Assembly: GCA_029776225.1 (NCBI GenBank)
Contig: JAKOTR010000080.1
Coordinates: forward strand, 1-64,000
Direction: 5' to 3'
DNA length: 64,000 bases
DNA from: Acidobacteriota bacterium
Lineage (GTDB): Bacteria > Acidobacteriota > Terriglobia > Bryobacterales > Bryobacteraceae
The translations under genes and the position numbers were made by a program. Within the stretch, counting starts at the first letter, position 1. Every line of letters starts with the position of its first letter. Below the pieces are notes generated by a model. It had not been told where the DNA came from. It worked only from the letters and a program-made list of their open reading frames with translations, and made no database searches. Positions 1 to 64,000 of the stretch are shown here, in pieces.

Positions 1-903
1 GTACTCGAAGGACTGCGTCAGCGCGAGCCGACCTCGCTTCAGTGGCCCCGTGATCAACAGCCTGGGCGTCGACGATTCAATTCCCATGATGGTCCCGTCG
101 CGCTTTCTGAACCTAGGCATGAAGTTCTGAATGCGAAAGCGGAACTTGTCGAAGTCCGAGACGCGCGTATCGACAGTGGCGACCGCGCCGGACAGCTTGC
201 CATACTCCGGGTCGTAGGGATTGGCGACAACTTGCACTGTCGAGACCACGTCGATGGGTAGATTGACTCCCGCATTCCCGGTCACCGGGTCCGTCACGTT
301 TGCGCTGTTGAGTAGCATCCCTCCCTGCGAAGCGCGCCCACCCTTCAGGTTGATCAGCCCGTCCGGGCCGCGCACTACGCCCGGCAGCAGAGGCAGCAGC
401 GTTTCGAAGCGCTCGTTCACGTTGGGCGCGTTCGTGATCTCCGATTCACGGAGTACACCCGCCGAAGCCGTCTGCGCGACATCCACCGCCTCGGCCTGTG
501 CCGATACCGTAACTGACTCTTTCACCGCCTGGAGTTTGAGTTCGATTTCTACCTCGGCCGTTGTCCCGGATTTCACGGCGATCTCGACTGCGTCGGATCT
601 CAAGCCGCTGAAATCCGCAGTGAGGCGGTACTGCCCCGGTGGGACTTCTGGAAAGACGAAACGCCCCACCTCATCGGCGCGAGCTTCGAAGCCTGCGCTT
701 GGGGCTGGAAGCGGCCGTAGTTGGAGGCGTGCGCCGGGCACGAACACGCGGCCACCGCTGGCATCGGTGGTAAACACAGAGCCTTGCACTTTACCCGAAG
801 GGATTGAACCGGTCTGACCACGGAGCAGGAGCCCTACTAGAAGCGCCGCCCAGAAGAGGGTTCCAGGGCGAGCTTTGAGATCTCCGTCCGGCATTCGGCG
901 CAT
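1..903 (-). CDS. TonB-dependent receptor, Oar-like (N-terminal part, runs off window)
   Basis: Only the N-terminal 301 codons are in the window; the frame is open through base 1. The start at 903 (ATG; a second in-frame ATG lies at 894) gives a basic N-terminus followed by a hydrophobic signal segment (WAALLVGLLL). Residues about 35-115 form a carboxypeptidase-regulatory-like beta-sandwich, with GRFVFPEVPPGQYRLTA typical of that fold. The plug domain follows, with VDVAQTASAGVLRESEI and the segments NVNERFETLLPLLPGVVRG and GGMLLNSANVTDP. This order is the standard architecture of the large outer-membrane receptors that are abundant in Acidobacteriota. The family takes up substrates or supports surface functions using TonB energy; the substrate here cannot be told. 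High confidence in the family, none in the ligand. Confidence 0.88.
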   Translation of the reverse strand, partial: MRRMPDGDLKARPGTLFWAALLVGLLLRGQTGSIPSGKVQGSVFTTDASGGRVFVPGARLQLRPLPAPSAGFEARADEVGRFVFPEVPPGQYRLTADFSGLRSDAVEIAVKSGTTAEVEIELKLQAVKESVTVSAQAEAVDVAQTASAGVLRESEITNAPNVNERFETLLPLLPGVVRGPDGLINLKGGRASQGGMLLNSANVTDPVTGNAGVNLPIDVVSTVQVVANPYDPEYGKLSGAVATVDTRVSDFDKFRFRIQNFMPRFRKRDGTIMGIESSTPRLLITGPLKRGRLALTQSFEY

Positions 904-1061
904 GACACCTGCCCAAAACAGTGCAATTCGGCTTCCATCAGCGTGGCAGGGCCGCCGAGGACATCCATCCAGCGGGCACACCAGAAGACCAGCAGCCCGC
1001 CGAGAGTGCGTGATCCTAATGAACCTCCGAATGCAAGGAGCCACAAGAAAATGGCAACGCA

Positions 1062-1367
1062 ATGTTCAGGATCACCGAAACCAAAGGGCGCTCAGGGACG
1101 GTAATCAACATTGACGGCCGTCTGGCTGGCCACTATGTTCGAGTCGCCGAGGACTGTTGTTTTCGGGCTTTGGGGAGTGCCAGGCGCGTGGCCGTCTTTC
1201 TGCGAGACGTGTCGGTTGTGGACGAAGCCGGTCAGGACTTGCTCTGCCGTCTCGTCCGCCGCGGAGTCCGGCTACACGCGTCGGGCCTCTATCTTTCGAA
1301 TCTTGTGAAGGCCATACAAAGGTCCGCTGCTAACCTGGAGGCGAATTCAACAGCAAGAACTCACTGA
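1062..1367 (+). CDS. STAS-like (anti-sigma factor antagonist fold) small protein
   Basis: This 101-aa protein begins MFRITETKGRSGTVINIDGR and contains RVAVFLRDVSVVDEAGQDLL followed by RRGVRLHASGLYLSNLV. That pattern (beta strand with a glycine turn, then a hydrophobic strand ending in an Asp-containing loop before a helix) is the degenerate STAS-like fold common in Acidobacteriota. True SpoIIAA-type proteins carry a phosphorylatable Ser after the Asp loop; here VVDEAG shows no clear Ser, so partner switching by phosphorylation is not supported. It is probably a small regulatory partner protein. A second member of the same family lies at 1814. The last residues after about 85 look unconserved. 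Confidence 0.55.
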   Translation: MFRITETKGRSGTVINIDGRLAGHYVRVAEDCCFRALGSARRVAVFLRDVSVVDEAGQDLLCRLVRRGVRLHASGLYLSNLVKAIQRSAANLEANSTARTH

Positions 1368-1387
1368 CGACGATTGGCAGGCCGCTG

Positions 1388-1747
1388 ATGAAGCCAGAAT
1401 CGACAGCGCACCCAGTGCTTGATGAGAGAAACCCCTTCGAGCGGGTTGTGACGCATATCCTTGCACTCGACCGCCACACTCGATGGGTAGCATTCGAGGA
1501 GCTGGAGCGCTCGCCGCACTGGGTGTGGCCCAATCCGGCCCATGGCGGGTTTTTGGTTGGAGCCGGCGCGTGCGGCAGGAGGCTATTGGAGGCCCTCATC
1601 CTGATTGTGGCCGAAGGACATAAGGAGATCTACGTCATGGCAGCGCCTCTCACGCTCCGCGTTTCCTCACCCTGGTGTGCCCCGACTCGATTCACATCGC
1701 GGTCCGGAGCAGTCCTGACTCGGTGTGGGGACCAACCCGACGGCTGA
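1388..1747 (+). CDS. Hypothetical protein, possibly frameshifted
   Basis: The frame is open for 119 codons from ATG 1388 and extends about 14 codons further upstream without a stop. I do not recognise it. The central part (NPFERVVTHILALD, RWVAFEELERSPHWVW, RRLLEALILIVAEG) has protein-like composition. The last 30 residues are rich in Ser, Arg and Cys and read like out-of-frame sequence. A different frame after about 1650 (LVCPDSIHIAVRSSPDSVWG) looks more protein-like, which suggests a frameshift. It lies between two STAS-like genes on the same strand. It could be a decayed regulatory gene or chance. Confidence 0.25.
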   Translation: MKPESTAHPVLDERNPFERVVTHILALDRHTRWVAFEELERSPHWVWPNPAHGGFLVGAGACGRRLLEALILIVAEGHKEIYVMAAPLTLRVSSPWCAPTRFTSRSGAVLTRCGDQPDG

Positions 1748-1813
1748 GGCATGCACGCCCGGCGGGAATCAGGCCAGCTTAATGGCCAGACACGGCTGTC
1801 GAAGGTGAAGACG

Positions 1814-2128
1814 ATGACCCTGAATCTCCATGACAGCCCTCGCCTGTTTCGGCTCGTGCTCCGAGGATCCCTCGAGGGACCGTGGGTGCGCGAACTGGAG
1901 GGTGCGTGGACCACCGCGACGTCCATACTGACGGCAAAGGACGTCATTGTGGATCTGTCCGGTTTAACCGGAGCGGACGAGGAAGGCATTAGATTGCTGA
2001 CTCGCATGGCGGAATCAGGGGTGCGCCTGATGGCGGCCTCGCCGCCTGAATCACCAGGTCTGGCTCGCCTGCTTGGGACTCCGGCCACGGAGGCCCTACC
2101 TAGGAAGCGACCGGTACTCAGTTTTTGA
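1814..2128 (+). CDS. STAS-like small protein, second copy
   Basis: I chose ATG 1814 because GAAGGTGAAG lies just upstream and the conserved fold begins there (MTLNLHDSPRLFRLVLRG); an upstream in-frame ATG at 1751 adds 21 unconserved residues. The protein is 104 aa. DVIVDLSGLTGADEEGIRLL and ESGVRLMAASP align in pattern with the STAS-like protein at 1062, so the two are probably distant paralogues. The Asp loop (LTGADEEG) lacks an obvious phosphorylatable Ser at the usual place. It is probably a regulatory binding protein. It ends about 140 bp before the insertion sequence. Confidence 0.5.
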   Translation: MTLNLHDSPRLFRLVLRGSLEGPWVRELEGAWTTATSILTAKDVIVDLSGLTGADEEGIRLLTRMAESGVRLMAASPPESPGLARLLGTPATEALPRKRPVLSF

Positions 2129-2262
2129 TCCTTTCTTGTTGTACTGGCTGGTCGGGTGCGGTCAGCCGGAACGTGACGCCCAGTTGCACGCAGCGCCGAA
2201 TCAGACAGATGCCGATGGCAAATGCCAATCTTCGGCTCTGGACAGTCCCACGATCGCTCTTT

Positions 2263-2283
2263 TCTAATCCGAAGTTCCACCCC
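2263..2283. repeat. IS left end: target duplication plus inverted repeat
   Basis: TCTAAT (2263-2268) is the left copy of the 6-bp target duplication. CCGAAGTTCCACCCC (2269-2283) is the left terminal inverted repeat. The match to the right end stops after 15 bp. Confidence 0.93.
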
Positions 2284-4200
2284 TGATCGCATGTGAAAGT
2301 GGCTGTTTGTTGGGTTTTGCTGCAGTTTCGAGTGGTTGTTGTAGGCATGTAAATAGTTACAGAATATTGACATACTGTTCTGATTGTGCTACGATGTCGG
2401 CATGTACGTAGCGTCCGTCCCCAACCGCAACTCCCCTCCGGCCATCCTCCTGCGCCAAAGCTTCCGCGAACAGGGCAAGGTCCGCAACCGCACCCTGGCC
2501 AACCTTTCCCATTGGCCTCCCCAGCAGGTCCAGGCTCTCCGCCGCGTCCTCAAGGGCGATTACGCCGGGAGGCCGGTCCTGGATTCGGCCTTCGACATCA
2601 CGCGCTCTCGTCCCCACGGTCACGTCGCCGCCGTGCTGGGAACCTTGCGGCGGCTGCGCCTGGAAACGGTTCTCGATCCGCAGCCCAGCCGACACCGGAA
2701 CTGTGCCGTGGCTCTCATCGCTTCTCGCATCCTGGAGCCCGGCTCGAAGCTCGCCACCAGCCGGGCGTTGCGCGACGAGACCTGCCACAGCAGCTTGGGC
2801 GAAACGCTGGAGTCGGGCTCGGTCAACGAGGACGATCTGTACGCGGCCATGGACTGGCTTATCGCGCGCCAGCCGCGGATTGAAGCCCAGTTGGCGCGAC
2901 GCCATCTCCAGCACGGCACGCTGGTGCTCTACGATCTGAGCTCGACCTACTTTGAGGGGCGCCACTGCCCGCTGGCCAGGTATGGCTACTCGCGGGACGA
3001 GCGGCACAGCAACCCGCAGATCGTCTTCGGGGTGTTGTCCAGTGCGGAGGGATGTCCGGTGGCGGTGGAGGTATTCGAAGGCAACACCGGCGATCCGAAG
3101 ACCGTGGCCGCGCAAGTGGCGAAGCTGCGCCAGCGGTTTCATCTGGAGCGCATCGTGCTGGTAGGGGACCGAGGCATGCTGACCGAAAAGCGCATCGAAG
3201 AAGATCTGCGCCCCTACCAGGGGCTGGAGTGGATCACGGCTTTGCGCACGCCGCAGATTCAGAAACTAGCCGCCCAGGGCCTAGTGCAGTTGTCATTGTT
3301 CGACGAACGCGATCTGGCCGAGGTGACGCACCCGGACTATCCGGGCGAGCGGTTGATCGTGTGCCGCAACCCGTTGCTGGCGGCGGAACGGGCGCGCAAG
3401 CGACGGGAATTGCTGGAGGCGGCCGAGAAGAAGTTGAAAGAAATCCAGGCGGCGACCCAACGGAAGCGGCAGCCGGTCCGGAGTGCGGAGAAGATCAGCT
3501 ACCTGGTGGGCAAGGCGTTGGCGGCCTCCAAGGTGGAGAAGTACTTCCGGTGGCAGATCACGCCGGAGGGTTTGGGCTGGGAGCGCCAGGCGGAACGGAT
3601 CCAGCGCGACGCGGCGCTGGATGGGATCTATGTGCTCCGGACTTCGGTGCCCCAGGAGCGGCTCGACCGGGACCAGACGGTGCTGGCCTACAAGCGGCTG
3701 GCGACGGTGGAGCGGGCGTTCCGCAGTCTGAAGAGCGTGGACCTGGAGGTGCGGCCGATTCATCACCGCTTGCCGGATCGGGTCCGCGCCCACGTGTTGA
3801 TCGCCATGCTGGCCTACTCCGTGGAGTGGCACATGCGCCAAGCGTTGGCGCCGGTACTGTTCGATGACCAGCAGCGGGGCGAACCCCGGCCTTCGCCGGT
3901 GGCCCCGGCAGTGCGCTCGGCGACGGCCACGGCCAAGGCCCGGAGCAAGCGCACGGCGGACGACTGGCCGGTCGAGAGCTTTCAAGACTGGTTGAAGGAC
4001 CTCGCTACGATCGTGAAGAACCGCGTTCAGCCCCGCCTGCGATCCATCCCGACTTTCGATGTCACCACACGCCCCACGCCCGCCCAGCAGCATGCCCTAA
4101 AACTCCTCGGCGTCAGGCTGTAGTCAGTAACCACGCGCGCCTTGGTCAACAAGTCCAATCAAATCAACGCAGGACTGCCTGCCGCGGGGTGGAACTTCGG
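2269..4200 (+). mobile_element. Complete insertion sequence, IS1634-type, 1932 bp
   Basis: The element is bounded by a perfect 15-bp terminal inverted repeat, CCGAAGTTCCACCCC at 2269-2283 and its complement at 4186-4200. It is flanked by a 6-bp direct repeat, TCTAAT at 2263-2268 and 4201-4206. It carries one intact transposase gene. A length near 2 kb, ends beginning with C and a short AT-rich target duplication all fit the IS1634 family of the IS4 superfamily. Perfect ends, duplication and reading frame imply a recent insertion. Removing it and one TCTAAT copy restores the target, which lies in the 3' part of the radical SAM gene. Confidence 0.93.
2402..4123 (+). CDS. IS1634-family transposase
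   Basis: This DDE transposase of the IS4 superfamily moves the surrounding element by cut-and-paste. The start is ATG 2402 (MYVASVPNRNSPPAILLR, the usual opening of this family); an upstream in-frame start at 2384 adds six residues only. The protein is 573 aa, full length for the family. Candidate catalytic Asp positions lie in VLYDLSSTYFEG and in the strand LERIVLVGDRGMLTEKRI. The family's insertion with RARKRRELLEAAEKKL precedes the last catalytic block, where DGIYVLRTS and VERAFRSLKSVDLEVRPIHH carry the YREK-like Glu/Arg signature. No frameshift or stop is seen, so it may be active. Confidence 0.93.
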   Translation: MYVASVPNRNSPPAILLRQSFREQGKVRNRTLANLSHWPPQQVQALRRVLKGDYAGRPVLDSAFDITRSRPHGHVAAVLGTLRRLRLETVLDPQPSRHRNCAVALIASRILEPGSKLATSRALRDETCHSSLGETLESGSVNEDDLYAAMDWLIARQPRIEAQLARRHLQHGTLVLYDLSSTYFEGRHCPLARYGYSRDERHSNPQIVFGVLSSAEGCPVAVEVFEGNTGDPKTVAAQVAKLRQRFHLERIVLVGDRGMLTEKRIEEDLRPYQGLEWITALRTPQIQKLAAQGLVQLSLFDERDLAEVTHPDYPGERLIVCRNPLLAAERARKRRELLEAAEKKLKEIQAATQRKRQPVRSAEKISYLVGKALAASKVEKYFRWQITPEGLGWERQAERIQRDAALDGIYVLRTSVPQERLDRDQTVLAYKRLATVERAFRSLKSVDLEVRPIHHRLPDRVRAHVLIAMLAYSVEWHMRQALAPVLFDDQQRGEPRPSPVAPAVRSATATAKARSKRTADDWPVESFQDWLKDLATIVKNRVQPRLRSIPTFDVTTRPTPAQQHALKLLGVRL

Positions 4201-5707
4201 TCTAATCATGCCGTCCGGGCGCAAGGCCCTCGCGGTGGACGTCAGCCTGATTGTTCCGAGTGGCCGATACAATAGTGCTCCACAGACTCTGTTCCGCTCG
4301 CACCCAGGATCGCCTGCGCGGATGTCGCTCGTGTATGCCAACGACCGTGCCCGGCAGCCTCCGCAGTATGCGCGGTCGCCGCAAACTCGGCAGTGGTATC
4401 GGCGATCCTCTCGATCTGAAAGGACGCGAAAGAGCTCGCACTCCCAGATCTGTTCGAGAGACTGCTGCCGCAGGTTTCCGACCTTGAGCGAGGGGATGTA
4501 CACGCACGGCGTCACATCGCCGTTGGGCTGAATCGCACAATAGCAGCGCCCCGCGCCGCATCCTCCCACATAGCGCGCGAGAACCATAGTCTGTCTACCC
4601 TTCCCGGCTCCCGCGTGCCCGGTTGCGAAGAGGCCCTCCGGGGGCGCGTAGGCCACGCAGGCCCGCCCGAACTGGGGCGCCGTGGAGATCACGTTGATCT
4701 TGCCTTCCTGGAGATGGGCGACCAGCTTGCGCATCAGCCACTCTCGTTGTGCGGGGGCAAGGTCTGCTTCCAGCATCTCCCTGCCTCTCCCCACGGGAAT
4801 GAAGTTGAAGTGCGAGAAGGTACGGCAGCCCAGAGAGATCGCAAACTCGACCATCTCGTCCACGCGGTCGACGCTGTCGCGCGTGAAACAGGCCGCGAAC
4901 CCGGTACGCATTCCCGCCGCCACGCAATTCCGGATCCCCTCGATCGAGCGCTGCCAGGCTCCCCGCTGGCCGCGAAAACGGTCGTGCTCCTCAGGTATGA
5001 GGCTGTCAACGCTTACTTCCACGTACTTGACGCCAGCGTCGATCAGGCGCCTGACAGTATCCTTTGTCAGGAGCGTTCCATTCGTGGCCAATGAGACGTG
5101 AATACCGCGCGTGCGGGCACGCTCGAGAATCGGCCACACATCTTTCGAAACCAAGGGTTCTCCTCCGGCAATCGCAAGGAATGGCACACCCATTGCTCCC
5201 ATCTGGTCGACTATCTGGAGTCTTTCTTCCAGGGACAGCTCATCCGGCGCAGGCTGGGGTGTTGCGCACTGATAACAGTGCTGGCAGCGGAGATTGCAGG
5301 CCTGCGTTGGTTGGGTTCCAGACAACCATGAGAGGCGCCGCGAAGCACTGGGGAGCGTGGAGGCTATATTTCGCAATGCTCCGGCCTGCCAGCGCGAGCG
5401 CGCGCACAGTGGGCTGGTGGTGAAACAGCTTCTCCGTCATCCGCTCCTTTTCGAGCCCCGCCTTCCGCAGATCCAGGTCTATCAGGAATTCCGGCGCGCG
5501 CCATTTCCAGCGTTCCCTGGCGCTGAGAGCCGGATTGTTGTAGCTTCGGCACAAGCGTTCGAAGAAGCATTCCGCGCCTCCATCAGTGGCTGTCATCCAC
5601 TTCAGAAGCCTCCGGGCAGGCGGACGGGAGAGAATACTCTCCAAGACATGCCATTCGGACTTCGCCGTGGGCTCATGTCGACATTCACCAGCGTCACCGT
5701 TTTTCAT
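4159..5707 (-). pseudogene. Radical SAM/SPASM protein, frameshifted and IS-interrupted at the 3' end
   Basis: The family uses S-adenosylmethionine and a [4Fe-4S] cluster for radical chemistry, often on peptides when a SPASM domain is present. The N-terminal part, read from ATG 5707 (or GTG 5737, with GGAGG just upstream), is about 130 aa (SRPPARRLLKWMTATDGG, SKLF-type helices, FAAPLMVVWNPT). The frame then shifts. TTGGTTGG at 5307-5314 looks like a 4-bp tandem duplication, because removing four bases joins VVWNP to TQACNLRCQHCYQ, the CxxxCxxC cluster motif. The second frame continues through AIAGGEP, VSVDSL and a C-terminal SPASM Cys series (GAGRCYC, TPCVYIP, YHCRVCG, YCGGCRAR) to about 4300. 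Its present stop lies inside the IS. It may be a true pseudogene, or the shift may be a sequencing error. Confidence 0.8.
4186..4206. repeat. IS right end: inverted repeat plus target duplication
   Basis: GGGGTGGAACTTCGG (4186-4200) is the exact complement of the left inverted repeat. TCTAAT (4201-4206) is the right copy of the target duplication. Confidence 0.93.
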
Positions 5708-5850
5708 GAAATCCTTCTTCGAAGTCTCGATTCGCACTTTGCCTCCGTTCCTCCTTGGAGCTCCCAGGCATCAATCAGATCGCCGGTGTACTTCGGTGCA
5801 GTACCAACAGGTGCCAGAAGGTCCGCCTCTTGCTTCGTTCTGATCCTCAC
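5704..5850 (-). CDS. Short ORF coupled to the radical SAM gene, candidate precursor peptide
   Basis: This 48-codon frame starts at GTG 5850 and stops at 5704-5706, overlapping the radical SAM ATG by the ATGA arrangement, which usually signals translational coupling. The product has a neutral front (RTKQEADLLAPVGTAP, then KYTGDLIDAWELQGG) and a short basic tail with one Cys (EAKCESRLRRRIS). Small peptides next to SPASM radical SAM enzymes are often their substrates. No ATG is available. The frame is open upstream to 5976 and includes EPGWCKACTDV, and a 7-C run at 5908-5914 (G on the plus strand) could hide a frameshift, so the true start is unresolved. A chance ORF is possible. Confidence 0.3.
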   Translation of the reverse strand: MRIRTKQEADLLAPVGTAPKYTGDLIDAWELQGGTEAKCESRLRRRIS

Positions 5851-6150
5851 GTCTGTGCAAGCCTTGCACCAGCCCGGCTCCTGCCATTCGGTCTGCGTCT
5901 GGACGGCGGGGGGGCGCTGCCGAAGTCGGCGAATGCCGATTGCGAGTGCCGAATCTCGGCGTGGCCTTGGGTTATGTCAAGCGTCTTCCTCACGTGCCGT
6001 AGGGTCCGTTTCCGCCAGTATCCGACAGCCTCCCTCTCACCGAGCGAGGGTACCATTCCCGGTGGAGAAGAGCCACGGACGTCTGTTTTGCGATGGCTGC
6101 ACATGGACATTTTGTTGCACGCAATCATTTAGTTTCTCTATGGCGGTCTG
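5851..6150. other. Intergenic stretch without a supported gene
   Basis: I see no gene on either strand that I can support. On the minus strand it holds the possible extension of the short ORF. It contains a homopolymer of 7 G at 5908-5914 and imperfect short repeats of the type GCCGAAGTCGGC / GAATGCCGA / GAGTGCCGA at about 5920-5960, able to form small hairpins. The left boundary of the integrated element probably lies here or further left. Confidence 0.4.
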
Positions 6151-7311
6151 ATGATGAAGCTCGAGTACAATCAGAGGAACTTTCTTCGTCTCGTTCCTGC
6201 CACGTTGCTCGGCAGGTATTTTGCGAGCCGCGGGGTTCTCCGCGAGATCGATTGGGAGGCACCTCCCGAAGTGGACGAGATCAACGCCGCGCTCGTGGCC
6301 CTGCCGCGCGAGGAGCGGCAGGCGATCGCCGTGGATTTCCAGAACGTGCACCGGCTGGCCTCGCGCCAGGGGATCCTCACGCTGCTCGATGTCGGCCGGG
6401 CGCGCCGCATGGATCTGGTACCGGTGATGGGGAAAGCGCGGACCAACCTCGAGAAGGTCTTCCGCGTGCTTCTGGAACAGCCGCGGCTGTTTCGCATCGC
6501 CGGCCAGTTCGCCTGGGCGGATGGCCTCAAACGCTACTGGCACCGGCGCAGCGACCTGCCGAAGGTTGCGGCGGACGCCGGCCCCGCTGCTCTGGACGAC
6601 CTCCGGCAGGCGATCTCGGCCTACTATGTCAAGAACGAAGGCCGCGGGGAGTTCGGCACCGTCGAGGTCGAGCCCCGCGGCGAGGCGCTCTACTTCATGG
6701 TCTACCTGGCCGATTACCCGATGGCCGTCGTCTGTTTCGAGGATTCGAATGAACTCAAGCGCAGCCTCCAGCAACAGGCCTTCGACGTGGTCTTCATCTA
6801 CCACGAGCAGGAGGGACGACTGGACCTCTACGCCGAGGGCAGCTGCGAGAAGCGCAAGGAACTGGCTCAAATGTTCGCCGAGCACATCCTGGGGCAAAAG
6901 GTCGGCTTGGATGCCACTGCGGCGCCGGTCTTTGATCTCGAGCGGCTCAAAGATCCCGCGTTCCGTTTCAACATCGAGCCCGGCGACGGCATCGCGGCGA
7001 TGCGGCCGCGCTCGATGCGCTTCAGCGAGCCCGAGGGAGATGGTCGGACCGTGACGTTCTCCACCAACGGCCGCCGCCGGGACGGCGATCTGCACGGCTG
7101 GATCGAGCGCGGGCTCAACCAAGCCAACCTGCCGCTCGACAAGCTCAAGGTCGCCTCGGTCACCATCCAGGCGACGCTGGCGACCGGGAATCCCCGGCCG
7201 AAGACCGTGACCTTCACCATGACCGCGCGGAACTCCTGCAACCTGAAGGATACGCCGGACCACCAAAAGATCCGGGACGTGCTGCGCCGCTCCGAGGTGA
7301 TCTGTGCGTAG
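6151..7311 (+). CDS. Unknown protein, first gene of the element module
   Basis: This 386-aa protein is not one I recognise. It starts at ATG 6151, with a second ATG immediately after. Notable stretches are NQRNFLRLVPATLLGRYF, AIAVDFQNVHRLASRQG, ALYFMVYLADYPMAVVCFED and FDVVFIYHEQEGRLDLYAEG, giving an N-terminal helical part and a mixed alpha/beta middle. No signal peptide, transmembrane segment or nucleotide-binding loop is visible. It overlaps the next gene by 8 bp, so the two are probably co-translated partners. It lies at the left edge of the element, a usual place for cargo. Function cannot be assigned from sequence. Confidence 0.75.
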   Translation: MMKLEYNQRNFLRLVPATLLGRYFASRGVLREIDWEAPPEVDEINAALVALPREERQAIAVDFQNVHRLASRQGILTLLDVGRARRMDLVPVMGKARTNLEKVFRVLLEQPRLFRIAGQFAWADGLKRYWHRRSDLPKVAADAGPAALDDLRQAISAYYVKNEGRGEFGTVEVEPRGEALYFMVYLADYPMAVVCFEDSNELKRSLQQQAFDVVFIYHEQEGRLDLYAEGSCEKRKELAQMFAEHILGQKVGLDATAAPVFDLERLKDPAFRFNIEPGDGIAAMRPRSMRFSEPEGDGRTVTFSTNGRRRDGDLHGWIERGLNQANLPLDKLKVASVTIQATLATGNPRPKTVTFTMTARNSCNLKDTPDHQKIRDVLRRSEVICA

Positions 7312-8176
7312 AACGCTCGAGCAGATCTGGATCCGCAGCAGCGTCGAAGGCCACGTCTTCACCTACGACGAGACGTTCGCCTGGCCCAAGGCGGAACGCG
7401 AGCTGGTGTTCTCGCTGGCGCTGCTTCGTCGGGTCGAGGACGCCGACTGGGCCGAGTGCGACGCCTGCGCCGAGGCGCACTCGGAGGATGTGGTCTTTCT
7501 GGATGAGGAAGGCTCGTATCCGGTGATCCCGTGCCCGGCGGTGGGCTTGGTCCGAATCAGCCCGGAGCGGCTCCAACGCTGGGAGGTGGATTTCGGCGTC
7601 GTGGCAAAGCTGCTCGGGGCAGCGTTCGGCCTCACAGGCACGCTACAGGAGCTGAAGGCGGGCCGGGTATGGCTGCTCGGAAGCCGCCGTTTGGCGGGCA
7701 GGCCGGCGGAGTTCTTTCTGGCCCAGGGCGCCGACTGGCCGGACGGTACGGAGAGCCTTTCGTCCACACCGCGCCTTCAAAACTCCCCGGCCCCGGTGGT
7801 GCTGTTCCCGAGCCGGCTGCCCGAAGACCCGGTCTGGCAGGGCAACGGCCGTGCACTCTATTCACTGCGGGAACTGGTGCGGCTGGGAGAGTCCGGCCTG
7901 GTCACCACGCTTGAGCCGCTCGAAGACCTGTACCGCCAGATCGCCACACGGCTCGAGGAGCCGATCGTGCCGACCGCGGTCAAGGAGCGGCTGGCGTTGG
8001 TGAAGCGATTCCGGGAGCGACACACCTGCCGGGTCAAGGATGTTTACACCTGGGCCGGGGTGGTGCGGGAGGACTTCTACCGCTGGCAGCGCGGCGATCC
8101 CAAAGTCCCGGATGGCGGCGACAAGGCAAACCGCATTGAACGGCTCCTCCAGCACGACCGAAAGACCCGGTTCTGA
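7304..8176 (+). CDS. Unknown protein coupled to the 6151 gene, possible C-terminal DNA-binding helices
   Basis: This 290-aa protein starts at GTG 7304, inside the end of the preceding gene. The N-terminal half carries a Cys/His-containing stretch (WAECDACAEAHSED, then YPVIPCPAVG) that might bind a metal. The C-terminal 60 residues (VKERLALVKRFRERHTC, VKDVYTWAGVVREDFYRWQR) look like a helix-turn-helix. I do not recognise the family. Iteron-like repeats begin 4 bp after its stop codon, so a protein of this pair might bind them; that is speculation. The two genes probably work together. Confidence 0.75.
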   Translation: MRRTLEQIWIRSSVEGHVFTYDETFAWPKAERELVFSLALLRRVEDADWAECDACAEAHSEDVVFLDEEGSYPVIPCPAVGLVRISPERLQRWEVDFGVVAKLLGAAFGLTGTLQELKAGRVWLLGSRRLAGRPAEFFLAQGADWPDGTESLSSTPRLQNSPAPVVLFPSRLPEDPVWQGNGRALYSLRELVRLGESGLVTTLEPLEDLYRQIATRLEEPIVPTAVKERLALVKRFRERHTCRVKDVYTWAGVVREDFYRWQRGDPKVPDGGDKANRIERLLQHDRKTRF

Positions 8177-8180
8177 GCAG

Positions 8181-8223
8181 CACTCACATTTTCACTCACA
8201 TCGCTCACATTGATCACTCACAT
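8181..8223 (+). repeat. Iteron-like direct repeats (CACTCACAT x4)
   Basis: Four copies of a 9-bp unit occur: CACTCACAT at 8181-8189, 8193-8201 and 8215-8223, and CGCTCACAT at 8202-8210. Start-to-start distances are 12, 9 and 13 bp, near one helical turn. They fill the gap before the helicase gene and could be a replication-initiator or regulator binding array. Confidence 0.6.
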
Positions 8224-8277
8224 GGGTCGTCCCGCATGATTGGGCTGTAGCGAGCGCGAGAAGCGCCGCCGGCAGCC

Positions 8278-9918
8278 ATGAAAGCGAGTGGGAACCAGTC
8301 AGCCACACCGAGCTTCGCCGATGTCGAAGCCGGAAAGATCATCCTCCGGACGCCGTTTGCGAACCTCCTGCTGTGCAAGCGGATTCCCGGCGCCGGGTGG
8401 GACGCCTCGCGGAAGGCCTGGACCTATCCTGCCACTGCGCAGCACGCCGCGCTGGTCCGAGCCACCATCCCCCGGCTGAGCGCATCGGATCGTTTCGCCG
8501 CGCTCATGGCCGCCAAGCCGGCGCCGGCGTCTGCCAGCCTGCCCGTCGGGCTCAAGACCCGCCCCTGGCGGCACCAGATCGCGGCTTACGAGTTCGCCAT
8601 GGAGCGATTCACGGGCGGCTCACCAGGCGTGATGCTCGCCATGGGGATGGGCACGGGGAAGACCCTGGTCGCCTGCATGATCCTCCTCGGGTTGCGCGCC
8701 ATGCGCACCCTCATCGTGGCGCCCCTGCGCGTGGTCCCGGTGTGGATCGCTCAGCTTGAGCGGCACCTGTCGACGCCCATGGTCGTGGCAGCGCTCGATG
8801 AGGAGGCCGGCAGCGTCGCCGACAAGCGGCGTCTGGCCGAGGAGAAGTTGCGGCTGGCCGAGACCACGGGCGTCCCCTTCGTCGCCGTGATCAACTACGA
8901 CTCCATCTGGCGCGAACCGTTCGGCGCCTGGGCCGAGCAACAGGCCTGGGACCTGGTCGTCGCCGACGAATCCCACAAGCTCAAACGACCCGGCGGCAAG
9001 GCGTCGCTCTACTTCAAGCGGCTGCGCAACCGGGCGCGTTACCGCCTCGCCCTCACCGGCACGCCCATGCCGCACTCGCCGCTCGACGTCTACGCCCAGT
9101 TCCGCTTCCTTGACGCCTCCGTCTTCGGCCCCTCCTTCAACGCTTTCAAGCAGAAGTACGCCGTGATGGGCGGTTTTCAGAACAAACAGGTCACCTCGTA
9201 CAAGAACCTCGACGAGCTGGAGACGCTCATGCGCCGAGCGACCTTCCGCGTCAGCAAGGACGTACTCGAGCTGCCGCCCGAGACCCACGTCACTTATCGC
9301 ACGACGCTCTCGCCGGAGTGCCAGGCCATCTACCGCGCCGTCGAAGAGGACTTCATCGCCGAGGTCGAAGGCGGAACGATCACCGTGGCCAATGCCATGG
9401 TCGCTTTGCTCCGTCTCCAGCAGATCGCGGGCGGCTGGGTGAAGACCGACGACGAGCGCTACCGGCGCGTGGATTGGGCCAAGCAGCGGCTCTTGGAAGA
9501 CACGCTCGAGGATATCGGGGCGGAGGAACCGGTCGTCGTCTTCTGCCGTTTCCACGCGGACCTGGATGCGGTGCACGAGGCTTGCGGGTCCCTGGGCTAT
9601 ACGAGCCTGGAACTCTCCGGCCGGCGTGCGGAACTCGCGCGCTGGCAGGCCGGCGAGGCACAGGTCCTGGCCGTGCAGATTTCAAGCGGCGGTGTCGGCG
9701 TGGATCTGAGCCGCGCCCGCTACGCCATCTACTATTCGCTCAGCTTCTCGCTGGGCGAGTATGACCAGGCGCTAAGCCGCGTCCATCGGCCCGGACAGAC
9801 GCGCCCGGTCGAGCACATCCACCTCGTCGCCAAGGGCACTGTCGACGAGAAGATCATGCGCGCGTTGGAAAAGCGCGCCGAAGTCATCCAGGCGATCCTC
9901 GCCGAGATCAAGGGGTAA
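8278..9918 (+). CDS. SNF2-family DNA helicase/translocase, phage type
   Basis: This 546-aa protein has the two RecA-like lobes of an SF2/SNF2 ATPase. Residues about 15-70 form a small N-terminal domain (GKIILRTPFANLLLCKRI, DASRKAWTYP) resembling HARP-type domains of annealing helicases. Motif I is AMGMGTGKT, motif Ia VAPLRVVPVW, motif II VADESHKLK, and motif III LTGTPMPHS. Lobe 2 has VVVFCRFHADLDAV, motif V with SSGGVGVDLSRA, and motif VI ALSRVHRPGQTRPV with its arginine fingers. It hydrolyses ATP to move on double-stranded DNA and probably serves element replication or recombination. ATG 8278 follows GCCGGCAGCC, so no strong ribosome site is seen. It precedes a small gene by 5 bp. Confidence 0.92.
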   Translation: MKASGNQSATPSFADVEAGKIILRTPFANLLLCKRIPGAGWDASRKAWTYPATAQHAALVRATIPRLSASDRFAALMAAKPAPASASLPVGLKTRPWRHQIAAYEFAMERFTGGSPGVMLAMGMGTGKTLVACMILLGLRAMRTLIVAPLRVVPVWIAQLERHLSTPMVVAALDEEAGSVADKRRLAEEKLRLAETTGVPFVAVINYDSIWREPFGAWAEQQAWDLVVADESHKLKRPGGKASLYFKRLRNRARYRLALTGTPMPHSPLDVYAQFRFLDASVFGPSFNAFKQKYAVMGGFQNKQVTSYKNLDELETLMRRATFRVSKDVLELPPETHVTYRTTLSPECQAIYRAVEEDFIAEVEGGTITVANAMVALLRLQQIAGGWVKTDDERYRRVDWAKQRLLEDTLEDIGAEEPVVVFCRFHADLDAVHEACGSLGYTSLELSGRRAELARWQAGEAQVLAVQISSGGVGVDLSRARYAIYYSLSFSLGEYDQALSRVHRPGQTRPVEHIHLVAKGTVDEKIMRALEKRAEVIQAILAEIKG

Positions 9919-9923
9919 CCACC

Positions 9924-10367
9924 ATGAACATAGAACAACTCAAGGAATTCGTCGCGCTCGAAAAACGCAAGCGCGATCTGGATTCGGAACTCAAAGCCAT
10001 CGCCGCCCGGCTCGACGACCTCGAGCAGGCGCTCGTGCCGCAGTTTTTGAACGACGGCGTAGCCTCCATGAAGGTCGATGGCCGCACCGTTTATCTGGCT
10101 CAGGACATCTACGCCGGCCCGCTGAATGACCGCAGCGAGGTGATCGCTGCCCTCAAGGCCAGCGAGCTCGGCCAGTACGTCTCGGAAAACTACAACACGC
10201 AGTCGCTCAAGGCCTTCGTGCGCGAGATGGCCGAAGAGGTCCGCCTGCGTTGCGAGCAAGAGGAGCGGCTGTTCACCGAGGAAGCGGTGCGCGCGGCGCT
10301 GCCGGCGCCCCTGGGCAACACCTTGAAGATTTCGTTTGTACATTCCCTTCGCAGCAGAAAGGCATAA
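9924..10367 (+). CDS. Small coiled-coil phage-type protein
   Basis: This 147-aa protein follows the helicase by 5 bp. Residues 1-40 (NIEQLKEFVALEKRKRDLDS, then KAIAARLDDLEQALVPQFL) form a clear amphipathic coiled coil. The remainder has a short beta part (ASMKVDGRTVYLAQDIYAG) and a charged helix. Similar small proteins occur in phage DNA-metabolism cassettes next to helicases and ssDNA-binding proteins, but I know of no assigned function. It is probably an accessory of the replication module. Confidence 0.7.
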   Translation: MNIEQLKEFVALEKRKRDLDSELKAIAARLDDLEQALVPQFLNDGVASMKVDGRTVYLAQDIYAGPLNDRSEVIAALKASELGQYVSENYNTQSLKAFVREMAEEVRLRCEQEERLFTEEAVRAALPAPLGNTLKISFVHSLRSRKA

Positions 10368-10369
10368 CT

Positions 10370-11095
10370 ATGACTGAACAACTTTTGCAACCTGAACCTC
10401 AGGCCGTGATCTTGGCGTTTCACACGGACCTGGACGCGATCAACGCCGCCCTCAGCACCAACATCGGCGCGGGCGGCCTCTCGGAATTCGATCTGCCGCG
10501 CATCAAGATGCCGGCCGGAGGCGGACTCCAGTGGGCCGTGCCGACGCTGGAAGGCGAAGCGATGGAGCCTGCAATCGAAGGCGTCATCGTGCTGGCGCGT
10601 GACACGCGGGCCTATTATTCCCAGCCCATCTCGGAAACCGGCGGCAGCCAGCCGCCGGACTGCTGGTCCGCCGACGGCACGACCGGCAGCGGCAAACCGG
10701 GCGGCGCCTGCCTGGCCTGTCCGCTCGCGCGGTACGGCAGCGCGCCGGGCAGCCGCGGCCAAGCCTGCAAGCAGATCAAGCAGCTCTTCGTTCTGCGCGG
10801 CAGCTTGCTCCTTCCCGAGGTGGTGACTCTGCCGCCGACCAGCCTGAAAGCGGCCAAGCAGTACCTGCTCAAGCTCACCTCGCAGGGCGTGCCGTACTAC
10901 GCCGTGGTCACGCGCATCGGCCTCGAGCGCACCAAGAACGCCCAAGGCATCGCCTACAGCCGCGCAGTACTCAGCTTCGTGCGGCGGCTGGCGCCCGAGG
11001 AGGTCGAGCGGGCGCGGGAGTACCACGAGATGCTCAAGCCGCTGGTCCAGAGGATGACCGTGGACCTGGAAGCGACCGAAGTCCAGGACGAGTGA
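10370..11095 (+). CDS. Phage-type conserved protein with Cys cluster, DNA-metabolism cassette
   Basis: ATG 10370 lies two bases after the preceding stop and after GCAGCAGAAAGG. The protein is 241 aa. It contains GGACLACPLARYGS and GQACKQIKQLFVLR, a Cys-x2-Cys plus Cys pattern that may hold zinc, then LPPTSLKAAKQYLLKLTSQG. This arrangement is found in phage proteins encoded with replication and recombination genes, often annotated only as DNA-binding or hypothetical. Position between the helicase cassette and a nuclease supports a role in handling single-stranded DNA, but that is inference from context. Confidence 0.65.
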   Translation: MTEQLLQPEPQAVILAFHTDLDAINAALSTNIGAGGLSEFDLPRIKMPAGGGLQWAVPTLEGEAMEPAIEGVIVLARDTRAYYSQPISETGGSQPPDCWSADGTTGSGKPGGACLACPLARYGSAPGSRGQACKQIKQLFVLRGSLLLPEVVTLPPTSLKAAKQYLLKLTSQGVPYYAVVTRIGLERTKNAQGIAYSRAVLSFVRRLAPEEVERAREYHEMLKPLVQRMTVDLEATEVQDE

Positions 11096-11099
11096 CGTG

Positions 11100-11417
11100 A
11101 TGACCGCGGAAGCTCTGACCGCAGAACTGGCGCAGAAGGTTATGGGCTGGGGTGCGGCGCCGGACCGGTTCCTGATCGGCAACCGGAGCTGGATTCCGCG
11201 CTGGCGCTTCCAGCCGCTGGAGCGGCTCGAGGACGCCTTCCGCCTGCTCGACAAGGCCGAGCCGGAGCACTACAGCATGGGTCTCGACGCCGGCGGGCGC
11301 TTTTTTGCCGAGGTGCGTATCGGGAGTCGTTTGGGCAAGGCGCGCGACGACTCAAAGCCGCGCGCCATCACCCTGGCCCTCGCCTGCGCACTGGGACTCG
11401 GGGAGGTGGAGATATGA
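11100..11417 (+). CDS. Phage ABA-sandwich (BC1872-like) small protein
   Basis: The start is ATG 11100, directly preceded by an in-frame GTG; the product is 105 aa. The opening (ALTAELAQKVMGWG), a Trp-rich middle (NRSWIPRWRFQPLERLEDAF) and the end (AITLALACALGLG) match the small alpha-beta-alpha sandwich proteins encoded by many phages near their replication genes. Their function is unknown. It overlaps the nuclease gene by 4 bp. Confidence 0.65.
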   Translation: MTAEALTAELAQKVMGWGAAPDRFLIGNRSWIPRWRFQPLERLEDAFRLLDKAEPEHYSMGLDAGGRFFAEVRIGSRLGKARDDSKPRAITLALACALGLGEVEI

Positions 11418-11716
11418 AAAATCGCTGCCGTGAATCCGCTTTGGTCGCCGAGATCCTGTGCGCCTTACGAGCGCTGCCCGGCGTGATTGTTCGCAAGCGC
11501 CACGGCAGCGCCTGGGGCGTGGCCGGGGACCCGGACCTGTACGGCTCGATCCAAGGCCGCCACTTCGAGATCGAGGTCAAGCGGCCGGGCGACCGACTGA
11601 CAGCTCTTCAAGAAGCGCGGATGAAGCAGTGGGCCGCCACGGGCGCCCTGGCGGGCGTGGCTCGCAGCGTCGAGGATGCCCTGCACATCGTCGGGGCAGA
11701 CGGGAGGGCTCGATGA
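11414..11716 (+). CDS. VRR-NUC domain nuclease
   Basis: This 100-aa protein is one minimal VRR-NUC domain of the PD-(D/E)xK nuclease superfamily. The catalytic signature is GDPDLYGS followed by FEIEVKRPGDRLTALQ (Asp, then Glu-x-Lys) and the downstream Gln helix. An N-terminal Glu (RESALVAEIL) sits at the usual first conserved position. Stand-alone VRR-NUC proteins are common in phages and plasmids and act as structure-dependent or Holliday-junction-type nucleases. It overlaps both neighbours by 4 bp, so it is translated with the replication cassette. Confidence 0.88.
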   Translation: MKNRCRESALVAEILCALRALPGVIVRKRHGSAWGVAGDPDLYGSIQGRHFEIEVKRPGDRLTALQEARMKQWAATGALAGVARSVEDALHIVGADGRAR

Positions 11717-11952
11717 GGAGTGCACCGTACAGCCTCGCGGCTCTCCGCGAGTATCGACGGCGCAAAGAACAAGGCAAAGCCACTCCGCCTCTGACGCTCG
11801 CAGACATCCCGCCCGACACGCCTATCGAAGAAGGCATCGTGCTGGGCTGCTGGAACGGCCAGGCCTTTGTGAGCTGGGAGAGGTGGCTGGCCTCACAACC
11901 CGCTGAAGCGTTCAGGGTATCGCCGGAGGAGGACCATGCCCGAGCCCGGTAG
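11713..11952 (+). CDS. Small hypothetical element protein
   Basis: ATG 11713 overlaps the nuclease stop by ATGA and the frame ends at 11952, inside the start of the primase gene (17-bp overlap). The product is 79 aa: a basic N-terminal helix (YSLAALREYRRRKEQGK) and an aromatic C-terminal part (VLGCWNGQAFVSWERWLAS). I do not recognise it. Overlap at both ends supports that it is a real gene of the operon. Confidence 0.6.
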   Translation: MRSAPYSLAALREYRRRKEQGKATPPLTLADIPPDTPIEEGIVLGCWNGQAFVSWERWLASQPAEAFRVSPEEDHARAR

Positions 11953-13717
11953 CCCGCGCTGGTTTCTCCGAGAGTTGTTCGCCGGCAAGCCGGAGGAGCT
12001 GTACCTGCTCCTCTGGACCCTGGCCGACAAGCGCTCCCGCTGGTTCCGCGACGTCGATGCTGCTGCCTCCGCCGTCGAAGCGCTGGCCGCCCAGGACGTC
12101 TACGTCGGCGTGGGTCTCTCCCCCAGGGACTACGGCCCGGCTCAGCGCTGTCCCTCGGAGGAGATCGCCGGCATTGTCGGCCTCTGGGCGGACCTCGATC
12201 TCAGATCGGAGGCGCACGCGAGGAAGGCGCTACCGGCGACCATCCAGGACGCGCTCACCATCATTCCCGAGCTGCTTCCACCGACCATGGTGGTGGCGAC
12301 CGGCAACGGCGCCCACGCCTGGTGGCTGTTCAAGGAACCGTACCTGTTCGCGAGCGACGAGGACCGCAAGGCGGCGGCACGCCTCATCGCCCGCTGGCAA
12401 ACGCTGTTGCGCCTGAACGCCGCCGCCCGCGGCTGGGCCTTCGACCGGCTGGCGGACTTGGCGCGCATACTCCGCATTCCGGGCACGGTCAACGCCAAGG
12501 ATCCGGCCAACCCGAAGCTGGTGACCCTCTTCTCGCACACGGACCGGCGCTACAACCCCTCCGACTTCGAGGACTGGCTCGAGGAAGCGGCGGTCCCCGA
12601 CCCGGCCGCCGAGGAACAGGCCGCCCGCGACTGGGCCGAGCGCTTCAAGGACAAGCCGCTCGTCATCAACCTGAACGCCCGCATCCCCCAGGAGATGCTC
12701 GAGCGCTGGATGGAAGCCGACCTGCGCTTCCGCAACACGTGGTTTCGCCAACGGCATGATCTGAATGATCAGAGCCAGAGCGGCTACGACCTGGCGCTCG
12801 CTTGCTTCGGCGTGGATGCGGGCCTAACCGAGCAGCAGATCGTAGACCTGATCATCCACCATCGCTGCCTCCACCGGCAGAAGCATCGGACACGCCTTGA
12901 CTACTATCAACGGACCATAGCCAAGGCAGGCAAGCGGAGCGCCGATAGCGACGCTTCCAAGGATCTGCCGCCTGCAACGGTCGCCCCTGTCCAGACGGCT
13001 GCAACACCCGCTGGAGGGACCGCAGACAGCGAACCGCAAGCCGAGGCGCACACTGAGACCCCGACAGCGGAGAAGCCCGTCGATCCGGCGCATGCCAAGG
13101 CGCTGTTGTGCCAGCGCATTTCGACATTGTTGGGAGTCCGAATCATCCGTCTGGTGAAGGTCGCGGGCAAGGAACCCATCTACCAGATGGAGTTGGAGCA
13201 GGGAAGAATTGAGTTTCCCAACGTCGGCAAACTGATCTCGCAGGACTCGCTGCGCGTGGCCTTCGCCGCAACGGTCGGCAGGCTGATTCCGAAGATGAAG
13301 CCGAAGGCCTGGGAGCAACTCGCCCAGATGATGCTCGACGCCTGCGTGGTCGAGGAAGGCAGCGAGGAGATGGAGTTCGAGGGCGCCGCGAGGATGTATG
13401 TTGCACAGTACCTCGCTGAGACCGGTTTCATCGATTCCATCGAGGGCCAGACCGTCCAAAACGCTCGCAAGCCGATAGTGCTGGACGGCCGGATCGCGAT
13501 CTGCGCCAGCGACCTCCAAATCTACGTCAACAAGACGACCTTTCAAAACCTTTCCGTGCGCGCCATCGTTTCGCTGCTCAAAGCACTCGGCGGCCAGAGC
13601 ATTCGGCTCCGCGGACAGAAGTTTCGGGAGCAAAGCCGGTGGGTGTTGCCAGTCGAGGAGTTCGACCCAAAGGACTATTCAGTGCCGCAGAAGGATGAAA
13701 GCCATGACCTCAACTGA
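11936..13717 (+). CDS. AEP-type primase / replication protein
   Basis: This 593-aa protein starts at ATG 11936. Residues about 70-200 show the archaeo-eukaryotic primase pattern: GLWADLDLR (the Asp-x-Asp metal site), then ATGNGAHAWWLF (small residue-x-His nucleotide site), and ILRIPGTVNAKDP with the final conserved block. A helical region follows (SGYDLALACFGVDAGLT, LIIHHR), like PriCT domains. Residues about 325-390 are a low-complexity Pro/Ala/Glu linker, and a C-terminal domain ends near residue 580. Such proteins prime replication of plasmids and phages. It overlaps the next gene by 23 bp. Confidence 0.82.
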   Translation: MPEPGSPRWFLRELFAGKPEELYLLLWTLADKRSRWFRDVDAAASAVEALAAQDVYVGVGLSPRDYGPAQRCPSEEIAGIVGLWADLDLRSEAHARKALPATIQDALTIIPELLPPTMVVATGNGAHAWWLFKEPYLFASDEDRKAAARLIARWQTLLRLNAAARGWAFDRLADLARILRIPGTVNAKDPANPKLVTLFSHTDRRYNPSDFEDWLEEAAVPDPAAEEQAARDWAERFKDKPLVINLNARIPQEMLERWMEADLRFRNTWFRQRHDLNDQSQSGYDLALACFGVDAGLTEQQIVDLIIHHRCLHRQKHRTRLDYYQRTIAKAGKRSADSDASKDLPPATVAPVQTAATPAGGTADSEPQAEAHTETPTAEKPVDPAHAKALLCQRISTLLGVRIIRLVKVAGKEPIYQMELEQGRIEFPNVGKLISQDSLRVAFAATVGRLIPKMKPKAWEQLAQMMLDACVVEEGSEEMEFEGAARMYVAQYLAETGFIDSIEGQTVQNARKPIVLDGRIAICASDLQIYVNKTTFQNLSVRAIVSLLKALGGQSIRLRGQKFREQSRWVLPVEEFDPKDYSVPQKDESHDLN

Positions 13718-15398
13718 AGAAGCACTCGGGACGTTGGAGGGGATCGGTCAACAAGACCACTCCGCCACTTGCGAGTATCGGATCTTCGGTCCGCCGGGCG
13801 CCGGCAAGACGACGAATCTAACCCGCCAGATCCGTCGCGCCGTCGAGAGATTCGGCCCCGATGCGGTATTGGTCACCAGTTTCTCGCGCGCAGCCGCTGC
13901 AGAGTTGGCCGGTCGCGACTTGCCGATCAGGCCGGACCGCATCGGAACCTTGCACTCCCACTGTTGGCACGCGCTGGGCGGGCCGGAGATTGCCGAAGCG
14001 AACGCCGATGAGTGGAACCGCGCACACCCGCATCTTGCGATCACTCCGGCCCGGAAGCAGAACAAGCTCGACGGCGAAGAGTCGATCGAAGAGGAAGGCG
14101 ACAGCACCAAGGAGGGCGACCGCCTCTTAGAACAGTTGAACCGGTACAGGGGCCTCATGATTGACCGCGCCCTGTGGCCGCCGATGCTGCGCGACTTCGA
14201 GAAGAAGTGGACAGAGCACAAGCACGCCCACGGAGTCTTGGACTTTGCCGACCTTATCGATACCTGCCTGCGAGACGTAGCGCTGGCGCCGAAGAACCCC
14301 GCAGTGATCTTTGCGGATGAGGCGCAGGACTTGAACAAGATGCAGTTGGCGCTGATCCGGAAGTGGGGCGAGCGCGCCAACTACTTCATCCTGGCAGGTG
14401 ACGACGATCAGACCATCTACTCGTTCACCGGCGCCTCTCCGGAGGCGATGCTCGAACCGGACATTCCCGAGGACCACAAGATCATCCTCAAGCAGAGCTA
14501 CCGCTTGCCCCGCGCCGTCCACCGTGTGGCCGAGGCGCTGATTCGGCGGGTTACGCGGCGCCAGGAGAAGATCTACCTGCCTCGGCCGGCGGAGGGCAAG
14601 GTCGAGCGGCTCTCCCGAGACGGCTACAAGTCCCCCGAGTTCTTCATCGTGCCGAGCGCGCTCGAGCATTTGGAACGCGGCAAGACGGTGATGTTCCTGG
14701 CCGCCTGCTCGTACATGCTGCACCCCGTGGTCGCAGTTCTTCGAAAGGAGGGCATCCCCTTTCACAACCCCTACCGGAGAGCTAACGGCTTCTGGAACCC
14801 ACTCCGGCGGGGCAGCCGGGGCTCGAGCGCCAATCGCCTGATCGCGTTACTCGGTGCGCAGGGGGGTATCGAGCAACCCCGGCGCCCGTGGACGTTCGGC
14901 GAAAGCTCGCTCTGGGCCGAATGCCTGAGGTCGAAGGGCATCCTGCGGGAGGGAGCGAAGAGGGAGCTCCGGACTTACGACGCCGACAGACCGGCGACGC
15001 TCGAAGAGTTGGATGAGTTGCTCGAACCGGACGCGATCGAGTCGCTTCTGGCAGCCTACGAACGCGACCATCACGCCCTCCTCGGCTGGTGGCAGGGGCG
15101 CGTGACGGCGGACGTTGCCAGGCGCATCCAGTATCCCGCAGAGATAGTCCGCCGACGCGGGCCGCGCGCGCTGATGGATCCCCCGCAGGTTGTGGTCGGC
15201 ACCATCCACTCCGTCAAGGGCGGGCAAGCGGATGTGGTGTACCTGTTCCCGGATTTGAGCCAGGCGGGAGACGCGCAGTACCAACGCTTCGGACCTGCGC
15301 GCGACTCGGTCATCCGGTTGTTCTACGTGGGCGTCACTCGCGCGCGGGAGACCCTGTACATCTGCCGGCAAGCGGCGGCCTTGGCGGCCTCTATCTGA
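13695..15398 (+). CDS. UvrD/Rep-type superfamily 1 helicase
   Basis: This 567-aa protein uses ATG 13695 or ATG 13704. Walker A is FGPPGAGKTTNLTRQI, motif Ia VTSFSRAAAAELA, motif Ib IGTLHSHCW, Walker B VIFADEAQDLN, motif III LAGDDDQTIYSFTGA, motif IV LKQSYRLPRAVHRVAEAL, and motifs V/VI TIHSVKGGQADVVYL and RLFYVGVTRARETLYI. All ATPase motifs are intact, so an active 3'-5' DNA helicase is expected. It is shorter than chromosomal UvrD, as in phage and plasmid versions. It overlaps the primase and abuts the integrase, consistent with element replication or resolution. Confidence 0.92.
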   Translation: MKAMTSTEEALGTLEGIGQQDHSATCEYRIFGPPGAGKTTNLTRQIRRAVERFGPDAVLVTSFSRAAAAELAGRDLPIRPDRIGTLHSHCWHALGGPEIAEANADEWNRAHPHLAITPARKQNKLDGEESIEEEGDSTKEGDRLLEQLNRYRGLMIDRALWPPMLRDFEKKWTEHKHAHGVLDFADLIDTCLRDVALAPKNPAVIFADEAQDLNKMQLALIRKWGERANYFILAGDDDQTIYSFTGASPEAMLEPDIPEDHKIILKQSYRLPRAVHRVAEALIRRVTRRQEKIYLPRPAEGKVERLSRDGYKSPEFFIVPSALEHLERGKTVMFLAACSYMLHPVVAVLRKEGIPFHNPYRRANGFWNPLRRGSRGSSANRLIALLGAQGGIEQPRRPWTFGESSLWAECLRSKGILREGAKRELRTYDADRPATLEELDELLEPDAIESLLAAYERDHHALLGWWQGRVTADVARRIQYPAEIVRRRGPRALMDPPQVVVGTIHSVKGGQADVVYLFPDLSQAGDAQYQRFGPARDSVIRLFYVGVTRARETLYICRQAAALAASI

Positions 15399-16718
15399 TT
15401 GAAAAAACGGGCCTTGCTTATGGGTTGGAACGAAGGTATCCTGCGGGCGCTGACAGGAGACGTCGCCTTGAGACAGCGAGTGCAGCACCCCAAGATCAAC
15501 GAATGCAAGGATCGGGCGAAGCCGTACTGGTTCTTCCGCTACTGGCACGACGAGTTGCTGGCCGACGGCTCAATCAGGACCACGCGCAAGCGCCGCATCG
15601 TCGGGCCGAGCAAAGGGCCGAACGCGCTCACGAAGAAGCAGGCCGAGGCGGAGCGCGACAAGTTCCTCGCCGAGCTGAACGCCGCACCGTCGCGCGCCGA
15701 AGCGGCAGCGGTGCAGCAACCCGTTGAGGCCGGCGCCATCCTTTTTGGCAGGCTCGCCCAATTGTGGCGCAAGGATTTCGTCGAGCGCGAGGTAGGTGGC
15801 AGGTCGCTGGTAGCGAAGTCCACGCGCGCGAAGTACGTCAACCATCTCGAGAACCACATCCTGCCGAGATGGAAAGACACGCGCCTGGCCGAATTCCGCA
15901 CCAAGGACGTTCTCGACTGGCTTCAGGAGACGTGCGAGTCCTGGTACATGATGGCCGACCTGCGGAACATCATGAGCGGCATCTTCACCAAGGCGCAGGA
16001 ATGGGAACTTCTGCCCGAGACGTTCGCCAACCCGATGCGGCGTGTCAAACTTCCCAAGAAATGGAAGGTGCGGCCGGAACGGATTCTGACGGAGGAGGAA
16101 ACCGTCCGGGTGCTGGCCCGGCTCGAGGATCCCCATTTGCTGATCTGTGAGACCTGCATCGCCACCGGCACCCGGATCTCCGAGGTCACCGGGCTGAAGA
16201 TCAAGCATCTTGATCTGGAAAAAGGCTGCATCCGGATCGAGCAGCGCCACTGGCGCGGCGATATCGATGCGCCCAAGACGGAGAAGAGCAGGCGCACGCT
16301 GGCGCTGGCGAACTTGGTTGATCGATACCGGCGGTGGGTTGCCGGGCTGGAGCACAGGGACCCGGAGGCCTGGGTCTTCCCGCAGGAGGAGGACAAGCGC
16401 AAGCCGCTGTGGGACTCCGGGGTCCGGCAGGCGCTCAAGAAGGCTGCGGTCGCCGAGGGCTGCGATTTTCCGGGGTTGGGTCCGCACTCCTTCCGCCGGG
16501 CCAACATCACCTGGCGGCAAGAAGTCGGCGGCTCCTCGATCGAGGCCTCCAGAATCGCCGGCCACGCCAGCACCAAGATCACCGAGGACTACACGGTCGT
16601 CCAATTGAAGCGGCAGGAGGAACTGACCCGCCGGATTCAGGACAAGCTGGCCAAGGCGGCCAAGCGCGCCAACAGGCCACACAAGGTGGCCGAAATCCGT
16701 GTGGAGCAGGTGGCATGA
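15399..16718 (+). CDS. int: Tyrosine recombinase / integrase
   Basis: The frame begins at TTG 15399 directly after the helicase stop; ATG 15420 is the likelier start, giving 432 aa. The N-terminal part has an arm-type region (AKPYWFFRYWHDELL), then a SAM-like core-binding domain (STRAKYVNHLENHILPRWKD). The catalytic domain has ATGTRISEVTGLK (Arg I), a Lys turn region (PKTEKSRRTLAL), HSFRRANITW (His-x-x-Arg), GHAS and the nucleophile in EDYTVV. All catalytic residues are present. It should insert and excise the element at the tRNA-Val site 1.8 kb downstream. Short repeats before that site may be its arm sites. Confidence 0.94.
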   Translation: MKKRALLMGWNEGILRALTGDVALRQRVQHPKINECKDRAKPYWFFRYWHDELLADGSIRTTRKRRIVGPSKGPNALTKKQAEAERDKFLAELNAAPSRAEAAAVQQPVEAGAILFGRLAQLWRKDFVEREVGGRSLVAKSTRAKYVNHLENHILPRWKDTRLAEFRTKDVLDWLQETCESWYMMADLRNIMSGIFTKAQEWELLPETFANPMRRVKLPKKWKVRPERILTEEETVRVLARLEDPHLLICETCIATGTRISEVTGLKIKHLDLEKGCIRIEQRHWRGDIDAPKTEKSRRTLALANLVDRYRRWVAGLEHRDPEAWVFPQEEDKRKPLWDSGVRQALKKAAVAEGCDFPGLGPHSFRRANITWRQEVGGSSIEASRIAGHASTKITEDYTVVQLKRQEELTRRIQDKLAKAAKRANRPHKVAEIRVEQVA

Positions 16719-16766
16719 CCGCGCGAGCCGGGCCGCCAGCCACAGCCTGCCGATGATAAACTCGAA

Positions 16767-17432
16767 GTGCTGATGCCCGTCGAGCTGCCGCTTCTGGTCA
16801 AGGAGATCCACCGCCAGGCTCGCTTGCAGGGCATGGCCCCGCCAGGCGCAACGCGATTGGTGAAGCTGCTCTACCTGGCCGACCTCGAATGGCGGCGTCA
16901 ACACGGCGGCGCGCCCCTGGCTCAGCTCACTTGGCGCTTCCTGCACTTCGGCCCTTACGCTTGCGAGCTGGCCGATCTGCTAGGCGGCCCAGAGGTGGAG
17001 AAGACCGAGTTCGAAACGGGCAAGGTTGCCCATCGGCTGGTTTTCGCACCAGAAGAGCTTGAGAATCCTCAGGTGCCTGAGGAGATCTGCGGGCTGCTTG
17101 CCCGGCTGTTGAAGAGTTGGGGGGACGCCGACCTCAACATGCTGCTGGACTTCGTCTACTTTGAGACCGAGCCGATGGAACGGGCACGGCGGGGCGAGTT
17201 GCTGGATTTCTCCCAACTAAGACAGCCGGCGCGTGCTGCGCCGCCTAGGGTGGACCAGCAGAGGCTGAAGGCCCTGCGCGCCAGACTGGCCGAGCGAGTA
17301 CGGGACTTGAAGCTTCGCACGGGTGGTCTCCAATCACCCCTGATCGCTCACGATGGTGCACGAGTTTGGGATGAAGAAGACCGTCCTGTCAAATTGCCCA
17401 TCGGCGCTCCGATCGAATTTCCTGGAGTTTGA
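16767..17432 (+). CDS. Panacea-domain (SocA-like) protein, candidate antitoxin
   Basis: This 221-aa protein starts at GTG 16767 or ATG 16773. The core, TRLVKLLYLADLEWRRQHGG followed by LTWRFLHFGPYACELADLL and LLKSWGDADLNMLLDFVYFE, matches the Panacea/SocA fold (DUF4065), in which a K-L-LYLAD motif and an aromatic-rich F-GPY motif are typical. Panacea proteins are promiscuous antitoxins paired with many unrelated toxins, and are common cargo of prophages and plasmids. It overlaps the next gene by 4 bp (TTGA), the coupling expected of a toxin-antitoxin pair. Cargo position between integrase and att fits that. Confidence 0.78.
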   Translation: MLMPVELPLLVKEIHRQARLQGMAPPGATRLVKLLYLADLEWRRQHGGAPLAQLTWRFLHFGPYACELADLLGGPEVEKTEFETGKVAHRLVFAPEELENPQVPEEICGLLARLLKSWGDADLNMLLDFVYFETEPMERARRGELLDFSQLRQPARAAPPRVDQQRLKALRARLAERVRDLKLRTGGLQSPLIAHDGARVWDEEDRPVKLPIGAPIEFPGV

Positions 17433-18160
17433 GCCCGTTGCCGGACGAGTTCGATCAAACGGCTCTTCTCTGCGATCCCTTCTACCAGCCGGTGGCCCCA
17501 CTGGGGCGGGATTCGAAGGGACGTCCGATCGTCCGTCCGGGTCAACTGATCTGGGCGCATCAAGTGTATCCGCCAAAAGATCCCTACATCGTACACGTCC
17601 AGGGGTACGATCTCAGGGACGACTCGAAGACCAGCTACGTCATCCGCAAGCTCGACCCTCAACGACCCCCTGGCACGCATTTCCCCATCAAGGAGCTCGA
17701 GCTCCGTGCCGACGAGAACTACTACATCTTGCTTGGCAAGAAGCGGCCCGCTGTCGTCGTGCAGACGGTATCCTCAATCTGGCTGAACAAGCTGTATCCG
17801 GAACCCTACGTGTGGGTGGCCCCCGCTTTCAGCTTCAAGCCTCGCCACGAGGCGGAGTTCCGCTATCGGGTGGCGGCGATGGAATTCCCTCACCTGTTTT
17901 ACTTGCCGGCGCAAGTGTACGGCTTGTCAGAACCCAGTGTTCTTCGGTTCGAGTTCATCCAGCCCGTGGCGCTCGCCGGGGTCCAGCCGCTATTCACCTC
18001 CGATGGGAAGCAGAGCGCTCTCTCTGAGACAGCCTGGGCCATCCTGCTCCACCAGCTCGTTAAGTTTGCCACGGGGAAGCCGCTCGATGAAGGGTTGGAG
18101 GAAACGCTTCAGGCTTATCAGTCTCTGGTCCTTGAGGAGTATCGCAAAGGCCAGGCCTGA
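17429..18160 (+). CDS. Unknown protein coupled to the Panacea gene, candidate toxin
   Basis: This 243-aa frame starts at TTG 17429, overlapping the Panacea stop codon. The middle part (RPGQLIWAHQVYPPKD, VVVQTVSSIWLNKLYPEPYV, YLPAQVYGLSEPSVLRFEF) is rich in beta strands and suggests an SH3-like or barrel fold reminiscent in layout of MazF/PemK-like proteins, but I cannot assign it. No catalytic motif is evident. Coupling to a Panacea antitoxin makes a toxin role plausible. It could instead be an unrelated effector or a defence component. Confidence 0.65.
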   Translation: MSPLPDEFDQTALLCDPFYQPVAPLGRDSKGRPIVRPGQLIWAHQVYPPKDPYIVHVQGYDLRDDSKTSYVIRKLDPQRPPGTHFPIKELELRADENYYILLGKKRPAVVVQTVSSIWLNKLYPEPYVWVAPAFSFKPRHEAEFRYRVAAMEFPHLFYLPAQVYGLSEPSVLRFEFIQPVALAGVQPLFTSDGKQSALSETAWAILLHQLVKFATGKPLDEGLEETLQAYQSLVLEEYRKGQA

Positions 18161-18368
18161 GAGCTGCGGATCGCTCAGGAAGGGCCTCAACCGAGCAGAA
18201 TGGTCGGCATCGCGGTGGCAGACTGAATCGGCTGCTCATCACATCCGTGGGGGCCATGGTAGCCATCCGTATATAGAAACCAAAATGTTGTCTCCTTCTC
18301 CTCCATGGACAGGAAGGAGAGGACATTCGGAAGGCTTTCGCAACCGCGCGCGTGCGCGCGAGGCAACT

Positions 18369-18475
18369 GTGGTTCCAAATGCCGGCTGTGAGGTCCAAAC
18401 TCTCGTTCCGAGCGAGGTCCACGCGAGGTCCAGACTCGCAAGGTAGGGCCCGTGAGGTCCAAATGCGGTCCAAAT
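18369..18475 (+). repeat. Direct repeats GAGGTCCA near the attachment site
   Basis: Five to six copies of a short unit lie in 107 bp: TGGTTCCAAAT (18370-18380), GAGGTCCAAA (18390-18399), GAGGTCCACG (18414-18423), GAGGTCCAGA (18425-18434), GAGGTCCAAAT (18454-18464) and GCGGTCCAAAT (18465-18475). The last two are 11 bp apart. They end about 60 bp before the tRNA fragment, where tyrosine integrases usually have arm-type binding sites. Confidence 0.5.
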
Positions 18476-18535
18476 CGACTTCTCGTAACTCTTTGAAAAG
18501 GCGAGCAAGGTGTCTGTAAGTGATTGATTTGACAA

Positions 18536-18582
18536 CCTTGACACGGTAGAGGTCTGGCGTTCGAGTCGCCACGGGCCCACCA
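18536..18582 (+). other. 3' fragment of tRNA-Val(GAC); attachment site
   Basis: The segment reproduces a tRNA-Val from the anticodon loop to the end: loop TTGACAC (18538-18544, anticodon GAC), T-stem TGGCG/CGCCA (18555-18559 with 18567-18571) around TTCGAGT, acceptor strand CGGGCCC (18572-18578), A and CCA. No D-arm or 5' acceptor strand lies at the needed distance upstream, so it is not a complete gene. It is the scar left when an element inserts at a tRNA 3' half, the intact copy being at the other end. Confidence 0.8.
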
Positions 18583-18978
18583 CCCAAGTCAGCTCAACGC
18601 GTTAATGGGGGCAGGGCTCTAGGCTCTACGCCATTAATGGGGGCACCCCGCTGCTGACTCAGCCACACCTTATCTCAATCTTAGAGCCCAAAGAAATTCC
18701 CCCCGGTGCTGGCCTTCCAGACTACTTCCTAACCACCACCGCCAGCCAGTTTCCCTTTGCCGGGGCTGTGAGTTCGAGGGTACTACCATAGCGCCCTACA
18801 TTCTCTCTCGCGCCGCGACGCCGGCGGTTATCCTCAGCGGCTGCCTTGACTGCACTATACTGTCGCATTGGTGTAATGCACCTGCAAACCTGCCCGAACC
18901 GGGCGGCGGCGCATCGTTCGCTCGCCCTGCTTCTGTGCCGGTAAGAGTCTTTTTCGTAAGTCAAGAGGGAGGCGCTCA
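18583..18978. other. Intergenic stretch after the element
   Basis: It holds the 12-bp repeat pair at 18602-18645 and, on the minus strand, a possible C-terminal coding remnant that stops at 18722 (NVGRYGSTLELTAPAKGNWL with AVVVRK to its stop). I cannot name the family of that remnant. The last 20 bp contain a GGGAGG ribosome site for the ABC gene. Confidence 0.35.
18602..18645 (+). repeat. 12-bp direct repeat TTAATGGGGGCA, two copies
   Basis: TTAATGGGGGCA occurs at 18602-18613 and 18634-18645, 32 bp apart, 20 bp after the tRNA fragment. It could be a remnant of another insertion or a binding site; nothing else supports either. Confidence 0.4.
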
Positions 18979-19930
18979 ATGGTTGCGGCGGTACGCAATC
19001 TTTCGAAGTCGTTTTCCGGCCGCCCTGCGGTCTGCGATCTGTCGTTCACCGTGGAAAAGGGTGAGGTCTTTGGCCTTTTGGGGCCAAATGGCGCCGGGAA
19101 AACGACAACATTGCGGCTGGTGCTGGGACTGCTCGAGCCCACCAGCGGGAGCGCCTCTGTATTTGGAACGCCTGCAGTCCAGTTGACTCGCGAGCAGAAG
19201 CAGAAACGCGCCGCCGTGTGGACACTCACGGCGTGTATGACGAACTGACGGTCTATGAAAACCTCCGTCTTTACGCCCAGCTATACCGCGTAAAAGACTG
19301 GCATGACCGGCTCTCTGCGCTCATGAGCCTGACGAACCTGGGGGAGCGGCTGCATCACCGGGCAGGCAGCCTGTCAAAGGGCATGAAGCAGAAGCTTGCA
19401 CTAGCACGAGCGCTCCTCGCAGAACCCTCTTTTCTGATCCTGGATGAGCCCACTGCAGGACTCGACCCAATATTTCAGCGTGGGATGCTCGACTTGATCC
19501 ACGACCTCAACCGCTCCGGCAGGACCATACGCTGTCCTCACATAACCTGCATGAGGCCCAGGACGTCTGTACGCGTGTTGCGTTTTTGCGCAAAGGGCGG
19601 CTGCTCGGAGTTTACCCCGTATCCCAAGTGTTGAGTGACTATCAAGGCTGCCGGCTTGTCCTGTCATGCTCGGATCCTGTTGAACTCGGCGCGGCGGAAG
19701 AAGTGCTGACCAATCTACCGTTGGTGAGGACGCGCGTGAGGCAGACTAGCATTGAAGTACTGATGAAGGACCGCAGCCAGCGTGCGCTAATTGAATCCGC
19801 CATGATTAGGGAGGGCGTCAGTGTGTCGGTAGAAACACCGGAGGTTACACTGAATGAGGTCTTCGAAATCTTGATGAATTCCAAGGATGGCTCAGAGCCG
19901 CCGCCATCGGAGGTGGTGCATGCAGATTGA
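18979..19930 (+). pseudogene. ABC-2 type exporter ATP-binding protein, two frameshifts
   Basis: Three successive frames together form one complete ABC ATPase. Frame 1 from ATG 18979 has Walker [21 protein letters not shown] and stops soon after the first shift near 19216-19220 (a base appears missing in GTGTGGAC; the frame should run into [15 protein letters not shown]). Frame 2 carries the signature LSKGMKQKLALARAL and Walker B FLILDEPTAGLDP. A second shift near 19527-19533 moves the H-loop (LSSHNLHEAQDV) into frame 3, which ends at 19930 with EVTLNEVFEIL. Two shifts suggest decay, although sequencing errors would look the same. GC is lower than in the neighbours. It overlaps the permease by 11 bp. 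Confidence 0.85.
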
Positions 19931-20648
19931 CTTAGCCGACAGTAGAACCATCGTCTGGAAAGAGTTTGCCGGTCTGCGAGGCAAGATATCGATAATTGCA
20001 ATCATTGTTGGAATGGTGGCGTTCTGGTGTACAAATCTCGCGTTTATCGCGAGAGACCTCGAGCAGCGTGGAGCGGCGGCAGACACCTTGAAGGTTCTGG
20101 CTGATGCAGTCGTGAGTCACTACGCGCTTTCTGTTTCGATGATCATCTTCTTCCTGAACGCCAACCAGGTGTTCCACAAGGAGCGTCACACGCGGACTCT
20201 GGAAAGCCTTCTGGCCACGCCCATCTCCCCGGTCTCGGTCTGGGCCGGCAAGACAATCTTCGGCGTGATGGGCGGATTGCTGTTTTCTGTCGTTCTTGCG
20301 ATCGGGGGAGTGGTTACTCTGAATGTGACGACCGGCGTGAGTGAGATCCTGATCCCGAACACACCAGCTGTTGTTTTCTTAGTACTCTTACTGCCGCTGC
20401 TGTCTTGTGCAATATGCGGCCTCTTAGGAGTAATTAATCTATTGTCGTCCAACTCTGTCTTGTGCAATGCGGCATTTTTCCTTCTTGCCATGGTGTATTT
20501 TGGAGTATCTACCGCCAAAGTAAGAAGCATGTTGGTTACATGGGAGACGTGCGGGGGGTGTCTGGTGGTCTGCCTGAGTTTGTTGCTGGTGACAAGATAC
20601 TTGCTAAGACTACTCACCTGCGAACGCGTGCTTCTCAGTTTGCGCTAG
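19920..20648 (+). CDS. ABC-2 type exporter membrane protein
   Basis: ATG 19920 lies in the end of the ATPase gene. The 242-aa protein has an N-terminal cytoplasmic helix (ADSRTIVWKEFAGLRGK) and about six hydrophobic segments, including ISIIAIIVGMVAFW, YALSVSMIIFFLNAN, GGLLFSVVLAIGGVV, VVFLVLLLPLLSCAICGLLG, NAAFFLLAMVYFGVS and CLVVCLSLLLVTRYLL. HKERHTRTLESLLATPIS is the coupling-helix motif of ABC-2 permeases. It would export an unknown substrate with the ATPase upstream. Because that ATPase is broken, the transporter is probably not functional unless another ATPase serves it. Codon use is more AT-rich than nearby genes, suggesting transfer. Confidence 0.85.
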   Translation: MQIDLADSRTIVWKEFAGLRGKISIIAIIVGMVAFWCTNLAFIARDLEQRGAAADTLKVLADAVVSHYALSVSMIIFFLNANQVFHKERHTRTLESLLATPISPVSVWAGKTIFGVMGGLLFSVVLAIGGVVTLNVTTGVSEILIPNTPAVVFLVLLLPLLSCAICGLLGVINLLSSNSVLCNAAFFLLAMVYFGVSTAKVRSMLVTWETCGGCLVVCLSLLLVTRYLLRLLTCERVLLSLR

Positions 20649-20838
20649 CTGAAAGGGCGCTCCCTGGCAGAGCCTAAGCCGGCTCAGCCGGTGGGCAAGG
20701 CCCGGCCGGGCGAGATGCCGCGCTCGCGCCGGGCGAAATTCCGGATGGGTTGTGGATGCCCCCGCAAACGCGGCCTCATACCCCCTCACACAACCTCTGA
20801 CCGCTGCCAACCACCGCTCGTCCCACGGAAATCTGAAA

Positions 20839-20857
20839 GTAACTTGTTACAAGTTAC
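20839..20857. promoter_or_regulatory. Perfect 19-bp palindrome, candidate operator
   Basis: GTAACTTGTTACAAGTTAC is a perfect inverted repeat with 8-bp arms around TTA, 60 bp upstream of the GMC oxidoreductase start. Its AT content stands out from the GC-rich surroundings. Size and position suit a dimeric repressor. No regulator gene is adjacent. Confidence 0.5.
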
Positions 20858-20917
20858 CGGAGAATTCTTGCGTTCCGGCCTACGGTCGTGTACGATGCAG
20901 AAGATCGGAGGCTCGGG

Positions 20918-23900
20918 ATGCTGTCCAAACCCTGGGAAAACCGTAAGTCCACCTACGAGTTCATCGTTGTCGGTTCGGGGTACGGGGGATCGATTATGGC
21001 GGCGCGGCTGGCCGCCGCCCTCAACCAGCCGCACGCTGTCTGCGTGCTGGAACGCGGCAAAGAATGGCAGCCGGGCGAGTTCCCCGACGATATCGCCGGC
21101 ATCCTGCGGCACACCCGCAGCAGCGCGAACCCGCTGGGTCTCTACGAGTTCCTGACTTACCGCGATATCTCGGTCATAAAAGGCTCCGGGCTGGGCGGCA
21201 CCTCGCTGATTAACGCCAATGTCGCCGTCGTGCCGGATCCCGAGATCTTCGAACTCCCCGCATGGCCGCGCTCGGTTCGCTACGAGGAGATGAAGACCTA
21301 CTTCGAGCGTGCCCTCAAGGTGCTTGGCGCCAAACCGGCCCCCGGCGTAACCGATTTGTTTAAGTTCAAGGCGCTCGACCGCCGCGCCCAGCAGCTCGGA
21401 AAACGCGCCCAACCGCTGAACATCGCGGTGAACTTTGAGATCGACGGTCCGAACCCTTACGGCGTCGAGCAGCACCCTTGTAACAAGTGTGGCGACTGTA
21501 TCACGGGTTGTAACTTCCGGGCTAAGAACACCCTGGCCATGAATTACCTGCCCATGGCGGCAGCCGCGGGCGCCGATATCTTCACCCAGGTGAAGGTGGA
21601 ATGGATCGAAAAGCTGGGTGACCATCACTGGCGGGTCCACGGGCGGCGCTACAAAGACACGCGCAAGTCCGAGCGCTTCACCCTGGAGGCCCGGCACGTG
21701 GTGCTCGCTGCGGGATCGATCAACACCACCGAAATCCTGCTCCGTTCGGAAATGCACGGCCTCAAGGTCTCCCCGGCTCTGGGCACATGTTTCGGCGGCA
21801 ACGGCGATTTCTTCGGCCTGGCCTACAACGGCGACTTTCAGACCGACGTCCTGGGCTACGGCCGTGGCGTGCCCAAGCCCGGCGATGCGGGCTACCCGGG
21901 GCCTTCGATCGTAGGGGTGGTGCGTTACAACGGCGGCGCGCCGCCCGAAAAGCGCATCACCATCGAGGATTTCTCCTTCCCGAGCGCCTACGTCGCCGCC
22001 GCCAAGGCTGTTTTCGCTGCGATACGCGGCGAAGACACCGTTCTGGGCAACGAGGCGGCCCAGCAGCAGCGCATCGCCAGGGACTTCAACCCGAGCGCGA
22101 TCTACGCGCCCGACGGCGCCCTGAACCACACCATGCTCTACCTGGTGATGGGCCACGACGACGCCCGCGGCACAATGAAATTCGACGCGCCCTGGTACGA
22201 ACCCGACGGCCGCATGACCATCGAATGGGACCAGGTCGGCCAGCAGCTCGTCTTCCGCCGGATGGACGAGGAGCTGCGCCGCCATGCCCGCGCGCTGGGC
22301 GCCAACTACATCTCGCATCCGGTGTGGAACATTTTCCGTACGCGCCACCTGGTGACCGCCCACCCGCTCGGCGGCTGCCCCATGGGTGAGGACCACATGC
22401 AGGGCGCCGTCGATGAGTTCGGGCGCGTCTTCGCCAGCGACGGCTCCATCCATGGTGGTCTGTTCGTCGCCGACGGCGCCATCATTCCCTCGGCGGTGTG
22501 CGTGAACCCCTTCCTTACTATCTGCGCCCTGGCCGAACGCATCGCCGAGCGCAAGATCGAGGAGATGAACGGGCGGCCGTATCCCCAAAGGACGGTGGTC
22601 TCGATGGCGGGAACGTCGCTCGACCCGCTGGACGTCATTCACCGGACCGAGGCCGAGCTGGAAAAGCTCTTCCGCCGGTGTCCTTCCACCGGCATTGAGA
22701 CTCTGGTTAACCGCGGCGGCGTGCAGATCGACACCGCGACGATGACGATCCGCAATGACGACTACTGGAAAGGCTTCTTCCCCAAGGGCCACATCCTCAA
22801 TGCGATGTCGTCGGCCATCTTCACGGGTTTCAAGAAGACCTTCCAGAAGCGCGGCAAGCGCTACGTCGGCATCACCAGCGACACTGACGGCCGCATTACC
22901 GCGCACAACACGCTCGAAGAGATCGAGGTCTCCCGCAAGACCGGCACGCTCGAACCCGGCAAGTACGTGCTCCTGAAGTACCTCGACCCGCAGTGGGCCG
23001 CCTTCTACGACATCCTGAAGCCCATCAGCGACGATCTGGTCATCGGCCGCGTCTACCTGGGGCAGTACCCCAACGGCATGCGGCTGTTCACGTTCGTGAT
23101 GTCGCGCAAGTACGGCTTCGGCGAGATGACGGTCGCCGATCACCAGGCCCTTTTCGAGTCCGGCACGGCGCCCACAAAGGAAGAGCTGAACGGCGTCTGG
23201 CAAATGGACCTCGTCTCCAACAACAACCGCCTGGGCCGCGCGGCCTACCTGGCGTTCGATCTTAGGCCGGACGGCAGGCTCGAAGCCCGCTACCGGCTGA
23301 TGGGCCTGTTCGAGGGGCTGGTGATCCCCAGCTTCGCCCAGGATCACTTCCAGCTCAACGATTTCACGCCGTTCCGCGACGAGATCCGTAAGGTCACCGA
23401 TGATTTCTTCGTCGGACGCTACATCACCGGCGGGTTCGCCAATCTTCCGTCCCTGCTGAACGGGCCGGATCTTGGCCTGCTGCACGCCGTGCCCGGCTCG
23501 GATGCCTTCGGAGTCTACTACACGCTTTCCCGCACCGGGAAGAAAGCGCTGCCCACCAACTCCCTGCTGGCGCCGTTCCTCGACGCGCGGTTACCGGACG
23601 GCGTCGGCATGACGTTCGATGAAACCATGACCGGCTGGTTCTTCGAGGGCGCCTCGGAAGCGGCAGGCAAGGAGGGCGACCTGCGGATCGCGGACCGCAT
23701 CCCGCGCGACGGCGCTCCGAAGGATGGGGTGGAGGCGAGCTTCCAGGTGCGCATCACGGTGCGCGACGTGAACGAGTTCATCGACGGCCTGGCGCACGAG
23801 GCGGGGATGAGCGGCTCCATCACCTTCGCCCGTTTCCAGGGCACCAGCAACGTCACCTTCCCGCTAGACGAGCAGGCGAGTTCCTTCCAATACCTCGTGG

Positions 23901-25318
23901 TGAACCATGCTACCGGCGAGGCCGAGATGCGCTACCACCTGGTCTTTCACGACGCGGCCGGCACGAGCTATCTGCTCGAAGGCCGCAAGTACATGGAGCG
24001 CAGCGGGCGCGGCGGCGCCGCCGCCATCCGGGAGCTGCTCTACGACTACACGACGCTCTATTGCCGCGTCTACCGGCTGGATGCCGCCGGGAGCCGCCAG
24101 CCGTTGGGGCTCGCGTACCTGAAGTTCCGCACCTTCGAGGATCTCGCCGCGGTGGGCAACCTGGCTGGATTCCTTGCTTCGTTCCGCGTCACTGGGACCG
24201 CGGATCCGGCCTTGCAGCTCCAGGCGCGCATGCGCTTCCTGGCTTTCACAGGCCAATTCGTGCAACGCGAATACGACCCGCTGTCGCCCGATATCGGCCG
24301 GCTCGACGTGGACGTGGAGGCGGAGGTCCGGCGCGGCGCCGACACCCCGGACTACTTCACTACGCGCCCCACCAGCGAGTTGCACGCCATTCTCCGGGAG
24401 ACGCAGTCGCTGCCGCTCGAGCGCCTTCTCAACACCGGCGCCAGGCGCATCGACCTAACCCGCCGGCGCGTGATCCGCGACATCTTCTGGAAGGGCTCCT
24501 TCGCCGCCGACACCCTGCTCGGCTGGGAGGAGCGCCTCCGGAATCAAGCGGTCCCCGGCGCCGAGCGCGCTGCGGCCATCTTCGCCCGCGGCAGTTTCTG
24601 GAAGCGCTTTGACCGCATCGAGAACGGCCGTGCCACGGGACACGTGGTGAACTACGATCTCGAGTGGCTTCCCGGCGATCCCGAGGTGCGCGAGGTCGAG
24701 TATCCCGACGACAACCGCCGCTATTTCAAGAAGGGCGACCGCGTGCTGCTGCTCACCTACCGCAACGACCCCTACCGCATCGTCTACGACACCATCAAGC
24801 TCATCGACGAAGACAACGCCATCGGGGTAATGCACCTGGGCGACTTTCCCAATGGGATAGAGTTCGCCGCCTTCGTGATGTCGCGGCACAACTACCCGCT
24901 GGAGCATATGTCCATCGAGGACCACGAAGCCATCTTCAACATGCCGGGCGTTGAGGCAGTCGAAATCGAGGCGGCTAGCGCATGGGAGGGCAACCTGGTG
25001 CCGCTGGAACATCCGGGGACCAGCTTGCTCCGCCGGATCCCCGACGCGCCGGTGCGCATCGAGGTGGACTCCAACGGGAACCGCTCCCTGACGCTCGAAG
25101 CTGGTGGATCGAAGATGGTTTTTCCCCATGGTCAGGTGACGCTGGAGGTCCGGCGCATCGACGCCGATACGTTGCTGGGCAAAGCGGTCATCGCCGCCGC
25201 GGAGGTCTCGCTCGCCGCCGCGCTCCGCAACTACGCCTCCAGCGAAGATGGCCGGCTTGTGCTGCGCTGCCTCGTGAACCGCGCCGCGCGTGCGGAGTCC
25301 GGCGCCGCCGGATTGTGA
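20918..25318 (+). CDS. GMC oxidoreductase fused to a long C-terminal region with a duplicated module
   Basis: I chose ATG 20918 because GGAGG lies at 20907-20911; a GTG at 20888 would add 10 residues. The protein is 1466 aa, about 900 longer than usual GMC enzymes. Residues 10-560 form a cholesterol-oxidase-like flavoenzyme: FAD motif IVVGSGYGGSIMAARLA, GSGLGGTSLINANV, the Cys series CNKCGDCITGCN, and the active-site blocks HPLGGCPMG and NPFLTICALAERIAE. Residues about 614-745 and 1188-1340 share a repeated module with YDxIK, LGxxPNG, FVMSR and EDH/ADH-x-AIF blocks (YLGQYPNGMRLFTFVMSRKY versus HLGDFPNGIEFAAFVMSRHN). Between them is beta-rich sequence. No signal peptide is seen. It converges with the CHAT operon, 31 bp apart, and probably belongs to it functionally. 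Confidence 0.88.
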   Translation: MLSKPWENRKSTYEFIVVGSGYGGSIMAARLAAALNQPHAVCVLERGKEWQPGEFPDDIAGILRHTRSSANPLGLYEFLTYRDISVIKGSGLGGTSLINANVAVVPDPEIFELPAWPRSVRYEEMKTYFERALKVLGAKPAPGVTDLFKFKALDRRAQQLGKRAQPLNIAVNFEIDGPNPYGVEQHPCNKCGDCITGCNFRAKNTLAMNYLPMAAAAGADIFTQVKVEWIEKLGDHHWRVHGRRYKDTRKSERFTLEARHVVLAAGSINTTEILLRSEMHGLKVSPALGTCFGGNGDFFGLAYNGDFQTDVLGYGRGVPKPGDAGYPGPSIVGVVRYNGGAPPEKRITIEDFSFPSAYVAAAKAVFAAIRGEDTVLGNEAAQQQRIARDFNPSAIYAPDGALNHTMLYLVMGHDDARGTMKFDAPWYEPDGRMTIEWDQVGQQLVFRRMDEELRRHARALGANYISHPVWNIFRTRHLVTAHPLGGCPMGEDHMQGAVDEFGRVFASDGSIHGGLFVADGAIIPSAVCVNPFLTICALAERIAERKIEEMNGRPYPQRTVVSMAGTSLDPLDVIHRTEAELEKLFRRCPSTGIETLVNRGGVQIDTATMTIRNDDYWKGFFPKGHILNAMSSAIFTGFKKTFQKRGKRYVGITSDTDGRITAHNTLEEIEVSRKTGTLEPGKYVLLKYLDPQWAAFYDILKPISDDLVIGRVYLGQYPNGMRLFTFVMSRKYGFGEMTVADHQALFESGTAPTKEELNGVWQMDLVSNNNRLGRAAYLAFDLRPDGRLEARYRLMGLFEGLVIPSFAQDHFQLNDFTPFRDEIRKVTDDFFVGRYITGGFANLPSLLNGPDLGLLHAVPGSDAFGVYYTLSRTGKKALPTNSLLAPFLDARLPDGVGMTFDETMTGWFFEGASEAAGKEGDLRIADRIPRDGAPKDGVEASFQVRITVRDVNEFIDGLAHEAGMSGSITFARFQGTSNVTFPLDEQASSFQYLVVNHATGEAEMRYHLVFHDAAGTSYLLEGRKYMERSGRGGAAAIRELLYDYTTLYCRVYRLDAAGSRQPLGLAYLKFRTFEDLAAVGNLAGFLASFRVTGTADPALQLQARMRFLAFTGQFVQREYDPLSPDIGRLDVDVEAEVRRGADTPDYFTTRPTSELHAILRETQSLPLERLLNTGARRIDLTRRRVIRDIFWKGSFAADTLLGWEERLRNQAVPGAERAAAIFARGSFWKRFDRIENGRATGHVVNYDLEWLPGDPEVREVEYPDDNRRYFKKGDRVLLLTYRNDPYRIVYDTIKLIDEDNAIGVMHLGDFPNGIEFAAFVMSRHNYPLEHMSIEDHEAIFNMPGVEAVEIEAASAWEGNLVPLEHPGTSLLRRIPDAPVRIEVDSNGNRSLTLEAGGSKMVFPHGQVTLEVRRIDADTLLGKAVIAAAEVSLAAALRNYASSEDGRLVLRCLVNRAARAESGAAGL

Positions 25319-25349
25319 GCAGCGGCTGCGAACGGCGGCGCCTCGAATT

Positions 25350-26285
25350 TCAGACCACTCGGTAGGGCGGCTCGAAGTCGGCTACTCCGGCATGGCGTGC
25401 TGCCATCCAGCGCAGGACGTAGACCTGCGCCGGGTCGGTCTTGGATCCTGTCAGCGCGTTGGGCAGCACTTCGAGCAGGATGTGGGCCCCCGGGTCCCTG
25501 TAGTAGTCGATATCCAGCTCCACCTTGATGAAGGGCTGGCAAGGGTGCCTGTCGTTCTCGTGAAAGGTGATCTGGACGTTGGCTTCGCCGAACTGCGCCT
25601 GCTTGTAGCTTCTGGTGGCGCCAGGGTGGAACGGGAGGGCGTCGGGCCGCGGCTCGAAGGCGCCCTTGGCGGCAGCGCGCTCCACTTGGTCCAACAGCCT
25701 CGTATCGGCCCAGGCAAAGAAGCGGTCCTGGTCCATCTGGTCCCAGATGAGCTCCTGCAGGTAATCTACGGGCGTGCCCTCCGGTAGGTGAATCTCCCGC
25801 AACGCGGTGAAAATGTTCAGGAAGCACGCGAGCGCGGCGGGGCGCTGCTCGAGCAGGTCTGTGTAGCGCCTGGCGGCGGTGTCCTTATCAGGAGGATCAC
25901 CAGCGCCGGCCGTCAGCACCCGCGCGTAGGCAGGGTCTCGCAGCAGCGTTTCCCAACGCGCCTCGTGAAAGTTGTATTCCGGGTTGTTGCGCACGAGCAT
26001 CAGATCGATCTTCCCGGGTTGATCCGGAGTCACCTTGACCGGGGTGAAGCCGACCTGCCGGAAACCTTCCGCCCAGGCCACCACCGTGTAGCTGTCACCG
26101 AAGTTATTGTGAAACGGCAGTTTTTTGAACACAATCCTCGACGCTTTGTGAAACTCTCGGTGTACCTGTTTCTGGTATCCGTTCAGCAGGGTAATCAGGA
26201 TGTTGGCGTCTGTCCTCAGGGGCTCGCGCAGCCCCGAGTACAGGCTTACTGTGATCTGGCAGGTTGGTTTCGTGGACTTAGGCAT
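25350..26285 (-). CDS. Beta-rich protein of unknown function, last gene of the CHAT operon
   Basis: This 311-aa protein starts at ATG 26285, 11 bp after the lipase gene. The first 95 residues (CQITVSLYSGLREPLRTDAN, IVFKKLPFHNNFGDSYTVVA, GFTPVKVTPDQPGKIDLMLV) resemble an Ig-like or carboxypeptidase-regulatory-like beta-sandwich. The remainder is mixed helical with an aromatic, charged C-terminal domain (FIKVELDIDYYRDPGAHILL). No signal peptide or catalytic motif is visible. I do not recognise the family. Its place beside a lipase suggests a binding or targeting partner. Confidence 0.7.
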   Translation of the reverse strand: MPKSTKPTCQITVSLYSGLREPLRTDANILITLLNGYQKQVHREFHKASRIVFKKLPFHNNFGDSYTVVAWAEGFRQVGFTPVKVTPDQPGKIDLMLVRNNPEYNFHEARWETLLRDPAYARVLTAGAGDPPDKDTAARRYTDLLEQRPAALACFLNIFTALREIHLPEGTPVDYLQELIWDQMDQDRFFAWADTRLLDQVERAAAKGAFEPRPDALPFHPGATRSYKQAQFGEANVQITFHENDRHPCQPFIKVELDIDYYRDPGAHILLEVLPNALTGSKTDPAQVYVLRWMAARHAGVADFEPPYRVV

Positions 26286-26296
26286 CTTCTATGCGG

Positions 26297-27145
26297 TTAT
26301 GCGATGCCGGAGACGCTCTGGGCGATTCGTAAATAAACGGCCTGAATGGCGCGTTCGTACTCGACCGGGTTCTGTCCCGCCAGCCACTCGCGGACGTCCC
26401 ACCAGCCGATTTGGTTGAAATGGTCGGCGGGAATCGGGAAGCGGTGCTGTGCGACGCGTTTTCTATGGCCGTCCGATACCAGTTCGGCGCACCACAACTG
26501 GGAGCGCACCGGCACCAGTCCATCGTTGTCTCCTTCGAAATTTTGGATGATCTGCCAGAATGCCTGGAGCGGACCGAGCACGCGGTATTTCTCCTGGCTG
26601 CTCGCGTAGGTTTGGTACACCACCGGGTTGGCGGCTTCCGCTGCTTCGGCGCGCCGGTTGAATGCCTGGCAGGCGCTGGTGGTAAGGGAGGCGAACCCCC
26701 GGAGATCCACCACATCCTCGAGTGCGCGGATCAGCTCGTCCCCGCCGTTGCTGAGGCCCCAATCGGCGAAGCTGGTGCCAAGGTGCGGTGTTCCCACCGT
26801 CGTGAGACTTGCCACCTTCTGATCCATCCCGGGGATGTCCACGATCATGTGCCGCGCATCCAGCCCGCCCATGCTGTGACCGATGATGTGAACCTTCCCG
26901 TGCCGCGCGCACAGCGCATCCACCTGCTCGGCCAGCTCCCTGGAGCGCTGCTCGATGCTGGCGGCGAAACTGACGTTGGTGTGATAGACGGTGAAGCCGT
27001 GCTGCTGGAGAAACGGCCTGATGTTGCGGAAGTAGTGCAGGGCGTCGTTGCCGGTAATGTCCGTGAGAATGCCGCGCGCCTCCAATTCCCTTCGCAGAAT
27101 GTCGAACCGCGCGATGCCATGCGCCAGAACGATGGGATAAGCCAT
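26297..27145 (-). CDS. Alpha/beta-hydrolase lipase
   Basis: This 282-aa protein has the layout of Pseudomonas-type triacylglycerol lipases. The oxyanion segment is PIVLAHGIARFD; the nucleophile elbow is VHIIGHSMGGLDARH (Ser91); and the loop TVGTPHLGTSFADWG is typical. A likely catalytic Asp lies in EGDNDGLVPVRSQLW and His in IPADHFNQIGWW. No signal peptide is present, so it stays cytoplasmic unless exported by another route, which is unusual for this lipase group. It lies 14 bp after the metalloprotease gene and 11 bp before the beta-rich gene. In a CHAT operon it may attack membrane lipids once released; this is inference. Confidence 0.87.
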   Translation of the reverse strand: MAYPIVLAHGIARFDILRRELEARGILTDITGNDALHYFRNIRPFLQQHGFTVYHTNVSFAASIEQRSRELAEQVDALCARHGKVHIIGHSMGGLDARHMIVDIPGMDQKVASLTTVGTPHLGTSFADWGLSNGGDELIRALEDVVDLRGFASLTTSACQAFNRRAEAAEAANPVVYQTYASSQEKYRVLGPLQAFWQIIQNFEGDNDGLVPVRSQLWCAELVSDGHRKRVAQHRFPIPADHFNQIGWWDVREWLAGQNPVEYERAIQAVYLRIAQSVSGIA

Positions 27146-27159
27146 GAGTACCCTCTCCT

Positions 27160-28533
27160 TTACTGAAGCCGCTGGAAGATCCGCGCGAAATCCTGCTTAC
27201 CCAGCTTGCGGTTCTCCTCGTCGGCCTTTTGCTGTTGCTGCTGCGTGCGCGCCCGCTCCCCGGAGCGCAGATCGCTGGTCAACAGGCTCTCCATTTTTTG
27301 CTCCAGCCGCTCGGCGGGCGAGATGCCGTTGATGGGCCGGTAGTACGCATCCGGTTTCGTCGCGTAGGCGATGCGCGCTGCCGCCAGCATCACCCGCAGG
27401 TCGCGGTAGTCCTTGAGCACCCTGCCTTCGAGCGCGCATTGCGCCTGCGTCCGGGCGCGCTCGTACTGCGTCGCGTCGAAGGTGAGAGCCGAACGCAGCG
27501 AGCCGCCCAGGGCTTCGATCTGGCCGTCCAGGAAACGCTCGGCAATCGCCGGCGCATCCTCCTCGGCGAAGCAGGACTGCCCGGCCGGCAGCGGATACTC
27601 CGCGTCCCAGGCCGTCAGGATGCGATCAGCCGGTTCCTCAAAGCCCATCTTCCGGAGGACCTGAACATTGATGCGGACGCGCAGGTTCTCCGGCGGGTAC
27701 GGCTCCACGGCCGGCTGACGGGCCAGCAGTTCCTGCGGGTCCGCCAGCAGGAAATCGGCCAGCGCGCAGACGAACGGCGGCCCCGCCGCCAGGCAGCCAC
27801 AGACGTCCGCGAACACCTCCGAGCGCCACGCCTTCCACAGCGGAGCGCGCGCCGCGCCCCCGGATTCTTCGAGCGCTTCGTCGATCATGGTGTCGAGCGC
27901 CGCCTCCAGGTCGAAGTCGGCCTCCACCGAGTGGCCCACTTCGTGCCCGATGGCGAGGGCGTCCGGCAAGTGCAGCACCTGGTTCCACGGCACCCCGATC
28001 ACTGGAAACGGCAGCGACGAGGTGGCCTGCTTGAAGCCGGAGCCGCTGATCAGCTCTCGCGGAACCGCCTCCGCCTGGAAACTTGCGTCGCGAGTGAGGA
28101 TGAACGGGCTCATCCCGCCGTTCAGGTAAACCAGCGGTGGCTCCTTCATCGCGCGCCCGGGGTTCGCCTGCCGCGCCTGCTCGTAGATCGGGTGGTAACA
28201 CAGCCAGGCGAACTCGTCGGCAATCGCGAGATACCGCGCGAAGGCCTTCTCGTAACGCTGCGCCAGCTTGGAGCGGAAGAACTCCCAGATGCGATGTACT
28301 GCCAGCAGAGTGCGCGCCATTTCACGCGCGGTGGAAAGGCTGTTGTCGGTGGCCAGGATTTCACGGACGGCGTCCTGAAAGCCTTGCAGGCGGCCGATGG
28401 CGGCGCGCACCTGGGTGTGGTGCTTGGGGAACGGGCCGCCGGGGGCGGTGGCATTCAACCAGCGCTCGAACTCAAGCGCCAGGGCCTCCATCTTCCGCTC
28501 GACTTCCGCCTGCTTGCGTTCCGCGTAGCCCAT
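27160..28533 (-). CDS. HEVGH metalloprotease candidate
   Basis: This 457-aa protein is mostly helical. The zinc motif is AIGHEVGHSVEADF (His197, Glu198, His201), and a probable third ligand is Glu239 in WRSEVFADVCG, the gluzincin-like spacing of an HExxH helix followed by an E-x-x-AD helix about 38 residues on. The N-terminal 120 residues form long helices (MEALALEFERWL, EFFRSKLAQRYEKAFAR), and the C-terminal tail is a Gln-rich coiled stretch (RARTQQQQQKADEENRK). No signal peptide is seen. It starts 4 bp after the STAND gene, so it is translated with it. I do not know a named family with this architecture. Confidence 0.72.
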   Translation of the reverse strand: MGYAERKQAEVERKMEALALEFERWLNATAPGGPFPKHHTQVRAAIGRLQGFQDAVREILATDNSLSTAREMARTLLAVHRIWEFFRSKLAQRYEKAFARYLAIADEFAWLCYHPIYEQARQANPGRAMKEPPLVYLNGGMSPFILTRDASFQAEAVPRELISGSGFKQATSSLPFPVIGVPWNQVLHLPDALAIGHEVGHSVEADFDLEAALDTMIDEALEESGGAARAPLWKAWRSEVFADVCGCLAAGPPFVCALADFLLADPQELLARQPAVEPYPPENLRVRINVQVLRKMGFEEPADRILTAWDAEYPLPAGQSCFAEEDAPAIAERFLDGQIEALGGSLRSALTFDATQYERARTQAQCALEGRVLKDYRDLRVMLAAARIAYATKPDAYYRPINGISPAERLEQKMESLLTSDLRSGERARTQQQQQKADEENRKLGKQDFARIFQRLQ

Positions 28534-28537
28534 GCCG

Positions 28538-31500
28538 TTACCACGCCACCGGAATTTCGGGGTCCAGCGTGAACAGAGCCGGCGGCAGCAGAAGCGGCAA
28601 CTCCGCGAGGCCGCGATACAAGTCGGCGGCGGAGCGCCGCTCAGCGGCGGCGTCGGCCATCCGCCTCACCGCGTCGCGCAGCACGAAGGGATCCGCAAGG
28701 CCGGCCGCCAGCACACCCCGCGTGTTGCCGAAGCGGAACAGTTCGTCGCAGAAGGCATTCCGCAGCAGCGCCTGCCGGGCCTGATCGTAGGGGTCCGGAG
28801 GCAGGACGGCTTCCACGAGAACAAAAGGATGCAAGCCGGCGCCGGAGATGCGCCGCAGCCATCCGTCCAGTGCGCTGGGGGTGATGGTTGATTCCATGCC
28901 GCCGAAATCCAGGCACACCTCGCCAGTTCGTGTCGACTCCTGGAACGCCGTCACGAGGTGCACCAGGGTGGGGCGGAAGCCGGGCAGCCCCACCAGGGCC
29001 AGTTGCTCCGGTTCGTTGAGCCGCACGACTTCCACGCCGCACCGGATGTATTCGGCCGGCATCTCCACCCCGAAGTTGCTGTGCCCCCGCTTCGTGACCT
29101 GCTGCCGCTCCACGCTCGCTTGGATGATGAGGACCTGCGGCTTCTCCTTCGGCGGGTGTTCCGCCAGCAGTCTGGCGCGGGCTTCCCGCGGATCGTCGCC
29201 GAAGGCCTTCAACAGGCTGTCGGTCTGGGGACCGTAAATGCCATCGATAATAATGTCGCGGCCGGATCGCTGAACGGCCTCCTGCAGCATCAGGACCGTG
29301 TCGCGGATGGGAACCGGCTGAATGGGGCGCCTGTAGATGGTCCGGTACGCCGCGCCCGGCAGCACGGCCTCCCAGGGAATCGAAGCCAGCGCGCCGCGCG
29401 AAGTGCGAACTTCCAGGTAGGGACCGGGCAGCGCGCCCAGCGGCGCGAGCGAATCGCGCAGATGCGCCAGAAGGCTCTCGCGCGAATAAGCAAGTGGCTC
29501 CACCAGCTCGGCCGCGAAGCCACGGGAGCCGGAGGCGGCCGGCTCCAGCCGGATCGTGTGGACCTCCTTGGTGGGTGACTGCGCCCGCACGCCTTCGGGC
29601 GTTTTTTCCAGGAGCAGCGTGACCACGGGGGGCAGCAGGTCGGCATCCCGGTGGCTCTGGGACGCGACGTTCCTGTACGCCTCAATTTCCTTAGCCAGGG
29701 AAGCCGCCTTCAGCGCCGCCCCGGATTCCACCGCGGAGCGCTGCGCGGTCAGCAGCGCGGTGAGCGCCTCGCGTTGCTTGCCCGCACGCACGGCCAGCCT
29801 GGCGCGGACCTCGTGACGCCGCGCTACCCAAAGCGAATGGTCGGGAAAGTACTCGCCGATGAGGCGCTCGGCCTGCTCGAACAGTTGTGCGGTCCGCCTG
29901 GGAACGTCGTCCAGAGAGTATTCCGCCTCTTCAAGCAGCGCCGTGCCCCACAGTTCCGGGAACTTGCTGTAGGCTGCGCGGTAGGCCGTCAGATAGGCGT
30001 CGCGATCCGGCAGCTCCAGCAGCCCGGCGCGTCGCATCGCGGCGCGGAGTTGCCGCTGGAAGTGCGGCTGCTCGCGGCACTCCCGGTAGGCAGCCAGCAG
30101 AACTTCGCGGGCCTGTTCCGCCAAACCAAAATGGGGCGCCGCCAGACCCCATAGCCACGCTCGCAGCGCGAAATCGCGGTCGCCGCGCTGGGGCCGCGGA
30201 TAGACTTCGCCGAAGCGCTGCCGGAACCCGGAATACTGCACACGCTGCGCGACGGGCTGGCGCCGGTAGGCATCCAGGAACGGAAAGCGCGCGGCCAGAT
30301 CGAGGGCCTCCACCTCTTTCAGAAAAGCGGCGATTTCTTCCCGGGTGGCCAGCCCCAACGCGCCCAGGTAGGCCAGAACCCGCAGCCGGCGCCGTTGCGA
30401 AGAGGTTCGCTTGAGGATCTCCCGCAGCACATAAGCGGCGCGCTGGGGTTTGCCGGATTCGGCCAGGATGCGTGCCTTCAGCAGCGGGCGATCGGCGGCC
30501 ACACTTGCCTGAGCGCGGGGGATCGAGTGCAGCGTCTCCTCCGCCTGGTGCACGTTGCCGGCGGCCTCCAGAAACAGCATGGCCTTCTGGAACAGCGCCT
30601 CCAGCGGACCGGTGGAAGATCCCTCGCGCACAAAGGCGTCGCGAGCCGCGTTGAACTGCTCCTCAGCTTCGTTCACTCGGAACGCCGCGCGATTAACAAG
30701 GCCACGCAGCAGCCGCGTAGTGCCGTCCTCGCCGAACGGGAGCAGGCTAAGCGCTGCCGCGGGATTCTGCCGCTCCAGCGCCAGACGCACCCGGATGCGA
30801 GCGATCTCGTACGGCATCCACGGGTTGGAGGCGGCCAACCTGCGAGCCTGCGGCGATTCCGCCAGGCGTGCGGCATCCGACCAGCGCCCCAGTTCGCACA
30901 GCACGCGGCAGCATCCTGCCAGGAGCTCGGGCGCATAGTCGGGCGCAGTACGGCCGGCCGCCGCCCGCTTCCATGCTCGCTCGTAGCACTCCAGCGCGCG
31001 GCCTAACTCCTCGCGATCCTCCAGCCGCCGCGCCCGCCGGAACTCGATCCACTCGGGCGAAAGAGGTGGCGCGGCAAGGCGCGCCGCCCGCCGTGCAGCC
31101 GCCGCGAACCAGGCATCCCCCTTGTCCGGATCGTGTTCGTAATGGCAGCGGCCGAGCAGGTACTCCGCCATCACCAGAGCGGCGGAGTCTCGCGACGGGC
31201 CTATGACGCGCAGCAGCAGCTTTTCCGCCGCCGCGCGGCGCTCCAGGAACAGCAGGTGCGCGGCCTCCAAAATCGACGCGCGCAACTCCTGAACACGCGG
31301 TTTCGCGGCGCGCTTCATGAAGGAACGAAAACGCCGGTAGGCGTCGTTGAACTCGCCCTCGAGCCGCTCGGCGTCGCCCTCGAGGCTGCGCAGGCGCAGC
31401 CGCTCGACCAGCAATCCCCAGGCCTGCACGGCGGCCGCTTCGGCCAGCAGGTCGTAATCCACCAGAGGGCCCTCGAGATACTCCACCGGGCGCCCGTCAT

Positions 31501-33562
31501 CGCCTGCGAAATCGCTCGAAAGCGGCACTTCGGCGATGCGCGCGGACGCCGCCGGCTCCCTTGCCTGCGGCGAAGCGAGGGCGCGCCGCCAATGCTCCGC
31601 GGCCGCCGTTCCCTCAAGGTGGAAGCGGTGATACAGCGCTTCGGCCATGTGCCGCGCCCAGCTCACGGCGTTTTTCTTGGATTGGGCTGCGCGCCGCTCG
31701 AAATACCGCACTGCCGCCCGCTGCAACAGCGGATGGATTTCCTGCTCGCGGAGCAACTGCCGCATGGGGACGCGGACTTCCGGCTGCAGTACCAGCACGT
31801 CGCCGTGCAGCTCCACCCAACTGTGATCGCTGGCGTAGCGGCTGAGCTGGTTCCACAGCCGCCGGAGGTCTTCTTCCCGGTGCTTGCGCCACACTTCCCG
31901 TCCGGCGTAAAGCGACAGCTCGCCTCGGAATTCGTTGGGACGGTCCAGTTGCGACCGCCGCGTCATCTCCTTCAGCAGGAACGGCCCCAACACGTCCCGC
32001 ATGAACTCGAAAGTCAACTGCCGCGGCACAACCGCGTAGCGCAGCAGCCACGCAACGCCGTGCTCCTCCGGCGGGATGCGATCGATGATGCGCTCAATCA
32101 GCCGCGCGTACTGCGTTCCCGGATAGCGCTCGACATCGCGCGCGGTCATCCCCGGGCTGGCGATGGCCAGGTCCGCGAACAGGGCCAGCTCGAACGGGTT
32201 GCCCTGGGTCTTCTTGATAATCGCCTGCACGGGCGTCTGCGGCGGCACTTTACGGAGGTCGCGCAGGTAGTGCAGGCTCTCCTCCGGCTCGAAACCTTCG
32301 ATGAGCAGCCGGTCCTCGAGGGCGCAATGCTGCTTCATGAACTGCGGAAGACGCCCCGGATCGGCCAGGTTGTAGCGTCCCGCCAGCAGCAGTTGCAGTC
32401 CCGGACACCTCTCGCGCAGCCGCGCCAGTTGGTTGAGTATGGCCTGCAGCCCGGAGCGGTGATGCAACAGCAACTCCTCGATGGTGTCGAGCACGATCAC
32501 CACATGGCTGTCTCCGAGACCTGACTGGAAGAGAGCGGGAATCTCGGACGCCAGCATTTCGGCTTCCGGACGGAGCCGCTGGAGCAGGAGCGAGCGGGAA
32601 TCGTCGCGGCCCTGGACGGCCGGCCGCCGCAGCACCGCTGCGAAATCGCCAAAGCCGTGTATCAGGCTCAGGAACGGACTGCCGGGAAGCTGCACGTTGA
32701 GCTGCCGGGCAACCGGCAGCAGAACCAGCCACGGCCATCGCGACAGCGACGGCAGGTCCAGGCGGTCCGAATCCAGGCGCGCGACCGGAATCCGGCGGCC
32801 GTCGATCTCCCGCACGCAGCGCCGGGCGATCAGCCACCGGATGAACATGGTCTTGCCGAAGCCGCCCTTGCCATAGAGGTGCAGGATCCACCGGCGGGTA
32901 TCGCCCTGCCACTCCTCGAAGTGCCGCACGAGCGAGGGCCGCTCGACGAACGCCATGGTGCGCCAGTAATCGTCGGCGAAGAGCGTCCGGGAGCGATAGT
33001 ACTGCTCGCGGTCGTCCAGCGCGTCGCGCAGCGCCTGGGGGATGAGAGAGGGGAAGAGTCCGTTGCGGTGCCTCACGATGCGGATCAGCGTGTCGCACTG
33101 CGCCAGGTCGAAAGCCTCGTCCGCCTCACGGTAGAGCCGCAGGAATTCCTCGAGCGCCCGCGCAGGATCGGCAAGCACAAGGTGTGTGAAGCGCTCCAAC
33201 GGATCGATCGGCTCGAAGTATGCGGCCAGCTTCGCACTGAAGGCGCGCGCCTCTTCGGGTTGCTGCTTCCAGGCCTCCAGCCCCGCACGGGCGGCGTCGT
33301 CGCGCAGTGCGTAGCGCACGGGTTCGCCGCGCAAGCGCTCCACGTCCGGAGAAGCGATGAACGCCTCCCAGTCCGGCGCGTCCGGGAGGTCCGCCGCCAG
33401 TACCCGTTCAAAAAGCTCACGGTCGAACCATCGCAGCAGGGCAGCACGCCGGAGCAGCGGCGATGCAGGCGGCTCTGGCGGCGCATCCAGGACCATGTTG
33501 AACAGGTCCGTGAGCGTCCGGCCCCGCTCGATCATTGCAAAGAGCTGATCCTTCGTAAACAC
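28538..33562 (-). CDS. STAND NTPase with helical repeats and degenerate CHAT-like C-terminus
   Basis: The protein is 1674 aa and starts at GTG 33562, which overlaps the preceding stop in TAGTG. Residues 1-100 form a small helical N-terminal domain (TLTDLFNMVLD, LLRWFDRELFERVLA) that may be an adaptor. A P-loop follows (ILHLYGKGGFGKTMFIRW, about 225-242) and Walker B is HVVIVLDTIEELL (353-365). A winged-helix-like region and TPR-like alpha-helical repeats fill about 600-1330. The C-terminal 300 residues begin like a CHAT domain (LEVRTSRGALASIPWEAVL), keep a His in LVHLVTAF, but have no Cys at the expected strand end (FVLVEAVLPP). Residues about 1417-1452 insert a PGBD-like segment (VLMLQEAVQRSG, DGIYGPQTDSLLKAF). 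It is likely the ATP-dependent sensor or scaffold of the operon. Confidence 0.85.
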   Translation of the reverse strand: MFTKDQLFAMIERGRTLTDLFNMVLDAPPEPPASPLLRRAALLRWFDRELFERVLAADLPDAPDWEAFIASPDVERLRGEPVRYALRDDAARAGLEAWKQQPEEARAFSAKLAAYFEPIDPLERFTHLVLADPARALEEFLRLYREADEAFDLAQCDTLIRIVRHRNGLFPSLIPQALRDALDDREQYYRSRTLFADDYWRTMAFVERPSLVRHFEEWQGDTRRWILHLYGKGGFGKTMFIRWLIARRCVREIDGRRIPVARLDSDRLDLPSLSRWPWLVLLPVARQLNVQLPGSPFLSLIHGFGDFAAVLRRPAVQGRDDSRSLLLQRLRPEAEMLASEIPALFQSGLGDSHVVIVLDTIEELLLHHRSGLQAILNQLARLRERCPGLQLLLAGRYNLADPGRLPQFMKQHCALEDRLLIEGFEPEESLHYLRDLRKVPPQTPVQAIIKKTQGNPFELALFADLAIASPGMTARDVERYPGTQYARLIERIIDRIPPEEHGVAWLLRYAVVPRQLTFEFMRDVLGPFLLKEMTRRSQLDRPNEFRGELSLYAGREVWRKHREEDLRRLWNQLSRYASDHSWVELHGDVLVLQPEVRVPMRQLLREQEIHPLLQRAAVRYFERRAAQSKKNAVSWARHMAEALYHRFHLEGTAAAEHWRRALASPQAREPAASARIAEVPLSSDFAGDDGRPVEYLEGPLVDYDLLAEAAAVQAWGLLVERLRLRSLEGDAERLEGEFNDAYRRFRSFMKRAAKPRVQELRASILEAAHLLFLERRAAAEKLLLRVIGPSRDSAALVMAEYLLGRCHYEHDPDKGDAWFAAAARRAARLAAPPLSPEWIEFRRARRLEDREELGRALECYERAWKRAAAGRTAPDYAPELLAGCCRVLCELGRWSDAARLAESPQARRLAASNPWMPYEIARIRVRLALERQNPAAALSLLPFGEDGTTRLLRGLVNRAAFRVNEAEEQFNAARDAFVREGSSTGPLEALFQKAMLFLEAAGNVHQAEETLHSIPRAQASVAADRPLLKARILAESGKPQRAAYVLREILKRTSSQRRRLRVLAYLGALGLATREEIAAFLKEVEALDLAARFPFLDAYRRQPVAQRVQYSGFRQRFGEVYPRPQRGDRDFALRAWLWGLAAPHFGLAEQAREVLLAAYRECREQPHFQRQLRAAMRRAGLLELPDRDAYLTAYRAAYSKFPELWGTALLEEAEYSLDDVPRRTAQLFEQAERLIGEYFPDHSLWVARRHEVRARLAVRAGKQREALTALLTAQRSAVESGAALKAASLAKEIEAYRNVASQSHRDADLLPPVVTLLLEKTPEGVRAQSPTKEVHTIRLEPAASGSRGFAAELVEPLAYSRESLLAHLRDSLAPLGALPGPYLEVRTSRGALASIPWEAVLPGAAYRTIYRRPIQPVPIRDTVLMLQEAVQRSGRDIIIDGIYGPQTDSLLKAFGDDPREARARLLAEHPPKEKPQVLIIQASVERQQVTKRGHSNFGVEMPAEYIRCGVEVVRLNEPEQLALVGLPGFRPTLVHLVTAFQESTRTGEVCLDFGGMESTITPSALDGWLRRISGAGLHPFVLVEAVLPPDPYDQARQALLRNAFCDELFRFGNTRGVLAAGLADPFVLRDAVRRMADAAAERRSAADLYRGLAELPLLLPPALFTLDPEIPVAW
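29589..29606 (+). other. Terminator-like hairpin antisense to the STAND gene
   Basis: ACGCC-TTCG-GGCGT is followed by five more T on the plus strand, the form of a strong intrinsic terminator with a stable tetraloop. It lies inside a minus-strand coding region (codons for EKTPEGV), so it may be chance or may stop antisense transcripts. Confidence 0.3.
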
Positions 33563-35571
33563 TACAGCAACTCCAGCAAGGCCACCAGCTTCGGCAGTTC
33601 GTCCGGCCGAACGTCGCGTCGCAACTGTTGAAGATGAACCGCCAGCGCCGGCAGCGGGCGGCCCGGATTGCGGCGGAAGAAGAACTCCTTCAACAGCTCA
33701 GGCACCTCACCGGCCGGGAACTTTTTCAAGTCGATGACCTGCCACAGGTCCTCGGCAAACTCGAGCTGGTAATCGCCGCGCGAGTCGAACGGCAGTTCAA
33801 CGATGATCTTTACGGGTCCCGCCGGTTCGGCCGCAATCCGGTCCCACAGGTTTTCCTTCAGAATGCGGATGTGGGCGGCGCTCAGCGACTGCAGCGGCGT
33901 GCTGATGCGGCTCACCGCAACCACCGTGTTCTTTCCGGTGTGCTCGGCCTGGTTGCGCAGGGCCTGGTGAAAGGTCCCCAGCACCTTCTCATGGGCGTCG
34001 TTGCGGGAAGCAAGGTCCTCGAGTGTGATCTGGAGGCGGTTTCCGGGCGGCGGCGCCGCGATTCCCGCAAGCCGCGCCACGTCTTCGTAAAAGCGCTGGC
34101 GCACCTCCGGCGCGAGCGGCTGCGCCAAATCGTCCATTTCCAGCGATCCTTCCGCGAGCGCCAGCACGAACTGCAGCCAGTCGGTCTTGTCGAACGCTTC
34201 GATGGCGTGCACTCCGTAGCGGTTCTGCGCCAGTGCGTGCAGCAGCCACATCTGCAGCCATGTCTTGCCGACCTTCTCCTCCTGGCCTTTCAGGACCACG
34301 GCCGAGCAGTGCCGCCTGGCGATCTCGCTTTGCGCCATCGAATGGATCGCCAGCCGCCGCTCTTCGACGCGGTCCACGAAGCACCGGCGTACTTCATCCA
34401 GCCCAGGCGCGCTCACCCGCGCGCGGCGCGGGCAGTCCAGAATGTGCTCCGGCGCGGCAGCCACGCTGAGGACGGGCACGAACGCGTGCCGCGTGTCCGC
34501 TCCCATCGCCGCGTGCACCATGTCGCGGGCCGCGGCCAGCGCCCCGTCGATGTGGCGGCCGTTGACCAATTCGCTGTAGAACCGCCGCGTGCAGATGCGA
34601 GCCGCCTCGCCGCTGACGTCCGCCTGCATGGCCAGCACCGAGAGCGCCCGCCCGCGGAAGAAGGCCTGCGCGATGGAAAAGAAATCGCTGTGTTTCGGCA
34701 GTGCCGTGCGGCAGGCGTTGAGGAACGCCAGGCGCAGCACGCCTCCCATGGTCCTGATGTCGAGTTCGATCTGGGCGCTGGTCCAGTCGTGCTTGTTCTG
34801 CGCATCGCAGATTTCCAGCCGCGGCGTCCCGCCGTCGGTCCGTCCGTGCCCGATGAAATGGAAGATGTGCGGCCGGAAGGTCTGCAACTCGATTTTCAAA
34901 TCGGCCGGAGTGAAACTCTTGCGGCGCCGCGTTTCCAGAATGGCCAAATCGAACAGGTGCTCGGATTCCCGCAGCACCTCGCGGATGGCCTCGAGTTCCT
35001 CGTCGGCCTTCAAGCTGGCGGCTTCGGCTTCCCCAGCTCCAACTACCACCAGCACGCGGATGGGCCATACAGCCGCGTCGCTGCGCGGGATGAACTTGCG
35101 CTTTTCTGCCCGCAGCACCGGCATGTCGCTGATGAGAAACAGGTCGTGGGTGGACCGCATCAGTTCCCAGGGCAGCGCCGCCAGCGAGTCGTCAACCTGG
35201 AGATAAGTGCGCAAGCCCGCGGGCCGGGGAGTGGTGGCCTTGGCTGCGGGCGACTGCGCTTCCCACTCCTCGATTGCTTCCTCCACTTCCTGGATGGCGC
35301 GGTCCCACTCAGCCGCTACCGAGCCGGTGTGCAGCGCCGACCACATCTGGCAGCCGATCACGCGGAAGTTGCTGTCCTGATCCTCGGTTTCCAGAAAGAA
35401 GCGCTGGATAGCGGCTACGTCGAGTGCGCCGCCCGGCTCGAAGAGCGCCGCGGGCAGCGCCTCCCGGGCCGCAGGCTTCTCCTCGCGCACGCCACCGCGC
35501 CACCGGTATAGCTCCACCACGTAGTCGCCGCTGCCGCTCGGACGCGATACCGCCAGCGTGATCGAGTTCAT
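33562..35571 (-). CDS. CHAT-domain caspase-like protease with C-terminal P-loop-like region
   Basis: ATG 35571 (MNSITLAVSRPSGSGDYVV) is chosen; it lies 4 bp after the phosphoesterase stop, and the longer frame upstream is an artefact of the neighbour. The protein is 669 aa. Residues about 120-400 are a CHAT domain: LPWELMRS, then PHIFHFIGHGRTDGG (catalytic His242) and RLAFLNACRTAL (catalytic Cys287), ending in GALAAARDMVHAAMG and FVPVLSV. The dyad is intact, so an active caspase-like Cys protease is expected. Residues from about 410 form a second domain with KGQEEKVGKTWLQMWLL, a slightly degenerate Walker A as in effector-associated STAND-linked domains. It is probably held inactive until its sensor partner is triggered. 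Its target is unknown. Confidence 0.9.
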   Translation of the reverse strand: MNSITLAVSRPSGSGDYVVELYRWRGGVREEKPAAREALPAALFEPGGALDVAAIQRFFLETEDQDSNFRVIGCQMWSALHTGSVAAEWDRAIQEVEEAIEEWEAQSPAAKATTPRPAGLRTYLQVDDSLAALPWELMRSTHDLFLISDMPVLRAEKRKFIPRSDAAVWPIRVLVVVGAGEAEAASLKADEELEAIREVLRESEHLFDLAILETRRRKSFTPADLKIELQTFRPHIFHFIGHGRTDGGTPRLEICDAQNKHDWTSAQIELDIRTMGGVLRLAFLNACRTALPKHSDFFSIAQAFFRGRALSVLAMQADVSGEAARICTRRFYSELVNGRHIDGALAAARDMVHAAMGADTRHAFVPVLSVAAAPEHILDCPRRARVSAPGLDEVRRCFVDRVEERRLAIHSMAQSEIARRHCSAVVLKGQEEKVGKTWLQMWLLHALAQNRYGVHAIEAFDKTDWLQFVLALAEGSLEMDDLAQPLAPEVRQRFYEDVARLAGIAAPPPGNRLQITLEDLASRNDAHEKVLGTFHQALRNQAEHTGKNTVVAVSRISTPLQSLSAAHIRILKENLWDRIAAEPAGPVKIIVELPFDSRGDYQLEFAEDLWQVIDLKKFPAGEVPELLKEFFFRRNPGRPLPALAVHLQQLRRDVRPDELPKLVALLELL

Positions 35572-35575
35572 GGGA

Positions 35576-36940
35576 TCAGCAGATGGTTTCGGAATAGTGC
35601 TCCAGGCCGTCCTCGCTGATGTAGCGCGCGCGGATCGATCCGTCTTCGAAGTCCAGAACCGCGAAACCGAAACGCGTGAAGCGCTCGAGCCCATCGCGGA
35701 AGGTCTCGCGAAACTCGTGGACCACCCCGGGTGGCGTCGGGCCTTTCGGCGCGTAAACCGGGACGCCCCCGTGGCCCACCAGCCGCGCATAGGGCACGGG
35801 GTGGTTGCGGTCATAGATCGCGCAGCGATGCTCGTGCGCCCAGAACCACGCCGTAACGCCATTCGGCTGCGAGAGCACCGGTTGCAGCTTGCGCTCCAGT
35901 TCCGGAGACCCTCCTTCCCAGGCACTGAACAACTGGTGATGGCTCAGGAGCACGGCCTTTTTCTGCGGCGCGGCGGCGCGCTTCTCCCGCACCCACGCCG
36001 CCTGCGGGCCGTACAGGCTCCCCTTTTCGCCGCGGTAATCCTGGGCATCGTAGCCGGTGTCCAGGGCCAGGATCTGCCAGTGGTCGTTCTCCAGCGAGAA
36101 GTAGCTGCATCCGCCCTGGCGCGCAAAGCGCGGCTCCTTGAGCAGGTAGTCGAAATAGGCATGCCCGCCTGTGAACATGTCGTGGTTGGCGTTGAGGCAG
36201 AAAGAGCCGATGGCGTCCGCTTCGGACTCCTTCACCGGCCAGAAGGGCAGGAAACGGTCGCGGTATTCGCTTTCGAAGCCCGAGTAGTAGACGTCGCCCA
36301 GGTGGATGACGTGCCGCTCGCGGTCCGGCGCCGCTTCGAGTTCCCTGCGCATGCGCGCGGCTACTTTTTGGGCGCGCGGCACGCCGCTGCCCCAGTCCCC
36401 CACCAGCAGCACGCGGGCTCGGTTGCCGATCCGCACGGTTGGAGGCGGCGCGGTGGGGAAGGGCCGCTGCCCGCGCATGGCGGCCAGGGCCTTGGCTGCC
36501 AGGAAGGCCACCGCCCAGCGCGGATCGGTCATTTCAAAGGGCCGCGCGAAACCCTGCGGTCCGGCGGGCTGCCACTCGGCCTTGAGAGAGCGGTCAGTGA
36601 TGGCGACGTCCTGACCCGCCAGTCCCTGGGCTGCGGTCTCATCCACTGCGCCGGCGTCCCGATAGAACTCTTCAATGGCCGATTGGAGAACGCCGGTCAT
36701 GGGGTCGCGCGCAATCCACGCTGCGTCGCTGCCGCTCGCCGGCGGCGTCCCCTGGGCGCGCAGGTCCCGGATGGCGTTCAGCGCGTCGCGCAGGTCTGCT
36801 GGGCCCAGACCGTGCGATTCGGCCATGGCCGCCGCGGCCGTGTCCCCATCTTCCAGAGCGCGCGCACGGTTTTCGAGCGCACCTTCCACAACCTGGAGAC
36901 ACTTCTCGAAGTCGCTTGCAGAAACGATTTCCCGGATCAT
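35576..36940 (-). CDS. Calcineurin-like metallophosphoesterase, first gene of the CHAT operon
   Basis: This 454-aa protein starts at ATG 36940. Residues 1-165 are a helical N-terminal extension with no known motif. The phosphoesterase core follows with all metal-site blocks: VLLVGDWGSG, HLGDVYYSG, LNANHDMF (GNHD variant), AVLLSHHQLF and FWAHEHR. It has no signal peptide, unlike the exported phosphoesterase at 39172. The substrate cannot be told (nucleotide, phosphoprotein or lipid phosphate are possible). As first gene in an operon with CHAT and STAND proteins it may make or remove a signal for the system. A possible promoter -10 box lies 32 bp upstream. Confidence 0.88.
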   Translation of the reverse strand: MIREIVSASDFEKCLQVVEGALENRARALEDGDTAAAAMAESHGLGPADLRDALNAIRDLRAQGTPPASGSDAAWIARDPMTGVLQSAIEEFYRDAGAVDETAAQGLAGQDVAITDRSLKAEWQPAGPQGFARPFEMTDPRWAVAFLAAKALAAMRGQRPFPTAPPPTVRIGNRARVLLVGDWGSGVPRAQKVAARMRRELEAAPDRERHVIHLGDVYYSGFESEYRDRFLPFWPVKESEADAIGSFCLNANHDMFTGGHAYFDYLLKEPRFARQGGCSYFSLENDHWQILALDTGYDAQDYRGEKGSLYGPQAAWVREKRAAAPQKKAVLLSHHQLFSAWEGGSPELERKLQPVLSQPNGVTAWFWAHEHRCAIYDRNHPVPYARLVGHGGVPVYAPKGPTPPGVVHEFRETFRDGLERFTRFGFAVLDFEDGSIRARYISEDGLEHYSETIC

Positions 36941-36971
36941 CCGCTTCCCCTCTGAAAAGCGATCGGGATTT

Positions 36972-36977
36972 AGTATA
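36972..36977 (-). promoter_or_regulatory. Possible -10 box for the CHAT operon
   Basis: TATACT on the minus strand, 31 bp upstream of ATG 36940, is close to the -10 consensus. No convincing -35 box lies at the usual distance. The rest of 36941-37203 holds no gene that I can support. Confidence 0.3.
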
Positions 36978-37203
36978 ACCCGCTGGCCCGCAAGCGCGAT
37001 AGAATCCGCACGCCCAAAAGGCGATGCGCCTCAATGAGTTTACAACTCACGCCGGCGCCGAGGCTCGCGTCCGCACACGAAACGCGAGGCACGCAAACTG
37101 CCGGCGCGCACAGAAAAACAGTACTCGCCGGAGATGAGAATGGTGTGCCCTCTTAGAACCGAGATGACGGAGAGGGGCGCACGATACGAGAAGGCGTGAG
37201 TTT

Positions 37204-37434
37204 GTGAGGTGCACGGTTGGGGGAGCAGCGGTCACCGCCGGATTCCCGACGATCATCCCCGCTTCTGCGATCGGCGCCGCCGGCGCAACACCGCCAGGCG
37301 ATCGCATCGCCTTGGGCTGCACCGGAGTGGGCGCGATGAGCTTCAACGACATGGGGGCTCTTCTCCAGCACGACAATGTTCGTGTTGTCGCCGTCTGCGA
37401 CGTGCAGAGCCGCCCGGACGGGAGCTGTCAGTAG
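37204..37434 (+). pseudogene. Gfo/Idh/MocA oxidoreductase, N-terminal remnant
   Basis: The frame FPTIIPASAIGA, then GDRIALGCTGVGAMSFNDMG and VRVVAVCDVQ matches the start of Tat-exported Gfo/Idh/MocA dehydrogenases, including the end of the signal peptide and the NAD-binding glycine motif, and then stops. The remaining 300 or more residues are absent. It is a truncated fragment left by deletion, not a working gene. Confidence 0.75.
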
Positions 37435-37469
37435 GGCTGTTGAGGCGCGAGGTGGCACGTGCGTCAGAC

Positions 37470-38582
37470 TTATGGCGACATCTGGAATGTTATCCCTCGC
37501 ACCTGTTGGCGGGTAACCGGATGGATGGTCCAGATTCGGAGTTCGTTCGGGCCGGTCGCGGCCCGTCCGTCCAGGCACGACAAGATTGTGTAGAACCCGA
37601 CCCACACGGTGAAAACTTCATTTTTCTTCAGGCGCGTGCTCCCGCCGAGGGTGCCCGTGAACCATGCGGACCCGCCTCCATCCAAGAGCCATTGGCCGTT
37701 GCGGTTGTGTGCTGCTACTTCCGAGCCGATGATATGGGCAAAATCGTGCACGGTTTCTGGGTCGTGGTGCGTGTCGCCTACATATACGCCGGGGCGGACT
37801 TCCTGGGTGTGCCCACCGCGGGGGTATATCAGAATCTTACTGAAGATGAGCCTGTCTTCGGCGGTTCCCCACAGCGAAACTGAATGGGTGAAATAGCAAT
37901 GCCAGCCCAGCCAAACTTCGCAGGGCGCGGGAGGCAGTTGATAGCCCAACGCGCACCAGTAGACGTAGCATTCAGAATCATCGAACCAATACCAGTGCGT
38001 TTTGTCCTTGATTTCTGCATGGTGGAACAGCGAGTCCCACGGCCCGGCGGCGCCAGACGCATCCGGCGTGATCGCGATTGATTTCGTCGAATCGCCGTCG
38101 TCCGGTTCCGTCGTGATGGAATACATGGCCTTGTTGGACGAAATCGTCGTGTGAATATAGCAGCTCGGAGGGGGCGGGGCGGGCCCGATGCCGATTGTCG
38201 GAGGGGAGACCGTAACGGGCTCGAAAACACGCCCTCCACCAAAGGCGTACGGTGTTTGACCACCGTTATCGAACCAATCGGCGCCGGGAGTCCAATGGGC
38301 CCTCCGTTGAGGATTTTGCAGGGCGACCTCGCTGAAACCCTTGGACTCGAGTTGCCGCCGTTCGAGCGCTTCCAACTCATCGCTAACTTTGCCGAATCTC
38401 TTAACCGTCTCTCGATAGATCTCCTCGAGCGGCCGATCGGCCGGCAGAAGCTCGAGGCGGCGCGTCCAATCATGCGGCTCGCGAACCAGATGACCAAGCC
38501 TTAGTGCTTCGTGTCTTGCAATCTGTAGATTGGCGTAATCCCGATCGCGCTTCGAAGGTTTGACTACTATCGGTTTCTTCAC
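37470..38582 (-). CDS. Hypothetical protein, 370 aa
   Basis: I do not recognise this protein. It starts at ATG 38582 with a basic N-terminus (KKPIVVKPSKRDRDYANLQI) without a signal peptide. A short Pro-rich linker lies near residues 125-140 (PPTIGIGPAPPPPS). The C-terminal two-thirds are rich in aromatic residues and beta strands (THWYWFDDSECYVYWCALGY, EVWLGWHCYFTHSVSLWG, VFTVWVGFYTILSC). Composition and the absence of low-complexity support a real gene. It stands alone between gene remnants in an accessory region. Confidence 0.6.
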   Translation of the reverse strand: MKKPIVVKPSKRDRDYANLQIARHEALRLGHLVREPHDWTRRLELLPADRPLEEIYRETVKRFGKVSDELEALERRQLESKGFSEVALQNPQRRAHWTPGADWFDNGGQTPYAFGGGRVFEPVTVSPPTIGIGPAPPPPSCYIHTTISSNKAMYSITTEPDDGDSTKSIAITPDASGAAGPWDSLFHHAEIKDKTHWYWFDDSECYVYWCALGYQLPPAPCEVWLGWHCYFTHSVSLWGTAEDRLIFSKILIYPRGGHTQEVRPGVYVGDTHHDPETVHDFAHIIGSEVAAHNRNGQWLLDGGGSAWFTGTLGGSTRLKKNEVFTVWVGFYTILSCLDGRAATGPNELRIWTIHPVTRQQVRGITFQMSP

Positions 38583-38686
38583 GGCCCCTCCTCCGTCTGC
38601 GCACCATCTTATCAGTAACCTTCACCATTGACGGAAAGAGGACAGCCGAGTATCGCGGCTGCAATCCGGTTGCGGCGCGCCGGTCG

Positions 38687-39031
38687 TCAGAACCGCACCG
38701 ATAGGAGCACGTCCGCCTGATTACGGCGAAGTGCGCTCATAGGCTGCGGCGCCCAGTGGGTGTAACGGATGGTAGGTGCGAGCTTCAAAGCCCCGGCTTG
38801 CATTTGGACCCCTGCCGTGGCGGACAAACCGGACAACGCGATGGCCACCTTACTCGAGGCTGTCCAGGCCCGGAACGAATTCGACCGCGGGCGCCGGCCG
38901 TTCAGCGATGCCCGATGGACAGGTTCGGGGTTCACACAGCGTTTCGGATCGAGGAACCTCAGGCTCACTGTCCCGGCCATGCCCAAACCGGATCTCCGAG
39001 CTGCCGTGGCTGCGCTAACACCGCGCGACAC
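38687..39031 (-). pseudogene. Outer-membrane beta-barrel protein, C-terminal remnant
   Basis: The last 35 codons before the stop at 38687 (LKLAPTIRYTHWAPQPM, RRNQADVLLSVRF) look like the final strands of an acidobacterial outer-membrane barrel, with the RYTHW strand and terminal Phe. Upstream the sequence soon loses barrel character. It is probably the tail of a deleted gene. A plus-strand ORF over the same bases is less convincing. Confidence 0.45.
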
Positions 39032-39171
39032 GACCGGTGTTCTTTCAGTGATTTCAAATGTCCAGAGCGAGCAGCGCCGCGCTTCAGCCCTTGTCGCCTG
39101 GGCCGAGGCGGTGATTCAGGGCAAGGGCGAGTAAAGCGCAGCAGAGCTGGTGCGGCTCTTACCGGCCCTCC

Positions 39172-40671
39172 TCACCCCGCCAGGCGCTCCAGCTTCACGT
39201 CGGTTACAAAGAGCGTTCCGCGGTCCACGAAAAAGCCGAAGTGTCCCGGCTGGGCGCTTTGCAGTGGCGCCTCCAGGTTCAGCATGTTTTTCCAGGACGC
39301 GAAGATGCGGCCGTTGCGTACTTCCAGCGTGAGGCGGTAGGCCACGTCGTCCGCGATGTTGAACCAGGAGCGCGCAAGGACCTGGCGGGCCTCGGGACGG
39401 TTCCGGACCAGAAAAACCTTGCCGTCCGGGGAATACCTGGCGGTCAGCGTCGCTTCAATGCCTCCGGCGCCGTCGGGACCTGCGAGCGCGACTGCTCCCA
39501 TGTACTCGCCCGGGGATTTCACCGCGGTCAGGGTCAGCCGCGCGTTCTGCACCGCCGAAACGTCGATCAGCGCGAGCGCCCGGCCGCTTTTCGAGCTGAG
39601 CCGGAGATGCCCGTCCAGTACGGCCGCCTCGGCATCGCTTCCGATGATCTTGAGCTGTTCCAAGGGGAGCTGCGACGGCCCCCCGAGCGTCAGATACCGG
39701 TCCGCCTCCGAACCCATTGGGGAACGTTGCTGCATGCGGGCGGAAATAAAATCCTCAAACGGAAAATGCTGGGATTTCTGAATAATTAGCACCCGGCCGT
39801 CCGGGTACAGATACATGACGTGGTAACTGAACGGAGCAATGACGTTCGCCGTGCGGACGAGCACCGGAACCCCGCCCATGGTTTCCGCGGAGTTGATGTG
39901 CCTGTGTCCGCAGATCACCGCCTTGACGCACCCGGCTGACGCGATGGCTTCCTCGAACTCCGCCCGGTCGACCCAGTTCGCGGGCGGCACATGGGTGCAG
40001 ATGATGACCTTCAGGCCGCGCGAGGACGCCTCCTTCAGGCTGGCACGCAGCCAGTCCATTTGAACGCGACCGAGCCCGAAAACATTGCCGCGGCCGTAGC
40101 GGCCGTTGGGGTTTGGCAGGAGGCAGTTAACTCCCACGATGCGCCAGCCCTTGAGATCGTGGCGGCGATAGGGCGCTCCGAAGTGCCGGGTCCAGGCTCC
40201 CAGTTGCGCCTCGTCCGTGTAGCTCGCTTCCAGCGTTTCATGATTGCCCAGGAGCGGCATGAACGGATGCGTGAGGCGGCCGTAGAACGCCTTCGCGAAC
40301 GCCAGTTGCCGGTTGTACTCGTCGGGCGGCGGGAAAAACGACCCTCCGGCGCTAATCACATCCCCGCCATGGACGGACAGGTCGGGCCGCTCCTCGTTGA
40401 GGACTTCGGCCAGGTCGGGCATCCGGCGGTCGGTGCTGGTCGTGATCTGTGCGCCGCCACCCCAATTCTCCAGGTGTCCGGGCCAGTAGTGGTGGTCGCT
40501 GACAAAGACGATTTTGCTTTCCCATCCCTCGGGAACGAAGCGGCCGGTGTAAAGGACAGTCCCGCCGCCCGCCGCCTGTCCGGCGAGCGCAGTGCGGGCC
40601 GCGGAAGCCCCGGCGAGGGCAGTGCTCCAAATCTGCAGGAAAGCGCGGCGGCCAAGTCTGGTGCTCTTCAT
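39172..40671 (-). CDS. Tat-exported calcineurin-like phosphoesterase with C-terminal beta domain
   Basis: This 499-aa protein starts at ATG 40671 with a Tat-type signal (TRLGRRAFLQIWSTALAG). The phosphoesterase motifs are SDHHYWPGH, SVHGGDVI, PLLGNHETLE, ICTHVPP and CGHRH. Residues about 340-499 form a concanavalin-like or DUF1080-like beta-sandwich (WFNIADDVAYRLTLEV, GHFGFFVDRGTLFVTDVKLE), which probably binds carbohydrate or another surface ligand. It acts in the periplasm or at the surface. It is monocistronic, divergent from ribBA. It is not closely similar in architecture to the phosphoesterase at 35576. Confidence 0.88.
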   Translation of the reverse strand: MKSTRLGRRAFLQIWSTALAGASAARTALAGQAAGGGTVLYTGRFVPEGWESKIVFVSDHHYWPGHLENWGGGAQITTSTDRRMPDLAEVLNEERPDLSVHGGDVISAGGSFFPPPDEYNRQLAFAKAFYGRLTHPFMPLLGNHETLEASYTDEAQLGAWTRHFGAPYRRHDLKGWRIVGVNCLLPNPNGRYGRGNVFGLGRVQMDWLRASLKEASSRGLKVIICTHVPPANWVDRAEFEEAIASAGCVKAVICGHRHINSAETMGGVPVLVRTANVIAPFSYHVMYLYPDGRVLIIQKSQHFPFEDFISARMQQRSPMGSEADRYLTLGGPSQLPLEQLKIIGSDAEAAVLDGHLRLSSKSGRALALIDVSAVQNARLTLTAVKSPGEYMGAVALAGPDGAGGIEATLTARYSPDGKVFLVRNRPEARQVLARSWFNIADDVAYRLTLEVRNGRIFASWKNMLNLEAPLQSAQPGHFGFFVDRGTLFVTDVKLERLAG

Positions 40672-40876
40672 AGGTTGGGTTCTCCTTTTCCCAGCAGGTT
40701 CGCCTCACGCAGTGGCAGCTCTTCTGCGGAGTAGAAAAAGTATATTCCTTGCCGCCGGGAGGGCGCCAGCAGAACGGATCGCGAAAGGCCTGCGCGGCCG
40801 CGAAGGGAAGGGCCGCCCCGTGAGCTCTGGCGTCCGGAAAGCCCGCCGCGGGCCGGCGTATTGGATACTGTAATTT

Positions 40877-42004
40877 ATGCCTTTTGTGTCGGTGCCGGAG
40901 GCGGTCGAGGAGTTTCGCGCCGGGCGCATGCTCGTCATTGTGGACGACGAAGACCGTGAAAACGAAGGGGATTTGGCGGTTGCGGCCGAAAAGATCACGC
41001 CAGAAATCGTGAACTTTATGGCCACGCACGGGCGCGGCCTCATCTGCCTGACGCTCACGCCTGAGCGCTGCGACGAGTTGCATCTGCATCCGATCACGCC
41101 GCACAACACTTCGCGGTTCGGAACCGCGTTCTGTGAGAGCATCGACGCGGCCGAGGGAGTGACGACGGGAATTTCCGCGGCCGATCGCGCGCGCACGATC
41201 CAGGTGGCTATTTCTCCAGACTGCCGGCCGAGCGATCTGGCGCGTCCGGGTCATGTTTTCCCGCTTCGGGCGCGGGAGGGCGGCGTGCTGGTGCGCGCCG
41301 GGCAGACGGAGGCTTCGGTGGACCTGGCGCGGATCGCCGGCCTGGCGCCCGCGGGCGTGATCTGCGAAATCATGAACGAGGACGGCACGATGGCGCGCGT
41401 GCCGCAGCTTGAGGAATTCTGCCGCCGCCACAACCTGAAAATGATTTCGGTGGCGGAGCTGATTCGCTACAGGTTGCAGCATGAGCGGCATGTCCGGCGC
41501 GTCGCCGAGGGCTGCCTGGCTACCGAGTTCGGAGAGTTCCGCACGATCGCATACACCTCCGTGGCGGACCAGGAGCTGCACCTGGCGCTCGTCCGCGGTG
41601 AAGTCGCAGACAAGGAGAGCGTGCTGGTGAGGATGCACGCGCGCTGCGTGTACGGGGACGTGTTCGGCGCCACCACCTGCGACTGCCAGAAGACGCTGCG
41701 GAAAGCGCTGGCGCGCATTGCCGAGGAAGGCGGCGTGGTGGTGTACCTCCATATGAGCGGCCCGGGCGTGCGGATTTTTCAAAAGGAACCCATCGGCGAA
41801 ATCGTGCCGCATACGCGCGATTTCCGGCACTACACCGAGCCGGACGGGAAGCGTATACTTCAGTATGAGAGCGGAATCGGGGCGCAGATTCTCTCAGACC
41901 TCGGTCTGCGCAAGATCCGCCTGCTGACAAACCATCCGCGCCGCGTCATCGGACTGGAGGCATTCGGGATCACGATTGTCGAGCAGATTGCCGTGCCGGT
42001 CTGA
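40877..42004 (+). CDS. ribBA: RibBA: DHBP synthase with divergent GTP cyclohydrolase II domain
   Basis: Residues 1-200 are a complete 3,4-dihydroxy-2-butanone 4-phosphate synthase of riboflavin synthesis: [45 protein letters not shown] and [13 protein letters not shown]. The C-terminal half follows the GTP cyclohydrolase II fold and keeps the zinc Cys residues ([17 protein letters not shown]) and the end ([18 protein letters not shown]). But the usual RxGRGIGL active-site motif is replaced by [11 protein letters not shown], so the cyclohydrolase activity is doubtful. ATG 40877 has no Shine-Dalgarno; GATACT at 40864-40869 would fit a leaderless transcript. No FMN riboswitch is seen upstream. 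Confidence 0.9.
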
Positions 42005-42032
42005 AAAAAGCTTTTGATTTGGAGACTTGTTC

Positions 42033-42434
42033 ATGAGCATTCGAATCATCGCAAGCGTGCTGTTGCCGGCCGTGGCGCTCACGCTCCTGGTTCCCGTTGA
42101 TCTCCTGGCCCAGAATCATGTCGTTTCTTCCGCGGAACTGCGTAGCGAGCTGCGCCGGGCGTCGGCGGCCCGGCAGCGCGACATCGCGACGCTGGAAAAA
42201 GTGCTGGCATCTCCGGAGGGAAAGAAGGCCCTGGCTTCCTTTAAGATGGACGCCGGCAAAGTGCAGCAGGCTCTGCACCATCTGAGCGATCAGGAACTGG
42301 CGCGGCTGGCGGCGCAGGCCAACCGCGTGCAGGAAGACTTCGCCGCCGGCACCCTGACCCTCACCAACCAGCAGGTAACCTACATCATCATCGGCGCAAT
42401 CATCATCGCGGTGATCGCGATCGTTGCGCACTAA
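42033..42434 (+). CDS. PA2779-family membrane protein
   Basis: ATG 42033 is preceded by GGAG at 42021-42024. The 133-aa protein has an N-terminal signal segment (IIASVLLPAVALTLLVPVDL), a helical middle (ELRSELRRASAARQRDIATL, VQQALHHLSDQELARLAAQA) and a C-terminal membrane helix (YIIIGAIIIAVIAIVAH). This matches the PA2779 family, which is nearly always encoded just before a PA2778-type Cys peptidase and a TPR protein, as here. Its function is unknown. Confidence 0.8.
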   Translation: MSIRIIASVLLPAVALTLLVPVDLLAQNHVVSSAELRSELRRASAARQRDIATLEKVLASPEGKKALASFKMDAGKVQQALHHLSDQELARLAAQANRVQEDFAAGTLTLTNQQVTYIIIGAIIIAVIAIVAH

Positions 42435-42446
42435 TCGCCCTCTCGC

Positions 42447-42947
42447 ATGCTGTTGGCTGTGGCGATGCTGTATGCCGCTGCGACGAGCGGCTTCTGGCTG
42501 GATGTGCCTTACATCCGGCAGGAAAAGAACGGCTGCGGCGCGGCGAGCATCGCCATGGTCATGCAGTACTGGAAGGAGAGAGGCGCTCCCGTGAGCGCCG
42601 CGGACGCCGGTCCCGAAGCCATTCACAAGCGGCTGTATTCGCGGCGCGCCAAAGGAATCTACGCATCCGACATGGAGGGGTATTTCCGCGAAAAGGGATT
42701 TGAAGTTTTCGCTTTTCGCGGCGAGTGGGCGGACCTTGAGCAGCACATCCGCAAAGGCCGCCCGCTGATCGTGTGTTTGCGTCAGGGCGGCCCGCTGCAT
42801 TACGTGGTTGTGGCCGGGGTGGATGACGGCTTCGTTCTGGTGAACGATCCCGCGCGCCGGAAGCTGCTGAAGCTGGATCGCGAAGGGTTCGAGCGCGACT
42901 GGAAAGACCGCTGGACGCTGCTGGCCGTTCCGCGGCAGGTCCAGTAA
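42447..42947 (+). CDS. PA2778-family C39-type cysteine peptidase
   Basis: This 166-aa protein has a short hydrophobic N-terminus and a papain-like C39 peptidase domain. The nucleophile is in QEKNGCGAASIAMVMQYW, His in GGPLHYVVVAGVDD, and Asp in LVNDPARRK. C39 enzymes typically cleave leader peptides after double glycine. Here the enzyme is free-standing, not fused to an ABC transporter. It overlaps the following TPR-barrel gene by 1 bp (TAATG). The substrate is unknown; the preceding PA2779 protein is a possible partner. Confidence 0.85.
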   Translation: MLLAVAMLYAAATSGFWLDVPYIRQEKNGCGAASIAMVMQYWKERGAPVSAADAGPEAIHKRLYSRRAKGIYASDMEGYFREKGFEVFAFRGEWADLEQHIRKGRPLIVCLRQGGPLHYVVVAGVDDGFVLVNDPARRKLLKLDREGFERDWKDRWTLLAVPRQVQ

Positions 42948-44446
42948 TGCAGGCGCTGCTGATCCCGGCGCTGCTGCTTTTCCAGGTGGCGCCGGTGGAG
43001 GACAATCTCGCGCGCGGCGTGGCCCTGGCGCGCGAAGGCCGCTTTGCGGAGGCCCGCGAGGCGCTCGAAGCCGGTTGGAAGGCCGCGCCGGGCGACAAAC
43101 GATTTCCCACCGAGATGGCCGGCCTCGCGTTCCGGCAGAAGCAGTTCGGAGCCGCGAAGAAATATTTGCGCGCCGCGCTGCGGCTCGACCCCGAAGATCC
43201 CTACGCATCGGAGTTCCTGGGAACGCTGTTTCTACTGGAGGGGAACCAGGAAGCGGCACTGAAATACTGGAACCGCGCGGGACGGCCGCGGGTGCGGGAG
43301 ATCCGGATGGAACCGGAGCCCGCCGTCGATCCGGTGCTGCTCGACCGGGCGTTTGCGTTCTCGCCGGCGGCGGTTCTGAAGCTGGAAGAGTACCGCCTCA
43401 CGCGGGCCCGGCTCGAGCTGCTGGGAATTTTTCCGCTCTGGAAAATCGAGCTGCTGCCGGGCGAAGGCGAAGATTTCGAGGCCGTTTTCCGTTCCACCGA
43501 GAGGCGGGCCTGGTGGCTCTCACTCGCGCGCGGCGTGGCGTTTCAGACGGTGTATCCCGAGTTTTACAACCTGCGGGGCTCGGGTACGAATTTCGTTTCG
43601 CTGGTCAGGTGGGACGCGCAGAAGCGCCGCGTGTTCGCCGCCCTTTCCAGCCCGATTGCGCAAGATCCCGGCCGGCGCCGCACCTTCTTTGCCGACGCGC
43701 GGAACGAAAACTGGAACGTACCCGGCCTGGGCGGCTTCAACCTGCAAAAGGTGGAAGGGGGCGCCGGGTTGGACTGGATCGTGAACAGCCGCTGGGGATG
43801 GGGGATCAGTTTCGGGGCCGCGACGCGGCGGTACCGGAACAGCACGCTTCCGGGGGGCGCGTCGCTCTGGTCGGAGGCGCGGGTCCGGTACGGCCTGCTC
43901 CGGGTTCCCGAGCGGCGGCTCACGGTGGAATCCGGGGCGTCGTGGCGGGTGGGGCGCACGTTCGAGCGGTCGCTGGGGTTGTTTTCGCAAGGGCAGGCGT
44001 CGCTCGAGGCGCGATGGTTCCCGCAGGCGCGCGGCGAGGATTTCGCGACCACGGCGCGGGTCCGGGTAGGGGGCACGGTAGGGGAGGTCCCCTTCGATAG
44101 CCTCTACATGCTCGGGCTGGAACGCGACAACGACCTCTGGCTGCGGGCGCACATCGGATCCAGGAACGGGCAGAAAGGCAGCGCTCCTATGGGGCGGAGC
44201 TTTGTACTTACTAACTGGGAATTGGACAAGCTTGTCTGTTCCGTGGGGATGGTGAGCATCAGCGTGGGGCCTTTCGTGGATAGCGGGCGTGCTTACGCCG
44301 CGGCGCCTCTGGGTTCGGGTAAGTGGTTATGGGACGCCGGGACGCAGGCAAAGGTGCGGGTGGCGGGAGGATTCGCGGTTGTGTTCTCATACGGCAAGGA
44401 CCTGCGCACGGGCGGCGGCGCGTTCTATGTGACACTGGCGCCGTAG
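42947..44446 (+). CDS. TPR protein with outer-membrane beta-barrel
   Basis: This 499-aa protein starts at ATG 42947 with a hydrophobic signal (ALLIPALLLF). Residues 20-110 carry two to three TPR units (LARGVALAREGRFAEAREAL, AAKKYLRAALRLDPEDPYAS). From about residue 180 to the end, alternating strands with many aromatic girdle residues (WWLSLARGVAFQTVYPEFYN, GWGISFGAATRRYRN, FVLTNWELDKLVCSVGMVSI, VVFSYGKDLRTGGGAFYVTL) indicate a surface-antigen-like barrel in the outer membrane. It is the third gene of the operon with the PA2779 and PA2778 genes. Role unknown; envelope biogenesis or export of a processed peptide are options. Confidence 0.75.
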   Translation: MQALLIPALLLFQVAPVEDNLARGVALAREGRFAEAREALEAGWKAAPGDKRFPTEMAGLAFRQKQFGAAKKYLRAALRLDPEDPYASEFLGTLFLLEGNQEAALKYWNRAGRPRVREIRMEPEPAVDPVLLDRAFAFSPAAVLKLEEYRLTRARLELLGIFPLWKIELLPGEGEDFEAVFRSTERRAWWLSLARGVAFQTVYPEFYNLRGSGTNFVSLVRWDAQKRRVFAALSSPIAQDPGRRRTFFADARNENWNVPGLGGFNLQKVEGGAGLDWIVNSRWGWGISFGAATRRYRNSTLPGGASLWSEARVRYGLLRVPERRLTVESGASWRVGRTFERSLGLFSQGQASLEARWFPQARGEDFATTARVRVGGTVGEVPFDSLYMLGLERDNDLWLRAHIGSRNGQKGSAPMGRSFVLTNWELDKLVCSVGMVSISVGPFVDSGRAYAAAPLGSGKWLWDAGTQAKVRVAGGFAVVFSYGKDLRTGGGAFYVTLAP

Positions 44447-44476
44447 CCGCTTGGGAAGGCTAGGGTTAAACTGGAC

Positions 44477-45400
44477 TTGAAAGGCCCGTTGAATTTGCAT
44501 CCTCACAATCACGGCACGGACATGGGGAAGGTACTGGCCTGGTCGCTGGGCCTGACCCTGGTGTTCGTGATCGTGGAAGGGCTAGCGGGTTTGCAGGCGC
44601 GAAGCCTGGCGCTGCTTTCCGACGCCGGTCACAACCTCACGGACGCGCTTGCGCTCGGGCTGGCGTGGCTCGGCGTCTACGTCGCGCGCCGCCCCCCCGA
44701 CGAAAGGAAGACCTACGGATATCACCGCGCGGGCGTGCTGGCCGCCTTCGTGAACGCGCTGTCGCTGCTAATCCTCGCCGGCTACATTCTTTACGAAAGC
44801 TACCACCGCTGGCGGCAGCCCGAGGAAGTTCACGAGTTTACGATGCTCGTGGTCGCGGCGCTCGGGTTGGCGGTGAATGCGTGGATCATGCTGGGTCTGC
44901 GCAAGGAGCGCCGCCGCGATCTCAACGTGCGCAGCGCCTGGGCGCACATGCTGGGCGATGCACTGGGATCCATCGGCATCATTATCGGGGCGGTGGTGAT
45001 CCGCTACACGGGATGGAACCGCACGGACCCGCTGCTCTCCGCTCTGATCGGGCTGCTGATCGTCTGGACGGCGTGGGACATCATCAAGGAGTCCCTGAAC
45101 ATACTCCTGGAGGGACTGCCGCGCGGGCTGGATCTCAACGAGGTGACCGGCGCGATGCTGGCGATCAAGGGAGTGCTCGAAGTCCACGATCTGCACATCT
45201 GGAGCCTGGGATCGAGCACGCACGCGCTGAGCTGCCACGTGCTGATCGAAGACGTTCCGCCGTCGGAGAGCGAATCGATTCTGCGGCGAATCAACCACGT
45301 GCTCGCCGAGCGGTTCCAGATTCACCACACGACCGTGCAGTTCGAGCACGTGAGCTGTCCGGGTTGCCCCATCGAAAACCACTGGGAGCGTCCGGCTTAA
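44477..45400 (+). CDS. Cation diffusion facilitator transporter (CzcD/ZitB type)
   Basis: This protein is 307 aa from TTG 44477, or 292 aa from ATG 44522. Six transmembrane helices are visible. Metal-site residues lie in LLSDAGHNLTDALAL (helix 2) and AHMLGDALGSIGIII (helix 5), the His-x3-Asp pattern of zinc-type transporters. The cytoplasmic domain follows (GVLEVHDLHIWSLGSSTHAL, HHTTVQFEH). A His-containing N-terminus (LHPHNHGTDMG) and a Cys pair near the end (SCPGCPIENH) may bind metal. It should export zinc or similar divalent cations by proton exchange. It converges with prmA, overlapping by 4 bp. Confidence 0.9.
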   Translation: MKGPLNLHPHNHGTDMGKVLAWSLGLTLVFVIVEGLAGLQARSLALLSDAGHNLTDALALGLAWLGVYVARRPPDERKTYGYHRAGVLAAFVNALSLLILAGYILYESYHRWRQPEEVHEFTMLVVAALGLAVNAWIMLGLRKERRRDLNVRSAWAHMLGDALGSIGIIIGAVVIRYTGWNRTDPLLSALIGLLIVWTAWDIIKESLNILLEGLPRGLDLNEVTGAMLAIKGVLEVHDLHIWSLGSSTHALSCHVLIEDVPPSESESILRRINHVLAERFQIHHTTVQFEHVSCPGCPIENHWERPA

Positions 45401-46191
45401 GCGGGGCTCAGGCAGACCAGCGCCGCCCAGTCTTCCTTTTCGAGAGTCTCGGAGCAGCCGCCGAAAGCTCTGCGAACGCGTTCGGCATCCCGCACGGAAA
45501 AGCCGGAGAGGATCGCCCGGCCCTGCGGCTTGCGGATGCGGCAGATCTCCGGCGCGAGCGCCATTAGGGTTTCGGCATTGATGTTGGCGACGATCACATC
45601 CGCCGCGGCATCGCGCACCGACCGCACCGAACCGGTGAAAAGCCCGACGGGCACGCCGCCGGAGCGGAAGCGCGCGCTCGCCGAGGCGACGGCGGCGGGA
45701 TCGATGTCGCAGGCGTAGATGGGCGACGCGCCGAGCAGGGATGCGGCCAGGCAGAGAATGCCCGTGCCTGTTCCGACGTCGAGCACCGAGTCGCCGGGGC
45801 GGACGCAGCGCTCCATTGCTTCCAGGCAAAGCTGGGTGGACGTGTGCCATCCCGTGCCGAAGGCCTGGCCGGGATCCATGTCGATGCGAAAGCGGCCGGG
45901 CGGCGCCGGTTCATCGCTCCACGCGGGCGCGAGATAAAAACGGCTCCCGACCAGCACGGGAGTCCACAGAGATTGCGCGACGGCGATCCAGTCGCGATTC
46001 TCGGCGGCCTCCCACCGCGGGTTATAAGCGGCGAACTCCGAGGCGTCGAACCGGTGCTCGAAGTATGCGGCAAGCGTGCAACCACCGCCCGGGACGTTTT
46101 GTTCGGTGACGCCCGCCGTGCCGCGCTCCCAAAGTTCGGCAATGAGCAGATCTTTCTCCGCGGCGTTTGTTTCCAGGTGCAGGATGAACAT
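45397..46191 (-). CDS. prmA: Ribosomal protein L11 methyltransferase
   Basis: This 264-aa protein methylates ribosomal protein L11 with S-adenosylmethionine. The N-terminal substrate-recognition domain is followed by a loop with DPGQAFGTGWHTSTQLCLEA, and the SAM site SVLDVGTGTGILCLAASLLG, then YACDIDPAAVASA and VIVANINAETLMAL, the family signature. The length is slightly below E. coli PrmA. It starts 6 bp after the antiporter stop, so both are on one minus-strand transcript. Confidence 0.9.
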   Translation of the reverse strand: MFILHLETNAAEKDLLIAELWERGTAGVTEQNVPGGGCTLAAYFEHRFDASEFAAYNPRWEAAENRDWIAVAQSLWTPVLVGSRFYLAPAWSDEPAPPGRFRIDMDPGQAFGTGWHTSTQLCLEAMERCVRPGDSVLDVGTGTGILCLAASLLGASPIYACDIDPAAVASASARFRSGGVPVGLFTGSVRSVRDAAADVIVANINAETLMALAPEICRIRKPQGRAILSGFSVRDAERVRRAFGGCSETLEKEDWAALVCLSPA

Positions 46192-46197
46192 GAGCTT

Positions 46198-47961
46198 CTA
46201 GCTTGCCCGTTGCTGGTAACTCCGGTTGGCCAGCTTGTAGAGCTCCGTCCGGGTCCGCTCGCGTTCCTTATCCATTTGCTCCGGCGTTGCTCCGACGCGC
46301 TGGAGAATGGCGTCCACCATGGCGATCGCGACTTCGGCTTCACCGGAGAAGGCCAGGTCCGCCCCCGCCTCGCGCAGCGCGCTCGTCTGGGACAGGAACT
46401 GCGACCTTGCCAGAACCTGAATGCGCGGGTTGATCTCGCGCGCGACCCTGATGATCTCATAGGATTCGCTCGCGCCCGGCGCCGAGAGGATGAGCGTGTC
46501 GGCCGCTGCAACGCCGGCTTGTCTGAGGACGTCGGGCTGTGCCGCATTCCCGTAAACCGCGCGGATGCCGCGCCGCTGCAACCGGCGGATCGTGTCGATA
46601 TTGAGCTCAATGACGGTGGGGATAAAGTCGTGCTCGGAAAGGAGCCGCACCACCGTCTCCCCCACGGGGCCGTAGCCGATGATGATCGCCCGCGGCTGGC
46701 CCTCATCCGGCTGGTGATGGTGATCCCCGTGTGCGGCCATAATGGCTTTTCCGGCTCGCGGCTCGAGCAGCTTTCGGACGCCGGACTTGGCGAGCCGCCG
46801 CTCGAGTGCGGGCAGCGCCCGATACAGCACGGGGTTGAGCGTGATGGAAACGATGGCGGCGGCGACGACCGAGTCAGTGGCGCCGCTCGGAAGCACGCCC
46901 AGTTGATCGCCCAGAACCGTGAGCATAAACGAGAATTCGCCGACTTGGGCAAGCGCGGTCGCCACGCGAAGCGCGATTCGCAAACCATAGCCAAGCGGGA
47001 CAACGATCAGGATGGCGGCCAGCGGCTTGCCCAGCATCACGATTCCGATCGCTGCGGCCGTGAGCACTGGCTGGCGGAGCAGATGCTGCGGATCGAACAG
47101 CATGCCCACGGAGACGAAGAACAGCACGGCGAAGGCATCCCGCATGGGCAGGGCTTCCGAGGCGGCCCGGTAGCTGAACTCCGATTGCCCGACCACCATA
47201 CCGGCCAGGAACGCGCCGAGCGCCATGGAGACACCGAAAATCGCCGCTGAGCCGACCGAGATCCCGATCGCGATGGTCAGCACGGTCAGCGTGAAAAGTT
47301 CACGCGAGCCTGTGCGCGCAGCGGCCGTTAGTAGCCGTGGAAGCAGTTTCCCGCCGGGCCCCAGCGTGAGCGCGGTGAGAGCGATCAACTTCACTGTCGT
47401 GATGCCAAGCGCGGCGGGAAGATTGCTCGAATCCGCCTTGGCCCCCGCGAAGATGGCCGGCAAGACCACCAGCACGAACACGGTGAAAATGTCTTCGAAA
47501 ACGAGCCAGCCGATCGCGATGCGTCCCGACCGGGTGTGCAGATCCCCATGGTCGGAGAGCACGCGGGTGAGCACGACGGTGCTGGCTACCGAGAGCGAAA
47601 GGCCGAATACGAGCCCCGCCGACCACGACCAGCCACACGCGTGTCCGACAAGCAGCCCCAGCAGAGTCGCCATCGAGCTCTGGACCAGGGCCCCCACCAC
47701 CGCGATGCGGCGCACGGCCAGCAGATCCTTCAGGTGAAAGTGCATCCCGACGCCGAACATGAGAAGGATTACGCCCACTTCGGCAAGCTGTTCGGCGATA
47801 CCCCGATTGGCGACAAACCCGGGCGTGTGCGGGCCAAGGATCAGCCCGGCCACCAGGTAGCCGACAATCGCCGGCAGCTTCAGACGAAGCGCGACGAATC
47901 CGGAAATCAGCGCAACTGCGAAACCGGCGCCGAGGGTAAGGATTAGTTCAACGTTATGCAC
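46198..47961 (-). CDS. KefB/YbaL-type cation:proton antiporter with RCK domain
   Basis: This 587-aa protein starts at GTG 47961 (HNVELILTLGAGFAVALISG). The first 385 residues contain about 12 transmembrane helices of the CPA2 family (LPAIVGYLVAGLILGPHTPG, EVGVILLMFGVGMHFHLKDL, SVGMLFDPQHLL). Residues about 415-540 are a TrkA-N/RCK domain binding a nucleotide (AIIIGYGPVGETVVRLL, GIRAVYGNAAQPDVLRQAG). It probably exchanges K+ or Na+ for protons under nucleotide or redox control. The layout is that of YbaL rather than of glutathione-gated KefC. It is the leading gene of a two-gene operon with prmA. Confidence 0.9.
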   Translation of the reverse strand: MHNVELILTLGAGFAVALISGFVALRLKLPAIVGYLVAGLILGPHTPGFVANRGIAEQLAEVGVILLMFGVGMHFHLKDLLAVRRIAVVGALVQSSMATLLGLLVGHACGWSWSAGLVFGLSLSVASTVVLTRVLSDHGDLHTRSGRIAIGWLVFEDIFTVFVLVVLPAIFAGAKADSSNLPAALGITTVKLIALTALTLGPGGKLLPRLLTAAARTGSRELFTLTVLTIAIGISVGSAAIFGVSMALGAFLAGMVVGQSEFSYRAASEALPMRDAFAVLFFVSVGMLFDPQHLLRQPVLTAAAIGIVMLGKPLAAILIVVPLGYGLRIALRVATALAQVGEFSFMLTVLGDQLGVLPSGATDSVVAAAIVSITLNPVLYRALPALERRLAKSGVRKLLEPRAGKAIMAAHGDHHHQPDEGQPRAIIIGYGPVGETVVRLLSEHDFIPTVIELNIDTIRRLQRRGIRAVYGNAAQPDVLRQAGVAAADTLILSAPGASESYEIIRVAREINPRIQVLARSQFLSQTSALREAGADLAFSGEAEVAIAMVDAILQRVGATPEQMDKERERTRTELYKLANRSYQQRAS

Positions 47962-48163
47962 CTGTTCTTTCCACGATAACGCGAATGTGATTCATTACGA
48001 AAGTCTTAGGTGCTCACCGGGCCGGGGGCTCAGGGCCAAAAACCGTTCAGGTCACGGCGAAAATCGGCGCCGGTCGGATCCGGCGCGCCCCCCGAAGCGC
48101 TCGCGCGGATCGGGCAGGCAACTTTGCCCGTTCGGGGCGGCGGCTCGTGCGTGAGGGCGCCGA

Positions 48164-48802
48164 TCAAAAACCTATCGAGGCCAACACCTCCGAAGGCCGC
48201 TTGTCAAACGCCTGGCAGATGGCAAGAAAGCTCTCGATGCTGGGAAGGTGCGCTCCGCGCTCGATCGAGCTGATCTGGGACACGCTCAGCCGGGCGGAGG
48301 CGGCCAGGTCTTTCAGCGACCACTTGCGCTCGACTCGAAGCATTTTGATGCGGTGGCCGAGGCGCTCGCGGATGAGGTCCTGCGGAGCGCGGCCCAGATT
48401 GAACGCATTGACGGCATGCTCGAGCGTTTGCCTGAGCTGGGAGAGCGAGAAGGGTTTCGCGAGGTAATCGAACGCCTTCCGCTTGAAGGTGGCGCGCATG
48501 TCTTCGAGCGAAGGATACCCGGTGACAACTATGACGCAGATATCGGGGTGGCGCGCCTGCAACTGTTCGAGCACCTCCTCTCCCTTGAACTCGCCCATTT
48601 TCATGTCGAGCAAAACGATGTCCGGCGGGCGCCGCGCGAAGGACTCCAGCAGGTCGCCTGGATGGTGAAACACGCGGACGGAGTAGCAGCCCTCGTCCTT
48701 AAGAAAATCCTCGATGTAATGTAGAAAGTCCAGATCGTCGTCCAGAACCGCGACGTCAATGAGAGAGGAAGCGGTCGAGTCGGCCGCGGCATCGTTTTTC
48801 AT
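48164..48802 (-). CDS. Response regulator with XRE-type helix-turn-helix
   Basis: This 212-aa protein has a receiver domain with the acidic pair in VAVLDDDLDFL, the phosphoacceptor Asp in IVLLDMKMG, Thr in VIVVTGYPS and Lys in DYLAKPFS. The C-terminal 60 residues are a Cro/C1-type HTH (LGHRIKMLRVERKWSLKDLA, LSVSQISSIERGAHLPSI). This pairing is rarer than NtrC, OmpR or LuxR types. ATG 48802 overlaps the kinase stop by 4 bp, so the two form one system. Position next to the respiratory operon suggests control of terminal respiration. Position 47962-48163 downstream holds no gene. Confidence 0.9.
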   Translation of the reverse strand: MKNDAAADSTASSLIDVAVLDDDLDFLHYIEDFLKDEGCYSVRVFHHPGDLLESFARRPPDIVLLDMKMGEFKGEEVLEQLQARHPDICVIVVTGYPSLEDMRATFKRKAFDYLAKPFSLSQLRQTLEHAVNAFNLGRAPQDLIRERLGHRIKMLRVERKWSLKDLAASARLSVSQISSIERGAHLPSIESFLAICQAFDKRPSEVLASIGF

Positions 48803-50313
48803 GAGTGTTCACCTCCGGAACGCCGCGCGGGAGCAGACGCCGGTAGTTGCACCTCCAGACGCGCGCCCCCCTGCGGGCGGTTGGCAGCCTCTATACGGCC
48901 GCCGTGCTGGTGGATGATTCCCTCTGCGACCGCGAGGCCGAGCCCGGTCCCGCGGGCGTCGAGGCGCGTGGTGACAAAGGCCTCGAAGATCTGGGGGAGC
49001 ACGTCGGGCGGAATGCCCGGCCCGTCGTCCTCCACACTGATCGAAATCCAGGGCGCATTTTCCACCAGGTAGCGGCTGGAAGATACCCAAATATGGCCGC
49101 CGGGTTTGACTGCACTTAGTGAGTTTCGCAGTAAGTTAACAAATACCTGTACTAACCGGTCCGCATCGCCAATTACTATATGGTCCCGTGAAACATTGTT
49201 TACAAAATGCACAGAGGACGCTTTTTCGTCGATCTCGACCAGGGACCAGGCTTCGTCAATCACGGGGCCGACGGCGACGGGCGTCATCTCCTGGGAGCGC
49301 GGGCGGGCGAAGTCGAGCAGGCTTTCGCTGATGCGGCGGAGGCGCTGTGTCACCCGCAGCATGCGCCCGAGGCGTTCCTGAGCCGGTTGATCGCTCACGG
49401 TTTCGATCAGCTTTTCGATGGAGCCGTGAAGGACCGCGAGCGGGGTGTTCAGCTCGTGGGCGACGCCGGCGCTGAGCAGGCCGAGGCTCGCCAGGCGGTC
49501 CTGCTCGGCCAGGTTGCGCTTGGCGGTTTCCAGGAGCCTATTCTTGCGCTTCAGATCGTCGGCGGCGCGTTCGAGGCTGGCGAGCGCGGCGGCCAGGTCC
49601 GCTTCCCGGCGGCGCAGATCGGAGACGGTCTCGTTGCGCGACCGCATGATCTGGCCCAACTCGTCGCCCGGAATGAGGCTGGGGTCGATCAGCTCGTTGG
49701 CCGTATCGCCCCGGCGGGTGGCCCTGTCGGCATCCAGCAGCAAACGCAGCGGCCGGTAAACGTACTGGGGCATGATGAGCGCTTCCAGCAGCAGCACGGC
49801 CGCCAGGTAAATCAGGCCAAGCACGATGATGAGGGCCCAGCGCGCGCGCTCGACGGACTGGGCGTAAAAGGCCGCTGGCCCTTTGATGCTCTGGTAGAGC
49901 CCGGAGCCCGGATCGCGCCGGTACATGTCCTCTGAGCTGGCCGCGTCCCGCCAGACAACCCCGGGGCGCGCATCGAGCCACTCACGGACGGCTTGCGGGA
50001 TACCCAGGGCGTCCGCCGTGCCTTCGCGAAATTTGTAAATTTCCAGAGCTGGTGAGCGCAGGGCAGAGCTGCTCCTCTGGAATAGCTCAGTGACCAGGGC
50101 GGTCTCGCGGGCCTGGGCAAGTTCCGCCTGCCGGGCGAAGGGAGGAATCAGCGCCAGATACACCGCCGAAGCCAGCACCACGAAGAAGATGTTGTGTAGA
50201 ACCATCAACTTCGGGCGAACCTTGAGGTCAGCGAAAAGCCTTCCCAGGCCGCCCGGAAGCCTCCTCCGGCCCGCGCCTCGCGCCGTTCCTGTCCCGCCGC
50301 CGCCCCCGTTCAC
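48799..50313 (-). CDS. Sensor histidine kinase
   Basis: This 504-aa protein starts at GTG 50313, with a low-complexity basic N-terminus, so a start further in is possible. Two membrane helices (LHNIFFVVLASAVYLALI and WALIIVLGLIYLAAVLLLEA) flank a periplasmic domain of about 110 residues with no known fold. A HAMP-like linker and coiled coil lead to the H-box GLLSAGVAHELNTPLAVL, N-box VQVFVNLLRNSLSAV, and G-boxes VEDDGPGIPPDVLPQ and ARGTGLGLAVAEGI. It should phosphorylate the XRE-type regulator downstream. It is divergent from the Act/Cox operon, which it may regulate. The stimulus is unknown. Confidence 0.9.
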   Translation of the reverse strand: MNGGGGGTGTARGAGRRRLPGGLGRLFADLKVRPKLMVLHNIFFVVLASAVYLALIPPFARQAELAQARETALVTELFQRSSSALRSPALEIYKFREGTADALGIPQAVREWLDARPGVVWRDAASSEDMYRRDPGSGLYQSIKGPAAFYAQSVERARWALIIVLGLIYLAAVLLLEALIMPQYVYRPLRLLLDADRATRRGDTANELIDPSLIPGDELGQIMRSRNETVSDLRRREADLAAALASLERAADDLKRKNRLLETAKRNLAEQDRLASLGLLSAGVAHELNTPLAVLHGSIEKLIETVSDQPAQERLGRMLRVTQRLRRISESLLDFARPRSQEMTPVAVGPVIDEAWSLVEIDEKASSVHFVNNVSRDHIVIGDADRLVQVFVNLLRNSLSAVKPGGHIWVSSSRYLVENAPWISISVEDDGPGIPPDVLPQIFEAFVTTRLDARGTGLGLAVAEGIIHQHGGRIEAANRPQGGARLEVQLPASAPARRSGGEHS

Positions 50314-50467
50314 GTTTGCGGCTCCCAGCGCCCCTCAATTTCGTCTTGCGACCGATCCGGCCGGCTGTGCATCCAATGGATGTGATTATTCCGGGGCAGG
50401 AAAAGTTGCGCCGTTTGCGGAACCTCTACTGTTCTGCTAGAAAGGAAAAAGGTAAGTCGAACTGGGA
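50314..50467 (+). promoter_or_regulatory. Divergent intergenic region: kinase / act-cox operon
   Basis: This 154-bp region separates the kinase gene (minus) from actA (plus). A weak candidate promoter for actA is TTGCGG (50415-50420), 17 bp, TAGAAA (50438-50443). ATCCAATGGAT at 50371-50381 is an 11-bp palindrome that could bind a regulator. None of this is strong. Confidence 0.3.
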
Positions 50468-51115
50468 ATGACCCCTATCTTTCCTAAGCAGGCGGATAAG
50501 TATTTTAGGATCGGCTTATCTCTATTTGTGCTGGCAATATTAAGTGGAGTTAGTATCTCCGCTTATATGTTCAGCCCGAACCGCGCCGAAACCGGGTACT
50601 CTCCCGTTCAACCCGTTGAATACAGTCATAAGCTGCACGCCGGTAATCTCGGGATGGATTGCCGCTACTGCCATTCGACGGTAGAGCATTCGGGGTTTGC
50701 TGCTCCACCCACCACCGAAACCTGCATGAACTGCCACAAGATGGTGAAGCCGGACAGCCCGCTGTTGCAGCCGGTTCGGGAGAGCTACGCAAGCGGCCGC
50801 CCGATCCCCTGGGTGCGCGTCCATAGTCTGCCGGATTACGTCTATTTCAATCACGCCGCTCACGTAAACGCCGGGGTGAGCTGTGTCACCTGCCATGGGC
50901 GCGTGGACCAGATGGTCCAGGTGCGCCAGGTTGAGCCGTTGACCATGAAGTGGTGCGTGGATTGCCACCGCGATCCGGCGCCCCACATTCGCCCACGCGA
51001 ACTGGTTACGAAACTTGACTGGCAGCCGGACGGGGACCCGGCTGAAATCGGCCGTCGACTCATGGCGGAGAACAACATCCACCCACCGGAGAATTGCTCG
51101 GGGTGCCATCGATGA
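50468..51115 (+). CDS. actA: Alternative complex III subunit A, pentaheme cytochrome c
   Basis: This 215-aa protein has an N-terminal membrane anchor (IGLSLFVLAILSGVSISAYM) and five CxxCH heme sites: CRYCH, CMNCH, CVTCH, CVDCH and CSGCH. That count and the FNHAAHVNAG segment match ActA, the multiheme cytochrome of alternative complex III, which passes electrons from quinol oxidation to periplasmic cytochrome c or directly to the oxidase. It overlaps actB by 4 bp. It leads an operon of twelve genes ending with the oxidase. Confidence 0.95.
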   Translation: MTPIFPKQADKYFRIGLSLFVLAILSGVSISAYMFSPNRAETGYSPVQPVEYSHKLHAGNLGMDCRYCHSTVEHSGFAAPPTTETCMNCHKMVKPDSPLLQPVRESYASGRPIPWVRVHSLPDYVYFNHAAHVNAGVSCVTCHGRVDQMVQVRQVEPLTMKWCVDCHRDPAPHIRPRELVTKLDWQPDGDPAEIGRRLMAENNIHPPENCSGCHR

Positions 51116-54009
51116 ACCAGACCGGAAAACAATACTGGCGAAGTCTCGAACAACTCTCAAATACCCCTCAGTTTTCCGAGTGGCTGCATCGCGAGTTTCC
51201 CGAGTCGGCAGCCGTGCTCGATTCCTCTTCCCGCCGGACCATGTTGAAGCTGATGGCCGCTTCTTTCGGCCTGGCGGGGCTGACCGCTTGCAGCCGTCCG
51301 GTGGAAAAGATTCTGCCCGCGGCTAAGGGCTCCGAGGAGTACACTCCCGGCAAGCCGGTTTTCTACAGCACGGTGATGCCTCTGAACGGGGCGGCGACGG
51401 GGCTGATCGTCGAGACGCACGAGGGCCGGCCGACGAAGATCGAGGGCAATCCGGAGCACTCCTCTAGCGGCGGGGCCTGCTCTGCGTTCGCGCAGGCTTC
51501 CATTCTCGATCTGTACGATCCGGACCGCGCGCGCTTCGTAACCCATGAAACGCGGCAATCAAGCTGGGACGAATTCTTTGCCTTTGCGAAGCCGCACTTC
51601 GACCCCACGCAGATGGGCGCGGGCGAGGGTCTGCGTTTCCTGAGCCAGACGGTGAATTCGCCATCGCTGGATGCCGTGCGGGAACACGTGCTTCGCCGCT
51701 ACCCGAAGGCGCGGTGGGTGGAGTACGAACCGGTCTCGCGCGACGAAGAACTGGCCGGTTCGGAGCTGGCGTTCGGACGGCGCCTTCAGGCGCATTACCG
51801 GTTTGATCGAGCGGACGTCGTGGTGTCGCTCGATGCGGACTTCCTCGGGCTCGACAGCCCTGAGGTTCGTTATAGCCGTGACTTCTCGCGGCGCCGCCGG
51901 GTGGCCTCGGAAAAGGATTCGATGAACCGGCTGTACATCGCCGAGAGCCAGTACTCAGTCACGGGCGCGATGGCCGATCACCGTTTCCGCATGCGGGCCG
52001 CGGAAGTGCCCGATTTTGCGGCGGACCTGGCGCGGGAACTGGGCGTTTTGCCTCCGGCTTTGACCGTGCTGAATGCGAACTCGCGCGGCAAACGCGCGGC
52101 GGCAGTGGCTCGGGATTTGAAGCGCAGCCGGGAGCGGTCGATCGTGATCGCCGGTCCTCGGCAACCCGCCGAGGTACACGCGTTGGCGCACCTGATGAAT
52201 TACGCGCTGGGGAACGTGGGGCGGACGGTAGTGTACACCGAGTCGCCGTTCGTCCCCCAGTTGACCGCGCTGAAGGAACTGGCGGAAGAAATGGCCGCCG
52301 GCAAGATCAGTACGCTGGTGATCCTGGGCGGCAACCCCGTTTACGACGCGCCCGCGGACCTCGAATTCGGGGCCGCGATGAAGAAGGTCGCCGTCACGAT
52401 CCATCTCAGTGTTTCGCAAAACGAAACGTCAGCGCTCGCGAAATGGCATCTGCCGGAGGCGCACTACCTGGAAGCGTGGGGCGACGCGCGCGCGCTGGAC
52501 GGCACGGCCTCGATTCAGCAGCCGATGATTCGTCCGCTTTACGGGGGCAAGACGGCGGCGGAGGTGCTGGCCGCGCTCACGGGATACAAAGACCAGCGCG
52601 CGTATGACATCGTCCGGAATTACTGGATGGCGAAGTGGCCTGCGCGCGACGCGGAATCGATGTGGCGGCGCTGCCTGCATGACGGCGTAATTCCGGGCAC
52701 GCAGTACCCGCTGGTCGAGCCGAAGCCCGGCAAAGCGCCGGAGCTGCGCCCAAGCGAGGCGCCTGCCGGCCTTGAACTCGCGTTTTACCCGAGCGCGAGT
52801 GTGTGGGACGGCCGCTTCGCCAATAACGGCTGGCTCCAGGAAACTCCCGAGCCGATGACGAAGCTCACCTGGGATAACGCCGCGCTGGTTAGCCCGGCTA
52901 CCGCCAGGGAATTCGGGCTGGCGACGGGCGACCTCATCAACATCGAGGTTCAGGGACGGCAGGTTCCGATGCCCGTTTGGATTCAGCCCGGGCACGCCGA
53001 CGGCGCGATCTCCGTGGCTCTCGGATACGGGCGTACACGCTGCGGCCGGGTCGGGGATAACGTCGGGCATAACGCGTACAGGATAAGGACCACCGCGAAC
53101 TTCCATTTCGGCAGCGCTTCGATCCAGAAAACGGGACGGAAGTACCGGCTGGCAAGCGCGCAGGAACACTTTGCGATGGAAGGCCGCGCGCCGGTGCGGG
53201 AAGCCACGCTGGAGGAATACCGCAAGGAGCCGCACTTCGCCGCGGAGCACAAAGGCGAGGCGTTCTCGATCTTCGGCGACTTCGATTACTCAAAGGGCTA
53301 CCAGTGGGGCATGGTCATCGACCTGAACGCCTGCATCGGATGCAACGCCTGTACGGTGGCGTGCCAGGCCGAAAACAACATTCCCATCGTGGGCAAGGAC
53401 CAGGTGGCGCGCGGGCGCGAGATGCACTGGATCCGCCTGGACCGCTACTACACGGGTCCGGAAGACGACCCGCAGGCGGTGACGCAGCCGATGAACTGCC
53501 AGCAGTGCGAGCGGGCGCCGTGTGAATCGGTCTGCCCGGTGGGCGCTACAAGCCACAGCCCCGAAGGCCTGAACGATATGGCGTACAACCGCTGCGTCGG
53601 CACGCGGTATTGCGCCAACAACTGCCCGTTCAAGGTGCGCCGGTTCAACTTCCTCAACTACCACAAGGGCCTGACCGAGACGGAAAAGATGGCCTTCAAC
53701 CCCGACGTAACCGTTCGCATGCGCGGGGTGATGGAAAAGTGCACCTACTGCGTGCAGCGCATCGAAGAGAAGAGGATTCAGGCAAAACTCGAGGGGCGCC
53801 GCCCGATCCGCGACGGCGAGATCACGCCGGCGTGCGCGCAGACCTGCCCCGCCGAAGCGATCGTGTTCGGGAACATCAACGATCCGAACAGCCGGGTGGC
53901 GAAGCTGAAAAAACTGAACCGCAATTACACGCTTCTCGATGAGCTGAATTTGAAGCCGCGCACTTCGTATCTGGCGAAGCTGCGTAATCCCAATCCGGAG
54001 CTGGCATAA
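51112..54009 (+). CDS. actB: Alternative complex III subunit B, molybdopterin-like plus iron-sulfur protein
   Basis: This 965-aa protein starts at ATG 51112 and carries a Tat-like lipoprotein signal ([21 protein letters not shown]). Residues about 60-700 resemble the molybdopterin oxidoreductase fold ([40 protein letters not shown]); in this family that domain holds no Mo cofactor. The C-terminal 250 residues are a ferredoxin-like domain with four Cys groups: [36 protein letters not shown], and CTYCVQRI with [10 protein letters not shown]. They should bind three [4Fe-4S] and one [3Fe-4S] cluster and relay electrons to ActA. It is a natural fusion as in other ActB proteins. Confidence 0.95.
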
Positions 54010-54010
54010 C

Positions 54011-55386
<1,376 letters not shown>

Positions 55387-55390
<4 letters not shown>

Positions 55391-55971
55391 AGGAGCCAAT
55401 GGTAAGAACCGGGACGGCGGCGGCGCCGCAGACGGCGGAAAAGGTCTCGATATACGGCGTGGTGGCGGAGTTCGAGAGCCCGGAAGCGCTCCTCGAAGGG
55501 GTTCGGGCGGCGCGCGCTCTCGGGTACGACAAGATGGACGCGTACACGCCGTTTCCGGTCCACGGGATTGACGAGGCGATGGGCATCCGGCGGTCGCGGC
55601 TCGGCTGGATCGTGCTCGGCGGCGGTATCATCGGCGCGGTTGCCGCGGTTCTGTTGCAGTGGTGGACGGGCGCGGTTGCGTCGCCGCTGGTGGTGGGGGG
55701 CAAGCCTCTGTTCGCGTTCGAATTCGGCCTGCCAATCATCTTCGAGCTGGCGGTCTTGCTGGCGGCTTTCGCGGCCGTCCTGGGCATGCTTGCGTTGAAC
55801 GGCCTGCCCCGTTTCTATCACCCGGTGTTCAAGTATTCGCGGTTCGACCGCGCGGCGGACGACAGATTCCTGCTGGCGCTGGAGGCGAATGGCGCGGGGT
55901 TTGATGCCGAGCAGGCGGCCGAAATTCTCAAATCCGCCGGGGGCAGGCACGTTGAGGTGGTGACGGAATGA
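55387..55971 (+). CDS. actD: Alternative complex III subunit D (DUF3341)
   Basis: This 194-aa protein has a soluble N-terminal domain ([40 protein letters not shown]) and two membrane helices ([20 protein letters not shown] and [20 protein letters not shown]), then [12 protein letters not shown]. This matches ActD, which flanks ActC in the complex. Overlaps of 4 bp on both sides show tight translational coupling. Confidence 0.93.
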
Positions 55972-56546
55972 TGCGGGCGGCTCCAATTCTTTTGGCGCTG
56001 ATTGGCTTGGGCTGCGGCCCGAACACTCCGCCGCTTGAGGTGTTCAACGACATGAAGCATCAGCCGAAGTACTTGCCGCTGGAGGCCAGCCCGCTGTTCG
56101 CCGACGGGAGCGCGAGCCGGCCGGCGCCGGAAGGAACGGTGGCGCGAGGGGAGCTCCGGGAGGATACGGTTTTCTACACCGGCAAGAGCGGCGGCGAGTA
56201 TGCGGCCAATCCGCTGCCGCTCACCATGGAGGTTCTCCAGCGGGGGCGGGAACGGTTCGATATCTACTGCGCGCCGTGCCACGACCGCACCGGCGAGGGC
56301 AGGGGAATTGTGGCGCTGCGCTCGAACTGGCTTCCGGTGAACTTGAACGATGACCGGATTCGCCAAATGCCCGATGGGCAGCTATTCGAAACCATCACGT
56401 ACGGACAGCGCACCATGCCGGGCTACCGATTCCAGATCACGGAACACGACCGCTGGGCGATCGTCGCCTACGTGCGCGCGCTGCATCGCGCGACGAGGGG
56501 CACGATCCAGGATGTTCCGCCGGAACTTAGGAGCGCATTGAGGTGA
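55968..56546 (+). CDS. actE: Alternative complex III subunit E, monoheme cytochrome c lipoprotein
   Basis: This 192-aa protein has a lipoprotein signal (APILLALIGLGCGPN). Its single heme site is YCAPCHDRTGEGRG, with a likely Met ligand in GQRTMPGYRFQI. It carries electrons between alternative complex III and the oxidase on the periplasmic side. It overlaps actD and actF by 4 bp each. Confidence 0.93.
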   Translation: MMRAAPILLALIGLGCGPNTPPLEVFNDMKHQPKYLPLEASPLFADGSASRPAPEGTVARGELREDTVFYTGKSGGEYAANPLPLTMEVLQRGRERFDIYCAPCHDRTGEGRGIVALRSNWLPVNLNDDRIRQMPDGQLFETITYGQRTMPGYRFQITEHDRWAIVAYVRALHRATRGTIQDVPPELRSALR

Positions 56547-57754
56547 GCATGTCAAGCGCGGAGCGGACGGTTCAGGTCCTCGATAACTACGAAATGGATG
56601 CGCGGCTGTGGAGACGCGGCCGCAACGCGCTGGCGCTGTTGGCGCTGGGCGGCTGGGCGGTGCTGGCCGCCGGCTATTCGTCCGGCAGCGCGGCGTTCTA
56701 CCCCGCTTACCTGCTTGCTTTCGTGTACTGGTTGACCATCGCGCTCGGCGCGTTGTTCTTCGTCATGCTGCAACATTTGAGCGGCGCGGCCTGGAGCGTT
56801 ACGAGCCGCCGTGTGGCCGAGACCATCGCGCTGGTGATTCCGTTAAGCGCGGTGCTGTTCCTGCCCATCGTGTTCGGCCTGCCGCAGCTTTACGAGTGGG
56901 CGCGCCCGGAAGTCGTGGCCGCCGACCCCGTGTTGCAAGCCAAGCAGAGCTATCTGAACCCGCGGGGTTTCACCCTCCGCGCGGCCGCGTGTTTTCTCAT
57001 CTGGGGGCTGTGGGCCGTGATTCTGTACCGCAATTCGGTGAAGCAGGATGACGGCGGGACGCTGGAGTTGACCCGCGCGGCAGCGAAGTGGAGCGCGCCG
57101 GGGATGATCCTGCTGGCGCTCACCGTCTCGCTGGCCTCGTTCGACTGGTTGATGTCGCTCGATCCCCACTGGTTCTCGACGGTGTTCGGAATCTACATCT
57201 GGTCGGGTTCGGGACTGGCAGGCTTCGCGGCCATCACGCTGGTGCTGCTGGCGTTCCGGCGGATGGGGATGCTGCGCGCCTCGGTCAACCACGAGCACTA
57301 TCACGACCTCGGGAAATGGCTGTTCGCGCTCACGGTGTTCTGGGCTTACATCGCGTTTAGCCAGTACATGCTGATCTGGTACGGAAACATACCCGAGGAA
57401 ACGGCGTGGTATCACGAGCGCACGGCGGGGACGTGGCGCTCGGTGGCAGCCCTGCTCGTTTTTGGGCGTTTCTTCGTCCCGTTCGCCGTGCTGATGCCGC
57501 GGGCGGCCAAGCGCAACTTAGCCGTGCTGGCCGGTGCGGCCGCCTGGATTCTGCTGATGCAGTACGTCGAGCTGTTCTGGGTGATCATGCCGGTGTTCCG
57601 CACGGAAGCCGGCCTGATGTGGATTGATGTGGCGGCGGTAGCCGCCGTCGGGGCGACATTCGCGCTGGCGTTCTGGTGGCTGCTGCGGCGGCACGCGCTG
57701 GCGCCGGTGGGCGACCTGAGGTTCACAAAGGCTTTGGAGTTTACGAATGTCTGA
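56543..57754 (+). CDS. actF: Alternative complex III subunit F, membrane protein
   Basis: The start is GTG 56543, or ATG 56549 two codons on; the product is about 403 aa. It has about ten membrane helices (AFVYWLTIALGALFFVMLQH, ETIALVIPLSAVLFLPIVFG, WLFALTVFWAYIAFSQYMLI), with SLDPHWFSTVFGIYIWSG and NIPEETAWYHER typical of ActF. It is distantly related to ActC and completes the membrane part of the complex. It overlaps the next small gene by 8 bp. Confidence 0.93.
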   Translation: MSMSSAERTVQVLDNYEMDARLWRRGRNALALLALGGWAVLAAGYSSGSAAFYPAYLLAFVYWLTIALGALFFVMLQHLSGAAWSVTSRRVAETIALVIPLSAVLFLPIVFGLPQLYEWARPEVVAADPVLQAKQSYLNPRGFTLRAAACFLIWGLWAVILYRNSVKQDDGGTLELTRAAAKWSAPGMILLALTVSLASFDWLMSLDPHWFSTVFGIYIWSGSGLAGFAAITLVLLAFRRMGMLRASVNHEHYHDLGKWLFALTVFWAYIAFSQYMLIWYGNIPEETAWYHERTAGTWRSVAALLVFGRFFVPFAVLMPRAAKRNLAVLAGAAAWILLMQYVELFWVIMPVFRTEAGLMWIDVAAVAAVGATFALAFWWLLRRHALAPVGDLRFTKALEFTNV

Positions 57755-58079
57755 TCACGCAGCGCCGCCAACAGGAGCCGGGTTCGATCTCACCGAGCCG
57801 CGCACGCGTTTCATCGCGGCGTTCGGGCTGGTCGCGCTGATCGTGGTGGTGGCGATTGTTTTGGGCCTGCAAGCCTACGTAAATCACGTCACGGAGCAGC
57901 AGGTTTTCAAGCGGGTGCTTGAGCCGGTGTCCGAGGACCTGCGCGCGCTTCGTGCCCGCGAGGACGAAAAGCTGAACACCTACAGCTATATTGACCGCGA
58001 GAAGGGCACGGTACGGCTGCCGATTACGCGAGCCATGGAGCTGCTCTCACAGGAACACGCGCAGGGGGCCGCACAATGA
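57747..58079 (+). CDS. Small single-helix membrane protein of the respiratory operon
   Basis: This 110-aa protein has one transmembrane helix (FGLVALIVVVAIVLGLQAYV) and a periplasmic charged helix (QQVFKRVLEPVSEDLRALRA), ending in RLPITRAMELLSQEH. Small proteins of this type sit between actF and the copper chaperone in several acidobacterial clusters; I know of no assigned function. It overlaps actF by 8 bp and the Sco gene by 4 bp, so it is a true member of the operon. It may assist assembly. Confidence 0.75.
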   Translation: MSDHAAPPTGAGFDLTEPRTRFIAAFGLVALIVVVAIVLGLQAYVNHVTEQQVFKRVLEPVSEDLRALRAREDEKLNTYSYIDREKGTVRLPITRAMELLSQEHAQGAAQ

Positions 58080-58867
58080 GACTGCTCGCCGCATTTCTGG
58101 CGATCGCCGCGGCAACAGGATTGTACGCGGAGCAGGTCGTGCCGCCGCAACTTCAGGGTGTGGGCATCGATGAAAAGCTGGGGCAGCAGATCGATCTCAG
58201 CCTGACGTTCACCGCCGAAAACGGTCAGCCGGTGGCGTTGGGGGAGTTCTTCAACAAGGGCAAGCCGGTGATTCTCGACCTTGTCTATTATTCCTGCCCC
58301 ATGCTGTGCACTCTGGTGCTGAACGGCCAGACAACGGCGCTTGAAAATATTCCCGCTACCGTTGGGAAAGATTTCGATGTGGTTACGATCAGCATCGATC
58401 CCACCGAGACGTTCGAACTCGCGCGGCAGAAACGCGAGGCGTACCTCGCGCAGTACAGGCGCGCTTCCACCGGCTGGCACTTCCTGGTGGATCGCGACGG
58501 CAACGTGAAGAAGCTTGCCGATCAGGTGGGCTTCCGGTACCGCTACGACGAGCAGCGGCAGCAGTACGCGCATGCCGCCGCCATCATGTTGCTGACGCCG
58601 GAAGGCAAAGTGTCGCGCTATCTGTACGGGATCAAGTTCAATCCGAGAGACGTGAGACTGGCGCTCGCCGAGGCGGCGCAATCCAAGTTTTCGCTCAGCG
58701 TGGACCGTGTGCTGCTCTACTGCTTTCAGTATGACCCGGACGCCCAGGGATACGTCCTGTTTGCCAGAAATCTCATGAAAGCGGGCGGAGCGGTGACGGT
58801 GCTTGGGATCGTGACGATGGTGCTCCTGCTGAGGCGGCGGGAAAAGAAGATGGCGGTGGTTCGATGA
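58076..58867 (+). CDS. Sco1/SenC-type copper chaperone
   Basis: This 263-aa protein has an N-terminal signal (RLLAAFLAIAAATGLYA), a thioredoxin-like domain and a C-terminal membrane helix (GGAVTVLGIVTMVLLLRR). Copper ligands are the Cys pair in YYSCPMLCTLVL and His in YAHAAAIMLL. It delivers copper to the CuA site of oxidase subunit II, encoded immediately after it. It overlaps both neighbours by 4 bp. Confidence 0.92.
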   Translation: MRLLAAFLAIAAATGLYAEQVVPPQLQGVGIDEKLGQQIDLSLTFTAENGQPVALGEFFNKGKPVILDLVYYSCPMLCTLVLNGQTTALENIPATVGKDFDVVTISIDPTETFELARQKREAYLAQYRRASTGWHFLVDRDGNVKKLADQVGFRYRYDEQRQQYAHAAAIMLLTPEGKVSRYLYGIKFNPRDVRLALAEAAQSKFSLSVDRVLLYCFQYDPDAQGYVLFARNLMKAGGAVTVLGIVTMVLLLRRREKKMAVVR

Positions 58868-59808
58868 GAGATTGGCTGCGCTCCATATTACTGCCGGCGG
58901 AAGGGACGAGCTATGCGGGCAGTGTAGATAGTCTGTTCTTCTTCCTGTTCTACATGGGCGTGTTTTTCTTCCTGCTCATCGCCGGCCTGCTGACTTACTT
59001 TCTCATCCGTTACCGGCGGCGGGGACCGGACGACAGAACGCCGTACATCGTGAAGAACCACAAGCTGGAAGTCGTCTGGACCCTGATTCCGCTCTCGCTC
59101 GTCATCTTCATCTTCTTCTGGGGTTTCCACACCTACATGGACGCAGCCGTGAGTCCGGGCGACGCGATGGAGATACGGGTCACGGCGAGAAAGTGGGTGT
59201 GGGAGTTTGAATACCCGAACGGGATCCGCTCGCTGAACGAACTGCACGTGCCGCTCAACAAGCCGGTCAAGCTCCTGATGACGTCCGAGGACGTGATCCA
59301 CAGCTTCTACGTGCCCACTTTCCGGATCAAGCAGGACGTGCTCCCGAACACCTACACGCAGCTTTGGTTTACGGCCAAGGAACCCGGAATGCACCGCCTG
59401 TTTTGCGCCGAGTACTGCGGGACGAGCCATTCGGACATGCTGGGCAGAATTTTCGTCGACGACGAAAAGACTTACAACGAATGGCTGGAGACGGGTGGCG
59501 ATGAGGGCAAGGATATGCCCCTGGCGGAGTTCGGCGCGATGCTGTTCAAGAGCCGCGGCTGCAATACCTGCCACACGATCGACGGCACGCGCGGCGAAGG
59601 TCCGAGCTTCCGCGGCGTGTTCGGCAGCCAGGTGAAGCTTCAGGACGGGAGCACGGTCCTCGCCGACGAGAACTACATTCGCGAGTCGATCCTGCGGCCG
59701 CAAGCCAAGATCGTGGCCGGTTACCAGCCGATCATGCCGACCTTCGAGGGAATGCTTCGCGAGCGCGAGATCAACGCGCTGGTGGAGTTCATCAAGGCGC
59801 AGAGGTAA
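58864..59808 (+). CDS. ctaC: Cytochrome c oxidase subunit II with fused cytochrome c domain
   Basis: This 314-aa protein has two membrane helices (FFLFYMGVFFFLLIAGLLTY and VVWTLIPLSLVIFIFFWGFH). The CuA site is formed by His in VIHSFYVP and CAEYCGTSHSDM. Residues about 220-314 are a fused cytochrome c with heme site CNTCH and Met in QPIMPTFEGM. This is the caa3-type form, which takes electrons from ActE or ActA and passes them to subunit I. GC and spacing match the operon. Confidence 0.95.
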   Translation: MRDWLRSILLPAEGTSYAGSVDSLFFFLFYMGVFFFLLIAGLLTYFLIRYRRRGPDDRTPYIVKNHKLEVVWTLIPLSLVIFIFFWGFHTYMDAAVSPGDAMEIRVTARKWVWEFEYPNGIRSLNELHVPLNKPVKLLMTSEDVIHSFYVPTFRIKQDVLPNTYTQLWFTAKEPGMHRLFCAEYCGTSHSDMLGRIFVDDEKTYNEWLETGGDEGKDMPLAEFGAMLFKSRGCNTCHTIDGTRGEGPSFRGVFGSQVKLQDGSTVLADENYIRESILRPQAKIVAGYQPIMPTFEGMLREREINALVEFIKAQR

Positions 59809-59814
59809 ACGCAT

Positions 59815-61457
<1,643 letters not shown>

Positions 61458-61461
<4 letters not shown>

Positions 61462-62123
61462 GCGAGACACCGGTCGTAATCGAACAGCACGGGCACGCGC
61501 CCTTCCTGCAACACCATTTCCACACGGCGGAGCAGCAGGCCGACGCCAGCAAGATCGGCATGTGGCTGTTCCTGGTGACGGAAGTGCTGCTCTTCGGCGG
61601 GCTTTTCGTCGGCTTCGCCGTGATGCAGTCGATGCATCCGGAGGCGTTCTTTGCGGCCCATCATCACCTCGACCGCACTCTCGGCCTGATCAACACGCTG
61701 GTGCTGCTGGTGAGCAGTTACACCATGGTGATGGCGGTCGACAGCGCGCGCAGGGGCAAGCAGCGGGCGTTGATGATCTACCTCCTGCTGACGCTGATGT
61801 TTGCCGCCGTCTTCCTCGGAATCAAGTACATCGAGTACTCGCACAAGTTCCACGAAGGGCTGCTGCCCGGCAAGTATTACAGCCACGCGGGAGACACGGT
61901 GCCCGGGCAGTTCATGTTTTTCAGTTTCTACTTCATGATGACGGGGCTGCACGGCATTCACATCGTGCTGGGCATGGCCGCGATCACCTGGCTTTGCTTC
62001 AGGGCGCGGCGCGGCGACTTCTCGCCCGCCTACTATACGCCGGTGGATATGGTGGGACTCTACTGGCACCTGGTGGACATCATCTGGATTTACCTGTTCC
62101 CGCTGCTGTATCTGATCCAGTGA
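61458..62123 (+). CDS. ctaE: Cytochrome c oxidase subunit III
   Basis: This 221-aa protein has five to seven helices typical of the family ([96 protein letters not shown]). The His-rich N-terminus ([20 protein letters not shown]) is common in this lineage. It supports subunit I stability and proton uptake. Confidence 0.95.
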
Positions 62124-62130
62124 GGAAAGC

Positions 62131-62523
62131 ATGAGTACGGAAGCACACGCAAGTGCGGCGAAGACCTACGGGAAGGTGCTGGGCGCCTTGATCGCGCTGA
62201 CCATCATAACGGTGCTGGCGGCCGGAGTCGATTTCGGCGCGGCAAACGTGGTGATCGCGCTGGCCATCGCCACGTTGAAGGCCAGCCTGGTGGCGCTCTT
62301 CTTCATGCATCTGCTTCACGAAAAGGCGATCAACGCGATCATTTTCGTAAGCGGATTGATTTTTCTTGGCGTGTTTCTCGCCCTGACCATGCTCGATGTG
62401 GTGGTGGCGCGCGAGCCCATCCGTCCGTCGATTCCTGCGCGCGCAACCGCCCCCGCCGCGGCAGCACCTGCTCAGCCTGCGGCAGGACCTGCTCAGCCTA
62501 CGGCAGCGCCCGCTCAGCCTTAG
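62131..62523 (+). CDS. Cytochrome c oxidase subunit IV
   Basis: This 130-aa protein has three membrane helices (KVLGALIALTIITVLAAGVD, NVVIALAIATLKASLVALFF, AIIFVSGLIFLGVFLALTML) with the family motif KASLVALFFMHL. The C-terminal 30 residues are a Pro/Ala/Gln tail built from a repeated 7-residue unit (PAQPAAG, PAQPTAA). It ends the respiratory operon and converges with the GlcG-like gene, overlapping it by 4 bp. Confidence 0.92.
   Translation: MSTEAHASAAKTYGKVLGALIALTIITVLAAGVDFGAANVVIALAIATLKASLVALFFMHLLHEKAINAIIFVSGLIFLGVFLALTMLDVVVAREPIRPSIPARATAPAAAAPAQPAAGPAQPTAAPAQP
62461..62520 (+). repeat. 21-bp tandem repeat in the subunit IV tail
   Basis: Nearly three copies of a 21-bp unit containing GCTCAGCCT encode the C-terminal Pro-Ala-Gln repeat of oxidase subunit IV. 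The copy number may vary between strains. Confidence 0.75.
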
Positions 62524-62912
62524 AAGGCGGCGGCGCCTGCTTCGGCGACCGCCTGGTCCTGGGCCCCCATGCCGCCGCTCACGCCGATTGCACCCACCAC
62601 CTTGCCATTGCGCCGCAGCGGAATGCCGCCGGCGAAGACCATGATCCGCCCGTGGTTCGACTCGTGAATCCCGAAAAATTCCCCGCCGGGCTGGCTGAGT
62701 TTAGCCAGGTCTTTCGTTGAAATATCGAAAGCCCGCGCCGTAAAGGCCTTATTAATGGCGATATTGATGCTGCCGATCCACGCCCCGTCCATGCGCACGT
62801 GGGACACGAGGTTGCCGCCCTCATCGACTACCGCGATGTTCATCGGCTGGCCGATTTCGGTCGCTTTCTTCTCCGCGGCGGCGATCACGCGACGAGCGTC
62901 CGCCAGTGTCAT
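62520..62912 (-). CDS. GlcG/HbpS-family (DUF336) protein
   Basis: ATG 62912 is preceded by AAAGGGGGC; the longer frame upstream is not conserved. The 130-aa protein matches the family throughout: TLADARRVIAAAEKKATEIG, MNIAVVDEGGNLVSHVRMDG, SINIAINKAFTARAFD, GGIPLRRNGKVVGAIGVSGG. Members bind heme or small ligands, or are of unknown role beside glycolate genes. Closeness to the oxidase operon makes a heme link tempting but unproved. Confidence 0.9.
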   Translation of the reverse strand: MTLADARRVIAAAEKKATEIGQPMNIAVVDEGGNLVSHVRMDGAWIGSINIAINKAFTARAFDISTKDLAKLSQPGGEFFGIHESNHGRIMVFAGGIPLRRNGKVVGAIGVSGGMGAQDQAVAEAGAAAF

Positions 62913-63124
62913 GAAGCCCCCTTTGATTGCCTTCAGTATCGGGGCGTGTCCCCATCTTGTCAAGCCGCGCGTATCGCATTGCGGATCTCGATCTTCCGGC
63001 TGGTAGCAGAGTCTCACAGGAAGCGGTATCGTATAAGCAAAGGGGCTCAACCGGCAGGCGCAAAGCATCACTCCCGCGCCCGTGCTAGACTTCCTGTGTT
63101 CATGAGTAGTGGATTTGATCGCCA

Positions 63125-64000
63125 ATGATTCGACTGTTCCGCGTCTCGGTTCCCACCAGCGTCGTCGTATTGCTGCTTTCGGAAGCCATACTTCTTACGT
63201 CCTGTTATGTCTTGTCTGCCTATTTGGTGCTCGAGGCTGACCCCTCGGTTTTTCTCCTCTACGACGGCGGCCTGCTCCGCATTCTGACCGTCGTGGCAGC
63301 CGTGTTGTTCGGCCTTCATTTCCTGGATCTGTATTCCGAGATTCGTACGGTTTCCAATATCGCGTTGGTGCTTGAGATCGGCCAGGCGATCGGCTTCGCC
63401 TTCCTGGTGGAAGCGCTTCTGGCATACGTCGACCGCGATCTGATCCTGCCGCGCCGCATGATGATGTGGGGCAGTTTCGGCGGGGTGGTGTCGCTCTCGG
63501 CCTGGCGCATCCTTTATGGGATGGTGTTTCTGCGCGCCTTCAGCGGCGAGCGGGTGCTGTTCGTGGGAACCAATCCGGTGGTGTGCGAAATCGCCGAACA
63601 GATGGCCAAACGGCCGGAGCTTGGATACACGAATCTCGGGTATGTGGACGATTTCAGCAAACCCGGCGAGGTCCTGAACGGCGCCAAGGTGCTCGGCCCG
63701 CTTTCGGAGTTCCGCAAAATCGCGATGGAAACCAGGCCCGACCGCATCGTGGTCGGCATGACCGAACGCCGCGGGCGAATGCCGGTGCAGGACCTTCTCG
63801 ATTTTCGGTTCTCGGGAACCGTCATCGAGGACGCCGGCACCGCCTATGAGACCGCCTGCGGGCGCATTTGCACCAAGGAGCTGCGGCCCGCCCAGTTGAT
63901 TTTCTCCGGTGAAATGGGGCCGAGGCGCAGCAGCGTGATCCTGCAATCCATCTACTCGCCGGCGCTGGCGCTCATCGGCACGATTCTGGCGCTGCCAATA
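63125..64000 (+). CDS. Polyprenyl glycosylphosphotransferase, N-terminal part (runs off window)
   Basis: The first 292 codons of a sugar transferase that starts exopolysaccharide synthesis on undecaprenyl phosphate are present, from ATG 63125. Four N-terminal membrane helices are visible (VVVLLLSEAILLTSCYVLSA, ILTVVAAVLFGLHFLDLYSE, VLEIGQAIGFAFLVEALLAY), followed by a CoA-binding-like Rossmann domain (RVLFVGTNPVVCEIAEQMAK, LGYVDDFSKPGEVLNG). The last helix (SPALALIGTILALPI) leads into the catalytic domain, which lies beyond the window. Related to WcaJ/EpsE-type enzymes. It probably opens a polysaccharide gene cluster. Confidence 0.9.
   Translation, partial: MIRLFRVSVPTSVVVLLLSEAILLTSCYVLSAYLVLEADPSVFLLYDGGLLRILTVVAAVLFGLHFLDLYSEIRTVSNIALVLEIGQAIGFAFLVEALLAYVDRDLILPRRMMMWGSFGGVVSLSAWRILYGMVFLRAFSGERVLFVGTNPVVCEIAEQMAKRPELGYTNLGYVDDFSKPGEVLNGAKVLGPLSEFRKIAMETRPDRIVVGMTERRGRMPVQDLLDFRFSGTVIEDAGTAYETACGRICTKELRPAQLIFSGEMGPRRSSVILQSIYSPALALIGTILALPI

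Follow-up and report, generated by a model that had tools for sequence, protein, structure and literature searches.

Among the described relatives of the protein reported here, the FAD glucose dehydrogenase of Burkholderia cepacia (BcGDH) is a GMC enzyme with an Fe-S-bearing cysteine cluster beside its FAD (Cys212, Cys218 and Cys222, in a 3Fe-4S loop); this Fe-S GMC dehydrogenase binds a partner subunit, its partners being a hitchhiker protein and a multihaem cytochrome (PMC6719666). Cholesterol oxidases of the GMC type (e.g., 1b4v and 4u2l) share with our protein the GMC fold and the HP(L)GG and VNPF active-site motifs. GMC domains 39–40% identical to its own occur in fusions from Azospirillum (WP_149201188.1) and Leptospira (WP_002741297.1) and in the paralogue L022, all of which also have in common with it a beta domain, MID2, placed between the GMC domain and an alpha/beta hydrolase. 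GXWXG/DUF4334 proteins (Tcur_1030, PDB code 4mve) resemble it through a weak match of its predicted barrel fold and through the alignment of one of its motifs to the DUF4334 motif.

The gene analyzed here lies in a 64,000-nucleotide stretch of DNA from a member of the Bryobacteraceae (the window) and joins, in frame, a cholesterol-oxidase-like GMC flavoenzyme, the MID2 beta domain and a module, here designated M-L, present in two copies of ancient divergence. We assign the order GMC-[M1-L1]-MID2-[M2-L2] with high confidence (Table 1). M-L is an undescribed module of ∼300 residues, and its fusion with a cholesterol-oxidase-like GMC enzyme is novel. Pfam and NCBIfam scans of the fusion protein recognized the GMC domains alone and gave the M-L module no family, which agrees with the preliminary description, where a GMC enzyme fused to a duplicated module was already called unfamiliar. 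The protein departs from each of its described relatives. BcGDH has no barrels; cholesterol oxidases lack the C-terminal modules, and 4u2l lacks the cysteine motif as well; the GXWXG/DUF4334 proteins are single small proteins, whereas predicted tandem barrels sit here within a flavoenzyme and the module scores below all family cut-offs. The GMC-MID2-alpha/beta hydrolase fusions are without M-L and end in the hydrolase, whereas Pfam found no C-terminal hydrolase domain in the fusion protein, where M2-L2 occupies that position. A literature search on GMC enzymes with a lipocalin, a hopanoid or a fused hydrolase returned nothing relevant.

The open reading frame spans 20888–25318 (+), with a likely ATG start at 20918 preceded by a Shine-Dalgarno sequence (GGAGG, 6 bases 5′) and an alternative upstream GTG at 20888. 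Residues are numbered here from the ATG (1,466 aa); the preliminary description counted from the GTG (1,476 aa). Because both copies lie in one unbroken frame across relatives from many genomes, the fusion is not an assembly artefact.

Table 1. Features of the fusion gene and two neighboring genes, in window coordinates (counts out of 41 loci are indicative only).
Feature	Position	Strand	Basis
Whole fusion gene, 1466 aa	20918..25318	+	Single open frame; long-form relatives in many genomes
GMC flavoenzyme domain, residues 1-560	20918..22597	+	Pfam GMC_oxred_N 3e-18, GMC_oxred_C 4e-14
CxxCGxCxxGC motif, residues 188-198, possible Fe-S ligands	21479..21511	+	Conservation in relatives; likeness to BcGDH
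M1, first barrel domain of module copy 1 (predicted), residues 578-752	22649..23173	+	Self-alignment, family alignment, AlphaFold model
L1, second barrel domain of module copy 1 (predicted), residues 753-884	23174..23569	+	hhalign to L2, E 1e-10
MID2 beta-rich domain, residues 890-1126	23585..24295	+	Common to GMC-hydrolase fusions (MID2 profile); AlphaFold pLDDT 82
M2, first barrel domain of module copy 2 (predicted), residues 1145-1350	24350..24967	+	Self-alignment E 7e-19; hhalign M1-M2 E 2e-31
L2, second barrel domain of module copy 2 (predicted), shortened, residues 1351-1464	24968..25309	+	hhalign L1-L2, E 1e-10
Conserved neighbor protein, 311 aa, without named family	25350..26285	-	Homologues beside GMC in 11/41 loci
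Calcineurin-like metallophosphoesterase, recurrent neighbor type	35576..36940	-	Pfam Metallophos 9e-10; near GMC in 14/41 loci

The flavoenzyme domain is a clear GMC member by Pfam (66.8 bits for GMC_oxred_N against a cut-off of 23, and 53.8 bits for GMC_oxred_C against 24.6), and the active-site residues His482 (HPLGG) and Asn530 (VNPF) are invariant among its relatives. Among solved structures, cholesterol oxidases come closest to it (E = 5e-24), although it scores 180 bits against the cut-off of 850 for the cholesterol oxidase equivalog NF058674. Cholesterol oxidase is the nearest solved relative only, and the sterol- or hopanoid-like substrates proposed in the preliminary description, which rest on that relative and on the sub-cutoff score, are not supported. 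With a single exception, every relative covering the region keeps the cysteines C188-x2-C191-x2-C194-x3-C198. The motif is similar to the BcGDH cluster, with a C-x3-C end like that of the 3Fe-4S loop but a spacing that is not identical (PMC6719666); by analogy, this likeness suggests an external acceptor, and not oxygen, as the destination of the electrons.

The duplication itself is real. BLAST of the region following the flavoenzyme against the C-terminus gave 28% identity over 220 aa (E = 7e-19), and the Smith-Waterman score between the copies was 187, whereas 1,000 shuffles averaged 37 and never exceeded 83. Profile comparison with aligned relatives extended the repeat to ∼300 residues per copy (about 576–884 versus 1145–1464, E = 2e-36), and the second half, L, still aligned between the copies by itself (hhalign). 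The motifs listed in the preliminary description were all found in the order given there, except that copy 1 reads YDILK instead of YDxIK; its boundaries were too short, covering the middle of the repeat only, such that the interval 22750–24945 begins and ends inside the two copies.

An AlphaFold prediction on M-L with 26 sequences, the structure prediction that had been proposed for the module, gave two successive all-beta domains (mean pLDDT 85.6, pTM 0.82). Foldseek of this model against the PDB placed 2o62 (DUF3598, a double barrel, aligned along both barrels), 4mve and 4nw4 at the top, followed by nitrophorins, fatty-acid-binding proteins and lipocalins. The match to 4mve, with probability 1.00 and E = 2e-4, is weak (TM-score of 0.56 by target length), as are the other barrel matches (TM-scores of 0.25–0.45). 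When an HMM of L was run over 177,635 PDB sequences, 4mve was the single match (E = 1.1), aligned at the DUF4334 motif, and the 31-residue piece of 4mve in that alignment is clear DUF4334 (E = 8e-15). Single module members reached E = 0.008 for DUF4334 and 0.006 for GXWXG at best and stayed below the Pfam cut-off of 25 bits, with best scores of 16.6 bits for DUF4334 and 15.3 bits for GXWXG. A search of Acidobacteriota and 13 plasmids for true DUF4334 members to use in a profile test gave no match, and the controls were silent too. The structure search, the PDB profile search and the Pfam matches are each weak but converge on the GXWXG/DUF4334 protein 4mve. We regard L, from its sequence and model, as a very divergent barrel of this type rather than a family member, and M is probably the same. 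M and L are each predicted to form a calycin-like beta-barrel, which would give the protein four barrels. The M and L profiles share a short motif, [FY]-x-D-x-[IF]-[KR]-x-[IV]-x-x-[DN]-x-x-[IL]-G (hhalign P = 0.00075; score of 25.7 compared to at most 20.6 in 60 shuffles), suggesting that M and L are themselves distant relatives; it is also the motif at which 4mve aligned to L. MID2 is predicted to be beta-rich, and its fold search gave weak barrel-type matches and no convincing one. A GIY-YIG identity for M1 appeared with weak Pfam values (0.003–0.05) in only two of 23 members and was taken as chance.

The M-L module is present in 45 of the 200 genomes of the window's own family, in 27 of 399 across the class and in 6 of 396 across the phylum; searches of plasmids and viral contigs found none. 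Proteins of the long form, carrying both copies, are encoded in the Bryobacteraceae and in a second family of the same class, and many relatives stop after MID2, without the C-terminal copy. In the tree, a long, fully supported branch separates copy 1 from copy 2, with stand-alone proteins on either side, which rules out a recent tandem duplication. Within copy 1, long and short proteins are interleaved, requiring at least five changes, and one relative (L021) retains only a remnant of L2. Thus, the second copy is ancient and has been lost or gained repeatedly, and by sequence the two copies are ancient, diverged subfamilies.

The same parts recur as separate genes and in other fusions. In a different acidobacterial family (L078), neighboring genes encode an aldehyde dehydrogenase, MID2 (222 aa), M-L (332 aa, of copy-2 type), a GMC enzyme (525 aa) and an alpha/beta hydrolase (362 aa); in L080, a gene for a copy-1-type M-L adjoins a GMC gene. 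A search for the module alone, as the preliminary description had proposed, thus recovered stand-alone M-L proteins next to GMC genes. In L134, L135 and L136, the GMC gene is followed, within 10–20 bases, by a separate M1-L1-MID2 gene (541–543 aa). The MID2 profile matches the GMC-MID2-hydrolase fusions at E = 1e-10 to 1e-14, and Pseudonocardia encodes a free MID2 protein next to GMC and hydrolase genes. When parts are known in fused form and also from adjacent genes, they usually cooperate, and it is chiefly on this recurrence that we base the view that the flavoenzyme is served by the modules.

Two of the recurrent neighbor types are present in the window, the metallophosphoesterase and the 311-aa protein, a homologue of which lies directly downstream of the GMC gene and in the same direction in three relatives (L023, L024 and L025). 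An FAD_binding_4/ALO oxidase lies near the GMC gene in 13 of 41 loci, and 27 of the 41 carry at least one of the phosphoesterase, the ALO oxidase and a relative of the 311-aa protein, counts that are indicative only because locus lengths vary and truncated loci are among them. We also considered a defence system and rejected it: PADLOC gave only SAVED_CHAT (2e-6) for a neighboring CHAT gene, and no CHAT or AAA relatives were found beside other family members.

Our best reading of these data, to which we give a probability of roughly 0.45, is an Fe-S-type GMC dehydrogenase whose predicted barrels bind or present a hydrophobic alcohol. The pieces of the fusion would work as a single complex: the GMC domain would oxidize a bulky hydrophobic alcohol with electrons leaving via the Fe-S loop, while the barrels may hold the substrate or product, hand it over and present it to the flavin. 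Where a relative has no C-terminal copy, or has a hydrolase in its place, an esterase or phosphoesterase may first free the alcohol. The ligand binding suggested in the preliminary description stays plausible to this extent, since the modules are predicted calycin-like barrels, though a calycin fold by itself is no proof of lipid binding. The idea of a symmetric or repeated ligand served by a recent duplication is not supported, because the copies are deeply diverged subfamilies, each with its own stand-alone relatives.

The W-K-G and Y-D-x2-K residues of the module, which are strongly conserved, could equally belong to a catalytic site. The M-L modules might themselves be enzymes that take the product of the GMC domain through a further reaction, be it isomerisation, cyclisation or hydrolysis, with the diverged copies acting on different intermediates; the Trp-Lys-Gly, Asp and Tyr-Asp-x2-Lys set consists of polar residues invariant in both copies and in most stand-alone forms, and separate ancient clades are what differing activities would produce. 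We consider this rather unlikely, given that the nearest structures are binding proteins or uncharacterised, no catalytic template was found, and PDB and Pfam searches yielded no enzyme family. Also unlikely is a role as scaffolds with no ligand of their own, assembling the GMC enzyme with the phosphoesterase, oxidase or hydrolase. The occurrence of the same parts fused or as neighboring genes, the dispensability of the C-terminal copy in many relatives and the partner subunit of Fe-S GMC dehydrogenases like BcGDH (PMC6719666) would all fit such a role, but conservation is centered on the barrel motifs and not on an evident surface, and a scaffold leaves the conserved W-K-G and Y-D-x2-K residues unexplained.

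A version of the link drawn in the preliminary description, in which a recently duplicated module would bind a symmetric lipid of the sterol or hopanoid kind that the neighboring lipase delivers, is very improbable. It draws on the similarity of the GMC domain to cholesterol oxidase and on a PGAP1-like lipase gene (26297–27145) 1 kb from the fusion gene. However, the copies share only 28% identity across the long branch, the lipase has no relative beside other family members, and it shows no similarity to the hydrolase that the wider family carries as a fused domain or as an adjacent gene; we therefore ruled it out as a functional partner.

Beyond the dehydrogenase with alcohol-binding barrels, we raise as a doubtful extension an undescribed class of redox enzymes, in which the four calycin barrels and MID2 would act as a built-in carrier, receiving a hydrophobic alcohol from a partner phosphoesterase or esterase, presenting it to an Fe-S GMC dehydrogenase and sending the product onward. 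If so, separate subunits would assemble the same complex in other bacteria of the wider family. The finding of the same parts fused, split and neighboring predicts a physical complex, which is directly testable. For a large, little-studied branch of GMC enzymes, the analysis defines two unnamed domains, M-L and MID2, together with recurrent partner genes, and it offers a handle on what abundant soil Acidobacteriota oxidize.

The CxxCGxCxxGC motif in the GMC domain of the fusion protein is shared with the hydrolase-fused branch and resembles an Fe-S ligand loop; the solved cholesterol oxidase structure 4u2l lacks it. The parts of the fusion are also encoded separately among relatives in other genomes, either within a locus of five separate genes that also includes an aldehyde dehydrogenase and an alpha/beta hydrolase, or with the GMC and M1-L1-MID2 portions split into two adjacent genes.

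Locations of features in the window and at loci of relatives (L handles)
Feature	Position	Strand	Remark
Helicase-like gene, then probable tyrosine recombinase	13695-16718	+	Translation inspected by eye
Short ABC-transporter ATPase fragment	19218-19634	+	Adjoins ABC-2 permease gene
CxxCGxCxxGC motif, GMC domain	21479-21511		Conserved
Densely packed gene run	25350-36940	-	
Long-form relative	L019/L039:2772-7032		Broken into several reading frames
724-765 aa protein, examples	L033:2565-4739, L096:14356-16653		
Aldehyde dehydrogenase, MID2, M-L, GMC, alpha/beta hydrolase	L078:250-6181		Five separate genes
GMC / M1-L1-MID2	L134:5872-9190		Two adjacent genes, not one
GMC / M1-L1-MID2	L135:724-4037		Two adjacent genes, not one
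GMC / M1-L1-MID2	L136:5444-8757		Two adjacent genes, not one

The frame breaks in L019/L039 reflect either sequencing errors or gene decay; the stand-alone module in L082 is likewise broken. Locus L038 (VFZE01000062.1), titled Acidimicrobiia, carries a copy of acidobacterial type and is probably a mislabelled MAG; the genome that matches it (G032) belongs to the window's family.

Upstream of the fusion gene, the ATPase fragment is possibly frameshifted, and the helicase-like/recombinase pair may mark an island boundary. A 724-765 aa protein without a Pfam match lies near the GMC gene in seven loci. The minus-strand run comprises, in listed order, a metallophosphoesterase, a CHAT protein, a 1674-aa AAA/TPR-like protein, an unassigned 457-aa protein (possibly a metallopeptidase), a PGAP1-like lipase and a 311-aa protein. 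The two end genes are recurrent GMC neighbours. The run resembles a conflict-system cluster, but no CHAT or AAA genes were seen adjoining the GMC of other family members.
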